DNA of 64,000 nucleotides from Mya arenaria (lineage: Eukaryota > Mollusca > Bivalvia > Myida > Myidae): NCBI RefSeq assembly GCF_026914265.1, contig NC_069134.1, positions 11,513,758 to 11,577,757 of the forward strand, read 5' to 3'. The notes beneath the pieces are model-generated. The model searched no databases. It worked only from the letters and a program-made list of their open reading frames with translations, and had not been told where the DNA came from. A program made the position numbers and the translations under genes. This document shows, in pieces, positions 1-64,000 of this stretch; position 1 is the stretch's first letter, and each line of letters begins with the position of its first letter.

Positions 1-59
1 AAAAAAAATCTATTTTTCCCAAGGTCTACCAACATATCTGTTTTGAGATTTTTAGCTCT

Positions 60-640
60 ACTGGCCAAAGGCCAGAAGAGCTTATGCGATGGTAATGTGT
101 ACATAGTATGTGCGTCTATGCATCCGTGCGTCTGTAAACAATTCCTTGTTAACATTATACAGCCTTCAGTTTTGATTGTATCTTGATGAGACTTGTACAT
201 TATCTAGATATCCATTAGAGCTCGGTTCCTTTCGAAAACCAGCCAGATCCGCCCATGCATGCCTAGATTATGGCCCTTGATAGTATAAAAAAAATGCTAT
301 TGTGTAAACACTAGCTTGTGAACACGATACAGTCTTCAGTTTTGATTGTATCTCGATGACACTTGTACAGTATTTAGATATCCATAAGAGCTTGGTTCCT
401 TTTGAAAACCAGCTAGATCCGCCCATGCATGCCTAGATTATGGGCCTTGAAAGTATAAAAAAATCAGTTTGTCTGTAAACAAATCCTTGTGAACATGATA
501 CAGTCTTCCGTTTTAATTGTATCTCGATGAAACTTGTACAGTATTTAGATATCCTTTAGAACTCGGTTCCTTTTGAAACCCCCAGATCTGCCCATGCATA
601 CCTGGATTATGGGTCTTGAAAGTATAAAAAAATGTTTTTT
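60..640 (+). repeat. Three tandem ~170 bp core repeats (dispersed bivalve repeat family)
   Basis: Three head-to-tail units begin near 129, 298 and 467. Each runs from a CTGTAAACAA-like start through ACAGTCTTCAGTTTTGATTG, ACTTGTACAGTATTTAGATA and GCCCATGCATGCCTAGATTA to a run of A. Units differ by substitutions and small indels. A diverged copy in the opposite orientation lies at about 48961-49080. The 160-170 bp core-repeat design resembles the pearl / non-autonomous Helitron-like elements described from bivalves; that assignment is inference. Confidence 0.75.
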
Positions 641-774
641 TTAGCCAAGTCTATTTTTAGCCAAGTCTACATGAGTGAAGTCTATTTTTAGCCAAGTTTA
701 CATGTAAAGTCACAATTGCCTGTGTAGGTTTGTTCAAATTATGTCCCTAGGGTCATTACTGCCCCAACCCCCCC

Positions 775-990
775 ACCACAGAGTTCATGCAACTAATCTG
801 CTTACAACACTTCCTGTCCTTAGATGTTGAACGTGCAGCGTTTTCAGCTAACCCAAACACAAAAAGTGAACTATATATTTGTTGCCTATTACTCAAACGT
901 ACATGCTCTGGATTGAAAATGACCACAAGAGCCATGCCAGTAGAGCATAGGCCATTTTTGGCCTCTTGTTGTAGGATGCCCCTACATGTT
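775..990. repeat. Dispersed repeat module, inverted copy at 47991-48180
   Basis: The segment from GTTCATGCAACTAATCTGC to GGCCATTTTTGGCCTCTTGT matches, in reverse complement, the segment at 47991-48180, with scattered substitutions and a shorter middle. The open frames across it are by-products of repeat sequence and show no protein family. It sits between two core-repeat arrays, so it is probably part of one composite element. Confidence 0.7.
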
Positions 991-1329
991 GTTGTTGTTG
1001 GCTTCTTTTCCCCTTGTCTTACAAAGCTGATAAACTGGAGGCCTGTCTGTTTCAAGGGTCTCTTTTTTCACCTCAAGTTTTCTAGGGTGTTTCCATTTCT
1101 CTTAAAACCTGGTTGTGGCACCATGTTTATCGCCCTTGCGCCAAAGCTGTTGGGCAAGAAGATAGTATATGTTGGAGTGATCCTATGTTCTCACAGAGTG
1201 AGCAGATAAGGTCTTCTGGTAACATTGCTTCAAATTGGTTGGAGAGGGTGACATGTCATACACGGATCGGAGAAGGAAACTCAGTTTGTGGCTCATATCT
1301 CCACAACTGCTGCCATGCCATGTAAGTGC

Positions 1330-1760
1330 CAATTTGTCCAGTTCCCCTGGGGAACAAACTTGGTGGAGGACCAGTTTGATTCTACATACAAACTATCAAG
1401 GATCTGGGCCTAGGGTTTCAGACAAGAAGCTTTTCAAAAATTTCCCTATACAAGTCTAGGAAACTAATGATCCTCCGGTGTGGCCAGTTTTATCTCTGGG
1501 GAAATTTGAACAAACTGGGTGGAGTACCACTGTATTATATTACATACAAAATATCAAGGATCTGGGCCTAGCAGTTTCCGACAAGAAGCTTTTCAAAGAT
1601 TTCCCTACATAGGTATGCAAGAAACTTGTGATCCCAGGGGCAGGACCGGTTTTAATTCCAGGGGTATAATTTGATAAACTTGGTAGAGTACCACTAGACA
1701 ATGTAACATACCAAATATCTAGGCCTCATGGATTTTGTCAAGAAGATTTTTATTTTTTTC
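1330..1760 (+). repeat. Tandem ~160 bp core repeats, second family
   Basis: Near-repeats of a module containing CAAGGATCTGGGCCTAG, GACAAGAAGCTTTTCAAA, GGAAACTTGTGATCCC and TTGAACAAACTTGGTGGAG start near 1345, 1490 and 1660. The same module recurs in the same orientation at about 48400-48660. There is no coding signal. This is a degenerate dispersed repeat. Confidence 0.7.
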
Positions 1761-2520
1761 TATTCTGTTGCCATGGCAACCAGAGTTTGGCATGGAATTC
1801 ATTTCCTTGAACAATTTTGAATGAACACCATGTAAGGAATGTACTAGTGAAGTAGGCTATCTAAATTGACCAGGTTGTTTAGGAGATGTCATATGAAGCA
1901 ATTGTTGATGGATGGCTGGATGCTGGGCTTCATGCTAAGGCTAAAAACACGTTTTTTTACCAATGATTTTTTCATTAAATTTGTAGGATTTCTGTCCATA
2001 GAACCAACATCACAATTATGATCAGAGAAGATTACTTAGAGATTTTATCAAAACCTTGTTGACACAACATCAGATCCATTTCCTTGTAGGATATCGAGAT
2101 AAACTCTTCTCCCATGCTAGAAATTCTTATCTTGCCTACGGACGAAGATAAAATGCCCGTATGGAACTTCTTTTAATAGTCACCACATTGTAATTACCTC
2201 CCTTGTTGAAGACTGTTGTCTGTAGCGCATCATGGAAACCTTGTCTTGTGGCAATATTTAGAACGCTAGTTAATTATTTCTCGCTTCAAATGTCACCAGA
2301 CAACAGTTTTCACGCACCTTTCAAGAAATAATGCTTCACTCTTCTTAAAACTATTTAAAGACCGATCAGACCATTTACATACTCTGAATCACTGCCCGAA
2401 TATCCATGACAACCACGAATTATCGCATATCCGTACGCAATTATTTTCACTAAGCACAAAAGAGTTCCAGCAAAAAAATACATTTTTACTCAATTTTGTT
2501 TAACTGAGGTGGGAGAAAAA
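1761..2520. other. Intergenic, no gene seen
   Basis: AT-rich sequence with no long ORF and no recognisable exon. I see only weak similarity to dispersed repeat flanks near 1780-1960. Confidence 0.5.
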
Positions 2521-2522
2521 GC

Positions 2523-2669
2523 ATCTACCATAGCCGCTCGTGTAAGATAGGTTCATCCAGACCCTTGCGCAGGGTGTTTTGCGGAAACTCGGTAAACCTC
2601 GTTTCTGCAAAACACCCTACACTCGGGTCGGAATGAACCTATCTTGCACGCTCGGCCATGGAAGATATT
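2523..2669. repeat. Long imperfect palindrome (fold-back MITE candidate)
   Basis: The left arm (2523-2587) and right arm (2601-2665) are reverse complements with a few mismatches. Matching pieces include AAGATAGGTTCAT with ATGAACCTATCTT, and GGGTGTTTTGC with GCAAAACACCC. The central loop is about 13 bases. The arms are much more GC-rich than the flanks, which suggests a small fold-back element rather than a gene terminator. Confidence 0.8.
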
Positions 2670-3514
2670 TATATTGTTTTATGTATGATTTGGTTTCCAA
2701 TCTATAACTAATTTAACAAGAAGGTTGGTCAGGACAAGCAAAGAACTCGTATTGATTTTGATGTCAGTCACCTGCATTGCCTATAGTGTGAATGAGGAAT
2801 AAGGCCCATTTTAATGGGCCAATAAAATACAGATTTCTTTCACTTAATTTGCATATAGTCAGGCACATGTGAACAATCACTATCCTTGATCTTCTGACAA
2901 TACTGCACTTATATAATATATATAAAACATGAATAATTTCAATTTTCTATTGGTTTATTTGCATTATAAAGTCAACATGTTCCATTGGAACAAAGAAAGA
3001 ATAAAGACATGAAGTGTTTCATTATATACTTAACAAAATAGTTTTAACATAATCTGCTAATGAATTCATAAATAAAAATGTTTGATAAAAAGTACAGGTA
3101 AAAGCACTATTGCACTACTAGACTTGCAAAACCCATCCTAATAATGAGCAACAATTAACCAAAAGAAAACATGGTGTGATCTCTACGTTATCATAACACT
3201 TGGCCAGAGTTAGCGTTTAAGATTTATCTGACCACTTCTCCGAGAGTCCTTGAAGATAAAACATTTTGTTGCCAACACAATGTAGTTGTATACTAAAAAA
3301 AACCATAAACACACAATGTAGACAGATTGATGAAAATGTACAAAAAGATATATACAAATTTACATCGGAACATAATGACTATAGACCAAGCATGATGTAT
3401 GCAATGTTGTTATATGATTTACATCCGTGCCCAAACTGATCATAACTACATTGACCGCAGAAATACTCAATTAACTGGGTGTATTCACTATACACAATAT
3501 GAAGTCTGTGAACA
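2670..3514 (-). other. HMGXB4 3' UTR and downstream intergenic region
   Basis: This lies downstream of the minus-strand stop at 3515-3517. A possible minus-strand AATAAA signal reads from 2954-2959. At 3379-3411 there is a second copy of the last ten codons of the gene with its own stop (see findings). No other ORF or exon is visible. Confidence 0.45.
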
Positions 3515-6500
3515 TCAGAGTCCAGGCATAATGTATGCAATGTTGTCTAGTGTTTTAAGGTGAGTCTCAGCTGGCAGTCCGTCAGTCTCAGGCAATACAG
3601 CTGTGAGGCACATAAGGGGAGCAACTGCACATAACATAGAGTCCAGTAACACGGATAAACTCCCCTGGACAGCTATCAGACCCTGCAAAGGTAAAATAGG
3701 ATCTTTTAAAGAAAAGATAACACCTGTGACAGTATAGCAAAAAGGAAATATAACAAAGAATAAAACAAGGGTAATTACTTTATCAACATCAATGATTTAT
3801 GGACATTGTTTTATGGTTGAAGGTCGAAAAGAAGAAGGATTCCAAGTCACTAGCAATGGTATTAAATGAGTGTGTGTTAAGAACAGCCTGTGTACCTACC
3901 CTGTGTTCCTGCAGCTTCATGCCGATGATGCTGAGTGATTCTCCCACTATCTTCAGGTGGGCTGCCACATCAACTGGCTCAATACCAAAACCCTAAAACA
4001 TGACATAAAATTGTTTTAATTTAATCTGTTACAATAATTTAAAACATTGTACGGTAATAATTTGGACAAAAGCATAGAAACTAGATTCTATGGTAAATCC
4101 AACAGTTAACATCTTGCTATTTTTTTTATTAATTATGTTACAGTTTTTTGCAGTTATCACACAGAATAAAGCATGAAAAAGGCTTATCAGCTGGCAAACT
4201 CTGCTGCACTATCAACCAATTCTGAGCTTCATGTACCTTTCAAAAGGCCAATATATGGTTTTACAGGTACTCTTAATTTTGCAACCATAATAGATTACTA
4301 ACACTGAGGACATATTTAAGCATATTTCACTGCAAGATAATCATTTGGGATATATTAAGATATTCCTGCCATGTTATGTATCTTTTTTTTTTATTAAATC
4401 TGATTTCATCACCAACCTTGACAGGAGAGTTAATATCATCAAGGACTGGTGTGCGGACCTGCTTGGCAGCCAGTAGAGCCTGAGCAAGGGCAGGGTTGGC
4501 TTTCTGGGACACAGCAGCTGCCTGTCGGGCTGTGAGCATCTTCCCAGCGGGAACCTTCCCGGTGGCACTAGCACTTTGTACTTTACCAGTAGTGATCAGC
4601 GTGGAGCCTTTCCCTGCAGCCTTCTTCGCCTTTCTTTTCCATACCTGCATAGAGAAGGGACTATAACATTGGCATGATAGTAGGATTGTCACCACTTAGT
4701 TCAGAAAGGCAATACCACTGTTAAAAAGCAAAAAGAGATTTATATACTTTTAAAGAAAATAAATACCAACATGCTCTGCACAGATTCCTGTCTTTACCAA
4801 TACATTTTTAGAGAACATGAAGTCAAAGATTCTTTTGTCATGCTTCTCTCTACCCTACTACCTGATAGCAAAAAATCAACAAAAATGACATCCACTAATG
4901 GGCAATGAAGAACTTTTTTACACATTAACACAAAATATGTATCATAAAAATGTGTATAGAATGCTCAGAAAAAAAGAACAGAAATATCGGAAAAATGATG
5001 AGAGTGACTTAAGCAGCAAACAGCAATATAACAATTACGTTCTCATTACCAGTTTTTGTTTCTCTGAGAGATTTGACCACATCTCACCAAGGGTTTTGCT
5101 GATGGTTGAAAAGTCTGGAATGGAAATATTTACATAGAAAAACTCCATTAAATCATTAATAATGCAGAGATTGATGTTGAATAAAGAAATCAAAACATCT
5201 TACACACCAGTCGAGTCTGGTACGTGACAGACCAGCCCAATCTGGTTAAAACTGGTCAAATTTACATTCTCCAAAATGTATTTTTTGTCCATTAAAAGGT
5301 GACATTTACAATGCCTGTTAATACATGTATGTGAGCTTTATCAAAGGTTATCATATAATTGTACTTTAATTTAGTGTTATTGTAAAATAATAACAGATGA
5401 GGTCAGTTTTTTCAACAAAAAAAATTGAACTATATGTTTGTTGTCACAACTCAACAACGTCCTGTCCGCCACTGTCACAATAATAAAATAGGTGTGAGAT
5501 GGTTTTTAAACTTCCAAATTTCATTGAAAAACATCCAATATTGATGGACAGTTTTAAATTCTAAATGGAAGCCCTTGTGCCATGCCTTCTCCTCATTGTG
5601 TGTATTTGTGTAGTTATTAAACTCCAAATAAATGACAACGTTACAACCCAGACAGGCAAAAAACCGAAGGGACAAGACACATGCACATACACAAGACCAT
5701 CATTGTGACAACTTGTTAAGGCTCAACAAAAATCACAGTGATGACTCAAAATTTGACTCTATGATAAGTCTATTATTATATAATATTTCTATTTTTAGTT
5801 CCTTGACATAAAAGCAATGATGTTAAGTGTACCTACCCATTCCTGGGTTATCATAAACCAGGGCAGATCTGTTTGCACTGCACCACATCATGTAGGCCGT
5901 TGGCGCTCGCTTCTTTTTGTTTAACTGACTCACAATCTAGGAAAATACGGTTCATTATTAAAGGGCATTCATCACACATAAAAAATTACACATAATGCAT
6001 TTTAAATATCTATATTGCTTTAAACAATTTACGTATATGTATTTGATTGGCTCAACACAGTTAAAAAAAGTTAAACAGCCTGCATAACTTGAGTTAAGCT
6101 ATTTCATACAAAGATGATTTGGCACATAAATTTCTGATTAAACATATCTTTTTTTAATTATTGAACAACCTTTATTTGTATTGAAGTCTTTATGAGAGTA
6201 ATTAGATTTGCAGTATATGTTTGTATTGATTTTTCTGTGCAATGGCCCAAGTTTAACACTTTTGCACCACAGCCACTGACAATGACACAAACACTATGAA
6301 TATTGAACCTCCCTTCCTTACTTTTTTCATTTAAAAAGAATAAAATACATGGTAAACATGTACTTACAGAATCATATGGATCATCAAACTTGGCAGACTT
6401 TTTGGAAATGTTTTTCTTCTTGTCCCCACCAAGGTCCATCACAAGTTCAGAACCATCTGGTCATTAAATATGGAAGAATGCAACTTGAGTCCTAGTAAAA

Positions 6501-9500
6501 TGAATTTCATCAATTCTTTTTTCTAATGTTGATTACTTTACTTTTAATTCTAAGCCATATTCATGTTTATTTTAATAAATCATTAATTCATGTTAAAAAA
6601 AGCATTTCATGAACATTATTTATAAAGCCTGCTATATGAGATTTCCTGCACTCTATGGAACTATTTGATACAGAAACTTTACGCATGGCCAATGTCTTAC
6701 CAGCTGATGGAATGTCTCCAAGCTGCACCTTTCCCTTAGCTTTTGGGCTTTTCTTCTTGCCAACTTTTATAATTTTTGGTTTCTCCGTTTCCACTTCCTC
6801 CTCCGGAATCATCAAACCGTCCTCGTCATCATCTATGTCCATAAAGGAATCACTTCCAGCTCCACCTAGTTCAATCTCCGGCAGATCTATTCCAAATTCA
6901 TCCTGCATCATTGTTTCACCCATGTCCAACTTTGCCTGCCCTCCTTTCACTTTACTCTTTTTACCCTTCTTAACTGAAGTCTCATTCTCTTGCTTCACCT
7001 CAAGTCCGATATTCATAGGTCCGACATGAATCACATTAGGTGAGGGGGCAGGTGGGGGCATAAAAGGAGATTCATCTTTCACTGCCACTTTCTTGCTCCC
7101 CTTTTTTCCTCTAGATGTATGTGCAACTGTCTCCAAATGAGCCAACTCACTATCCTCTTCCAAGTCTTCCTCAGCTGCTGCTTTCTTTATTGAAATAATC
7201 CTTGGCTGGATTTGAATGGTTCCTGGTCCAGGAGATTCCAGCGCTTGTTTTATTTTTGATGTGACCTTTGTTTCAGGTACACTGGCTGGGGTTTTTCCTT
7301 TCCCTTTTGCTTTTTTTGCTGAAGCAGGAGGCTTAGTATCAGTCATTGTGGTTAACTGTGAAATGTTTGCTGCAGAGACTGATGGTGCTGACTGTGTTGG
7401 GGAGCTAAGCAGCAGTTTGATGACACTGCCTTTGTTCCCTGGTGGTGTTTTAGATGAACCTGGTGAGGCCAACTTGGATGAGCCAGCTACAGGGGACTTC
7501 TGAGGAGTGAGCTGTGTGGGCATAGTTGGCATCACAACTGGCTCCACCTTCGGCATGGTGGGGATGTCTTTAATTTTAAGAACAGGAGTAGTGGCAATAG
7601 TCAATGGGCCTGTGATTACACCACTTAATGCTGCTGGAGATTTCACCTTCTTGACAATTTCCTTTTTGACTGTTGTACTTTTCTTTTCTGCTTCTTCAAA
7701 CTCTTCCATCTCCAACACCTTTGCAGACTTCTTTCTTGGCTATATAGAAGATGTTCCATGATTTAAATAGAGTCATGTCCGAATCATGTTTTATTATTGA
7801 AATTTAACATGGTTCTCACTACATCAGAATTCGCAGTCAATAAACTTATGAATGAAACTTTTGCTTTTGGACTCAAACTTTTTTGAAAATTTCTTATGCA
7901 TCAATGTAGAATGGCGGCCAGGCCTGGCATTTTTTTCTGAAAACAGACTTTGGGTCACACACTATTGAGATTTAACTTAAGTGAGAACCTGGTTAAATAT
8001 ACAAGTAGTTACCTTATACAGAAAGATGCAATGTACATGCAGACAGGAAAGTGAGAATAACTAAAATAATTGAATATTGAAACAAGTAAGAGTTTGTAAA
8101 AAACATTTATCATGATGTTCATACTGATAACAGTGACAGACACATAACTGAACTAAGACCCTAGGGGCTTAACTGACTAAATGATTGATACAATATTTAC
8201 CGGTACATGTACTGAACAATATTTCAAATTAGTCACCTAACATTTTTCAGCAATTAATTTTTTTTATAAATACAGGTATTCAGTCCTATATGTATAAACT
8301 AAAGTATAAGTTGTGCCTGTGCATCATATTGCACATTTTTCTTGATAGTTGCGTTAGAATTACAAGAGATTTGGTAAACCCCTTAATCAATAGTTACTTA
8401 GAAAATTTAAGAATTTGAATAAAAATGATTCCAATAAAGACATTTTTTTCAAATAAAACATTTCAAGTATGATACAGATGGAATATGAACATCTCTTCAA
8501 GCATGTGCCACAGTTATGTAATTCCTTTTATTGTGGTTATTCTTGAAAATCTTTTTAACAGACTCTTGTTTTAATCTATGGCATTACAATAAGAACCCAT
8601 GAGTTAAAACAGAATTGTATCTATTAAAGAGTTTTTGTTAAATTATTACAATACAGGTTTCATGATCATTTGTAAAAGGTTCATTGCTATTAATATTTTA
8701 AAGGTTTATTGTTATTTTCAATTGAAATGGAGGAAGTTAACAATGTTATTGAAATTGATGCCGCTTTTGTTCAAACTGCTCTGGTGTTTTTCAGAAAAAG
8801 ATATGCATCTTATTCATGAACATAATTTTTTATTTAAGTAGGAAATATTTCAAATTTAAAGCAAATACTTAATGAGATGGACGCTTATCATACATGTATT
8901 TGGTACAGAAGAGGTATAACTCATTGACTTTGGTTAAGATACGCCAAACTGATCCTACCCTGTGAGCTCTCGATCCTTTACTGCCAGAGTCTTCAAACAT
9001 TTCATCTCTTATATCCACCATGGATTCATCAGCAACTGGCACTTCTTCGAACGGTTCTGGCTTCACAACAGCTGGAGCAGGAATGGTCACTTTTGGAGTT
9101 TCTACTAATGTAGTTACTGGCACAACATCTGGTTTACCATCAATGTCAACCCTGTCATCAAACTTTGCTGGCTTCTTTCTCACCCTCCCTGACCTCGTCA
9201 CTTTAACGAAAAACATTAAGGTGTCAACGATCTTATTACTTTAACAGCTAGTTTGGCAGTTAAAAATGAGATATTTTAAATAATTTAGACTCTCATTTAC
9301 AAACATGAGACATAATAGGTAAACAGGCAAGAAAGTACCATAATGTAGTCACAATAATATATATTTTTCACAAACATGTACAATGTATTGTTTTTCATAA
9401 ACTGTTGATCTTTTCAATATTTCTACTGCAAAGAGCACATCAGACATGACTCAAAATTCTCATGTACGGAAAGTTATAAAATGGGTTAAATTTTGAAAAG

Positions 9501-11185
9501 GGATTTTCATGTGTTTTGGACTGTTATAATTGTTGTTTAGCAGTCAGGTATTAGTAACTTTATCAACATAAAATTACAAAAAAAACTGGGTGCATGAAAA
9601 TATACATTCAGAGTTTTTTCACCTTCAATAGCTAGGCTGAAATTGGGCTACTTCCCAATTTTAAAAAAAATGACAGAATGTCCCAATATGCTTCATAAAA
9701 TTCCCAATATTATATACGATAATTGTTTGTTTCAGTGTAAAATCGTAATATATATTTCACAGAGTAAGCAACAAAAGCTATTTTTCATAAGTGGTGTATT
9801 TACTTTTGGTGTCCCTGTCAGAGGTGAAATACATTGCATTCTTACTGAATCAAACAAATTTTCTTTTTATTATGAGCCAAACATGGATAATTATTAAATT
9901 ACACTTAATTATAGTTTTTCAAAAAAGCAAGTCAAATAGTCTCCGAACATTACATCTTTTAAGAAATAACTTCATTGAAATAGTGTCTGAGCTCTATGGA
10001 TTTTAAAGTTTGAATTGGCATTGAAAGCTGCCTAAATTTTCATAAAAGTGAAAAATGTCAAAATGTTATTTCACTGTTATAAATAAATAATGTTTTTATT
10101 TCATTGTGTAAATCTCCATATAATTAACATCAAAACAGTATCCAGGATTTTTTAGGGGCAATTGGGAAAAACAAACTATACCGTGATATTGGGAGTTTTT
10201 GGCAAAATTGGGAATTTCTTCATAAATAATTACAAAGGATATAATATCTATAATAATACTACAATGAATAGTACTTAAAAACTGTTCAACATTTGTATTT
10301 GCAACATAATCTACACTGACTCAGTTAACACCCTACACCCTTTGTTTTGACCCTTTGAAATAATTGTTTGATCAACAAGTTCTGTGCTCAGGGATTGATG
10401 CACCTGACATTGCATGCAAATTCTTATAAATGCATCCAAATTGCTGATTGCTTAAAAAAATATCTTGATTGGCTAAATTTTGTCAGTCTTTTTCAGTTTT
10501 TTCTGATAGTATTTTGCATTGTTTGATATTTTCTAGAAGTGATCAAATTCAATATAAGATATCCTTAGGTAAAATTTATATCCCAGCTTTTCTTTTTTAT
10601 TTGAAAAAATGTTTTGCAAGTCGAAAACTCTGATGGGCTACAAATTTATCTACATAACAGTGGAGTCATTGTGATAAACTACTATGCAGTTGTTAGCTAT
10701 TTATGGAGGTCAACAAGAAAACTGACAAGGAAAGGCTACTAAGATATCTGCACCCATACATCCTGCTACGGTACCGGGACCCGGATATTATACTAGCATT
10801 GTTTGTCTCTGTGAATTAACGCTTGCGTGTAAGGAAATTAAGTTTATTGTAATATTTTCATTAGTGTTTTTTTTCTTTGTTTATTCAGAATTTTCGGAAA
10901 TTCTGACTGGGAATTTTTATTGGGAAAAACCCTGGTAACAGGCGTACCATTTTTGTTGAACTCATCCTATGTGCATTCTTTTGTTTAGATACTACGTATA
11001 AACAGCAATATTGTGAAAACAAAGGCAATTTGTCATTTAACTTGTAAGTGAATTTAGTCAAATTACAGAAACAACAAACTACAAATAATTTCTCTTCTGA
11101 GTCTCTTACCCTCTTCCATCTTCATTTGTTTTGAACTTGGCGATGAAAACGATTCTTCAACATCACGTTTTCGTTTGGAGGACAT
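3515..11185 (-). CDS. HMGXB4: HMG box-containing protein 4 (HMGXB4) orthologue, nine exons
   Basis: Exons on the minus strand: 11185-11110 (ATG), 9200-8959, 7739-6701, 6456-6368, 5936-5837, 5114-5050, 4644-4417, 3992-3900 and 3682-3515 (TGA). All junctions are GT/AG and in phase, giving 700 codons including the stop. The N-terminus is basic (MSSKRKRD) and followed by a [13 protein letters not shown] stretch. A long low-complexity Lys/Pro/Ser-rich and acidic region fills exon 3. The HMG box spans about residues 490-560 ([40 protein letters not shown]) over exons 5-7. The C-terminal 80 residues ([44 protein letters not shown]) closely match the conserved HMGXB4 tail. In vertebrates HMGXB4 is a nuclear DNA-binding protein linked to the NURF remodelling complex and Wnt repression; the role here is inferred from orthology. 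Upstream UTR exons cannot be excluded. Confidence 0.88.
7740..8958 (-). other. HMGXB4 intron 2, no other feature
   Basis: AT-rich intron between the exons at 9200-8959 and 7739-6701. No further exon, RNA gene or clear repeat is visible. A short plus-strand ORF at 8635-8841 has no protein character. Confidence 0.6.
9201..11109 (-). other. HMGXB4 intron 1, with degenerate repeat sequence
   Basis: Large first intron. From about 9630 to 10940 it holds diffuse repeat-like sequence with many AATTGGGA / TCCCAATT motifs. This includes 10148-10173 (CCAGGATTTTTTAGGGGC) and a roughly inverted end at 10912-10936 (ending AAAAACCCTGG). This suggests an old TIR element of about 800 bp, but the ends are too diverged to define. 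Confidence 0.4.
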
Positions 11186-11737
11186 TGCAATTGTTGAAAG
11201 TACTCAAAACCAAGCAAAAGTTTGAAATATTTTGTATTTTTATTTTTTGGATTTGAAAGGTTGCAGACAACACTCAACGCGCTACATGGTAACAGACAAC
11301 ACTATTACGGCACAATAATAATTTCAGTCTCCGACGCAGTACTCTCCCCTGTCAATCAATAACAAAATATTTTGTCCATTTCATCCTTCTTTTAATATTT
11401 GCACTTTGAATATTTTATTGAAAACATACTGTAAAAAATGATTGGTTGAACTAAAATTGAAAGTTATTTTTTTTAAGAATCCGTGCGTGCGTTGTCTCGT
11501 GAGCGGTTAGAGAGAGAGACTTGCTTCCTTTCCGTGCACTGACAAGTGTTTTAGCTTAATTTAAACATATTTATTTTTACAACGATTGTGAAACAAGTTA
11601 TTACAACATTATATTATGACAAGTGTTTTACTTCACATTTCCCCGAGTTCGTGTTTTGTACTCCATTCAAAGGAGCGCGAGAACTCTATGCGCGTAAATG
11701 CGGTGATAAACAAGAATTCGTGCTGACGACTGACGAC

Positions 11738-11865
11738 TATACATGTACCAATCATGTTTTATCATTAGAATATACATGTACCAATCATGTTTTATCATTA
11801 GAATATACATGTACCAATCATGTTTTATCATAAGAATATGTACATGTACCAATCATGTTTTATCA
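11738..11865. repeat. 33 bp tandem repeat, four copies
   Basis: Four copies of a 33 bp unit built on ACATGTACCAATCATG and TTTTATCATTAGAA. The third and fourth copies differ by a few bases. Because 33 is a multiple of three, the array is open in several frames on both strands. The resulting small ORFs (about 11588-11949) are repeat artefacts. It lies about 0.55 kb upstream of the HMGXB4 start codon. Confidence 0.9.
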
Positions 11866-13964
11866 AGCACCGCGTTCATGGTAGGTGCTCTAAGTGTTGG
11901 ATTTTACCGGGTTCTGAATGTGCGTATAGTCAAATATGTACGTAAATAAATTTCCGAAACTCACAAAAGTTTATAACTTAATGTTCTCAGTTTTCTGTCA
12001 GATATTCCTTTCTATATGCACTCATCCTTGACAATGTCACGTCACTGCAACCACAGGTGAACGGAGCCGGAACTCTTTTTAGTGGGAGACCTCCGCAGTA
12101 CGGAAGTCGGTCAATATCTATTCATAGGTAATGTTTTCTCTGTTATGTCATACCGACTGAAAATAAAGTTCGATTTTTATTTGATTTGATAGCTTGAAAT
12201 TATAACGTCACCCCTATTCTCACCAAAGCCTGACCGAATGTCTAAAATGGGATAATCCAATGCGTTCGAGGAACAATTAGGACGGAATTAAATTAATTAA
12301 TACTAATTAATTGATCACCTATGTCAATTTGTAATTCGGTAGGGCATATTTTATATGCAGATATTTTTACAACCTTGATCTGTTTTTGTTTAGATTAGGT
12401 GTTCTTTGTCGTTCATGTTCATATCGACTTATTGCACAGACAGTTGACATTTGTAAAGCGAGGATTAAACAGAACGTAACAAACGTCACCACATGGTCCA
12501 AGCAGGCATCAGAAACAAACATCCAAACCTTGTCCAGTATCAGGGGGGAACACGCATTCCGCAATCTGAAACAGTTTAAGTGATGATTTTGAGTCTGAGC
12601 TGTAAGATGGCGGCGAAATGTTAAAAAGTGGGAAAACAGTGGGAACCTGATTTTGCCTGGTAAGTAGTATAAATTATTTATTTCAAAAATATCATAAGGA
12701 GCATTCGGCTCTACAATCACCGTCTATCTATCTATCTTCGACAATTCTGATGTTAACAAATGGGGGAAGTTCAACATTATTCAAATGTGGTATTTAAATT
12801 TCCTGACGCTTTCTTTGCTGTATAAAACCTCTCATGGTCAACTTGTTTTGGTTTAACCACCTAAAGGTGTGCTGATAACAGTTTACCACGTTTGGGCATC
12901 TGAGCTGCATGAAATTTGACAAGCACTTATAAATAAAAGCAAACTGTGTCAACAGTTTAAACCATTTAAAATTCAGTTCTGATGGAGGGGCGCATGTCAA
13001 AAGATTGTGCCCCTTATATAGTTACACCCCTCTTACTCCAATTCTTGAAGACGCCCCTGCATCTTGAAAGCATTTTCGATGCGAAACAAGAACTTCTTTA
13101 AGCGCCCTTGAAGCCATTTATTCATAGATACCAAACTGCCGTTATTTATTTTTATTCACAAAGTATTTGTTAATAACCAAACTTATAAAGAACACTTTCG
13201 TTATCTCATCTTTTGTACGTAATTACTACTAGAATCCAAATGTGTTTTCGTAGGATGTGTCCCACCACAAACCTATAAACCAGGACCGTGGTCCCACCTT
13301 TGGTAGCGACCACGGAATACCCTTTCTGTCATTAGTTTGACTGATGCATTAGATTTCACCAGGTCGTCCCGTTATGTGCCCCCTACCTCCATTACCTCTC
13401 TTACTGCAATTAAATCTTCTGGTGTAGTGCTGATTGAATGTACATGTACGAAAGCCTCAGCCCTTTTCATGATACCCGACGTCCGATGGATGGAATAAGA
13501 GTTTTAGCACGCTAAACCGCTCATTACTCATTCTGATGATCTTAATTGCGGAGAGATTGAAAGACATAGTTTATATCAGAATCAAACTTCGGCTGTCAAT
13601 CCTATAATAATATGTTGTTGTTTCTCGAACTGGAAATGGGGCTTATATTTGGCACCATTCAAAATGTTAACATGTTTTTTTCCCACAAAAATCAAACATA
13701 TAGAATCTTGGATTATAAGCGTTAGTAACTCTTTTAGCTATAAAACATCAATTTACGAACGTACATATGATAAAATGCGATCTGACCTTTTGTCAGCAGA
13801 CTTATATCAATAATTTCCAGACACTTGCGCAAAAATTGGCTCATTCATATGCATAAACTAATAAAAACTGTCAATCTGTGAGAGTGCAGCTTTAAAGCCG
13901 AAGGAAACATAAACGAAGCGAAAGTTACTCTTGCAATGTAATTATTTAGGCCACATTATACATT
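11866..13964. other. Intergenic between HMGXB4 and the first C1q gene
   Basis: No convincing gene. The only notable site is 12603-12616 (see the regulatory entry). The short ORFs at 12367-12720 and 12794-13000 show no family features. Confidence 0.5.
12603..12616 (+). promoter_or_regulatory. YY1-like motif within a possible 5' exon
   Basis: TAAGATGGCGGCG matches the YY1 core AAnATGGCGGC, often found just downstream of animal transcription starts. A consensus donor (CCTG then GTAAGT) follows at 12659-12664. A non-coding first exon of a plus-strand transcript is possible, but no downstream exon was identified. Confidence 0.35.
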
Positions 13965-15164
13965 TTATCCAACAATTCCATTTGTGAAGTGAGCTCTGAT
14001 AAGATAGCCTGAAAACATCGACTGCCCGGCGTTCTGGTACGCTCCTTCAAGCGCATGTGGATTCGTCGGGTTCGTATGTCTAATGGACATGGTCTCGCCC
14101 TTCGTCATCGAGACGACAGCGGTTGCGGATCCGATGGCCCAGGTGTGTTGACCGCCGGTGTTTCCGTCAATATAGATAGAGGTCAATGGGGTGTTGCCTT
14201 GATGGAAGGCATAGTGCGTGTTAGTATCGTCGAACCCGCTTAACAACGTCATGGAAAATTCGTAGAGGCCGTCCAATGGTGCAGTAAATATGCCGGTCGT
14301 GTGGTCGTATCCGCCGACGGAGTTGGTTGAGTCAATATTGGTGATCACGTGATCAAAGATGACAACTTGCTGGTTGCCAATATGCCCCGTGGTGTCCCTG
14401 ATGTAGGCGAAAAACGCGACCTCGGTCTCCTCCCAATCCTGACGCGTCACTCTGTTACGATCTTGAAAGAAATAATTTGCAAATTTCACGTTTTGTCAAA
14501 AAAATCTCTAAACAAATAAGTTAACTTATTGACGTTTTATTATCAAAACAAAGAAAAACATACATGATTTGTGCCAAGATAATTGATGACTACGTGGCCA
14601 CAAATTATCCAGTTAAAAGGGCGCTCAATTATCGTTTTTTAGTTTTTGAAAGTGCACAAATTATATACTTTTTTCTTTTGATGATTAAAGTGAAATGAGT
14701 GAAACATATTAGTGCATTAAAATAATTAAAAAAACAATCAACCTATTGTGCCACTTTAAAGCCATATAATAGTGTTGCCATGAGCTACTGGACTTGTCCC
14801 CGGAGTTTCTTTTTGTTAAAGGACAAAAATATTATATTTTTGCCAAACTTCTGTTAGTGTGATAACATTCTTAATTTATCTTGAATTATTCCCTAAAAAA
14901 TACTATACTATTAACTTATTCTTAATTTATCTTGAATTATTCCCTAAAAAATACTATACCATTAACTTCGTTTGTAAGTTCTACGATTTTCTGTTCCTGT
15001 TCGGTCAGCTTTTTTCTCATTTCGGCCATTTCTTTGTCATATCTCTCTTCCAGCTTCTTGGTGATTATTTCTTCCAATTCTGCAAGCAGTTCTCTGCTGG
15101 CGGGGTCACATTTAACACCGTAAAAACAGACCGATATGAAACAAACACAAATCAAACGCCACAT
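13965..15164 (-). CDS. Secreted C1q domain-containing protein, two exons
   Basis: Exon 1 is 15164-14960 and exon 2 is 14461-13965, joined G|AT in phase, for 234 codons including the stop. An upstream in-frame ATG at 15176 would add four residues. The start MWRLICVCFISVCFYGVKC is a signal peptide. It is followed by a heptad-rich coiled coil (LLAELEEIITKKLEER through KIVELTNEV). Residues from about 90 form a C1q jelly-roll domain, with marks VAFFAYI, GIFTAPLDGLYEFSM, GAYQNAGQSMFSGYL and a hydrophobic last strand. There is no collagen region, as is usual for bivalve C1qDC proteins. These are secreted lectin-like pattern-recognition or adhesive proteins that trimerise; the ligand cannot be read from sequence. 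It is paralogous to the two copies at 42667-47196 on the other strand. Confidence 0.92.
14869..14968. repeat. 50 bp tandem duplication at the exon 1 donor of the C1q gene
   Basis: Two nearly identical 50 bp units (14869-14918 and 14919-14968) cover the last codons of exon 1 and the start of the intron. The exon-proximal copy keeps the G|GTATAG donor. The intronic copy has T in place of C at the junction, so its donor is lost. Confidence 0.85.
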
Positions 15165-15332
15165 TTTTGGTGACACGTTTATGCCCTAAGCACGATAGAA
15201 TGAACAATAATTTGTAAATACGTTCAATATATATGTGAGCAAGATAAGAATGCTGTCGGTTATTATCATATTTCCTTATGTACATTTTACCGCATTTCTG
15301 CCAAAAAAGTCATGTACATGATCATCAACATA

Positions 15333-15347
15333 ATCATCATCATCATC

Positions 15348-15404
<57 letters not shown>
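15333..15404. repeat. Compound ATC/AAT microsatellite
   Basis: Short run of ATC repeats followed by about 18 AAT units. It creates a false ORF of histidine and isoleucine runs. Confidence 0.95.
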
Positions 15405-15406
<2 letters not shown>

Positions 15407-15799
15407 TTAACAGCATCAAAGATACATGCCCGGACCTACAGGGCTATTCCCTGTAGCTTTCAGTGTATTATTATCACTAATCCAGACAGCATGATAACAT
15501 GTACAAATCTATGTTCAAATACAACTAAAAGAAAAACAAAAAAACGATATGAATTCTTTAATTCATATAATTTCAAAACTTTTATTAAGGGAGCTTTCAT
15601 AATTTTCGTGATATAGACGAACTTAATTTAAAAATAAAAACAACGGCGTTAACTTTAACTGCATGCAATCTAATAGTGCCAACAACTCCATTTTAACAGG
15701 TTATAAGCTCTTTGCTCGGATCTTATCGAATCAGAATTCCCGAGAGTATGGATTGCTCGTCCTTATGGTAGCCTGCGTGAACGTTTGTACGTGTTGAGA

Positions 15800-15911
<112 letters not shown>

Positions 15912-16222
15912 AATTACACGACATCGGAGCATGTGGATAAAATTCAGTGAATCGATGACTTGAAGAATACGAAATAAATGCTTTGATCGAAACTACAGGC
16001 TATCAACAGGTGACGAATATAAATAATTATACAAGTCGTGGAAGCGTATCCGCTGGTTGCTAAGATTATGTTCATTGTTGTCCACATAGGCGAAAAAGAC
16101 GAAAAAGTCCTTGAAGGGTTGATTTAGTAATTTGTTATTTTTAGCAAATTGATTTCCTTTTGGAGATTGGCTTCAGCGTATTTAACATACTGGTCAAAAA
16201 TCGTTGTTAAAGGGTTGCTACT

Positions 16223-17125
16223 AATCGTAATGAAAGTGATTATTGAAAAAGTGAATTACGTCATAGAAGGTTTGGAAAAAACACAAGAATATCATCTCCA
16301 AAATTCATTTTTGCCTTTAGCGTAGCAGTTTCAATCACTTATACCTTTGCATTTCAGTGCGAACACTTCATCACCATAGTTGTACATCTCAGCAATGCCT
16401 ATCCACGTTTGCTATGACCTACATTGCACATTTCGAAGAATGAGTATGCAATGTAGGATTTGAATTGAAAACAGCTGTACGAAATTCGTTGCTGTTGCAT
16501 CAGAAGGCCACGTTTGCATGAATTTTAAGATAAGATTGGACGATAAATCGTACCGTATCTAAATAAAATTAATTTCTACTTTAAATGTTGTATGCCCGTA
16601 AATATAGTGACAAGGTGTTTCGGGCCACGGTTAAGAGGGAAATATATATATTTTAAGTATATTTACACGACACTTCGACCTCCTCAATTAGTGCCTAGTA
16701 CGTTATATTTAACAGTTCTTACTAAAACAACTATATTTTCTTATTTGGTAAATAGCTATATTTTCTTATTTGGTACACTTACAAGTTTGCTCTGAGGAGG
16801 CCGTTGAGCTGTGCTCCCCTTACCGTATCGACGGCCCAGTCGATTTGTCTAGCGCCTTACGAGCTCTTACGACCGGATTAACAATACGATACGATACGAT
16901 ACGATTCGATGCGAGGCGATGCGATACGATACGATACAATACAATGCGATGCGATGCGATACAATACAAAACAATGCGATGCGATACGATACGATACGAT
17001 ACAATACAATACAAGTTTTGTTCGTTGCGTACACTTGTTTCGACTTCTGTATTGTTCAGATTAAGAAGGAATGGTGCCAAATCAGTCAGAAAAGTTGCGA
17101 ACATTACCGGTGACAAATTTTCCCC
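16223..17125. repeat. Left copy of a ~0.9 kb direct repeat flanking the LINE
   Basis: This is essentially identical to 23493-24405, apart from two extra 5 bp units in the right copy. It ends at TTTTCCCC exactly where the LINE sequence begins. Its last ~110 bp (17013-17125) read on the minus strand as reverse transcriptase sequence belonging to the older element that continues beyond the right copy. A 112 bp subsegment (16783-16894) occurs a third time at 23382-23493. Confidence 0.92.
16883..17013. repeat. Pentanucleotide GATAC / GATGC / AATAC array
   Basis: Five-base tandem array of ACGAT, GCGAT and ACAAT variants. The homologous array at 24153-24293 is 10 bp longer. It gives spurious repetitive ORFs on both strands. 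It separates the RT-coding remnant from unrelated sequence. Confidence 0.9.
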
Positions 17126-17451
17126 GAACGAAGGCGCATGCGTGAAAAGGAAGAAGTTATGTTTTTGTGAGCTCGTGAAAATATGGATTTTAACAATGAT
17201 ATAGCTCATTAATACTTCTATAAAATGATATACATGTGTATAAATATCAGACCTATTATGTGATTAACGTTTATAAGACAAAATCATACTCATTTATGAG
17301 TTTTGATGGATTTTACGAAATTCCTTTGTGTTTTGGATATTTGGATTATTCTATTTTCATACGGATATACACGATTTATCTGATTTGTGACTAAAACTCA
17401 GATCACCAAGACCGTTATCGTGTAACAATGGATTAACGGATACAGCCAGCA

Positions 17452-19485
17452 ATGGCTAGCGGTTTTTCGCCCGTCATGAATAGCCCCGCGAACGCAAATT
17501 GCGATCAAGTGCATTATCACCAATTACAGCCCGCGGCCGGACTTTGTAGGGCATATGGTGATAATTCGACCATACTCAACCCAAATACATCGTTTAACGT
17601 ACAGAGATCACCTGAACAAACGTATCTTAAACAGTTTTACGTGGACCAAACCAACCCGCTTATGAGCACACCATATGGGCATAGTCAACCACAAGCAATA
17701 CTCTGTCAAAATGACAGCTTCCATGCGACACAAATTCCAGGTGCCCAACCATCTAGCATTCTAGATAGAGAACTCTTAAATCTGCCCAGGGATTACTATG
17801 TTGAAAAACTTATTAAACTCACGAATAGTTCTGAGTCAGATATATCATCGCACAGAGACGTTTTGCTCAGACGCGCGAAATATATTCCAACATGTCCAGC
17901 GGGGAAGCTAATAACCCGTCGAGGCTCGAGAAAGAACCCAGCACATGAGAAACTCGCTTCCGACTGCTATGTCATTAATGCCTTTCTACAGGGAGACCAT
18001 AGCGAAATAGAAACAGTTTTTACAAAAATAAAACTACAAGTCCCAACACAAGAAACGTCCAGGGACACTTTAGAAGAGGCGATGCCCAGCACTGAATTCA
18101 CAATGGAACTAAGTAAAGTGTTAGCATCGGTAATAGATCTAGGGAATAAATACACTTCCCTGCAGGATGAATTAAAGACTGATAGAGACACAATACGCAA
18201 ACTAAATTCAGATCTTCACACGGTGAAGAATGAAAATCAGGCATTAAAGCAGGAAATGAAAAGTCTGACGACAAAACTGTATAGTTCCTTAATTCAAAAT
18301 GAAGAAAGAATTAATACTATAAATGAAACAAACATTAACGTCATTAAAGCTTATGCTACGAAACTGGACTACACGATCGATGAGATAAAACAAAGCTGTG
18401 TACATCAAAAGAACGACATATCAACCATGTCTGTTGAATCACAAACACAATCCTACGCGGATGTAGTCCGACAGGGACATGCAACCACAAACACTGAAGC
18501 TCGTAACACAGAGACAGAGATAAATAAACCTGTGCACAAACATCAGATTCAGCAGCAGGAACAGACAAAGGCGCATCACCAGCCACCAAAGCATCAACCA
18601 CCGTATATTGCACAGAAACTCACCAAACCGAACGAAACGGGAAACAAAGATAACATTGAAACCACTGACACGTTATCTGCAAATGAACAATGCGATAGTG
18701 AAAGTAATATTGCGAGTGGTGATCTAACCAAGAGCGATGCAAGATCAAATGTTCCTGATGAAACGTCGGCCAAAAGGATCTATTACGACCATGAGAAGGC
18801 AAAATGGGTGCGACCGAACGTAACGCACAATTGTGTCCCGCAGGTTCCTGATAAACACCCAAATACTACAGTACAAACTAATAGCAGTATAAAACACGGG
18901 GATCAATCAATGAGGAATATTAATCATATCGAGACCATCATAACCTCTGCAAGACAGAATGATGCGAATCCAAACGTAAATGCGCAACCTAGCTACACGT
19001 TCAAGGGGAAATATCATGGGCGCACGCGTAAATATTTCGTTAGCAACATCGACCCAGATTCATCGGAGAGCGGACTAACGAAATATTTAACTGACAATTG
19101 TGTTACTCCTGTCGACACTTATGTGTTCAAGTGTAAATCAGGAGACTTGGCAGCGAAGATCGTAGTTCCCGCCTACCAAAGCTACTTAATTGAGGACTGT
19201 GACTTTTGGCCCAGCTTCATGAAGTGCCGCGCGTGGATGCCAAGACGACAGTGGAACAGTCATCGAAAAGACACAGACAACCATCATCAGCATCGTGGCT
19301 ACAACCATGGTAGTTAGAATCGTGACTCATACAACGCACACGGTGAATATAACAATCGTAATGCGAACGTGAACGCTTACCGTGGCCCAGACAATGACTT
19401 TTATCATTACGGACAAGGTCACACTGAGCAAGGCGATTTATACAACGGACATGCTCATCACCCAATATCCCATGACATTAACTAA
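17452..19485 (+). pseudogene. LINE ORF1 protein, interrupted by TAG at 19315
   Basis: The first 621 codons are open. The N-terminal part is Asn/Pro-rich. Residues about 219-313 form a coiled coil (from ELSKVLASVIDLGNKY to ATKLDYTIDEIKQ). A Thr/Gln/His-rich linker follows. From about residue 526 there is a compact domain (RKYFVSNIDP, VFKCKSGDLAAKIVVPAY, FWPSFMKCRAWMPRRQW) that resembles the RRM-like region of LINE ORF1 RNA-binding proteins (inference). After TAG 19315-19317 the same frame stays open to TAA 19483-19485. It keeps the same His/Asn/Gly-rich composition, so the true C-terminus probably lies there and overlapped the start of ORF2. Confidence 0.82.
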
Positions 19486-22400
19486 TTCATCTATACCAAA
19501 TGATAAGAACTTACGAATATGCACGTGGAATGTGAGAGGAATAATGTCCTCAGCGGCAAGTCTATCGAATCTGTTAGTTTCACAAAATATAGACATAGCT
19601 TTTATTACCGAACATAAACTGTTTAACCATTCAAAATACTTTGTTGATACAATACAACATGGATATAGAAACATTACCGTATGTGACGAAAATGTTAATC
19701 TATATAATAATATACGCTGTGGAAAGGGTGGTGTATGTATTATGTATAAATCAAATTTGGACTACAGTATTAAACATATTAACGAATCAATTAATGACAG
19801 AATATGCGGTATAGAGATAGACTGTGTATCCGTAAAGATATTTGCGTTTTGTGTATATATGCCTTCAGCAAATCATCCAAATGATATGTTTGAAAACTAT
19901 ATAAATTCCCTATATGCGATTTATAACACATACTCTGCTGATGGTATTGTTATGTTCTTTGGAGACATGAATTCCGAAATTACTATACAAAATAGTCATA
20001 ACAATGTACGAGGTTTATTATTCTCTAATTTCGTAATGTCAAATAATATGTTATCTTTAATGCATCTACCTTCATGTAAAGGTCCTAAATTTACGTATGT
20101 TACTATGGAATCTATGTTAGACCATATTATTATTTCAAATTGCGATAAAGAGTTGTTTCAGCATGTTGAAATATTAGATGATGATATGTTCTCTGTATCT
20201 GATCATTTACCTGTATTTGCAATTATTTCTGTACCATTTATGCGCACAACTGATGTTAATATAAAACGTCACATTGCATGGCATAAACTGAACCAAACGC
20301 ATATATCTGCCTACGAAGAACGCTTAACCGGACGTTTGCAAATTGAGGAAACGGAAGATGTTAACGTGATATATAATACAATCATTAAAGCAATAACATC
20401 AGCGTCACAACAATGTCTCCCACATACGAAATATAACCGTCATGCAAAGCCTTACTGGGCACAGGAAGTTAAAAGCGCGTATAATAAACAGCGTGAAGCA
20501 AGGCAATGTTGGATAGCGAAGGGACAGCCACGTGGATGGCATCACGAATCATATGCAACATATAAAAGATATAAACGAAGTTTTGTTACGATACAAAAAG
20601 CGGCGATTGAAAAAGTTGAAAGGACATTTAATAATCAACTTATAGAAGCAGCTGAATGCGATAACAAACTATTTTGGAGCTTAGTAAAATCTAGAAAACA
20701 TAAAAAATCAACTGTATGCAGTCAACTATCATACGAAAACGAAACAGCCAGGGACCCAGAAAGTATACTTGAAATTTTCACCAAGTATTTCAAAGACGTT
20801 TATACCCCCCTCAACTGTGACCATTTTGACAACAATTTCAAAGAAACTGTTGAAAAAGAAGTACACCGCTTAAAAGATATTAATGGTAGCGATGTGGTTA
20901 GTGCGCCAGAATTAGCCTCAATATCTAGCGAAGAAAAAAAATCGTATATTAAAACGCTTAATAAAGGAAAAGCCTCATCATATGATATAGTTTTTAACGA
21001 GCATCTGATCTTCGGCGGACAAGCATTGTGTGCAGCACTGGCATTTTTATTTAATCGAATAATTGTGTCAGGAATTATTCCTAAAATGTGTAAAAAGGGA
21101 CTTATCATACCAGCTTACAAAGATAACGGCAAACCAAGAAGTGACCCAAGAAATTACAGACCCATAACACTACTGCCAGTAATTTACAAACTTTTTGAAA
21201 AGATTTTGCACAGTAAAATAACTACGTGGATGAAAGACACTGGTGTTAAGTTTCCAAACCGTCAACAGAATGCTTATCAGAAGAACACAGGGGGCAATAA
21301 CTGCGTCTTTTAACCTACAAGAGTCAATATATCACAATCTAGAACTTAATAATAAAGTATATGTTGCGATGCTCGATACGAGAATGGCGTTCGATACAGT
21401 TTGGTTGGATGCAGTATTTTACAAGATTGCAGAACTGGGTATAACAGGCAAAACGTGGTCATTAATTGTTGACGCTCACACTGACATGTATAGTTGAATA
21501 TCGGCAAATGGCTTAACGTCTAACTTTTTCCCGGTAAAACAAGGGATAAGGCAAGGTGGGATACTCTCAACTTGGATCTACAACCTCTTCATAAACGGCC
21601 TCCTCGAATTGTTGGAGCGAAGTAACCAGGGGACAAATATCATCAACATAGCAACGAGCAATACTACTTTAGCAGACGACATCGCTTTAAGTGCAATATC
21701 GCCGTCAGGGCTCCAAAATCTACTAAATACTGCGTATGAATACACCTGCAAATTTAGATATATGATTAATTCAGCAAAAAGCTTCATTATGATATTTGGA
21801 GACCATTCAAGGAATAAGACGAGCAATAGTTTTTACCTAGGACATAATAAAATTGAGCACACGAACAAGTTAAGACATGTTGGTGTACAGCTAAATGACA
21901 AATTGACAGATAATGATAAAGTTACGGTCGCATGCAGAAAAGCTGAAGCATCATTTTATTCATTGTTGTCGCTGAACGTCGGAACCTGTTTAATTAACCC
22001 ACTTACGTCAGCAGAATTAATGTCAAAAATATGTGTATCAAAACTCCTTTTTGGGGCAGAACTGTGGAACAACTTATCGAAGACAAACTATCTGCAACTA
22101 GAACGCTTTATACGAATGGCTGCAAAACTAATACAGCGATTTCCTATACGAACTCGTACTGATATATGCTTGGCGATGCTCGGTATGAAGTCAATAGAAA
22201 GTCAAATAGATATTAAAAAACTAACGTTTCTTGAATGTCTTTGTAATATGCCAGTGCATGTACTCTCCAAGCAAATCTTCAACCTGCGGCTAGCCATGTA
22301 TGCATGTCGAACAAATAAAATCACTCAACGGGGATACATACCGGATATAATTAACATACTATCAAAGTACAATCTGCTTCCAGTTATTACAAGATATTCA

Positions 22401-22943
22401 TACACAGGACAATTTCCTACGAAATCAGCTTGGAAGATCACTTGTAAAAAAGCAGTGTATCAACACCATTTGAATTAATGGAAACAGAGATTACAAAACG
22501 ATGTTTCTTTTACAAGATTCAGATATTTGCATACAAGTATTGAACCAGCGATAATATGGACATGCGCATCAGACTTCCGGTCACGCCGACATGCACTGGA
22601 AGTGAGCAAACTCTGGATATCACCAAACCCGTATGATAATAGGGGACCGATATTATGCCATGCGTGTGGTGTTGTAGTTGACAATATTGTAAATCATGTT
22701 GTATTTTACTGCCATTTATCATCAGACATAAGAATACGATTCTATGATATTATTTCAAATGAGTTTATCAATGATGTATCCATGTGTTTGACTAATTGTG
22801 ATGATGAAACAAAGTTACAATATTTGTTAGGAAAAAGGCATCATGCATTTTCTAGCAAGAAGGTTCATAAACACGTTCTACGTATCGCAATAAGCTATGT
22901 TTTTAAATGTTTATGTGTAATAAAATTGCATTTTCAATTATAA
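19394..22943 (+). pseudogene. LINE ORF2: AP endonuclease and reverse transcriptase, three disablements
   Basis: The first in-frame ATG is 19394. The N-terminal exonuclease-endonuclease domain shows CTWNVRG, ITEHK, CVYMPSA, FFGDMNSE, LDHIII and SVSDHLPVF, so the catalytic Asn, Glu, Asp and SDH positions are present. The reverse transcriptase shows NKGKASSYDIVFNEHL, NYRPITLLPVIYKLFEKIL, MLDTRMAFDTVW, KQGIRQGGILSTWIYNLF and TLADDIAL; the catalytic box is LADD instead of YADD. The C-terminus has a CHAC...H...C zinc-binding-like motif near 22654-22710. It is disabled by a +1 G at 21290-21294, TGA 21495-21497 and TAA 22476-22478. Apart from these, the frame after the shift is continuous to 22943, about 1180 codons in all. 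Confidence 0.92.
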
Positions 22944-23381
22944 GCTTATGCAAAGCTATAAAGATGTAATAACACTTGTAATTGATTAAAGCATTCGTAT
23001 AAATATTGATAGCCTGAAACTATGTATATTGTCAATACATAAAGTCATTTTGTCGTTATAATAATGTATAAAATATATATATATGTAAATCATCACTAAA
23101 TGAACAAATTAACAAATATTGATAACGTCATAAAGAATCACATTTTTTATGATTGAACATTTCATTATATTACCTTATACATCATATGATTGCATCTGTT
23201 AAATTGTATTAATTTATTATATGTTTTTTTTTCTTATATCATATGTTTGCATTTAATCATTAGTTAATCATGTTTTGTCTTTATTATATCAATTGCTTTG
23301 CTATGTATGTGCATGTATTTTTGTTCTCTTTATTATAATTATGTATGTATCTCTTCAAGAGGAAATAAAGAACATATATAT

Positions 23382-23493
23382 AAGTTTGCTCTGAGGAGGC
23401 CGTTGAGCTGTGCTCCCCTTACCGTATCGACGGCCCAGTCGATTTGTCTAGCGCCTTACGAGCTCTTACGACCGGATTAACAATACGATACGA
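23382..23493 (+). repeat. Third, partial copy of the LINE-flanking repeat
   Basis: 112 bp identical or nearly so to 16783-16894 and 24053-24164. It starts directly after the LINE 3' end and stops within the pentanucleotide array, where it joins the right 0.9 kb repeat. Confidence 0.9.
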
Positions 23494-24405
23494 ATCGTAA
23501 TGAAAGTGATTATTGAAAAAGTGAATTACGTCATAGAAGGTTTGGAAAAAACACAAGAATATCATCTCCAAAATTCATTTTTGCCTTTAGCGTAGCAGTT
23601 TCAATCACTTATACCTTTGCATTTCAGTGCGAACACTTCATCACCATAGTTGTACATCTCAGCAATGCCTATCCACGTTTGCTATGACCTACATTGCACA
23701 TTTCGAAGAATGAGTATGCAATGTAGGATTTGAATTGAAAACAGCTGTACGAAATTCGTTGCTGTTGCATCAGAAGGCCACGTTTGCATGAATTTTAAGA
23801 TAAGATTGGACGATAAATCGTACCGTATCTAAATAAAATTAATTTCTACTTTAAATGTTGTATGCCCGTAAATATAGTGACAAGGTGTTTCGGGCCACGG
23901 TTAAGAGGGAAATATATATATTTTAAGTATATTTACACGACACTTCGACCTCCTCAATTAGTGCCTAGTACGTTATATTTAACAGTTCTTACTAAAACAA
24001 CTATATTTTCTTATTTGGTAAATAGCTATATTTTCTTATTTGGTACACTTACAAGTTTGCTCTGAGGAGGCCGTTGAGCTGTGCTCCCCTTACCGTATCG
24101 ACGGCCCAGTCGATTTGTCTAGCGCCTTACGAGCTCTTACGACCGGATTAACAATACGATACGATACGATACGATTCGATGCGAGGCGATGCGATACGAT
24201 ACGATACAATACAATGCGATGCGATGCGATACAATACAAAACAATGCGATGCGATACGATACGATACGATACGATACGATACAATACAATACAAGTTTTG
24301 TTCGTTGCGTACACTTGTTTCGACTTCTGTATTGTTCAGATTAAGAAGGAATGGTGCCAAATCAGTCAGAAAAGTTGCGAACATTACCGGTGACAAATTT
24401 TCCCC
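23493..24405. repeat. Right copy of the ~0.9 kb direct repeat
   Basis: Matches 16223-17125 almost base for base, with one 10 bp expansion in the pentanucleotide array (24153-24293). Unlike the left copy, it runs on into the older reverse-transcriptase remnant at 24406, which shows that this side is the original context. Confidence 0.92.
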
Positions 24406-24890
24406 TTGCCGTACTCCTTTTTACCCCCCCCCCCCCCCCCCCGAATCACAGGATTTGATATGTAATGTACTGTATATCATACGTATAAACTTGTCCGGTA
24501 TGCCATACTAGGATAGTTTTCTCCACAAAAACTCTTCAATATTGTCAAATGCAGAGGTAAAATCGACATGACAGCATTATGTTTTTCTTTCCATGCCGTA
24601 ATAGATCGATTAGTTTATACAAAACCAAAATGATCAGTCGTTGCGTATTTTGCCCTAAAACCAGTGTAGTTTTCTACTAGTATAGTGTTGTTTTTTTCGT
24701 CCATATATTTATTTAATCGATTATCTAACAATGACGTGAATAATTTTTCAAAGCAGCTTCAAGATGACTTAAAATTGTTGTTGGTCTATATTTTTACAAC
24801 CTTGCGGACTTCCTTTATTTGTATAAATCGACAGAATTATACCAACTGTCCAAACTTAGGGTATATATATCCGGCCTCCAAGATAAATTA
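24294..24890 (-). pseudogene. Remnant of a second LINE reverse transcriptase
   Basis: On the minus strand, near-continuous RT pieces can be read. From 24700 down to 24530 they include ENYTGFRAKYATTDH and DFTSAFDNIEEFLW. From 24415 down to 24300 they include GVRQGENLSPVMFATFLTDL and EVETSVRNEQN. These are typical RT motifs (finger/palm, motif A, motif B). Frames change several times and a C19 homopolymer (24424-24442) interrupts the middle. The part after RNEQN, where the ADD box should follow, is replaced by the pentanucleotide array. It differs from the plus-strand LINE and is older. Confidence 0.75.
24424..24442 (+). repeat. C19 homopolymer
   Basis: Nineteen consecutive C inside the RT remnant. 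Other G/C homopolymers occur at 27222-27239 (G18) and near 30346-30362 (C). Confidence 0.97.
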
Positions 24891-24918
24891 TTGATACAAT
24901 TTTCAATTTAACGGTAAT

Positions 24919-26776
24919 CAGGGTTCCCACAGTTTTCTGCAAGTAAAATTCCAGACTTTTTCCAGACTTTTTCAAGTTGTTTTTTTGCAAATTCCAGACT
25001 TTCTCTCAACCTTTTTCACAGTTATTACAACGAAACATTTCAGTAAAATATTGTTAACATTTTCACATGCTAAAAATAAACTTATTTGTTTAACATTTAT
25101 TAAACAACTTGTTAAATAACATCAAATGTCATTTTCAAAGGGTTCTCAAAAACAAAACCTTTCACCTTTTGAACTTCTTAGACATTTATTGAACAACATG
25201 ATTAACCTTTAGCATGCTGAATACTGTTGGCCTCTGTGAACAGTGAAGACGCGGATCAGCTGGCATGATCAGGGTCTAGGCTATTTGTATAAAATTTGCT
25301 ACTTGGAAACTTAAAGGCTTACCTACTATCTGTGCATAGAACAGTGTGGACCCTGATCAGCCAGCATGGTTTGGTGCCGATTGATCTCCGTATACATTAC
25401 CAATTTTCGTAATTGGTGAATAATTGCATGCTTAAGGTAAATATAATCAAACATCACATTAAAAAAAGTTTTACTCTCTGAACAAAAACTTACTTTCTGA
25501 ACATTTTTTTAAAGCTGCACTCTCATAGATATACTATTTTAACAACTTATTTCATTTTTTGTCTTAGATAGATAAACTTTTGTCGTAAATATCTGCAAAC
25601 CAACAATAAAAAATTGCCGACAAAAGATCAGATCGCTGATTTTCATATTCCCGTTCGAAAATTTATGTTTTATGGTTTATTAAGGGTTTAAGAAATATGC
25701 ATAAAACACCAATTTTTGATCTTAAAAATAAATATCCATGATCTATCTTTTTGCCAGCCGACTTAAATACTTGGTTTTCATGGATTTTTGCCAAAATTGG
25801 CTCGTTCCAAGACAAAAGTAAGAAAGTTGTCAAATTGTTCAATCCGTGAGAGGGAAGCTTTAAACATGTATTGAACAACTTGAACTCATAACATCCAGTG
25901 ACAATTTTAAAGTGTTCAACTCTCTTTCAAAACATCTACTTGCATCAGTGAGCATGCAATTCAGCTATATCTGAACATCAATCTTCATGAATCCATGTTC
26001 TTTGCTTCAACCATGGGTGAAAATGCAAAATAAGTGACTTTTTTGCACAAGTTTAAAACTATTATGATGTCTACTGGCCAAAGAACTGTGGTCTTCTCAA
26101 AGTCTATAAATACGAGCAAGATTAGTCTAAAGGCATCATTCATATATCCAAACTTGAATAACAAATATTTGTCAGGCTGTGTAGCACTTCGCAGACTACT
26201 CAGTAGTGGGATCATTGCAATTAGCATTCATGTATGGTATTGACAGCGTATCTCAAGTTTATTTTAATGAACTAGGGCCAATTTCACGAATTAAAATATC
26301 TGTCGATGAATGCAGAGATCGCTAATATCCATGATAATTAGCATACTGTAGATTAAAAAGATCGTTGCATATAGCACTCACGATTATTTCTGACAGCGTA
26401 TATAAAGCGAATCCCGACAAACTGCAGCAAATTTCTTGTTTAAATTAACTTTTAAATGCAGACGGCAGTGCAGACACAGCTACTATGACAAATAAACGCT
26501 TGCATGTGGTAACGGAAACCGTATTAGTCTCGATCATTCAGCCGCCCTGATCAGAGTCAATTCAATACAGAACAGTGTCAGATGCAAGCGTTTTGATGAT
26601 AGAGAGTACTTTCTTTTACTAGTTTCGTACCCAAAACGGTTCGAACTTTAGTACTTTTCCCGGCTTTTTCCCGATTTTAACCTACAATCGCAACATTCAA
26701 GGCATTTTCACGACCGGGAACAGACTTTTCGATATTCCCGACTTTTTCCCGTTTTCCCGGTAGCGTGGGAACCCTG
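24919..26776. mobile_element. Non-autonomous DNA transposon with CAGGGTTCCCAC inverted ends
   Basis: The ends CAGGGTTCCCAC and GTGGGAACCCTG are perfect 12 bp inverted repeats, extended by loosely matching pyrimidine-rich sequence (TTCCAGACTTTTTC against GACTTTTTCCC). GGTAAT stands on both sides as a likely target duplication. The CAGGG start is hAT-like, but a 6 bp duplication is not typical for hAT. The 1.86 kb interior has no transposase ORF. It contains internal modules such as GATCAGCTGGCATGATCAGGG and an inverted relative, ACCCTGATCAGCCAGCATGG. Confidence 0.8.
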
Positions 26777-26782
26777 GGTAAT

Positions 26783-26885
26783 ACGAATGCAAAAAGTTAG
26801 CACTCGTTAACATGTCGTGCTTAAAAAGGTCAGGCATTATCTTTAGCAATTTTCTTCGGCAGTATTTGAAAACCATGGCAATCTT
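26783..26885 (-). pseudogene. Exon-like remnant related to 44906-45115
   Basis: The minus strand reads KYCRRKLLKIMPDLFKHDML then TSANFLHS. This aligns with DHCRRRLTETISDLTQDMLM then IANDLHS at about 44940-45040. The homology is visible in the DNA too. No complete gene surrounds it. The TIR element ends seven bases away. The family is not recognised. Confidence 0.5.
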
Positions 26886-29484
26886 TTTGTTCCAGTACGT
26901 ATTGCATAATAAGACTTGCGACTGAAAAACTATAGTAAGCAATGTTATAATTGCGTTATGAGTCAAGATTCGACAATGATATCGCATATCGTGCAAGTGG
27001 TTTCATTCGCAGCAAGGCTGTGTGCATTTACAATCAAAGTGCTGAAAGCACTGATGGACTAGGGCTTCATTTAGGGGAATGTTGATAACCATGTTCTAAG
27101 CATTTAACAAATCGGCTCACATCACAAGGGGTCACTGTTTAATGGGCTAGCTTAAACTTTAGACTAAAACTGCTTGCAAGCTGCAAAGGAAATTTGAAAA
27201 GTCTTGTTAAGTGTGGGTAGAGGGGGGGGGGGGGGGGGGCTAAAGCGTTTAATCAGATAAAGCCATAGCCAGAATTTCTCAAAGTCGTTAAATCAGACCT
27301 ATACAAATTAATTTATGTGCTTGGTGTATGTTAACCAAAGTACACATACTTCTTTAATTTGATCAAATCATTTTATATCAAAGGTCTGTTATTTGCAGTT
27401 TCAGAGAAGATTGTCAATGATATAATTATATCCCATATGGAAAACCTGTCACCTCTTTTTTAGGGGAGCTTTAAACCACAGACCCATACTTTGGACAATA
27501 TTTGTAAAAGACATCAATAAATGCAACAATTGGCCATTCTTGTATTGTCCTCTGTCTCCGTCCTGATAGCTCCCTATCTCAATAGTTGCAAATGGTTGTA
27601 GGTTCATGATTCTCCTGGTCATTGGTTATACAGAAAGAAGATGTTGAAGGTAGAATCAAGAAGCTTTCATTTCAGGCACTCCGAATTGAATAGAACTTTA
27701 ACATTTGGAGTGCCTAGAATTTGTTGGATTCCTAGGCAACATGTATCAGGTGTTGCAGTACATTTACTTTACTACACATACTTTTACCAGTCCTTGTAAA
27801 TCTAAAAAAGCTTTCATTTCGCAAAAGTAGTTCATATATTAAACTATAATAAGGTTGCTAAATCAGAGTTTGAATAATTCTGATATCTAGATGTGCCTTT
27901 AATTGCAGCAATTTAAACTCCAACTCATGTCAATTGAGCTGGTTAAGCAATACTGCAGTTCCTTGGTGTGGGGATTGCTTTATTAACTTGAATAAACAAA
28001 CAGTTCTTGCGTTGGAAAGTACAATGAATTAACAATGTTACATGCAATTTTCTTGCCCTGACTCCATCCAAGTCTTAAATCTTAGATCAACATGTACTTG
28101 GGGCAATGTGTTTTATCAATGAGAACTATAAATTATGTTCAATTTAGTGCCACTTGATATATATAATTCCACATACAAAAACACTAGCATTTTCTTTTAA
28201 ACCAATAGCATTAATATCCTATGTTATGATTAAACCATTGCCAAGTTGGTAATTTGAAAACACTAGAAATTTTATCAGGTAAGGGTTTGACATAGTCTTT
28301 CTAGACAGCTGGATTTGTTTTGGAGCAAAAAACTCACAATACCAAAAGGTGTTTTAACGACTTAAGAGATCATTCACACATCACTTATACCATTAGTTTT
28401 TATAGATCTACAAACTTAAGTCAACATAAAAATGTTTTACATTAATATTGCAATGGATAAAACATATTGCAATAACATAACAATCAAGTATGATAACTAT
28501 AGGCCTAAACATAAGATTTCAACATTTTCCTGATGAACAATAAATAATTTTACTTAATAATTTTCTCAATACTTACACAAGCTGAAAAATGGTCTCTTTT
28601 TGAATACTTCACATATTTCATGACTTTCATCATTCAAACTAACATTTCCCTTGTTATTTCAATATTCAATGATTTTGTAAACATTCATAAATGATGGTTA
28701 AAATTAAGGTTCATGCTAATCATGCCTACCAAAAACACCTGACTGACCAATCAGTATCCAATTTCGGCAGGGCTTATTGGTGGTTCAGTGAAATAAACCA
28801 TGACCTCCCACAATCTGCACTGATCAACAGTAGTAAATGCATTGTTTCCATTGTTCTTATTTTCATAAAGTTAGAAAACAACTGCAGTGATCAAAATTTA
28901 TTCCTTAACACTGAGAGAAAGTTTAGAATGAACGAAGCCGACGGTTACATTTAGTGGGATATCAAAATCCTACAAATGTATTGATAAAATTATGTAACCG
29001 TATTTAGTAAATGTTAAAGTTTTGAAAGTCTAAAAAGTTTTACTTTTTGTATATTAAAGATATTTTGTGCTTCATTTAATTTCATTCTTTGAAAAGTGTT
29101 TTCCTTAGTGTTCAATCCCAAGCATACTTGTTCACATTTAAGTGCAAGAAAAAGCACTAAATTATTATCTGAATAAATTCATTATATTGTTAGGTCACAT
29201 AAAAGATACACAATGTATTGTACTTTTTGAAAATAACAGTTTTCCATCTATTTAAAATTATTTCAAATGCTGTGCATTGAAATTTGATTATGAGTTTAAA
29301 CTATGACAGGAATAATTCAAGGGAATGTTTTTTTTGTGATTTCTAGCATTAAAATTGTCTGAATCGCATGAAAATTTATAAATTACGTAAGGTATTCTCA
29401 AATTGGTCACACTTTTTGAACTTTGTACTGTCTTCTTTTTGTTTGTCTCAAATTTAATACAGCATTGGCTCCACTTGTTGTTTA
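26886..29484. other. Intergenic, no gene seen
   Basis: AT-rich, with a G18 run at 27222-27239. Small ORFs (such as 28691-28954) show no domain, no splice context and no family resemblance. Confidence 0.5.
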
Positions 29485-29951
29485 TTAAAGGGACTGTACA
29501 CCAGATTGGCACCAAAAAAAATAATTTTTCTGTAACGAATGTAAGGACAATTTTTTTTTATAAACTATTTTACTCTTTGATATTGTTATTGTAAATAAAA
29601 TACCAAAATGTAAAAAGAATTGCAGTGCAGTGTCGAATCCACTATGCTATGCAGACTTACTCTTACTGGGTGGAATTTCCAGATATATACCTAACTCGCT
29701 TATACCACGTAATAACATCAACGGCAGATTACGCATAAGGAATGAATTCTACTCGGTAGACATACCTAGTAATCTTTTTTAAATGGAAAAACACGAAATA
29801 ACTGCTATTAATAAATCATTTGTAAACTATGTGCATCAGTTAGTAAGTTTCAATCCACTAATTGTACAAATCGATACCAAGTTTATGTCAGGTTTCTATA
29901 TAAAAAAAAGTTTTTTCTTTTTCATTATTAACGGAGTACAGCCCCTTTTAA
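29485..29951 (-). mobile_element. TTAA-flanked MITE, copy 1 (degenerate tRNA-like module)
   Basis: Begins TTAA then AGGGACTGTAC and ends GTACAGCCCCTT then TTAA. It is the reverse-oriented relative of 41517-42020, sharing ATTCATTCCTTATGCGT and GTTATTACGTG on the opposite strand. The tRNA-like part is present only up to the anticodon region (about 29660-29620, minus strand); the T-arm is deleted. Confidence 0.78.
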
Positions 29952-30322
29952 ATGTACCTTATAATGTCTGTGACTTATCAAATATTTAAAAGTAATGGTG
30001 TGCAACCAAGAATTGTTTGAATTATCAAGGTTTCAAACTGCATTGTGTAGGCGATTGGAAAGCTAATCTTGAAAGCTCCCTTAGTATAATTTTTAAAAAT
30101 ATCATTGACCCTGCAAGTTACTCATATTTGGATAATTCATAAAGATTTGCACAGTTATTTATGTATAATTGCATTTAATGATACAGGGTACCTTTTTCAA
30201 TTCTATGATTAAGTATAACTTATATAAATAAATATATATTCTTAACTTCTAATAATTATAAGTAATTAGTTAATTTGTCAACTGCGCACCAAAACCCTGA
30301 ATCTGAATGTATGGGCAAGCTT

Positions 30323-30623
30323 ATGCATCAGTCAATTGTAGCCATGCACCCCCCCCCCCCCCCATGGTCCAGGGAATAGCGGAGACTTTTACTTTCGGTC
30401 CAGCCAACCCAAGCTAAAATCCCCGCCCTGCGGAGATGATCTGATGCCAAAGTCCCCACCAAATCCCCCCCCCAGCACCCAAGGGACATTAGGTTAAGCC
30501 ACATCCACACTGTATTTTCCACGAAGACCCGGCACTGCGGGGCCACCTGAAAGGTAAAAACACGGCCCATTTCCCCGGTATACCCCCGGATGTGGGGGCC
30601 GTGATTACAATTGACTGGTGCAT
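30323..30623. mobile_element. GC-rich TIR MITE, copy 1
   Basis: The ends ATGCATCAGTCAATTGTAGCCATG and CAATTGACTGGTGCAT are inverted. The interior is unusually GC-rich and includes C homopolymers (C17 near 30346), GGCACTGCGGGGCCACCTGA and CCCCGGTATACCCCCGG. Minus-strand ORFs across it are not protein-like. Confidence 0.8.
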
Positions 30624-31077
30624 ACTGATCCATAGTGATCCAATATCATGCCAAGACGATCTCTGGTCTGACATCACCAGGTAAGTTATTCTTAAGCATA
30701 AAAAAGCCTGGACAGCATTTGAGAAAGACTGTTGTGAGGTTAAATCATTACTTCACTATGCCACAACATTGGGTGATAAGGGAACTTTATTGAATATGTT
30801 GATTTTCATTTTGTTCCCTAAATGCCACAAGCCAGATGATTTATACAAGTTCAATTATTTCTCCACAATTTTCAGCACTGCATTGTCAAAAAACCCTTAA
30901 AAGTTACATTTGTAAATTATTTAACCAAATACCTTTCCCTCAAATATTTCACAAATTTATATTGATCTATCAACAATGCATCACCATACTGTATCTCTGA
31001 CTGATTATTGATTTTCATTCTTGGCTAGGAAGCAAAAAGTGAGCTCAAAGCGTCTTCAGAAAAATAACTTGTTATTT

Positions 31078-31319
31078 ATGCACCAGTCAAATGTAACCAC
31101 GCCCCCCCATAGTCTGGGGAATACTTTGACTTTCAGTCCAACCAACCTTCTATAAAATCCCTGCCCTGCCCTGCGGGAACGAACTGGTGGTAAAATCCCT
31201 GCCAAATAACCTAACCCACCACCGCAATCATCAGGCACTGCGAGGACACCTGAAAGGTGAAAACACTGCCCCTTTCCCTAGTATACACCGAGGGGGGGGG
31301 TAACAATTGACTGGTGCAT
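31078..31319. mobile_element. GC-rich TIR MITE, copy 2
   Basis: Same family and orientation as 30323-30623, with ends ATGCACCAGTCAAATGTAACC and TTGACTGGTGCAT. It shares the GGCACTGCGAGGACACCTGA and AAAACACTGCCC blocks and is shorter by internal deletion. Confidence 0.8.
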
Positions 31320-33168
31320 TCAAAGGTGAGTGGAAATCAAAAGTGGGCAGGCAGGATTGTTTTACAAATGGCGATGGTTTATCACAATGTCATTGAACAA
31401 AATGTACTTACACTGAGAATGGCTCCAAGACTTTTCTATGCACATAGGTAAACACTCATCATATTCATAAGCCAGATGCTGTGCACATATTCATACCTTT
31501 GGCTTCATTTAGAATGAAACTTCATAAATAAGTATGCGCATACTGTATTTGATAATTCTTTATCTCCATTTTGCAAAATTGAAATCACATGATTTTATCA
31601 AACGAACATGTATTGCTTGAAATTATACGTGTCAAATTAAACATGCTACACACGGTAAGATGACATTAAATCCGTTTGATGGTGGTAATCATTCAATGGC
31701 GACTTTATTGATAAATTTCTTCAATAAAGCACGTATAAAATTCACATCATCAGCATCCGGAAGTAGTGATAACATGTACATGTGTGAATCATTTGGCCGC
31801 TCTGATCAGAGTGAATGAGTCAATACAGTAGACTGGTACCCGAATTTACTTTTCCTTAAAAAACACAAGTTATAACGTTACTATACAGGTACGCGGCATA
31901 TGGTTTTTATTTTACATTAATAGTATTTAAACAATCAATACCAAAAATCATGCTGTATTTAGAAAAAGTGCTCAGTGCCAAGCAATGGTTAGTTAAAAAA
32001 TAGACTTTGTATTTGAATAGAAAATGTCACGGAAACATGCAAATTATGTCGAAAAAAAAACAACAGCCCTGTTAATAAATTAATACCAACATTCTTTACA
32101 AAGGATAACAATCCTTTTTTTAAAACCAAATATCCTGCTTGTTTACTACTTAGACCGCACGCTTGATTCGGTTTAGGTTACACACCACCATTGTTTTTCC
32201 CTATATAATTCAATGTAAAATTATAATTTTTAGACAACATTTAAAGGCATTTCGAGCGAATGCAGGCTATGATAACCACATTTATTCTTAAAGTACAAGC
32301 TTTAAATTACATTTTAAGCCAATAAAAAAGGGGGGTCAAGTTATTCCTAAGAAAAATCACTCCACTTGAAAAACAAACTCTAAAAATTGCACCGTCCGCC
32401 ATGACAGTTCTTCCAAAATGACCTTTCAACTATAGGGCAGCGGTTTATGCTTTAATCTCTACTCTAAATGATAAATCAAGCAAGAATAGATACTAAAGAT
32501 ATAAAAGTTTCAGGAATAATGATAGTTTTGATTTACAGTGTATTGAGCATGTTAAAACATATCTATCAATCATAAGAACATTTTTTTTTATTGAGAATTT
32601 TCCACACAACGGAAGTACATATGACGTAATGGTGACGTCATTCCTTTACGTACCCACAAGACATTTCGAATGTGCGACGGGCACTGTGGTTAGCTGATAC
32701 TGGTCTCTTTTCGGATTAAAGCGAAAGCGGCTACCAGTCTATTAATAAAGAGCATTGACGGAAAAATGTCGATGCGTACATTCCAATATGTTCGTACACA
32801 TCTTATTGCATTTAATCTGACCGTATGCAAGAACATTTATGTAGTTAACCCGATTAACTCACTCGCTACGTATCCATTTCTTGTGCTTCATTAAAAGAAC
32901 ATACAATTAGCTTGTATTGTTAGGAGAACTATTTTTATTGGATGTTTTCATTGTTATTAGTTCTGGTACTACTCTGATTATTCAAATTCGCTAACGGCAA
33001 TCCAATCAAAATACAGCGTATCATGGTATGAATATATTACGTCAGTGAACCCCCAGATAAGGCTTGAGAATGCAGATCGCGTGTTTACCGCTATGAACTA
33101 GGCCACAAGTGCCCTAGTCCAAAAACCTCACTGCGAATGATTTTATGTCAGCGAAGTTTTCGTAAACA
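31320..33168. other. Intergenic upstream of the interrupted gene
   Basis: No ORF or repeat family of note, apart from short similarity of 31780-31830 (GCCGCTCTGATCAGAGT) to 26535-26570 in the TIR element. A CRE lies at 32633-32640. Confidence 0.45.
32633..32640. promoter_or_regulatory. Perfect CRE (TGACGTCA) plus a half-like site
   Basis: A palindromic TGACGTCA, with ATGACGTAAT directly before it at 32621-32630. It lies about 530 bp upstream of the proposed first exon at 33169, a plausible CREB/ATF promoter element. Chance occurrence cannot be excluded. Confidence 0.4.
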
Positions 33169-34269
33169 ATGGCTGCAGCCATGCTCGTAAGTAAAGCTCA
33201 ACTCTCATTGTTACGATCATGCTCCGATATTTCACATTACATCATGGAGGTGAAGCATGTCTGTAAGAGATGGTAACAGTCCCGATTTCACACGCAAAAG
33301 GTTGTTACCAGTCCAGGGAAGTTGCCTCCCAAACTCCTCATTTTGAGAAAAGGGCTTATCAGTCCATGAAATCACCATGAAATTGAACCAGCCAATTAAT
33401 CACCACTTAGCGTGCCACCCTGCTGGGCTGTTTACTGTGTGTATCCAACAGATGTTCCTTGACCATTATTGCAGTATGTGAACTAAATATTCTGGAATTG
33501 AGTGTGTCTTGTGTTTAGGTTAAAAATGAATATCTACCAATACAGAAAAGGTATGTTGTCTTTTAATACTTTAATGCCCATTTCACATTTATGACATATA
33601 TTGTTGAATAATGTGTTTACATAAAAAACAACACATGTTTGCGTTAAAAGTATTTTTAATTTACTGTTGTTGTGTTTCCCTTTGTTAAAAAGTAGAGCAC
33701 AATTAAAATAACAAGAGATGGTTTAAATGTTATTCGCAATAAGGACAATTCTTTACTAAGATTTACATATACAATATCAATATGAATATCAGTATGAATT
33801 GCCTTTGTCTTTAGCATTCGAAAAGAAAAGGCAATTATATCATCAAAATCTTTGAAACCTATTTATTTCAGGTACAATTTTGCATCGAAATGGAAGAATT
33901 TAAAACCCTAGGTTTGAAAGAACTTTCCATTGTAACTGATGATACTGGAATAGATTATGTTGCTTTCCAACAACTCATAGATTTTTTGAGAAGAAAAAAA
34001 CTTCCCAACGAGACACATTTTGTAAAGGGCAATGTTTTTCGGTGGCTGAAAGGGAAGGAACACATTGTGAAAGAAGTTAATGAAAAACCGGTGTTTAAAG
34101 CTCAAAATGTTGTGCATTTCTTCTTTGCCCATTCAACACAGTCTGAAGTATGTAGAAAATTGTCAAAGGAACTCTACAGTCAACGCATCACAAGCGTCAC
34201 AGTTCAATGTGGAGTGACATCTGTGTTTCAGATATATAAGCAAGTGGCATCTGAAAACGTTATTGATAG

Positions 34270-35169
34270 TGTAACGTGCCGGCTGTATGTTCAATCGGTG
34301 TCGTAGAGCCAATATGGATAGCTCTTATATAAATTTTCCTCAGGCTACTTTGCCTTATGATTAAAACAAATGATTCGAAAAATGATTGGTGAGTTAAAAC
34401 ATAATCAACCAAATAATCAGGGTTCAAAGATTATGCATTGGTTTATATAAAGTTCAGTCACTTTAATGATGAATGGCTTTCTCTTACGGGAGTTTGTTTA
34501 TTGGCGATGCAAAATACCTTAACCTTTGTCAGCGCGCAGATCGCAATGCTTTGTGGCCAACGCAGTTGTCAGGTATGAGGCTTATTAGAGTTTCTACCCA
34601 CCAGCTCCGTTCACCAGACTAGATCGCAATGCTCTATGTATCTGGCTACTTGAACTGGAACGCTAGATAACCCTATAGATGTCAAGTTCCTGGTGCCTTT
34701 TTATCCCACAGATCGCAATGCCCTGTGTTCAATTATAAACAGCCAGAAGGTCAAGACTCTAATGATTTGCCTTCAAAAGACTATTTCCGGTTTACTGTTT
34801 GAAGTTACCTCGACGGCGGTCAAACACAGAATGAAACTTTCAGCTGAGCGACGCACTTATATACTCACCGGGCGGACGAGTTCATTATTAAGATGGGTAA
34901 AATGGGTATATTCCACTTTGCGAAAACATGAAGGGAGACAGCTTTATTTTTACTTATACTCTTTATGAAAACAACTCCCGGTTAATTAATAATGTTTAAC
35001 ATGATTTCTTTAATTATTATAGTCGCTAATAAAATATTTGTATGGAATAAATAAGTCTAAAATGTAAAACTAACCTTTGAAATACACCGCCAGACATTTA
35101 ACTTTGTAAGCGCAAATGGCTAATTTATAACAAAGGGCGGTAATCGTGCAACTATGCGGTTACGCTACA
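34270..35169 (-). repeat. 3' LTR (left copy)
   Basis: About 900 bp, from TGTAACGTGCC (plus strand) to GGTTACGCTACA. It differs from the right LTR by roughly nine substitutions and one small indel near 35147. The ORF at 34693-34968 lies inside it and is not meaningful. A purine-rich stretch next to it (minus strand GGAGGCGTGGG, 35173-35183) may be the polypurine tract. Confidence 0.95.
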
Positions 35170-35304
35170 TTACCCACGCCTCCGAGTCCATGCGTCCCTG
35201 CATGATTAATAAAAAAATGATCAAACAATGAACTTTTTAATAAAACAAGTTTGTAACCACAAACAACATGACACAATATGCAATTTTAAAAATGTCAATA
35301 AAGT

Positions 35305-37326
35305 TCAACAATTTCTCCTCTTAAAAAAATGTTTCGTAAATGTTAGTGCCACGAATTCACAGTTTGTTTTGTGTATTTCAAGCATTTCAAACTGGTTCCA
35401 TAGCGACTTAACATGGTAACTAGCAGAACCTATGTTTTTAAACCAAGGTTTCTTTCCATCCTGGACCCATTTTCGCACTTCTGTCAAATCACTGTCTTTG
35501 CACTGCTCTGCATGTAAGTCATCAGCGGTCGTCTTTCTTTCCAAAGTTGAAAGTATCTGTACCGGTACAACTGTTTTATCGTGGTCCCAAATACCACACT
35601 GACGACACGGTATACGACTCAATCCATCAGCATTACCATGTTGTCTGCCTGGTCTATGTTCGATGTCCATCTGAAATGGTGCCAAGATTTCCAACCAGCG
35701 AGCTACCTGTCATTCAGGATTTTTAAAATTCATAAGCCATCTGAGAGACCCATGATCTGTCCGTATCAAGAACTTACGTCCATACAAGTAGTGTCGGTAG
35801 ACCGTCACAAAATGAACAAGAGCCAACAGTTCTTTTCTCGTGACACAATACTGTCTTTCTGACTTTGAAAGAGTTTTGCTTCCATAAGCAATTACATGTT
35901 CAACTCCGTTAACTTTCTGAGACAGCACACCACCAATTGCACAATCGCTTGCATCTGTATCGAGAATGAACGGCAATTCAAAATTAGGATGGGCAAAGAT
36001 CGGAGCCGACACTAACATCCGTTTTAGTGCTGTGAATGCGCTTTCACAATCAGGCGTCCAAAAGTATTTAACATTCTTTTCCGTGAGCCTAAACAGTGGT
36101 TTTGCAATCTGAGAAAAGTTCTTAATGAAACGACGGTAGTAGCTACATAAACCAAGAAAAGACCGAACCTCTGTTTGATTTTTCGGTGTTGGCCGATTCT
36201 TGACACTGTCTATTTTCTTCGGATCTGTTTGAACGCCGTGCTCTGATATGACATGCCCCAAGAATTCAACTTCCTCTCTGAAGAGCTGACACTTCCTTGG
36301 TTTTAGCTTCAGTCCAGCTTCCTCAAATCTTTGAAAAATTTTGTCCAGATTTTCGATCATGCCATCCACAGTCCGTCCTACCACAATGATATCATCTAGA
36401 TAGATGAGGCATATTTGCCATTGCAGCCCTGTCAATACCGACTCATTGTATTCGAATAGGCCTCTGCGCGTGCTAAATGCGGTTTTCTCTTTGTCCTCAC
36501 TTGCCATCTCGACCTGCCAGTACCCAGAAATAAGGTCAAGACATGAAAACCATTTAGCTCCAGCAAGCTGGTCCAGCGATTCATCCACTCTTGGTAATGG
36601 GTATGCATCTTTAATGGTTACGTCATTTAAACGACGATAATCAATGCAGAACCGCTTTGTCCCATCTTTCTTTTTCACAAGAACTATTCCACTGGACCAA
36701 GGGCTCGTAGAGGGTTGTATGACGTTATTTTCCAGCATAGTGTCTATTTGTCGATCAACCTCATCTCTCATGTGTATTGGGACACGCCTTAAAGGTTGCT
36801 TGATAGGCCGTGCGTCTCCTGTGGGTATACGATATTTTATTATACCCGTCCGGCCTAAATCATTATCATCCTTTGAGAAAATATGTGAACATTTCTTCAA
36901 AAGGTCCATAATCTTCAACTTGTTTCCATCGGTCATACCTTCAGATGCCCTAGCGTACATATCTTCCATATGTTCAGGTAAGGTATCACCATATTTAAGT
37001 TTTGTCGACTTTTCTTCTACCCTGTCCACTTTACTGATAATAGCCACGTTCGTTCCGGGATAGTAAGTCTGTGTCTCTTTTGAAAAGTTTGCTAGTCTGA
37101 CAGGTACGACTTCTTGTGCATACACAAACGACCTGGCGACAAATCCATTCCCAAGTACTTGAAACCGCTCACTTGGCTCAAATAATCCCAGCCCTATTCT
37201 CTGTATGCCTGGCTCCATTACAGTTCCAGTTGTAATAATCTCTGTACCAGGAAGTACTTCAATTTTTTCTGCCAAAACTATCCTAAAACAACCTATTTTC
37301 CCAGTACAATTTAGCTCAAATCGCAT
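35305..37326 (-). pseudogene. Pol remnant: reverse transcriptase and RNase H
   Basis: The frame is continuous on the minus strand except TGA at 35710-35712. RT shows RRVPIHMRDEVDRQIDTML, PWSSGIVLVKKKDGTKRFC, IDYRRLNDVTIKDAYPLPR, DLISGYWQVEM and the catalytic box IYLDDIIV. At about 36444 the frame passes directly from RRGLFEYN to ESVLTGLQW, so the conserved FGLxNAPxxFxxLM palm segment is missing by an in-frame deletion. RNase H follows (DTDASDCAIGGVLSQK, SERQYCVTRKELLALV, IRTDHGSLRWL), then the linker HRPGRQHGNADGLSR. No integrase zinc finger or DDE core is present. The element could not encode active enzyme. Confidence 0.95.
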
Positions 37327-37565
37327 GCCTTTCAGTACTTAGCACTTTCTATTTACGTCGATCGTGACTTCATGTGACTGCATAAAATCTATGCCCAATA
37401 TTACATCTAAATCTATTTCAGCAACTAGAGCCCTCACTGTACATTTGATATTTCCTAACTCAAGAATAATGTCAGTACAGCCCTAAATAGACATATTGTT
37501 TCCTGAAGCCGAAATTATGGGGTCTAAAAATTCAGCTTATTAGTGTCTTGTATGCTTTTCCATAG

Positions 37566-37700
37566 TTAACTTGATATTAAGGTGAGTGTTGCCCCTGTAT
37601 CAACTAAACATTCAATGGTACAGCCTTCAAGTTTTGCTGTTGCAAACATGCCTGACAATTTATTACTTGAATTGTAAACCTTACGCTCACCGCGCTTTGC
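37566..37700 (-). pseudogene. Retroviral-type aspartic protease fragment
   Basis: On the minus strand, ECLVDTGATLTLIS is the protease active-site motif. It is in frame with Gag and ends in a TAA at 37566-37568. RT lies in another frame, so at least one shift separates them. Confidence 0.85.
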
Positions 37701-37757
37701 ATTGGGTTGAGCAGCTTTCAATTGGGGACAATTCCTTCTCAAATGGTCCTTCGACCC

Positions 37758-38864
37758 TCATTCAAAACATCTTCTTTCATTGTTCCTGTTAGGACCCCGG
37801 TTTTGGTACTGGTTGTTTCCTCTATAGCCGTTATTCGTCTGAGGCTGTGGTGGTGATTGCCTTTCTTTTGATAACTTATCAATAGTGCATTGCATTTCCT
37901 GCATTTTCTTCATTAGTTCCTTTACATCGGAAGGTTTTTGTGAACTTTCGTTTGCGGCTAGGCTAACAACACCCTGGCCCTTCCTTTCAGCCCTGTAGAA
38001 AGCCTCAAGCTCTACAGCATGACGTACTGCTTCATTCAAATTCACAGGCCTAGCCTGTTTAATCTTCAATCGCATATCCGAATTCACCAGAGCATCCACA
38101 AACTGCTCTTTTGCCAATGTCTCGCGCACATCTACATGTGCGCTTGGATATGCAAGGTTGGTCAGGCGACGAATATCTTGCCCTAACTCAGTAATCGACT
38201 CCGTAGCTCTCTGTCGCCTGTCCTTCAGCTGAACTCTATATAGTTCAGTCTGGTTCGGAGGAGCGAACCTCTCCTCAAGGGCTTGAACTTAATCCGTGTA
38301 ATTAGTTGTTTTCGTGGCCAAATTGCCATAAACACCTTGTGCCTGTCCTCGCAATGACACTGACAAATAAAGACCCTTTTGGGTATCATCCCAGTCATTT
38401 AACATAGCACAAGCTTCAAAATGTGCCTTATAATCAGTCCAGGCACCATTTCCATCAAACGTAGCCGGCTTCATTACGGTACGTTTGTCACTTCCTGCTG
38501 AGCCTCCAGCCCTTAATGGCTTACTTGTCTGGCCCTGACAAGTCTCAATTGCTTGTGGTTTCAGACCACCACAAACATGACCGATCCCAGCTTCGTCGGT
38601 CCCAGGCTCACTTTTTAACCGTCGCCTCTCCGTGACAAAATCGGTCCTAGCAGGTGTTTGTATGCCTACATCACATCGCGTGTGGACCCCTGGCTTGGGC
38701 GTGGAAGTCACAAGTCTGCTACTGGATAAATCCAAGTCCCGTTGTGCCATCGCTATTTCTTTCTCTAGTTGTAGAATGTGCACCTCCCGCTTTAAATGTT
38801 CGATTTCTCTGGCCATCATCTCTCGTTCTTCATATATGTCTGGCTGTGATGAAGTTCGATCCAT
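37758..38864 (-). pseudogene. Gag remnant with a zinc knuckle broken by a stop
   Basis: The ATG at 38862-38864 follows the primer-binding site. There is an N-terminal coiled coil (EREMMAREIEHLKREVHILQ), then a Gag core (VMKPATFDGNGAWTDYKAHF). TAA at 38289-38291 interrupts, and the same frame continues (LEERFAPPNQTELYRV, ETLAKEQFVDALVNSDMRL). Near the end the CCHC knuckle reads CFE-stop-GSKDHLRRNC: TGA at 37758-37760 sits where the second Cys should be. Both breaks are single codons. Confidence 0.92.
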
Positions 38865-38874
38865 ATTTAATGTT

Positions 38875-38892
38875 GTCCCTCGTTGGGCGCCA
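38875..38892 (-). other. Primer-binding site
   Basis: On the minus strand, TGGCGCCCAACGAGGGAC lies five bases inside the 5' LTR. It resembles lysine-tRNA type primer-binding sites, which fixes the element's orientation. Confidence 0.8.
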
Positions 38893-38897
38893 AATTT

Positions 38898-39800
38898 TGT
38901 AACGTGCCGGCTGTATGTTCAATCGGTGTCGTAGAGCCAATATGGATCGCTCTTATATAAATTTTCCTCAGGCTACTTTGCCTTATGATTAAAACAAATG
39001 ATTCGAAAAATGATTGGTGAGTTAAAACATAATCAACCAAATAATCAGGGTTCAAAGATTATGCATTGGTTTATATAAAGTTCAGTCACTTTAATGATGA
39101 ATGGCTTTCTCTTACGGGAGCTTGTTTATTGGCGATGCAAAATACCTTAACCTTTGTTAGCGCGCAGATCGCAATGCTCTGTGGCCAACGCAGTTGTCAG
39201 GTATGAGGCTTATTAGAGTTTCTAGCCACCAGCTCCGTTCACCAGACTAGATCTCAATGCTCTATGTATCTGGCTACTTGAACTGGAACGCTAGATAACC
39301 CTATAGATGTCAAGTTCCTGGTGCCTTTTTATCCCACAGATCGCAATGCCCTGTGTTCAATTATAAACAGCCAGAAGGTCAAGACTCTAATTATTTGCCT
39401 TCAAAAGACTATTTCCGGTTTACTGTTTGAAGTTACCTCGACGGCGGTCAAACACAGAATGAAACTTTCAGCTGAGCGACGCACTTATATACTCACCGGG
39501 CGGACGAGTTCATTATTAAGATGGGTAAAATGGGTATATTCCACTTTGCGAAAACATGAAGGGAGACAGCTTTATTTTTACTTATACTCTTTATGAAAAC
39601 AACTCCCGGTAAATTAATAATGTTTAACATGATTTCTTTAATTATTATAGTCGCTTATAAAATATTTGTATGGAATAAATAAGTCTAAAATGTAAAACTA
39701 ACCTTTGAAATACACCGCCAGACATTTAACTTTGTAAGCGCAAATGGCTAATTTATAACAAAGGGCGGTAACAACTGTGCAACTATGCGGTTACGCTACA
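38898..39800 (-). repeat. 5' LTR (right copy)
   Basis: 903 bp with TG...CA ends, matching 34270-35169. ATAG follows immediately at 39801. Confidence 0.95.
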
Positions 39801-40398
39801 ATAGGAATGACATGAAAACATTAGAAATTAATGAAAATGATTTGGAAACGCTTAACACACATTATAAGGGACAGTTTAGTGAAGAAAATTGGGCAAAAGT
39901 GTGTTTCTTTGAAAATCATTTCATGCGTGTAAATGATATAGATGTGGGAACAAAAGCGTATGAAAGCTTAATTGCTAAGAAAGCATTATATTCTGAAAAC
40001 TTGAAACAAACCCAAACTGTTGCTCGCGAGCTTCTTAAGCAGTCAAAAATTGAAATTACAAAAAGACTGAAACGCAAAGAGGTAGCAGGTTTCGATGATC
40101 AGATTTGTGTGGTGGGCAGAAATCGACACAGTCCACTTTTCATAGAACTAGACATGGTCGACTCATTCTTTGATAAATCTGTCATTAAGCATGTACTTTG
40201 TGTTGATTGTTCAAGGTACTGCCATCACGCATCAAGTTTACAAGTATGTGTTGAAATATCAGACAATTCTCATTGTTTTAATGATGTTAACATAGCCTTG
40301 AGTTCGTTCCTCGAGAAAAAAATACATGGAGAAAACTGTGTTCATTTTTTACCTATTTCATTGATTATATGTGTATGAAATGTTTAAAACGAAATAAA

Positions 40399-41516
40399 TT
40401 GTGTTCTGTTCTGTTTCTGTTCTGTTTTTGGCTAAGGATGGGATATACATGTATATGACAGTATAATAACACAATTAAAGAATCTGTAGCTATGAGTGTT
40501 CAAAAGCTTTTGTTAATGTTTATATTCTTTGTAACCCAATGCAAACAATGATATGTTTATGTTATAGATACACAAAACTTTGTTAGTTATTATGATTATT
40601 TTATAAATCTCACAAAAAGAATTTTATTCTCAACTTTGTTTATAAAACTATTTTAAAATATAATGGAATTAATTATTCAACTTGAATTTTAAAGAGTATA
40701 CAAAATCAGATGAAATGCTCTGAACAGTAAAGACAAGAATAAATGCAAGTACAGCCAGATTCTGTTGCTAAATATCTGTTCTCAGAAACATGTGTTTGGA
40801 ATTTGATATGGAGAAGCAGTATTTATGACTTTGCGGCTTTCCTTAGATCATTATCAGTGAGGTGTTAATAAACACTGAACCCTGGATAGCCTTTATCAAA
40901 TTGGGCAGTTTTTGGGGCAAATACTTGGGACTGTGGAATGATGTTTGATTTCAAACTCAGTTATGTAAGAGTATGTAATAATTTGCGTATATTAACAGTA
41001 AAACACACGTATAAAACACGGATATGAAAGGGAAAACTCCTATAATCTGGAAAACTCCTTCAAGTTCTGGTTTTGATCTCATTGAAACTATATTGCATAA
41101 TAATTTTATAAAAAAAATACAAAAGAGGAGGGAATTCAGATGTACCGTAAATATTTAATTCAGTGCGGTTTTCTCCCTTCTGTCTGCACTGCTCTTGTAG
41201 CTAAATGAACGAAATATACCCAGTAGCTTTGTATGAAAGATGGAAGAACATATATCCTTTACCATTATCCATTACTATATACTTCATATTTTGCAAACGT
41301 TTATTAGCGTTTATACTTCACTTCCAACTTCTTGGTAAGCTGGGTCATTTACCTCTGATTTGCTATGTATTTGTGTGTAAGTTAAAACATATCCACCCAT
41401 CGCATGTAAGTCATATGCTTATGAACATTCTAATGATTCTTATTTCCATATAGTGGTGTTATGAAAAATTGGTTTAAATATGTACATTTGTAAATAATTT
41501 GTTAAACTCTTTTTGT
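40399..41516. other. Intergenic, no gene seen
   Basis: AT-rich. The ORF at 41205-41453 is hydrophobic but lacks any recognisable feature. Confidence 0.5.
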
Positions 41517-42020
41517 TTAAAGGGACTGTACTCTGTATGATAAAACAGCGAAAATAAAAGAAAAAAAAAATGTCGAAAACTGAAATAAACATGGTATCGA
41601 TGTGTACAATACATTGGAACTTACTAACTGAAGTACCACAGTTTACAATTAATTTATTTTTTCGCAGCTTTATCGTATTTTTCCATTAGAAAATATTACT
41701 AGGTACGTCTACCTAGTAGAATTCATTCCTTATGCGTGATTGGCTAGTCGATGTTATTACGTGATATGACCATGTTAGGTATATAGCTTAAATATTCCAA
41801 CTGTTTAAAGTTAGCCTTCGTAGCACAGTGGATACAGCACCGGACTGCAATTTTGGCAACACCGGTTCGAACCCGGTCTCCGTCTCGATTTTTTTTACAT
41901 TTTGGTATGATTTTTACAATTATGATATCAAAGTGTAAAACATTTTATTAAATAATTGTCCTGAGATTCGTTACAGAAAAAAACTTTTTTTGGTGCCAAT
42001 CTAGTGAACAGTCCCTTTAA
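41517..42020 (+). mobile_element. TTAA-flanked MITE, copy 2, with tRNA-Cys-like module
   Basis: Ends AGGGACTGTAC and AACAGTCCCT, with TTAA on each side (41517-41520 and 42017-42020), as for piggyBac or Kolobok type elements. No transposase is present. It is in opposite orientation to 29485-29951. The interior holds a tRNA-like segment (separate entry). Confidence 0.82.
41814..41888 (+). ncRNA. tRNA-Cys(GCA)-like sequence inside the MITE
   Basis: A-box-like TAGCACAGTGG (41821-41831), anticodon loop CTGCAAT with GCA at 41847-41849, and B box GGTTCGAACCC (41864-41874) within a perfect 5 bp T-stem. The acceptor arms (GCCTTCG and CTCCGTC) do not pair, so it is not a working tRNA. It could act as an internal RNA polymerase III promoter. 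Confidence 0.7.
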
Positions 42021-42389
42021 GCTATTATCTGAATTGAAAGAGTATTTTCTATACTACAATTGTGCCCACATTCTCTTAAACTTAAAGTTGATAGGTATAA
42101 TAGTATAACACACTAGTATAAAAGTTTATGAATCTGAATGCCACATTATACTATGATGCCCGTTTGATACTGCTGCTCATGGAATACAACGAATCAGTAT
42201 GGCGGGTGGGTTGGGTTGTGAGTAGAGTGCGTGTGCGGGAAAGTGTGTCGGCAGGTTGGGTGTGTGGACGGGCAGGCGTGAGAGCGAGCGAGCAAACGAG
42301 TGCCATCATATCATTCGTTTTGATCTTTTTTTGTAATATCGCATACAAGAAATCATCGCTCAAGCCGTTCATCACTATCAGTGCGTTGA

Positions 42390-43690
42390 TTCAATTAATC
42401 AAGGATCAACTTTGAAAGGGAAACGTCGCTTTAGTCCCTCGATCCTTGGCTCTTGTCAGTTATGAACATGGACATTAGTTGCATCAAAATGTACCATCAC
42501 AGCAGGATACTCTAAAAGAACCGGAGGCCAAATTCAGCCAACGTATACTTTTGGATCTTTCGTTATTGGTCAAACGCAAAACAAATTGAGGGGAAGATAA
42601 AGAATGATTTATAGTCCTGTTCTTATCTTTCTATCGTAGTCCGACATTCACGCAACAGGCACTAACATGTCTGCAGTACAGAGGTGTTCCATCGCCGTTC
42701 ATTTAATGTCATTTTGCTTTCTATCAGTAAAAAGTAAATCACCAAACAACGAGGATGACCTTGCTCATCAGTTCGCGGAGTTAAAAGAAACAGTTACCAA
42801 TATTGAAGGAAAGTATGAAAAAGCAATGTCCATTATGACGAAGCAGGATAAGGAAATGATGTTATTAAAGGACGAAGTAAACTTGTATAAAGGTAGGAAT
42901 CTTCTATAATTCAAAATTTAGATTTAGTAAGATAGTTTCTGGAGGGAGCCTTCGGACGCATATATTACATTACTGATAGTATAGTCTCTATCGGAATGAG
43001 AATGTGCATTGACAGCAATGATTAGTACAACTGTGTCAACGTTCAATTGCATTTACGTAAAAAAATCAGCCATATTCAATACAATAAATAACTAACTAAA
43101 TTAAATAAACGTATAATAATATAACGTATCCCTGCTTAGTAAACCTAGTCTAAGATTTATAGATTATACTTTTGTCCCTTAAAGGCTTATACAGGGATAG
43201 GCGTCAGGAAGTTGACAGTGCAGAGGTTGCGTTTTATGCCTACATAAGTCATAACGCGGTCAATATAAGCAACCAACAGGTGGTCGTCTTTGATTGAGTG
43301 GGTCACCAATATCGACACGACACACTCCGTCGGCGCCGGATACAATCCCGGAACTGGTATATTCACTGCACCTCTTGACGGCCTATACGTGTTTTCCATG
43401 ACATTGTCAAGCGGGTACAACGACATAATAATTATGAACGCATTTCGCTTTCCACCAGGACAACACCCCTCTGACCTCAATCTTCATTCACAGAAGCACA
43501 GGCGGCTTGCACACCTGGGACATCGGATCCGCGGATGCTGTCGTCTCGAGAGCATGTCCATTCGACATACGCATCCGGAGGCACACGCGCTTGAAGGTGC
43601 GTACAAAGGGGCCGGACAGTCGATGTTTTCCGGGTTTCTTCCCCGAGAGCACCTCGGCAGAGAAAGTATTGTCGGTTAAAATGGACAAAT
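42390..43690 (+). repeat. Segmental duplication, copy 1 (C1q locus)
   Basis: This block matches about 45850-47215: the leader ATCAACTTTGAAAGGGAAACG, TTGGATCTTTCGTTATTGGT, both exons and the 3' end. The offset is about 3.5 kb. Intron sequence is more diverged than the exons. Confidence 0.85.
42667..43679 (+). pseudogene. C1q domain-containing protein pseudogene
   Basis: Exon 1 (42667-42892) is intact, with signal peptide MSAVQRCSIAVHLMSFCFLS, a coiled coil and donor G|GTAGG. Exon 2 (43185-43679) keeps the acceptor and C1q landmarks but is broken several times relative to the intact neighbour. There is an in-frame TGA at 43295-43297 plus a one-base insertion beside it, a frameshift near 43445-43455, and loss of a small segment near 43545 where the neighbour has MTVGQTMS. 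C1q pieces therefore lie in three frames (TGIFTAPLDGLYVFSM, HTWDIGSADAVVS, GAYKGAGQSMFSGF). No functional domain can be made. The intact parent or sister is at 46173-47196. Confidence 0.85.
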
Positions 43691-43699
43691 AAAAGTTGA

Positions 43700-44905
43700 A
43701 TAAAATGTACACCATCATTTTTCTTGTTTGTTGAGCATGGGGCCCGACTGTTGTATTTCGACCCATTTACACCAGAAATATATTCTTTCAAACTTGTATT
43801 CAACCTGCGTTGGGGAATTGTTAGCTAAGGGTAAGAGAGCGGTTCATGAGGTTTGGTGTGGGCCAGGACGTTGCCGAATACGTCCTATCATGGGAAACCT
43901 AAAACCGAAGAAAGAATTCAGAGCGCCATAATACATTACCCTGTAAGACCCTGTTACCACCACACATTGGGCAGTTAGAACTCGGAAAATCTTGGAAGTG
44001 GTACCCCAGCCAGGGCGAGCTCATTGCTCCACCCCTGAAGATGACTGAACCGTATCAACAACCTTAGGTTCCTTAGTTGACAGGGTCACATGGTCAGCCC
44101 AGTCTTTAAGCGATTGACCTTGACTCTGGGCTGCTTGATGGAAACTGGCTTGAGCGGTTTCCGGTAATACTCAGGCACCAAACCACCCATGTGCATTCCT
44201 CGATAGCATTGCTATCACATCCCTAGGTGACTGCCTACCTGACCCTAAAAACTCAACCTACCAGACGGATTACAAGAAAACATTGCTTTCCTTATACCCT
44301 CCTCATGATCGTCTGGCTAAGAGATTTATTAATCGAGAAGTCAATCAAGCTCATTTTTTTATGTGACAAAACACGTTCCGGAACGATCGATCGTACCAGG
44401 GGCCCTCTGTCTCACCTAGCAATGGCAGATACATCTCATCTGATTTGCCACATCTTCCTTACAGCCCCTAACACCTATTTCTTTATCATTTATATCCTCC
44501 GATATGGTTACTGTTATGTTCCTGTTGACGCCGCCACGCAGCCTAGTATGTATTAAATTTTAATGTTGTACCATGGAGCGCCACATGATCAAACGGACCA
44601 GCCAACATTATTATTGTAGATAAAACTATAAAACATGTTTGATAAAAAATCCATTATGAACAAACAATTGTATGAACTGATTTAAGAGGAAAGATCAAAA
44701 TACAAAAAAAACCATGTCTTACACCGTTTACAATCTTTATGATACATTTAATGGCTATATAATAACTTTTTCCCAAGCCCGTAGGCTAAGGTTTTTATAG
44801 CTTAGTTTACGTACCTAATAAGGACCCAAAACATTATAAGTTTAACAAATAGTAATCATGGTTGTTTTACGTTGAATATAACGTACTAGACAATAATTGA
44901 GGTGG
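43700..44905. other. Intergenic, no gene seen
   Basis: Contains modest ORFs (43728-43931, 44227-44556) without domain features, plus possible old repeat sequence of higher GC at 43840-44420. Confidence 0.4.
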
Positions 44906-45115
44906 TCAAAATGTTATTATTAAACTCTTATGACCGGATGAAGTTAAATGCGAATGCAAATCGTTAGCAATCATTAACATATCCTGCGTCAAGTCACTAA
45001 TTGTTTCCGTCAATCTTCTCCGGCAGTGGTCATTTTGTTCAAGCCTTTCAAATAACTTTTCTTTGACGGTTATTTTCGGTTCTAAATACTCAGATACACT
45101 TGGCTTTACGATCAC
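44906..45115 (-). other. Exon-like coding remnant, homologous to 26783-26885
   Basis: Minus-strand frame with a charged helical stretch (EKLFERLEQNDHCRRRLTET, ISDLTQDMLMIANDLHSHL), ending in a stop. Relatedness to 26783-26885 at both protein and DNA level suggests a once-coding module copied to two places. It could be a terminal exon of an unidentified gene, but no partner exon was found. Confidence 0.4.
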
Positions 45116-45283
45116 TTACTTATGACAAAATAAAACTACTACTTAATTGCGACTGCAAATCATGGGCAATAGTATACAATGCTATATACGACCAATAACA
45201 AATTCGCTAGTTGTATTTTTTAGTACGGGTGGCTTCCATTGCAACAAGATTTTTGTCCATTAAAAAAAAACCTTGCTGCGACT

Positions 45284-45590
45284 TAATTTACAGTCGTTTG
45301 ATGGGAACTAGCTCCTGCTTTGGTGTCATATGACCTGAACATAGTTTAGAGTCATTTAACCTAAAATAATTTAATTTCTCTTCAGAATTATCTAAGGTGT
45401 CACTCCTACCAACAATCTAACATATCTATGAATTACTGCAGTTTAAGAATGTTAGAACATTTCGAAAGGATTTTTTTAATAAATCTGACGAAAAAATAAA
45501 AAGTTTTGGCTTTAAATGTCACTAAATTTTGAACAGGTTATAAGACACCAAAAGCAGGAGTTAATTTACATCAAACGACTGTGACTAAAT
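45284..45590. mobile_element. MITE with ~50 bp imperfect inverted ends
   Basis: The left end AATTTACAGTCGTTTGATG...CTCCTGCTTTGGTGTC is the reverse complement of the right end GACACCAAAAGCAGGAG...CATCAAACGACTGTGACTAAATT. The element is about 307 bp with no ORF. It lies between the two duplicated C1q loci. Confidence 0.82.
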
Positions 45591-45679
45591 TGGTGTCATG
45601 GATAAGTAGTTGATAATCTTCGACCGTGAAAGTGACTTTAATCGAAGCAGAGTTGTCGTGCACGCAGGCCTTCGGAAAC

Positions 45680-45815
45680 GGTCGTAAGTAAAGCTTAGCT
45701 GTCATTGTTAAGAGCATCCTCCGATATTTCACATTACGACATTGAGATGAAGCATGGTTGTATGGAGAGGTCATTGTCCCGATTGCGCACGCAAAAGGTT
45801 GTTCCGTCGAATTTC
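45680..45815. repeat. Dispersed repeat related to 33186-33340
   Basis: CGTAAGTAAAGC, CTCCGATATTTCACATTAC, ATGAAGCATG and CACGCAAAAGGTTGTT occur in the same order at 33186-33310. In that copy the match begins right at the donor of the proposed first exon of the interrupted gene. Confidence 0.65.
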
Positions 45816-46172
45816 AAGGAGTGTTAGGCTTATATTTATGACCTCAGCTATTTATCAATTAATCAAGCATCAACTTTGAAAGGGAAACGTCGCTTTAATC
45901 CCTTGGGTCTATTTATCCTCTTTGGCTCTGGTCAGTTGTGAACATGGGTATTAGACTCGCCCAAAGCTGGGAGTAGGAGTATTGATCCCAGCCCAAATGC
46001 ACTAACATTGTAGGTTATCTAAAATAAAAACAGAGGTCAAATTCAGCCGACGTATACATTTGGATCTTTCGTTATTGGTCAAACGCAAAACAAATTGAAG
46101 GGAAGATAAAGAATAATTTATACTGTTCTTATCTATCTATCGCAGACCGACATTCACGCAACAGGCACTAAC

Positions 46173-47196
46173 ATGTCTGCAGTACAGAGGTGTTTTATCG
46201 CGGTCTATTTAATGTCATTTTGCTTTCCTGCAATAAAAAGTAAATCACAAAGCAACAAGGATGATCTTGCTCATCAGTTCGCGGAGTTAAAAGAAACATT
46301 TACCAATCTTGAGGGAAAGTATGACAAAGCAATGTCCATTATGACGGATAAGCTTCTTGAGCAAGAGGAGAAAGTCGCTGCATTCAAAGATGAATTACAA
46401 TTGTATAAAGGTAGGACACTACAAACATAATTAAGTATTAAGTTCGATGCATTCTGGTAGTAGTTTCGTTAAGACGTAAAAAGTACATATGCACTATGAA
46501 TATATAGCAGACTTGGTTCGACTGAGACTTTTCATTGGTATTCTACATCGAATATTCACAGTCATGTGCAATGTTCATGAACGACCAAACTACAATTAAC
46601 AGCATTTTATTGAACACGAGTATAATATCAAAACGTAAAACGTAAAAAGGCTAACTTCATAATACGCATAAGTTTTTTTTCTTTTCTTTTAAGGCCTACA
46701 CGTTGATAGGCGTCAGGAAGTTGAAAGTGCAGAGGTTGCGTTTTTTGCCTACATAACCAATGACGCGAACAATATAGGCAGCAACCAAGTGGTCGTCTTT
46801 GATCACGTGATCACCAATATCGACACGACAAATACCGTCGGTGCCGGATACAATCGCGTTACCGGTACATTCACCGCACCTGTTGACGGCATGTACGTAT
46901 TCTCCATGACCCTGTTAAGCCAATACAACGACTACAGCACGCACTATGCCTTCTACCAAGACAACACACCTCTCACCTCGATCTACATTCACGGACACAC
47001 CGGCAGCTCGCACACCTGGGACATCGGATCCGCGGACGCTATCGTTTCGATGACGGTTGGCCAGACCATGTCCATTCGACATACTCACCAGACTGAATCG
47101 CACGCGCTGGAAGGTGCGTACCAGCGCGCCGGGCAGTCGATGTTTTCAGGTTTTCTTCTCAGAGAGCATTTCGGCAAAGGAAATATTGTTGGTTAA
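46173..47196 (+). CDS. Secreted C1q domain-containing protein, two exons (intact)
   Basis: Exon 1 is 46173-46410 and exon 2 is 46694-47196, joined G|GC in phase, for 247 codons including the stop. Signal peptide MSAVQRCFIAVYLMSFCF, then a coiled coil (DLAHQFAELKETFTNLEGKY, LLEQEEKVAAFKDELQLYK). The C1q domain covers about residues 95-246 (VAFFAYITNDANNIG, VTGTFTAPVDGMYVFSMTLL, HTWDIGSADAIVSM, GAYQRAGQSMFSGFL). Poly-A signal AATAAA at 47214-47219. It is paralogous to 13965-15164 and to the adjacent pseudogene. Same expected role: extracellular pattern recognition or binding, inferred from family. Confidence 0.93.
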
Positions 47197-47219
47197 AATG
47201 GTCAACTGACTGAAATAAA

Positions 47220-47990
47220 ATTCTATATACACCATCAATATCTTGTATACTGTGCATGAGGCCGCAGTGTTGTAACGTTATATATTCCAGCGTATGCCGC
47301 TTGCCTTGAGAACTTGCATTGTACAGCCATTCCTTAAACCGATCTATCCGAGATATTATGCCCCTGCAAAATGTGGGAGTGGTACAAAGTCAGTATAGTC
47401 AACAGTTGTCACTTAAAGGGCCATAACTCTTGTTACCGAGTCGACCAGCAGAAGGATTATTGAAATGTCCGAAAAAGATATTGTTTGGCCAAAGGAGTAC
47501 TACTTATGAAATATTACTCTACTGAGAGTCATATGACATTATAGGGACTGGCAAGTCATCAACCGAAGGTGTGCATGGACCGAGGCGTTAGTGCTACTTC
47601 AACTTACTTAAATTTGACGTGCAAACATTATACTTAATGCATTTAAAGAAACATATTTTGTAAAATGATGCTAAAATAATAATAATACCAAATAATGCAT
47701 CCATCAACTGCGTAAATGGCCTAACGCGTGCCGTGTAGAATTATTATTTGCATTTCGAGCGTATCGTAGAATAGGGACGATACTGGGCGACCTTCTTTTC
47801 GTGCGCATTGCTTTTTCGAAAAACGTTCTTTACAAATATATATTATTTACAAGTAATTAATCTATTTTACCCCAATACTTGTGTCAGCAAATGAGGTCCG
47901 ACTTGAAACCGGGCCGCCGTATCCCAGTACCGTACACTTGCTCATTTTATGGTCTTAACTGTTTTCAACCATTTCTTAATGTTCACTAAC
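47220..47990. other. Intergenic, no gene seen
   Basis: Contains short clam-type repeat sequence (AAAGGGCCATAACTCTTG near 47414). No ORF of interest. Confidence 0.5.
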
Positions 47991-49100
47991 AAGAGGCCCA
48001 AGAGGGCTTACGCTCTACTAACGTGGCTCTTGTGGTCATTTTCAATCCAGAGCATGTACGTATGAGTAATAGGCAACAAATATTTCGTTCATTTTTGTGT
48101 TTGGATTAGATGAAAACGCTGCACGTTCAACATTTGAGGACAGAAAGTGTTGTAAGCAGATTAAGTGCATGAACTATTTTAATATGTGCCAAGTAAAGGT
48201 AATCTGAGGGTAAAAAATATTTGCTTTCAAAACTGTACCCATGGTCAAAATTTCATTTCTGTAGCTTTAAAAATTAAAAAAGTTGTTCAAAAGGTTAAAG
48301 TCAAGGACATCCGAGGACAACATTGATGCTCGTTTGCAAAACTGTACACATCGTCAACATTTCATTGCAGTGGCTTTAAAAATTGAAGAGGTGGGGCCAG
48401 CTTTTGCCCAAGGGGCATAATTTCAAATGTTTTGTTCATATAATGCTCCACAACAAATATCAAAGGTATGGGCCTTGTGGTTTGAAACAAGAAGATTTTG
48501 AAAATATTTCTTGAATAAGTCTCTAGGAAACTTGTGACCCCGGGGGCAGTGCCAGTTTTGACCCAAGGGACATAATTTGAACAACCATGGTAGTGGACCA
48601 CTAACTTAAGCCTTGTTCAAAATAGCAATGATCTGCCTAGTTGTTTCAGACAAAAACATTTTGAACATTTCCCAATTTAAGTATACCAAACCTGTTAACA
48701 CATACATTGTAAAACAAGAGGTCAACGAGGGCCTTTGCTCTACTGACATGACTTTTTTTCTTCTTTTTTTTATAAAGCATCTACATTCTAGTTAAAGGAA
48801 ATATACTGAACCAAAATTCAAAGGGAAGCAATCATTGAACCATATATTTTACTGCTTATGTGTCACAAAGGGCTAAAGGGGAGTAACACTACAATGATTC
48901 ACTCACTGTACAAGTTGTATCCCGTAGAGTAAAAAAAATATTTGCTACACCATTTTTAGGGTCATAATCCAGTCATGCATGGCTGGATCTGGCTTGTTTA
49001 CGAAAGGAACCGAGCTCTCATGGATATCTTACTACTGCATAAGTTTGATTGAGATACTTTCAAAATTGAACACTTTATTGCGTTAGTTTACGGACGCACG
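47991..49100. repeat. Composite dispersed repeat related to the 1-1760 region
   Basis: 47991-48180 is the reverse complement of 775-990. 48390-48660 matches the tandem modules of 1330-1760 in direct orientation. 48961-49080 is the reverse complement of the core repeats at 60-640. The blocks are therefore the same but differently oriented, as expected of a modular repeat family. Confidence 0.75.
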
Positions 49101-49560
49101 CACGAAAAATGTGTTCAGACATAATTGTCTGTAACGAAATATAATAATACATGAAGCGAGATTTAAATTGTACGGTACGGTTGCACTTATTGCCCAGAAA
49201 GGGAGTAACAGGCACACGCTTATAGCGTGGCTTGCAAAAAGGCATTTTTATCTCTTGCAAAAAGGCATTTTTATCTCTTTGGCCCAGTTGTTTAAGGAAG
49301 AATGAATGCAATAATTATCATGGTATGACATTCAACAAACACATTTTATTATTTCGAACATGCCGGCATTTGACACAATAGCACGCTTGGTAGCAGCATT
49401 TTGGGGATTATTTCGAAGAGCTAAGACTGACCTTTAGGGTCTTGCAAACGACATATCGGCTCCATGTGCTGAACATTTTCATGTCGGAAAGTTACGGTCA
49501 AGGACACGGAAAGGAGGGAGGGACGGACGGGCAGTGCTGTTAATTTGGTGGCATAACAAC

Positions 49561-49752
49561 TATAGGTCCGTGATAAAACGGACTAAGTTTACCCAATTTT
49601 CGAGTTTATTTTTTATCTCTGAACAAATATAAATCATAATGGAAGACCAGAGTAACACACAAAGTAGTATGTGAACATTCTCCAGTTACAAATAAAGGTC
49701 AATAACTCAACATATACGAATGAAGGAATGTACTTAGAATCACGGACCTATA
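49561..49752. mobile_element. Small TIR element (TATAGGTCCGTGAT ends)
   Basis: Perfect 14 bp inverted ends at 49561-49574 and 49739-49752. About 190 bp, no coding capacity. Confidence 0.65.
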
Positions 49753-49973
49753 AACCAATCATAGGTCCCTGATACAATGTACACCATATAGTTGAATAGC
49801 TGCATATTGCACTTTTGACGCTCAAGGACATTTAACTTAACTGCCATTAATACAATGCTCATACATGTACATGAAAGTCCATATGAATACAAGTGTAAGG
49901 CACATGCATGTATATCTTTAGGTTTCATTACACATTATAAAACATTGCATATAATGAGTCTGGGAGAAAAAAG

Positions 49974-52900
49974 TTACTCCACTGAGTTCTTGAGAGTTTG
50001 TTCTATATATGGCCTCACCATATCTACAGTGACACCAGGACCACCCTCTACAGCATCCAGCACATCTGTATTGACTGAGTTCATGTTTTCTCCATCATCT
50101 TTGTTATCTTTTTCAACAGAAGAATCTGCTATAAAAGTCTGCTTATGCACAAACACTTTTGGTGTCACATTTTGGTTCTCTTTTGCATGGTCTAGTTTGG
50201 TATGTTTTTGAAGAACTGTGTCAATGCTGAAACAGAGAACAAAGAAGTCTTTATTGAATTATTTAAACATTCTCATTGCATAAAGATCTTCCAAAAATAA
50301 CACCTTCCCACAATCCAACAGCAACGAATCTTCAAATAAAATGCAAGATACAGCGAGTAATACTGATTTTACTGAAACAATATTAATGTTAAAATACTTG
50401 AACAAAATAATTTACAGTGCAGGTTTAATAAATAATGACATACCATTCCATAGAGGGCATCAAACTGAACACTTTCTCCCCATACTCTCCGAGCATATTG
50501 TGCTGAAAAACACAGAGATTTATGCCTCTAGAAAGGATATTTAAAATGACCCTCTGAGTAACAAAAAGTTATGAAGTTCTAGGCTTATGATGTTAGTTAA
50601 TGCATTTAACTACATGTAGTATTATCAACTAAACTACTTAGAAAAACTGTCTGCATTATTATCCTATAACAATGTTAATTGTAAATCAAGTGATGGTAAA
50701 GGAACAACTGCTGTTCGAAAGCAATTACGACCAATTCAAAGATGGGCAGACAATAGTGCAAATACCTTTTTCTCAGTCATTTAAAGGGGCTTAACTCATC
50801 AATTATTATAGCCAGATTAATGAGCCTTGCTACATGTGCCTTATTTTATTTTCTTTGTGCCTTATTCTATTTTATTAATTTTAAGCAATAGTTGCCAGCT
50901 TCCACAAAAATCATCAATATCTTTTTTTCTTACAAAAACAGAAAAGCTAACAAGACAAAACAATCATTAGATGAAACATGATTTATAAAAATAAAATACA
51001 TTTAGTTTCTTTGAATTTTTAAAAGAAAGTCAGTGGACACTATATACCTTGACAAGAGCTGCCATGACCACTTGGTATGCCAGTGCGAACTGCCTGCCAT
51101 GTGTGTGGTTCTCCTGGAGGATGGAGACACACTCCTCCCACCTCTTATACTTTACCAGCAAATGGATGGCCTTCAGCATGCAACCAGTAATCTCGCTGCA
51201 AAACAGCCCAACATATTGAGTTTGTGTTACAAAGTCTAATTGGTGGTCTTAACCAAATGGCCTCAACTGTTGATGGAAGAATCTAAAACAGTTAATTTTG
51301 AAAAACTTTTTTTCTGAAACACAACATTCCAACTAGTTTGAAGTAATGTCATTCTGTCTGCTTAATGAATCAGCAGACATAATGATACATACCTTTAAGT
51401 CAAAATCTAAACAGGCAAGGAACTCTTTCAAAGTTTAATGAGAAATAGTATGGCCAGCAGTTACGAAACTACATGCGTGATGTTGCTGTGAAATAATATT
51501 CCACAATGGATAAAAAGGTTTAAACAAGACTGTGGAGGGGATGTTTATCTATTGTTCTCAAACAAGATTCCTTATTCAACAATTATTAAAGCTGTCAACA
51601 TATTTCAAGTTTCAATTGAATATCTTGATTGTTTTTTGAGTAATGGCCAAAGATTTTGCACAAACACGCTGCTGACGACATTGACACAAAGGCTATGACC
51701 ATATCTACACTAATATCTTAAAACCACACAAGATAATAAGTGGTACTCAAGATCTGATATACACAGAAACAGCTTGTCACATTAGGCATGACACTTTTCA
51801 TGAGGGTCACATTTCAATACAAGTTCACAAACCTGGTCATGAAGACGTGAGCATGAACACAGACAGCTGTATGAACGTCTGTGGAACAGGATGGCTCAGG
51901 AAAGCACTGCAGGGCACGCTCAAACAGTCCAGCCTAGTTATGACAACAATCTGTTACTCAGAAATTGATTCTAAACAATTTGGTCTTCAGATAAATTTAT
52001 TGAGATTTTCCAACAAAGCATAATCGTTAAACTTAGTTTGGAATGTCCAGATTTCCATTTAAGATATGCAATCCAACTTGGCTGACGGCCATGAAATATG
52101 GTCTTACATGTACATCCAAGACTAGATATACAAGACTTCCCAGTTTTAGTACAATGATGCTTTTTATTATGAAACTCTATGATCACACAGATTTAAACCT
52201 TTTCTTATATAAGGCAGACTGTGTGGGACGTTTTTAGTTTCTAACGATGACTGCATCATATCTTTGAAAAGTGTTTGCATTGGGTGCTCTGAATTGTTTC
52301 CCTAAGTCTGCAGATAGAGTTGGGATCTCTAATCATAGAAGTACTTGGGGTTTACCTTAACGTTTATTATTATTTGTTTTATTGATAAGTTTTCTCAAGT
52401 TAATGCATACTTTGATAAGATTTACCTTTTTGCGTTTTATCTTTATTAATGATTGTTGGGATAAGAGTGAGGTTTGTGCACATAAACTCGTTTAAACCCC
52501 CAGTAAATTTACATTTTACTGACCGTTTCAAGGCGGTACCTAACAATTCTTGATAAACATACCAATTATTTTTTGTATATATAGTATGTATGCACTGTGC
52601 TGTTTGTAGAGTTTTGTGCTGTTCCGTGTTTCTTGTTTGTGATTTTGTGTTCTATGTCTTTGATGTTTGCCCAGTGCCACTAAACCTGGTTTATGTTTAT
52701 ACTTTTTGCTACTGAGCTTGTTTCTGTAGCTTTTTGCATAAATATTCATCCCCTAGACTAAAGGTTTCGCCTTTCATCCAAGAGGTTGTGTGTTCAATAC
52801 CCACCGATGATACTTTCTCCTTATTTCTCATAAGGCTCGAGCCAAAATAAATACTAAATCTTATAATCTTCCTATAATGATATCAACAGCATCACTTCAA

Positions 52901-55900
52901 AATTTCCAATAAAATACGATCAGTGATTTAAAGGGTATATATAAAGATATGAATTGCTTTCAACCTTATCAATATAGAACTAAAATTAACAGCAATATAA
53001 ACATATAATCTCACACTGGGCTTCCTCCTACTGAAGGCTGATGGCACGGCTCTCTGGTCTGCCACTCTCTGGGCGCACTTCAGGAATGGCATCTACAAGA
53101 GAAAGATAGCTATTGTCAGCCTTTTGACTCACCCCTGGTTGTGTTTCCAGTTTTAAGTTAAAGATAATAGGCAAGAGCCCGTTGTGAAGAAACCTCACAA
53201 AACAAACCAATTTAAATTTTTTTAAGATTATGGCCCCAATTCCTCAAAACTTCTTAAAGCTCTTGTAACAAAAATAAGCTAAGCTCACTGTTTTTCTAAA
53301 ATTTGTGCTAGATATACTTCTTTAAGATTTTTTAGCCTTATGATAATTACAATAAACCATTTTTCATTCATCAAAATTAAAGTCTGGCTTTATATAATTA
53401 GCTACTTAAGACTGTTAACTTTAAGCAGATTAACATAGTTTAAGATTGTAAGCCAGTAAGGAATATTGCCACTACAAAAATTTAAAATATTTGAATAAAA
53501 ATTGTTTTGTTTAAGAATGCTATGTATTTCTTTTCAGTGTCAAACTTTAGGACTATTTATCTATCATAGCATTGTTTCTAATTGAAAGATTAAACAAAAT
53601 TGTGTCGAAATGGATTGTAAATCAGAGTCCAACCAATTAGTATCTTATAAAAATTTAAAAGGAAAAAAGGTTTATGAGTCAGAAACCCATTAAGCAATAC
53701 ATGTGTACCAAGCATATGATCAGACAAAAAATATTGCAAAACCAAGAAGTTGACATATAAATTTGATTAGAATAGATGTATGCCCTACACAGTTTTGACC
53801 ACTCTGTTTTTAATGGTTAAATGTCTACACAAATCAATGCATCCCCGATGTTGTAATTTAAAAAAAAAAGAAGCTTTAAGAAGTAGTCTTAAATCGCAAC
53901 TCACCAATGACGTAGGTCTGTGGACGTACAACAAGCGGCACATTAGGTCCAACAAGGGCAGAGCTGGGTCACTTGTTTCCATGGAAACCAAATTCTGCCA
54001 TCTCTGTAACTGGGAGGTGCTCAGCTCTCCTAGTTAACACATTCATGAAATAAAAACTTTATGTTTTGATGGGTAGGCACTTTCAATTATTCATTGAAAA
54101 GATAGTGTGTACCAAATCATTTTAGATTTACTGTGATAGAAGCTGATAGCTTATAGAAACATCCCCAGTCTGTATCCTGGGTATTTACCAGTACTGTTGT
54201 TAATTTTGAGAGGCCTCAAGACATGAAACAGTGGTGATAATTGAACTAAGGACCTCTTGGTAAAAGTGATTGTCAAACTGACAATTTTTTTTCATGTATA
54301 TTAATTGCAATTATTATACTTTAATAAGTCAAATCAATGAAATTCTTGTCAATACCAAACACTTGAAAATGTGCTTTATAAATATTCATTATTAATACTA
54401 CTATGTGCCATTTTGAACTCCTTCTAACCTTCTGTCATTTCATTTAATTTCCCATTATCTGACAATAATAATGATTAAGGAGCTTTATCTAAGGAAGAAT
54501 TTTAGACATTAGAACCAAAATTTAAACAAGGCAGGTATATTCCAATGTAACATAAATTAGGAGGAGAGATAAAGAGTGGGGTACAAGTGCCTTTAAGAAA
54601 TGAAGGCTAATATCCTTGACATTGTACTTTGTCCTTGATCTGGCCAGATTCCAAAATGGGTTTTGGGAATTGGCTTCATTAGCATCTTTTTTAAAATCAT
54701 TTGCAGGGTGCCTTACCTTCAATGACTTCTAAATTAGACAGGAGGGTATCTAGGACCCTGTCTGGAAAATGTTCCCCTAGTAGTAAAAGTTGGGCATGGC
54801 GAGTGGCAGGAGACAGGCCACACTTGGGCTCCACAAGTCTAAGGACTTCATCCTCCACACAAAGCCCGGGAAGGCTCCTCATGTCCTGTTTGGAAATTCA
54901 TACAATAACATTTCTATTATCTACCATATTTATATTTCAACAAAATTATCTAATTTCTTATCATTTTCATACTAATGGTCAGTTTCTTAACTGGTTTCTT
55001 GGTCTTATAAGAGACCAATCAATTTCGTTTCACAAAACTTGTGTTGGTTACCAAACCAAGTTCATAAGATAAGCTTGTGCTTATTATGTTTTAAACCCAT
55101 GTCTTTGGACACAAACCAATGTTGAGTCAAGAAACTGATAACATGTTAATAGACTGTATATACATGAACCTGTGGTTTTGTCAGACAATCCTGCAGTAAT
55201 TGCTCTAGCCTCCAATACTCTGTCAGGAAAGGCTCTGAAACAATAAAACAACAATGTTGATTCAATGGGATACCGGTTATTATCGCACTTGGCCATTATT
55301 TTTATAATTTTCCTAGCAAAACTCCATTGTTGTATTTAATGTATCCACTGTACAAACAAGCCTTTAATTTCACCAAGCCATTGGCAACAATGTTAAATTT
55401 GGGTGCCTGGTGACTCTATATAATTTTGGCATCATTTGAAAGGGTATGGCTTGCGATAACTGATACATAAAATAAATGACCGAAAATACATGTTAGATAA
55501 AGCTATGGCAGTAACCAGTAATCATTTTGGTCTTTACGGTATTTCAATTGAAATCGGACATGAAATGGCCTATTTTGCAATCTTTCGGGGTGTTCAAGAA
55601 GTGTTAAAGCCAGAGTTATGGGCCTGGCTGTCATGTGCATACTGTCTCTCTTAATATGTGTACCAAGCTATATTTGAATATCTTAAACTGCTTTTGAGCT
55701 GTGGTAAAGGTTCTAAGTTTTTGTAAGCCCACGATGACCCTGAAGTTGACGCTGACAATGATGCCAACACTTCAACAATACTTCCAACTCTTTTTTCCAC
55801 CATGAAACAGGCAAGCTTAAAATTAAAGGCGTATCAATAGAAAGCTTCATTTATCAGCAAACAGACATGATAAGCCCTGCAAGAGAGCTTACGTACCAAC

Positions 55901-58588
55901 AGTTTGCACCAATCTACTGGATGTGGGAAGGTCAAGGCCCTTCAGCCACTGGTCTCTCATCTTGTCCACTGTCAGCTGACCACTCTCATCAACAGTGTAA
56001 CGCTGAGTCTAGAGGTCAAGTTATACATTTATAAACATCCAAGAGTAATTAAGATATTTCTTTACAGCATCATAGAATTTTTTTTTCCTAATTAATGTCA
56101 ATACTTTCGATTTAAATCAATCAACAATCTATATATTATTGTAAACTTATTTGACATGACACCAAACCACCCTAATATAAATATACATAACTGTTAAATT
56201 AATGGAGAGATTAATTAGTCACGTGATAACCCTTGACAAACAAATGCATGTTGATTTGGATTCAATGCGTTCACTTGTTAAGCAGACAATCAGGGGTGGT
56301 CTTAATCAGATTTAGTACCATGTTGATTGTTCTTCCATTTCTTGTAATCTTTTGATGTAGAAAGCTGTTATGCCCTACTGTTCTTGTTATAAAATATACA
56401 TGTATTAGTTTGTTCATCATTTTATTCTGTTATCAACTCTGTATGCTTGTAAATGACCATCAGAATTCAATAAAAGTTCAGCCATTTGGAAACATTTATG
56501 TGCAAGATAGTGACCTATACTGAATAAACAACTGGATGCAATCTTTACTTAGATTCAATTTCATCCTCTATCCTACATATTGATGATCTTTAACCAAGAA
56601 AATGATAGTCCTGAATTCTGGTTCTGCCTATAACAAAATTTACATCAGAATTGCTCTATGTATCAACCTTTCCTAGCAATAGCCCTTACCCTGTCGATAA
56701 AGGAGAGGCGCAGGGCATCAGACTGGAAATGACCCGACTCCAGTAATGCTTGCTCTGTTCTATTCTCTGCCCTCTTCTCCAGCTGAAAAGACACCATGCT
56801 ACCTTTACAATATTTATTATCCCTTAGGCTGCTGATGGCGATTTTAAAGGCTTTGCAAACAGCTTGGAACCAGACCAGGCACCGAGTAACTCGGCGCCTG
56901 GTCAGGTTCCAAGCTGTTTGCCACTCAGTCAATATATCCCCAAAGTTTTAAGTAAATTGAAAGAAATTTAGAATAAACCAGACGACATTTTTGAGCAGAC
57001 GACAATTTACCCAGCATGCAAAGGGTTATAATAGCTTGTGTGTCACGCCCAGTATTCATAAAACATCTCCAATAATTTCCTTACTTAACACAGTTTCCTA
57101 TGTTAAGTAAATATCTCACTTATTTTATGATATTATAACTTAATACTCTCTGAAATACTTCATTTTCATTGATTTCATTTAATACATAATATTATGTTAG
57201 AAAACATGTTTAGTTCTTTTTATCATTATTTGATTATGAAATTTCTTGGAAAATGAGAAATGTTCAGAAAGGACTGAAGATGTTTTATGAATACCGGTCC
57301 AGTAAGCTAGACAATTTTTATGGAATTCCTACAGTTATTACATAATAATACTACTAAAGTTAGATAATTAAAAATCCTTTAAAACTTTGATGTCAACAAA
57401 AAAAGTTTCTGAATCATGCAACTAAATAGTCACATTCATACAGAAAGAAAAACATGTTTTCATATGGAAAATTAAAAATCTCCTTCACTTGAGAATAAGG
57501 GCGTAACACAAACCTTCAAGGCATAGAGTCCACTTTGAGTGCAGACAAAATGTTGTGGTGCACCAATCAAAGACAGACTACAGACATAAACCTCACTGTC
57601 TGTATCCACCTGACACACGGCATTGCCTGTCTCTGGGTGGTAGAACCTGGCAATCACGCAAGAAATGGGTTGTGAACATTTGAAATTAAGAAGTTTGTCT
57701 GATTGTGGTATCTTTATATTTTGAAACTTATCATATTATATTGCGTACAACAAACTATTTTCAAAGGATGTAAACACAAGATTATTTAAAGTACATATAA
57801 ATGCAGTGTCCAACATGAACTATGAAAGTCATAAAGGTGTACACTCCTTTTCCAAAAGACTCCAAACTTAGTACATACTTCACGAATCTAAACTAACAAA
57901 TTTTAATTTTGAGTTCCAAAGACAGCTTACCAGTAAAGTTAAAATCTTCGGTAGAAATCAATAGGCAGTACTAGTGCCATTTTAGGGGTGATGAGAATAT
58001 ACCAAAGCCAGGTACAGAAACAAGGAGCCATTTGGCAACAGGCTGACACCATCACTAACACTTGACTTTCTCATTCTCACTTACTTTATGCAGGCAGTGA
58101 AGACCAGCCCCACATATCCAAACTGCTTGATGATGCCTTGAACTCCTGTGACATCACAACCATCCAACTCCACTGATTTTACGGAGCTACCTAAAATATA
58201 AAAAAAGTGGAAGGCTCTTGTAAAGGCAGCTTGTACTAGTGTATAGGAGGTTTACAATTTTCAAAGGCAGTTCATTTCATTGCCAAAGTCAGGCCGTTAC
58301 TCTTATTGATTGGTTACATGTTTAAGATGATTTTTCCCCTTTAGATGATAAGTGGTAGTGCTCATCCAGTGACATATTTCTGTAATCTGTGTTTTTTTAT
58401 GAGCAAAAGACTTATCCTACACTGCAGTTAGTAACCAAAAAGCAACCTTATGCTAGGTCAAGTATCAGTCATTTACCCTCTTCCCCTCCTGGACCTGGAA
58501 GTGTCACCAGTTGGCCATGATGTGTGAGCAGCACCAGTGTCTGGGTCTGGGGCAGGTAGGTGTGGCATTTAACAGCCAACTCCTCAAT
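49974..58588 (-). CDS. HPS6: HPS6 orthologue (BLOC-2 complex subunit), C-terminal 13 exons
   Basis: Minus-strand exons: 58588-58477, 58190-58085, 57646-57514, 56782-56690, 56008-55897, 55234-55170, 54885-54717, 54029-53905, 53092-53015, 51933-51833, 51195-51048, 50502-50444 and 50226-49974 (TAA). All join in phase with GT/AG, giving 518 codons including the stop. Family evidence is the ordered similarity to vertebrate HPS6: LPLLDLMCRLLYVHRPTSLM with PFLKCAQ, AGLFERALQCFPEP, LLVKYKRWEECVSILQENH, LAYQVVMAALVKHNMLGEYG, and FLTEYWRLEQLLQD. The first visible exons (LVLLTHHGQLVTL, GLYALK) belong to the end of the beta-propeller part; the rest is alpha-helical. The acidic C-terminal tail is poorly conserved. 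In animals HPS6 works with HPS3 and HPS5 in BLOC-2, which directs cargo to lysosome-related organelles. Roughly 250-280 N-terminal residues must lie beyond 64000. Assigned from memory of the family, not from a search. Confidence 0.8.
56855..56922. repeat. Near-perfect hairpin in an HPS6 intron
   Basis: GCAAACAGCTTGGAACC...ACCAGGCACCGAG pairs with CTCGGCGCCTGGT...GGTTCCAAGCTGTTTGC. The arms are about 32 bp with two or three mismatches and almost no loop. It is a compact GC-rich fold-back within AT-rich intron. Confidence 0.88.
57050..57295. mobile_element. MITE with AGTATTCATAAAACATCT ends
   Basis: Left AGTATTCATAAAACATCT (57051-57068) and right AGATGTTTTATGAATAC (57278-57294) are inverted. 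The AT-rich interior has no ORF. It lies in an HPS6 intron. Confidence 0.82.
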
Positions 58589-58718
58589 CTTTAGACATAA
58601 ATGAAACAGATAAAGCAGTTGTTATGTAAATGATTCTAGGTGGTCTCTAATAAGAGTTCACATAGCAATAAGCATTATAAACACATGACAATTAGCATTA
58701 GAAATAGAAAGGAATAAA

Positions 58719-59475
58719 GACAAGAGCTGTCACAGAAACAGCGCGCTCGACTATTCTGCCACTTTTCAGTGTATGGATTGAAAAATTTTGGCGAAACATG
58801 CATGGATTACTGTTAGATTAGATTTCAATGCAATAAATGATGTGCTGAGATATTTACATAAATTGAATTGGAAAAAATTTGAGGTGGTACACAAACTTTA
58901 ATGTAAATTCTAAGTTGAAAAAGGGGCATAATTTTGTCAAAATGCTTGATAAAGTTACCTCCTCCTGGGTACAGGTTGGGGGCATGATGGTAAACAAGTG
59001 TGCAAAGTTTCAAAGCCAGATGTCAATGGACTTTGAAAATATTTGAGGTGGTACGCAAACTTTAACGTAATTATAAGTAGAAAAAGGGGCATAATTTTGT
59101 CAAAATGCTAGATAGAGTTACCACCTCTTGTGTACAGGTTGGGGGGATGATGGTGAACAAGTGTGCAAAGTTTCAAAGCCAGATGTCAATGGACTTTGAA
59201 AATATTTGAGGTGGTACGCAAACTTTAACGTAAATTCTAAGTAGAAAAAGGGGCATAATTTTGTCAAAATGCTTGATACAGTGACCTCCTCCTGTGTGCA
59301 GGTTTGGGGCATGATGGTGAACAAGTGTGCAAAGTTTTAAAGCCAGATGTCAATGGACTTTGAAAATATTTGAGGTGTAACGCAAACTTTAACATAAGTG
59401 GTTACGCCGACGCCGACCCGACGCTCAGGTAACTAGGATAGCTCTCCTTATTCTTCGAATAGTCGAGCTAAAAAT
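58719..59475. mobile_element. Pearl-like element with ~170 bp internal tandem repeats
   Basis: GCTCGACTATTC (58745-58756) and GAATAGTCGAGC (59457-59468) are perfect inverted subterminal repeats. Between them are about three tandem units of about 170 bp (starting near 58878, 59045 and 59210). Each has AGGTGGTAC, AAAAAGGGGCATAATTTTGTC, GTGTGCAAAGTTTCAAAGCC and ATGTCAATGGACTTTG. A GC-rich ACGCCGACGCCGACCCGACG stretch follows. This layout matches the pearl elements of bivalves; it lies upstream of the first visible HPS6 exon. Confidence 0.8.
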
Positions 59476-59664
59476 TATGATTAATTCCTCAAGTGGTAAC
59501 AATGTTCTCTGTTAAATAAATATTTGAGCACACAAAGAATTTAGACTAGGTAATCTACCATTCAATCCATATTCATTTTTTCATTCTATAACAATTTAGT
59601 ACATTATAAAATATATGGGTTCATGATGTTAAGGAGGGTGGAGACTTGTATACCTTCTTAAGAA

Positions 59665-62600
59665 GCAGGCAGGCTACTGCAACTATGACATACCTGTTTG
59701 TGGTAAGGCAGGCTACTGCAACTATGACATACCTGTTTGTGGTAAGGCAGGCTACTGCAACTATGACATACCTGTTTGTGGTAAAGTAGGCTACTGCAAC
59801 TATGTCATAACTGTTTGAGCTAAGGCAGGCTACTGCAACTATGACATACCTGTTTGAGGTAAAGTAGGCTACTTCAACTACAACATACCTATTTGTGGTA
59901 AGGCAGGCTACTGCAACTATGACATAACTGTTTGAGCTAAGGCAGGCTACTGCAACTATGACATACCTGTTTGAGGTAAAGTAGGCTACTGCAACTACAA
60001 CATACCTGTTTGTGGTAAGGCAGGCTACTGCAACTATGACATACCTGTTTGTGGTAAGGCAGGCTACTGCAACTATGTCATAACTGTTTGAGCTAAGACA
60101 TGCTACTGCAACTATGACATACCTGTTTGAGGTAAACTAGGCAACTGCAACTACAACATACCTGTTTGTGGTAAGGCAGGCTACTGCAACTATGACATAC
60201 CTGTTTGTGGTAAAGCAGGCTACTGCAACTATGACATAACTGTTTGAGCTAAGGCAGGCTACTGCAACTATGACATACCTGTTTGAGGTAAAGTAGGCTA
60301 CTGCAACTACGACATACCTGTTTGTGGTAAGGCAGGCTACTGCAACTACGACATAACTGTTTGTGGAAAGGCAGGCTACTGCAAATACAAAATACCCATT
60401 TTAGGTAATGCAAGCTACTGCAAATACAACATACCTGTTTGTGGTAAGGCAGGCTACTGCAACTACGACATACCTGTTTGTGGAAAGGCAGGCTACTGCA
60501 AATACAAAATACCCATTTTAGGTAATGCAAGCTACTGCAAATACAACATACCTGTTTGTGGTAAGGCAGGCTACTGCAACTACGACATACCTGTTTGAGC
60601 TAAGGCATGCTACTGCAACTATGACATACCTATTTGTGGTAAGGCAGGCTACTGCAACTATGACATACCTGTTTGTGGTAAGGCAGGCTACTGCAACTAT
60701 GACATAACTGTTTGAGCTAAGGCAGGCTACTGCAACAACGACATACCTGTTTGTGGTAAGGCAGGCTACTGCAACTATGACATACCTGTTTGTGGTAAGG
60801 CAGGCTACTGCAACTATGACATAACTGTTTGAGCTAAGGCAGGCTACTGCAACTATGACATACCTGTTTGAGGTAAAGTAGGCTACTGCAACTACGACAT
60901 ACCTGTTTGTGGTAAGGCAGGCTACTGCAACTACGACATACCTGTTTGAGCTAAGGCAGGCTACTGCAACTATGACATACCTGTTTGTGGTAAGGCAGGC
61001 TACTGCAACTATGACATAACTGTTTGAGCTAAGGCAGGCTACTGCAACTATGACATACCAGTTTGAGGTAAAGTAGGCTACTGCAACTACGACATAACTG
61101 TTTGAGCTAAGGCAGGCTACTGCAACTATGACATACCTGTTTGTGGTAAGGCAGGCTTCTGTAAACACAACATACCTGTTTGTGGTTAGGCAGGCTTCTG
61201 CAACTACAACATACCTGTTTGAGGTAAAGTAGGCTACTGCAACTACGACATACCTGTTTGTGGTAAGGCAGGCTACTGCAAATACGACATACCTGTTTGT
61301 GGTAAGGCAAGATACTGCAACTACGACATACCTGTTTGTGGTAAGGCAGGCTATTGCAACTACGACATACCTGTTTGTGGTAATGCAGGCTTCTGCAAAT
61401 ACAACATACCCTTTTTAGGTAATGCAGGCTACTGCAACTACAACATACCTGTTTGTGGTAAGGCATGCTACTGCAACTATGACATACCTGTTTGTGGTAA
61501 GGCATGCTACTGCAACTATGACATACCTGTTTGAGCTAAGGCATGCTACTGCAACTATGACATAACTGTTTGAGCTAAGGCATGCTAATGCAACTCTGAC
61601 ATACCTGTTTGTGGTAAGGCATTCTACTGCAACTATGACATACCTGTTTGTGGTAAGGCATGCTACTGCAACTATGACATACCTGTTTGAGCTAAGACAT
61701 GCTACTGCAACTATGACATACCTGTTTGTGGTAAGGCAGGCTACTGCAACTATGACATGCCTGTTTGAGCTAAGGCATGCTACTGCAAATACGACATACC
61801 TGTTTGTGGTAATGCAGGCTTTTGCAAATACAAAATACCCGTTTTAGGTAATGCAGGCTTCTGCAAATACAACATACCTGTTTGTGGTAAGGCAGGCTAC
61901 TGCAACTACGACATACCTGTTTGAGCTAAGGCATGCTACTGCAACTATGACATACCTGTTTGTGGTAAGGCATGCTACTGCAACTATGACATACCTGTTT
62001 GAGGTAAGGCATGCTACTGCAACTACAACATACCTGTTTGAGGTAAAGTAGGCAACTGCAACTACAACATACCTGTTTGTGGTAAGGCAGGCTACTGCAA
62101 CTACGACATACCTGTTTGTGGTAAGGCAGGCTACTGCAACTATAACATACCTGTTTGTGGTAAGGCAGGCTACTGCAACTATGACATACCTGTTTGTGGT
62201 AAGGCAGGCTACTGCAACTATGACATACCTGTTTGTGGTAAAGTAGGCTACTGCAACTATGACATAACTGTTTGAGCTAAGGCAGGCTACTGCAACTATG
62301 ACATACCTGTTTGAGGTAAAGTAGGCTACTGCAACTACAACATACCTGTTTGTGGTAAGGCAGGCTACTGCAACTATGACATAACTGTTTGAGCTAAGGC
62401 AGGCTACTGCAACTACAACATACCTGTTTGAGGTAAAGTATGCAACAGAAACTACAACATACCTGTTTGTGGTAAGGCCGGCTACTGCAACTATGACATA
62501 CCTGTTTGTGGTAGAGCAGGCTACTGCAACTATGACATAACTGTTTGAGCTAAGGCAGGCTACTGCAACTATGACATAACTGTTTGAGCTAAGGCAGGCT

Positions 62601-64000
62601 ACTGCAACTATGACATACCTGTTTGAGGTAAAGTAGGCTACTGCAACTACGACATACCTGTTTGTGGTAAGGCAGGCTACTGCAACTACGACATACCTGT
62701 TTGTGGAAAGGCAGGCTACTGCAAATACAAAATACCCGTTTAAGGTAATGCAGGCTACTGCAAATACAACATACCTGTTTGTGGTAAGGCAGGCTACTGC
62801 AACTACGACATACCTGTTTGAGCTAAGGCATGCTACTGCAACTATGACATACCTGTTTGTGGTAAGGCATGCTACTGCAACTATGACATACCTGTTTGAG
62901 GTAAAGTAGGCAACTGCAACTACAACATACCTGTTTGTGGTAAGGCAGGCTACTGCAATTATGACATACCAGTTTGTGGTAAGGCAGGCCTCTGCAACTA
63001 TGACATAACTGTTTGAGCTAAGGCAGGCTACTGCAACTACGACATACCTGTTTGTGGTAAGGCAGGCTACTGCAACTATGACATACCTGTTTGTGGTAAG
63101 GCAGGCTACTGCAACTATGACATACCTGTTTGAGCTAAGACATGCTACTGCAACTATGACATACCTGTTTGAGCTAAGGCATGCTACTGCAACTATGACA
63201 TACCTGTTTGTGGTAAGGCATTCTACTGCAACTATGACATACCTGTTTGTGGTAAGGCATGCAACTGCAACTATGACATACCTGTTTGAGCTAAGACATG
63301 CTACTGCAACTATGACATACCTGTTTGAGCTAAGGCATGCTACTGCAACTATGACATACCTGTTTGTGGTAAGGCAGGCTACTGCAACTATGACATACCT
63401 GTTTGAGCTAAGGCATGCTACTGCAAATACGACATACCTGTTTGTGGTAATGCAGGCTTCTGCAAATACAAAATACCCGTTTTAGGTAATGCAGGCTTCT
63501 GCAAATACAACATACCTGTTTGTGGTAAGGCAGGCTACTGCAACTACGACATACCTGTTTGAGCTAAGGCATGCTACTGCAACTATGACATACCTGTTTG
63601 TGGTAAGGCATGCTACTGCAACTTTGACATACCTGTTTGAGGTAAGGCATGCTACTGCAACTACGACATACCTGTTTGAGGTAAAGTAGGCAACTGCAAC
63701 TACAACATACCTGTTTGTGGTAAGGCAGGCTACTGCAACAATGACATACCTGTTTGTGGTAAGGCAGGCTACTGCAACTATGACATACCTGTTTGTGGTA
63801 AGGCAGGCTACTGCAACTATGACATACCTGTTTGGTTTGTGGTAAGGCAGGCTACTGCAACTATGACATACCTGTTTGTGGTAAAGAAGGCTACTGCAAC
63901 TATGACATACCTGTTTGTGGTAAGGCAGGCTATTGCAACTATGACATAACTGTTTGAGCTAAGGCAGGCTACTGCAACTATGACATACCTGTTTGAGGTA
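59665..64000. repeat. 39 bp minisatellite, about 111 units, running off the window
   Basis: The unit is close to GGCAGGCTACTGCAACTATG then ACATACCTGTTTGTGGTAA, 39 bp. Variant classes: TGTTTGTGGTA, TGTTTGAGGTA, the TAACTGTTTGAGCTA class, and a diverged class with AATACAAAATACCC(A/G)TTTTAGG (for example near 60385, 60505, 61830, 62730, 63470). Because 39 is divisible by three, most frames stay open, producing 13-residue repeat ORFs on both strands; none is a gene. A 5 bp insertion near 63835 breaks register once. It probably sits in an intron of HPS6, whose upstream exons are not in the window. Confidence 0.95.

Follow-up and report, generated by a model that had tools for sequence, protein, structure and literature searches.

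The split open reading frame described here lies in a 64,000-nucleotide stretch of the Mya arenaria genome (the window, to which all coordinates refer) and is very probably part of two nested mobile elements, a DNA transposon copy that holds an LTR retrotransposon of the Ty3/gypsy type. This high confidence applies to the nested structure, and the superfamily of the outer element is judged separately below. A first-pass annotation had presented the locus as a single undescribed gene interrupted by a recent insertion. The supposed gene appears instead to be a damaged member of a repetitive DNA transposon family with the retrotransposon inside it, and the locus would thus represent ordinary nesting and not a broken host gene. 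The features of the locus are as follows.

33309-40933, plus strand: DNA transposon copy with an internal deletion, interrupted by the LTR element, ~2,090 bp once the insert and one ATAG are subtracted, delimited by common borders and inverted repeats
33309-33354, no strand: left terminal inverted repeat; of the 46 bp compared, 31 match the right end in reverse complement
33890-34269, plus strand: transposon ORF from its start to the insert (126 codons plus two bases)
34266-34269, no strand: left copy of the ATAG target duplication, from the LTR borders and empty paralogous sites
34270-39800, minus strand: defective LTR retrotransposon, Ty3/gypsy-type, 5,531 bp, from its LTRs, a primer-binding-like site, and reverse transcriptase (RT) and RNase H by Pfam
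34270-35169, minus strand: 3' LTR of this element, 900 nt
35305-35694, minus strand: second pol ORF, next in order, without a Pfam match (ORF list, Pfam)
35710-37326, minus strand: pol ORF with RT (match in two stretches) and RNase H (ORF list, Pfam)
37758-38864, minus strand: two ORFs (38289-38864 and 37758-38129) without a Pfam match, gag by position only
38898-39800, minus strand: 5' LTR of this element, 903 nt
39801-39804, no strand: right copy of the ATAG target duplication, from the same evidence as the left
39805-40378, plus strand: 3' part of the transposon ORF including the stop, the last ~14 codons being the element's 3' end
40321-40339, no strand: internal deletion junction relative to copy L031 (between L031 positions 2392 and 3186, about 0.8 kb)
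40393-40398, plus strand: AATAAA, 15 nt past the ORF stop, within a stretch common to the 3' ends of other copies
40888-40933, no strand: right terminal inverted repeat, likewise compared over 46 bp

Much of the original description of the insertion was borne out. The tetranucleotide ATAG lies on both sides of the LTR pair, and the frame obtained by joining 34269 to 39805 is 954 nt long and is closed by a single stop at its end, which makes 317 residues and a stop (318 codons). In 3 Mb of order-1 Markov sequence read in three frames, the longest stretch without a stop was 205 codons, and a frame of 318 codons is therefore not due to chance. The start ATG carries G at -3 and +4, as read from the sequence, and the poly-A signal follows the stop as described. 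At the insertion site, all five close genomic copies (L031-L035) are continuous and contain a single ATAG, so the target duplication is proven from these empty paralogous sites without a second individual.

The insert itself is a defective retrotransposon copy. Both LTRs begin with TGTAACGTGC and end with TTACGCTACA, and the pair differs by 11 substitutions over 900 aligned sites (5 transitions and 6 transversions) with 3 gap columns (K2P 0.0123), in agreement with the divergence of about 1% first reported. The TG...CA LTRs, primer-binding-like site, RT, RNase H and 4-bp target duplication are those of a Ty3/gypsy element, to which the insert is assigned on its RT and RNase H, at no finer level than Ty3/gypsy. 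It differs from such elements in that no integrase was matched after RNase H in the four retrotransposon ORFs scanned with Pfam, with about 135 nt left between the last pol ORF and the 3' LTR, and in its divided RT match, gag-position ORFs without Pfam matches and broken frames.

The interrupted ORF, together with its insert, lies within a larger repeat (33309-40933). The left half of the ORF was found at 9 genomic places including the window, five others being full length at 94-95%, and the right half as a protein gave 22 genomic matches. The five close copies lie on five contigs at 93-96% DNA identity. Their left border is common to L031-L035 (window 33305-33315) and to the additional copy L037 (33309), and the right border is common to L032-L035 and L037 (window 40933-40934). 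The window copy has the ends CAGTCC...GGACTG within imperfect inverted repeats of ~46 bp; the identity of these repeats elsewhere is 33/46 in L032, 34/47 in L033, 32/46 in L034 and 30/52 in L037, with a CAGTCC start in all. Exact 4-bp target duplications flank four of the six copies examined with both ends (L032 TAAT, L033 AAAT, L034 TACA and L037 GATT). The family therefore shows dispersed copies with the same ends, terminal inverted repeats and a target duplication of fixed length, as expected of cut-and-paste (TIR) DNA transposons. The flanks of the window copy show no target duplication (TTAC versus TGGA), and neither do those of L035, the left end of which is altered; both copies count against the nested reading.

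Internal deletions vary between copies, and the one in the window created the end of the ORF. Distant relatives with about 37% amino-acid identity continue past the window stop and are accompanied by further ORFs, which argues against the ORF being a whole gene. Also counting against nesting, no transposase domain of known type was recognised in these relatives, and the close family yielded no copy that was complete and autonomous. The first-pass annotation had pointed to a Cys/His cluster, CVDCSRYCHHA, at which the distant relatives L038 and L041 read by eye FSDCTQSCTHG and SADCTKRCEDL. The DC and third cysteine are kept, the first cysteine is absent, and TH and ED replace HH; the idea of a zinc-binding protein was dropped as the C..C...CHH ligands are not conserved in L038 and L041.

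Searches with the two ORF halves, as had been proposed, yielded one public homologue. The right half matched a 120-residue protein in the public protein set with 79% identity over 117 residues, and the left half had no match at E <= 1 among 10 candidates. Neither half matched the domain libraries over the curated cut-off, the best Pfam match being DUF2972 (E 0.0025, under the gathering score), and the right half had no match in a PDB sequence search. No relatives of either half were found in viral_contigs and, for the right half, which was the half searched there, none in genome_contigs. With the exception of the right half against genome_contigs, the half-ORF queries carried at the break a few residues that derive from the LTR. 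The right half was also modelled by itself with AlphaFold, but the model (pLDDT 32) was discarded.

The outer element, a DNA transposon copy, has lost internal sequence and keeps only the N-terminal part of its protein. We envisage that it moved by cut and paste with enzymes supplied by fuller copies, and it was presumably dead or non-autonomous already before it was split. The retrotransposon inserted into this copy in the reverse direction, which duplicated ATAG and divided what was left of the frame.

A functionally uncharacterised host gene that the LTR element inactivated recently would account for the open 317-residue frame, its start context and AATAAA, and for the public homologue, but the copies are dispersed with common transposon-type borders instead of single-copy and non-mobile, the ORF end stems from a deletion, and the window-only substitutions (n=20; 14 nonsynonymous and 6 synonymous) are near the neutral expectation. 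We consider this explanation highly improbable. The earlier suggestion of an intact paralogue is correct in that the close copies lack the insert, but the frame is broken in all five. That it is open in the window copy alone would also fit a gene in use, and a transposon copy taken over as a host gene and later broken by the LTR insertion, although very unlikely, is consistent with this pattern and with some pairwise dN/dS values below 1 (L033 0.61, L034 0.54 and L035 0.35) and the window-only pN/pS of 0.60. Set against these are values of 1.01 for L031 and 0.84 for L032, a mere 20 window-only substitutions that are not distinguishable from neutrality, and the consideration that pairwise constraint may date from the active period of the family.

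Within the preferred nested structure, our tentative best guess for the outer transposon, with about an even chance of being correct, is the AcademX lineage of Academ, because of the 4-bp duplications, the nuclease-like motif series and the Academ expansion in bivalves. The relatives contain acidic motifs in the order DIDSE, KGEAEM, TS(A/G)DID and GNDFLP, a series that we take to resemble an XPG-type nuclease. AcademX elements are described as having 3-4 bp target duplications (PMC10045372), a range that includes those of this family, and Academ is reported to have expanded in bivalves (PMC10294476); the terminal inverted repeats and the long protein of the relatives are further points of likeness, whereas every test for the XPG nuclease domain was negative or at chance level and the window copy encodes an N-terminal fragment only. 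The scanned protein parts of the relatives gave no match to XPG_I, no Pfam match above cut-off and no NCBIfam or PDB match by sequence, and a genome scan with PF00867 yielded 21 places among the best candidates scored, none at the loci of the relatives. Profile comparison of the relatives with FEN1 fragments was at chance level (the real score was equalled or exceeded by 42 of 60 column shuffles). The predicted folds were unusable: relative P0003, modelled by AlphaFold with P0002 and P0004, reached a pLDDT of 36, and a Foldseek search of this P0003 model against the PDB returned 65 matches at E <= 10 and none at E <= 0.001, with no XPG, FEN1, EXO1 or GEN1 among the best 50 of the 65. These results favor the same nesting with an outer transposon from another or undescribed superfamily, which has a little under an even chance, but the duplications, motif order and bivalve expansion noted above fit AcademX. 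An animal lineage beyond every described superfamily, suggested by 4-bp duplications, a long multi-part protein and a nuclease-like end, is unlikely. An assignment to DUF6589 was also dropped, with no such Pfam match and no paper among those searched that mentioned both terms.

The analysis removes a false candidate gene and provides a clear case of nested insertion in which empty paralogous sites serve as proof of the target duplication. It also brings to light a bivalve transposon family with a protein that is missed by standard domain libraries, and transposon ORFs of this kind are easily mis-annotated as unknown genes.

The LTR pair, the flanking ATAG and the open joined frame of the first-pass annotation are all real. 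The frame, read from 34269 directly to 39805, spans 954 nt and its sole stop codon is the terminal one; in 3 Mb of random sequence built from the dinucleotide frequencies of the window, the longest stop-free run in three frames was 205 codons, and none reached 318. The elements concerned are as follows.

Nested elements of the locus (window positions)
33309-40933 (+): DNA transposon copy (the window copy)
33890-34269 and 39805-40378 (+): left and right halves of the window ORF
34270-39800 (-): LTR retrotransposon insert
34270-35169 and 38898-39800: LTR pair of the insert

All five close copies elsewhere in the genome (L031-L035) have an empty insertion site, gtttttgATAGgaatgac, with a single ATAG, which proves, without a sister individual, both that 4 bp were duplicated and how the sequence ran before the insertion. 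The insert is also absent from a more distant copy, L036, in which the letters of the site differ.

The insert (5,531 bp, minus strand, ends TG...CA) is a defective Ty3/gypsy-type copy. Reverse transcriptase (RT) and RNase H were matched by Pfam models, the RT model aligning in two stretches, and the coding part consists of several separate ORFs, the last of which stops ~135 nt short of the 3' LTR. A Pfam scan covering four of the ORFs detected no integrase. Located 5 nt inside the 5' LTR is TGGCGCCC, which by resemblance we take to be a primer-binding-like site. The LTRs differ at 11 of 900 aligned sites (K2P 0.0123) with 3 gap columns. At general animal substitution rates (2-5 x 10^-9 per site and year), which may not be the rate of this species, that divergence would correspond to roughly 1-3 million years.

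A search of the genome (1.216 Gb, 18 contigs) gave lower-bound counts for both ORF halves. The left half has at least nine matches including the window: five others at full length and 94-95%, one at 79%, and two partial ones (94% over 217 bases; a 62-base piece at 87%). The right half, as a protein query, has at least 22, some being pieces of one copy; among public proteins it has a single relative of 120 aa, with 79% identity over 117 residues.

The repeat containing the window ORF is a DNA transposon family. When copies were aligned to the window with the LTR insert masked, the left border fell at window 33305-33315 for L031-L035 and at 33309 for a further copy, L037, and the right border at 40933 or 40934 for L032-L035 and L037; the right end of L031 is rearranged, an inverted piece of L031 itself coming next. 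The ends read CAGTCC... and ...GGACTG, with inverted repeats over the 46 terminal bases compared (31/46 identical in the window copy). Exact 4-bp duplications flank four of the five copies examined with both ends (L032 TAAT, L033 AAAT, L034 TACA, L037 GATT). The window copy has none (TTAC vs TGGA), and none was seen in a sixth copy, L035, whose left end is altered. A further repeat lies immediately to the right of the transposon at 41516-42020 (82% to L036 734-1218), part of it recurring inverted at 29485-29896 (74%).

The window ORF is itself a fragment. At a deletion junction, window 40321|40339 corresponds to L031 2392|3186, leaving the window copy without ~0.8 kb relative to L031, and the last ~14 codons with the AATAAA are part of the element's 3' end. 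Another internal deletion, common to L033, L034 and L035, starts at window 40239 and is followed by the part with MGGNDFLPKFHGISH. Long further ORFs occur in distant relatives: L038, L039 and L040, whose identity to the right half is 37%, and L041, at 30%. The internal deletion and these ORFs together indicate that the window ORF represents the N-terminal part of a larger transposon protein. Of the Cys/His cluster emphasized earlier, LCVDCSRYCHHA, only part holds up by eye in L038 (VFSDCTQSCTHG) and L041 (ISADCTKRCEDL): two cysteines are kept but the first is not, and HH becomes TH or ED. The CHH is retained in close copies.

It is unlikely that the transposon copy had been taken over as a host gene before the LTR insertion, although in favor of this reading the window frame is the only open one among the close copies: the frame is broken in the six-frame listings of each of L031-L035 (stop codons: 1, 0, 2, 1, 1; gap runs: 4, 7, 5, 6, 6, in that order, over the codons compared with the window frame). 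Their dN/dS values against the window frame are 1.01, 0.84, 0.61, 0.54 and 0.35. In 260 codons readable in at least four other copies, substitutions found only in the window copy comprise 14 nonsynonymous (571 sites) and 6 synonymous (147 sites), giving a pN/pS of 0.60, together with one 3-nt insertion. These substitutions are compatible with no selection, and with 20 changes also with weak constraint.

The superfamily was approached with the C-terminal part of L033, which retrieved three proteins, P0002-P0004, among 180 candidates (E 1.3e-30 to 1.5e-20). DIDSE, KGEAEM..IDW and TS(A/G)DID.V are common to P0002, P0003 and L041, and GNDFLP to all three proteins and L033; this series resembles the acidic residues of XPG/FEN1 nucleases. 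For those relatives that were scanned, Pfam and NCBIfam gave no match above cut-off, and PDB searches by sequence no convincing one. Comparing profiles with FEN1 fragments did no better than chance (42/60 shuffles reach the real score), and predicted structure was unusable in this test. A genome scan with PF00867 gave 21 places among the best-scored candidates, none at loci of this family. XPG_I matches that stay under the cut-off occur in nine long open reading frames of 251-899 aa, at C11:8.33-9.71 Mb and C8:20.5 and 22.5 Mb of the searched genome (G000), all of them outside those loci. PMC10045372 gives target duplications of 3 or 4 bp for AcademX, a lineage of Academ DNA transposons, and of 9 or 10 bp for AcademH, and links these lengths to the encoded nuclease and helicase; Academ is described as a bivalve expansion in PMC10294476, and Academ-1 appears among hard clam repeats in PMC8905726. 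This transposon may belong to AcademX, with about an even chance, which is offered as a lead and not as membership.

The distant relatives have a common left border (L038 ~3802, L040 ~3773, L043 ~6010 (-)) that by eye resembles the end of the window family, CAGTTACTCCAAAATTTGCTCA...GCTTATCAG. L038 and L039 (C10:71.75 and 71.69 Mb) are located in a duplicated region whose copies are 97% alike and which also carries ORFs resembling HSP70 by eye. Elsewhere in the window, a LINE-like element at 17452-22943 (+) has a 621-aa ORF, an Exo_endo_phos ORF (E 1.6e-10) and then broken frames. Three mutually similar ORFs, at 13965-14489 (-), 43290-43679 (+) and 46789-47196 (+), also resemble C1q domains. 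The stretches 16770-17209 and 24022-24508 are related: both give the same YDTIRYDTIQ-type reading of low complexity, and they have flanking sequence in common. The stretch 60518-63485 holds long repetitive ORFs on both strands with the appearance of a coding-like tandem repeat.

The proposal of a gene split by a retrotransposon was thus right in its coordinates and in the split, but not in taking the frame for a host gene: the locus is an ordinary nested insertion, a defective LTR retrotransposon in an internally deleted DNA transposon copy.
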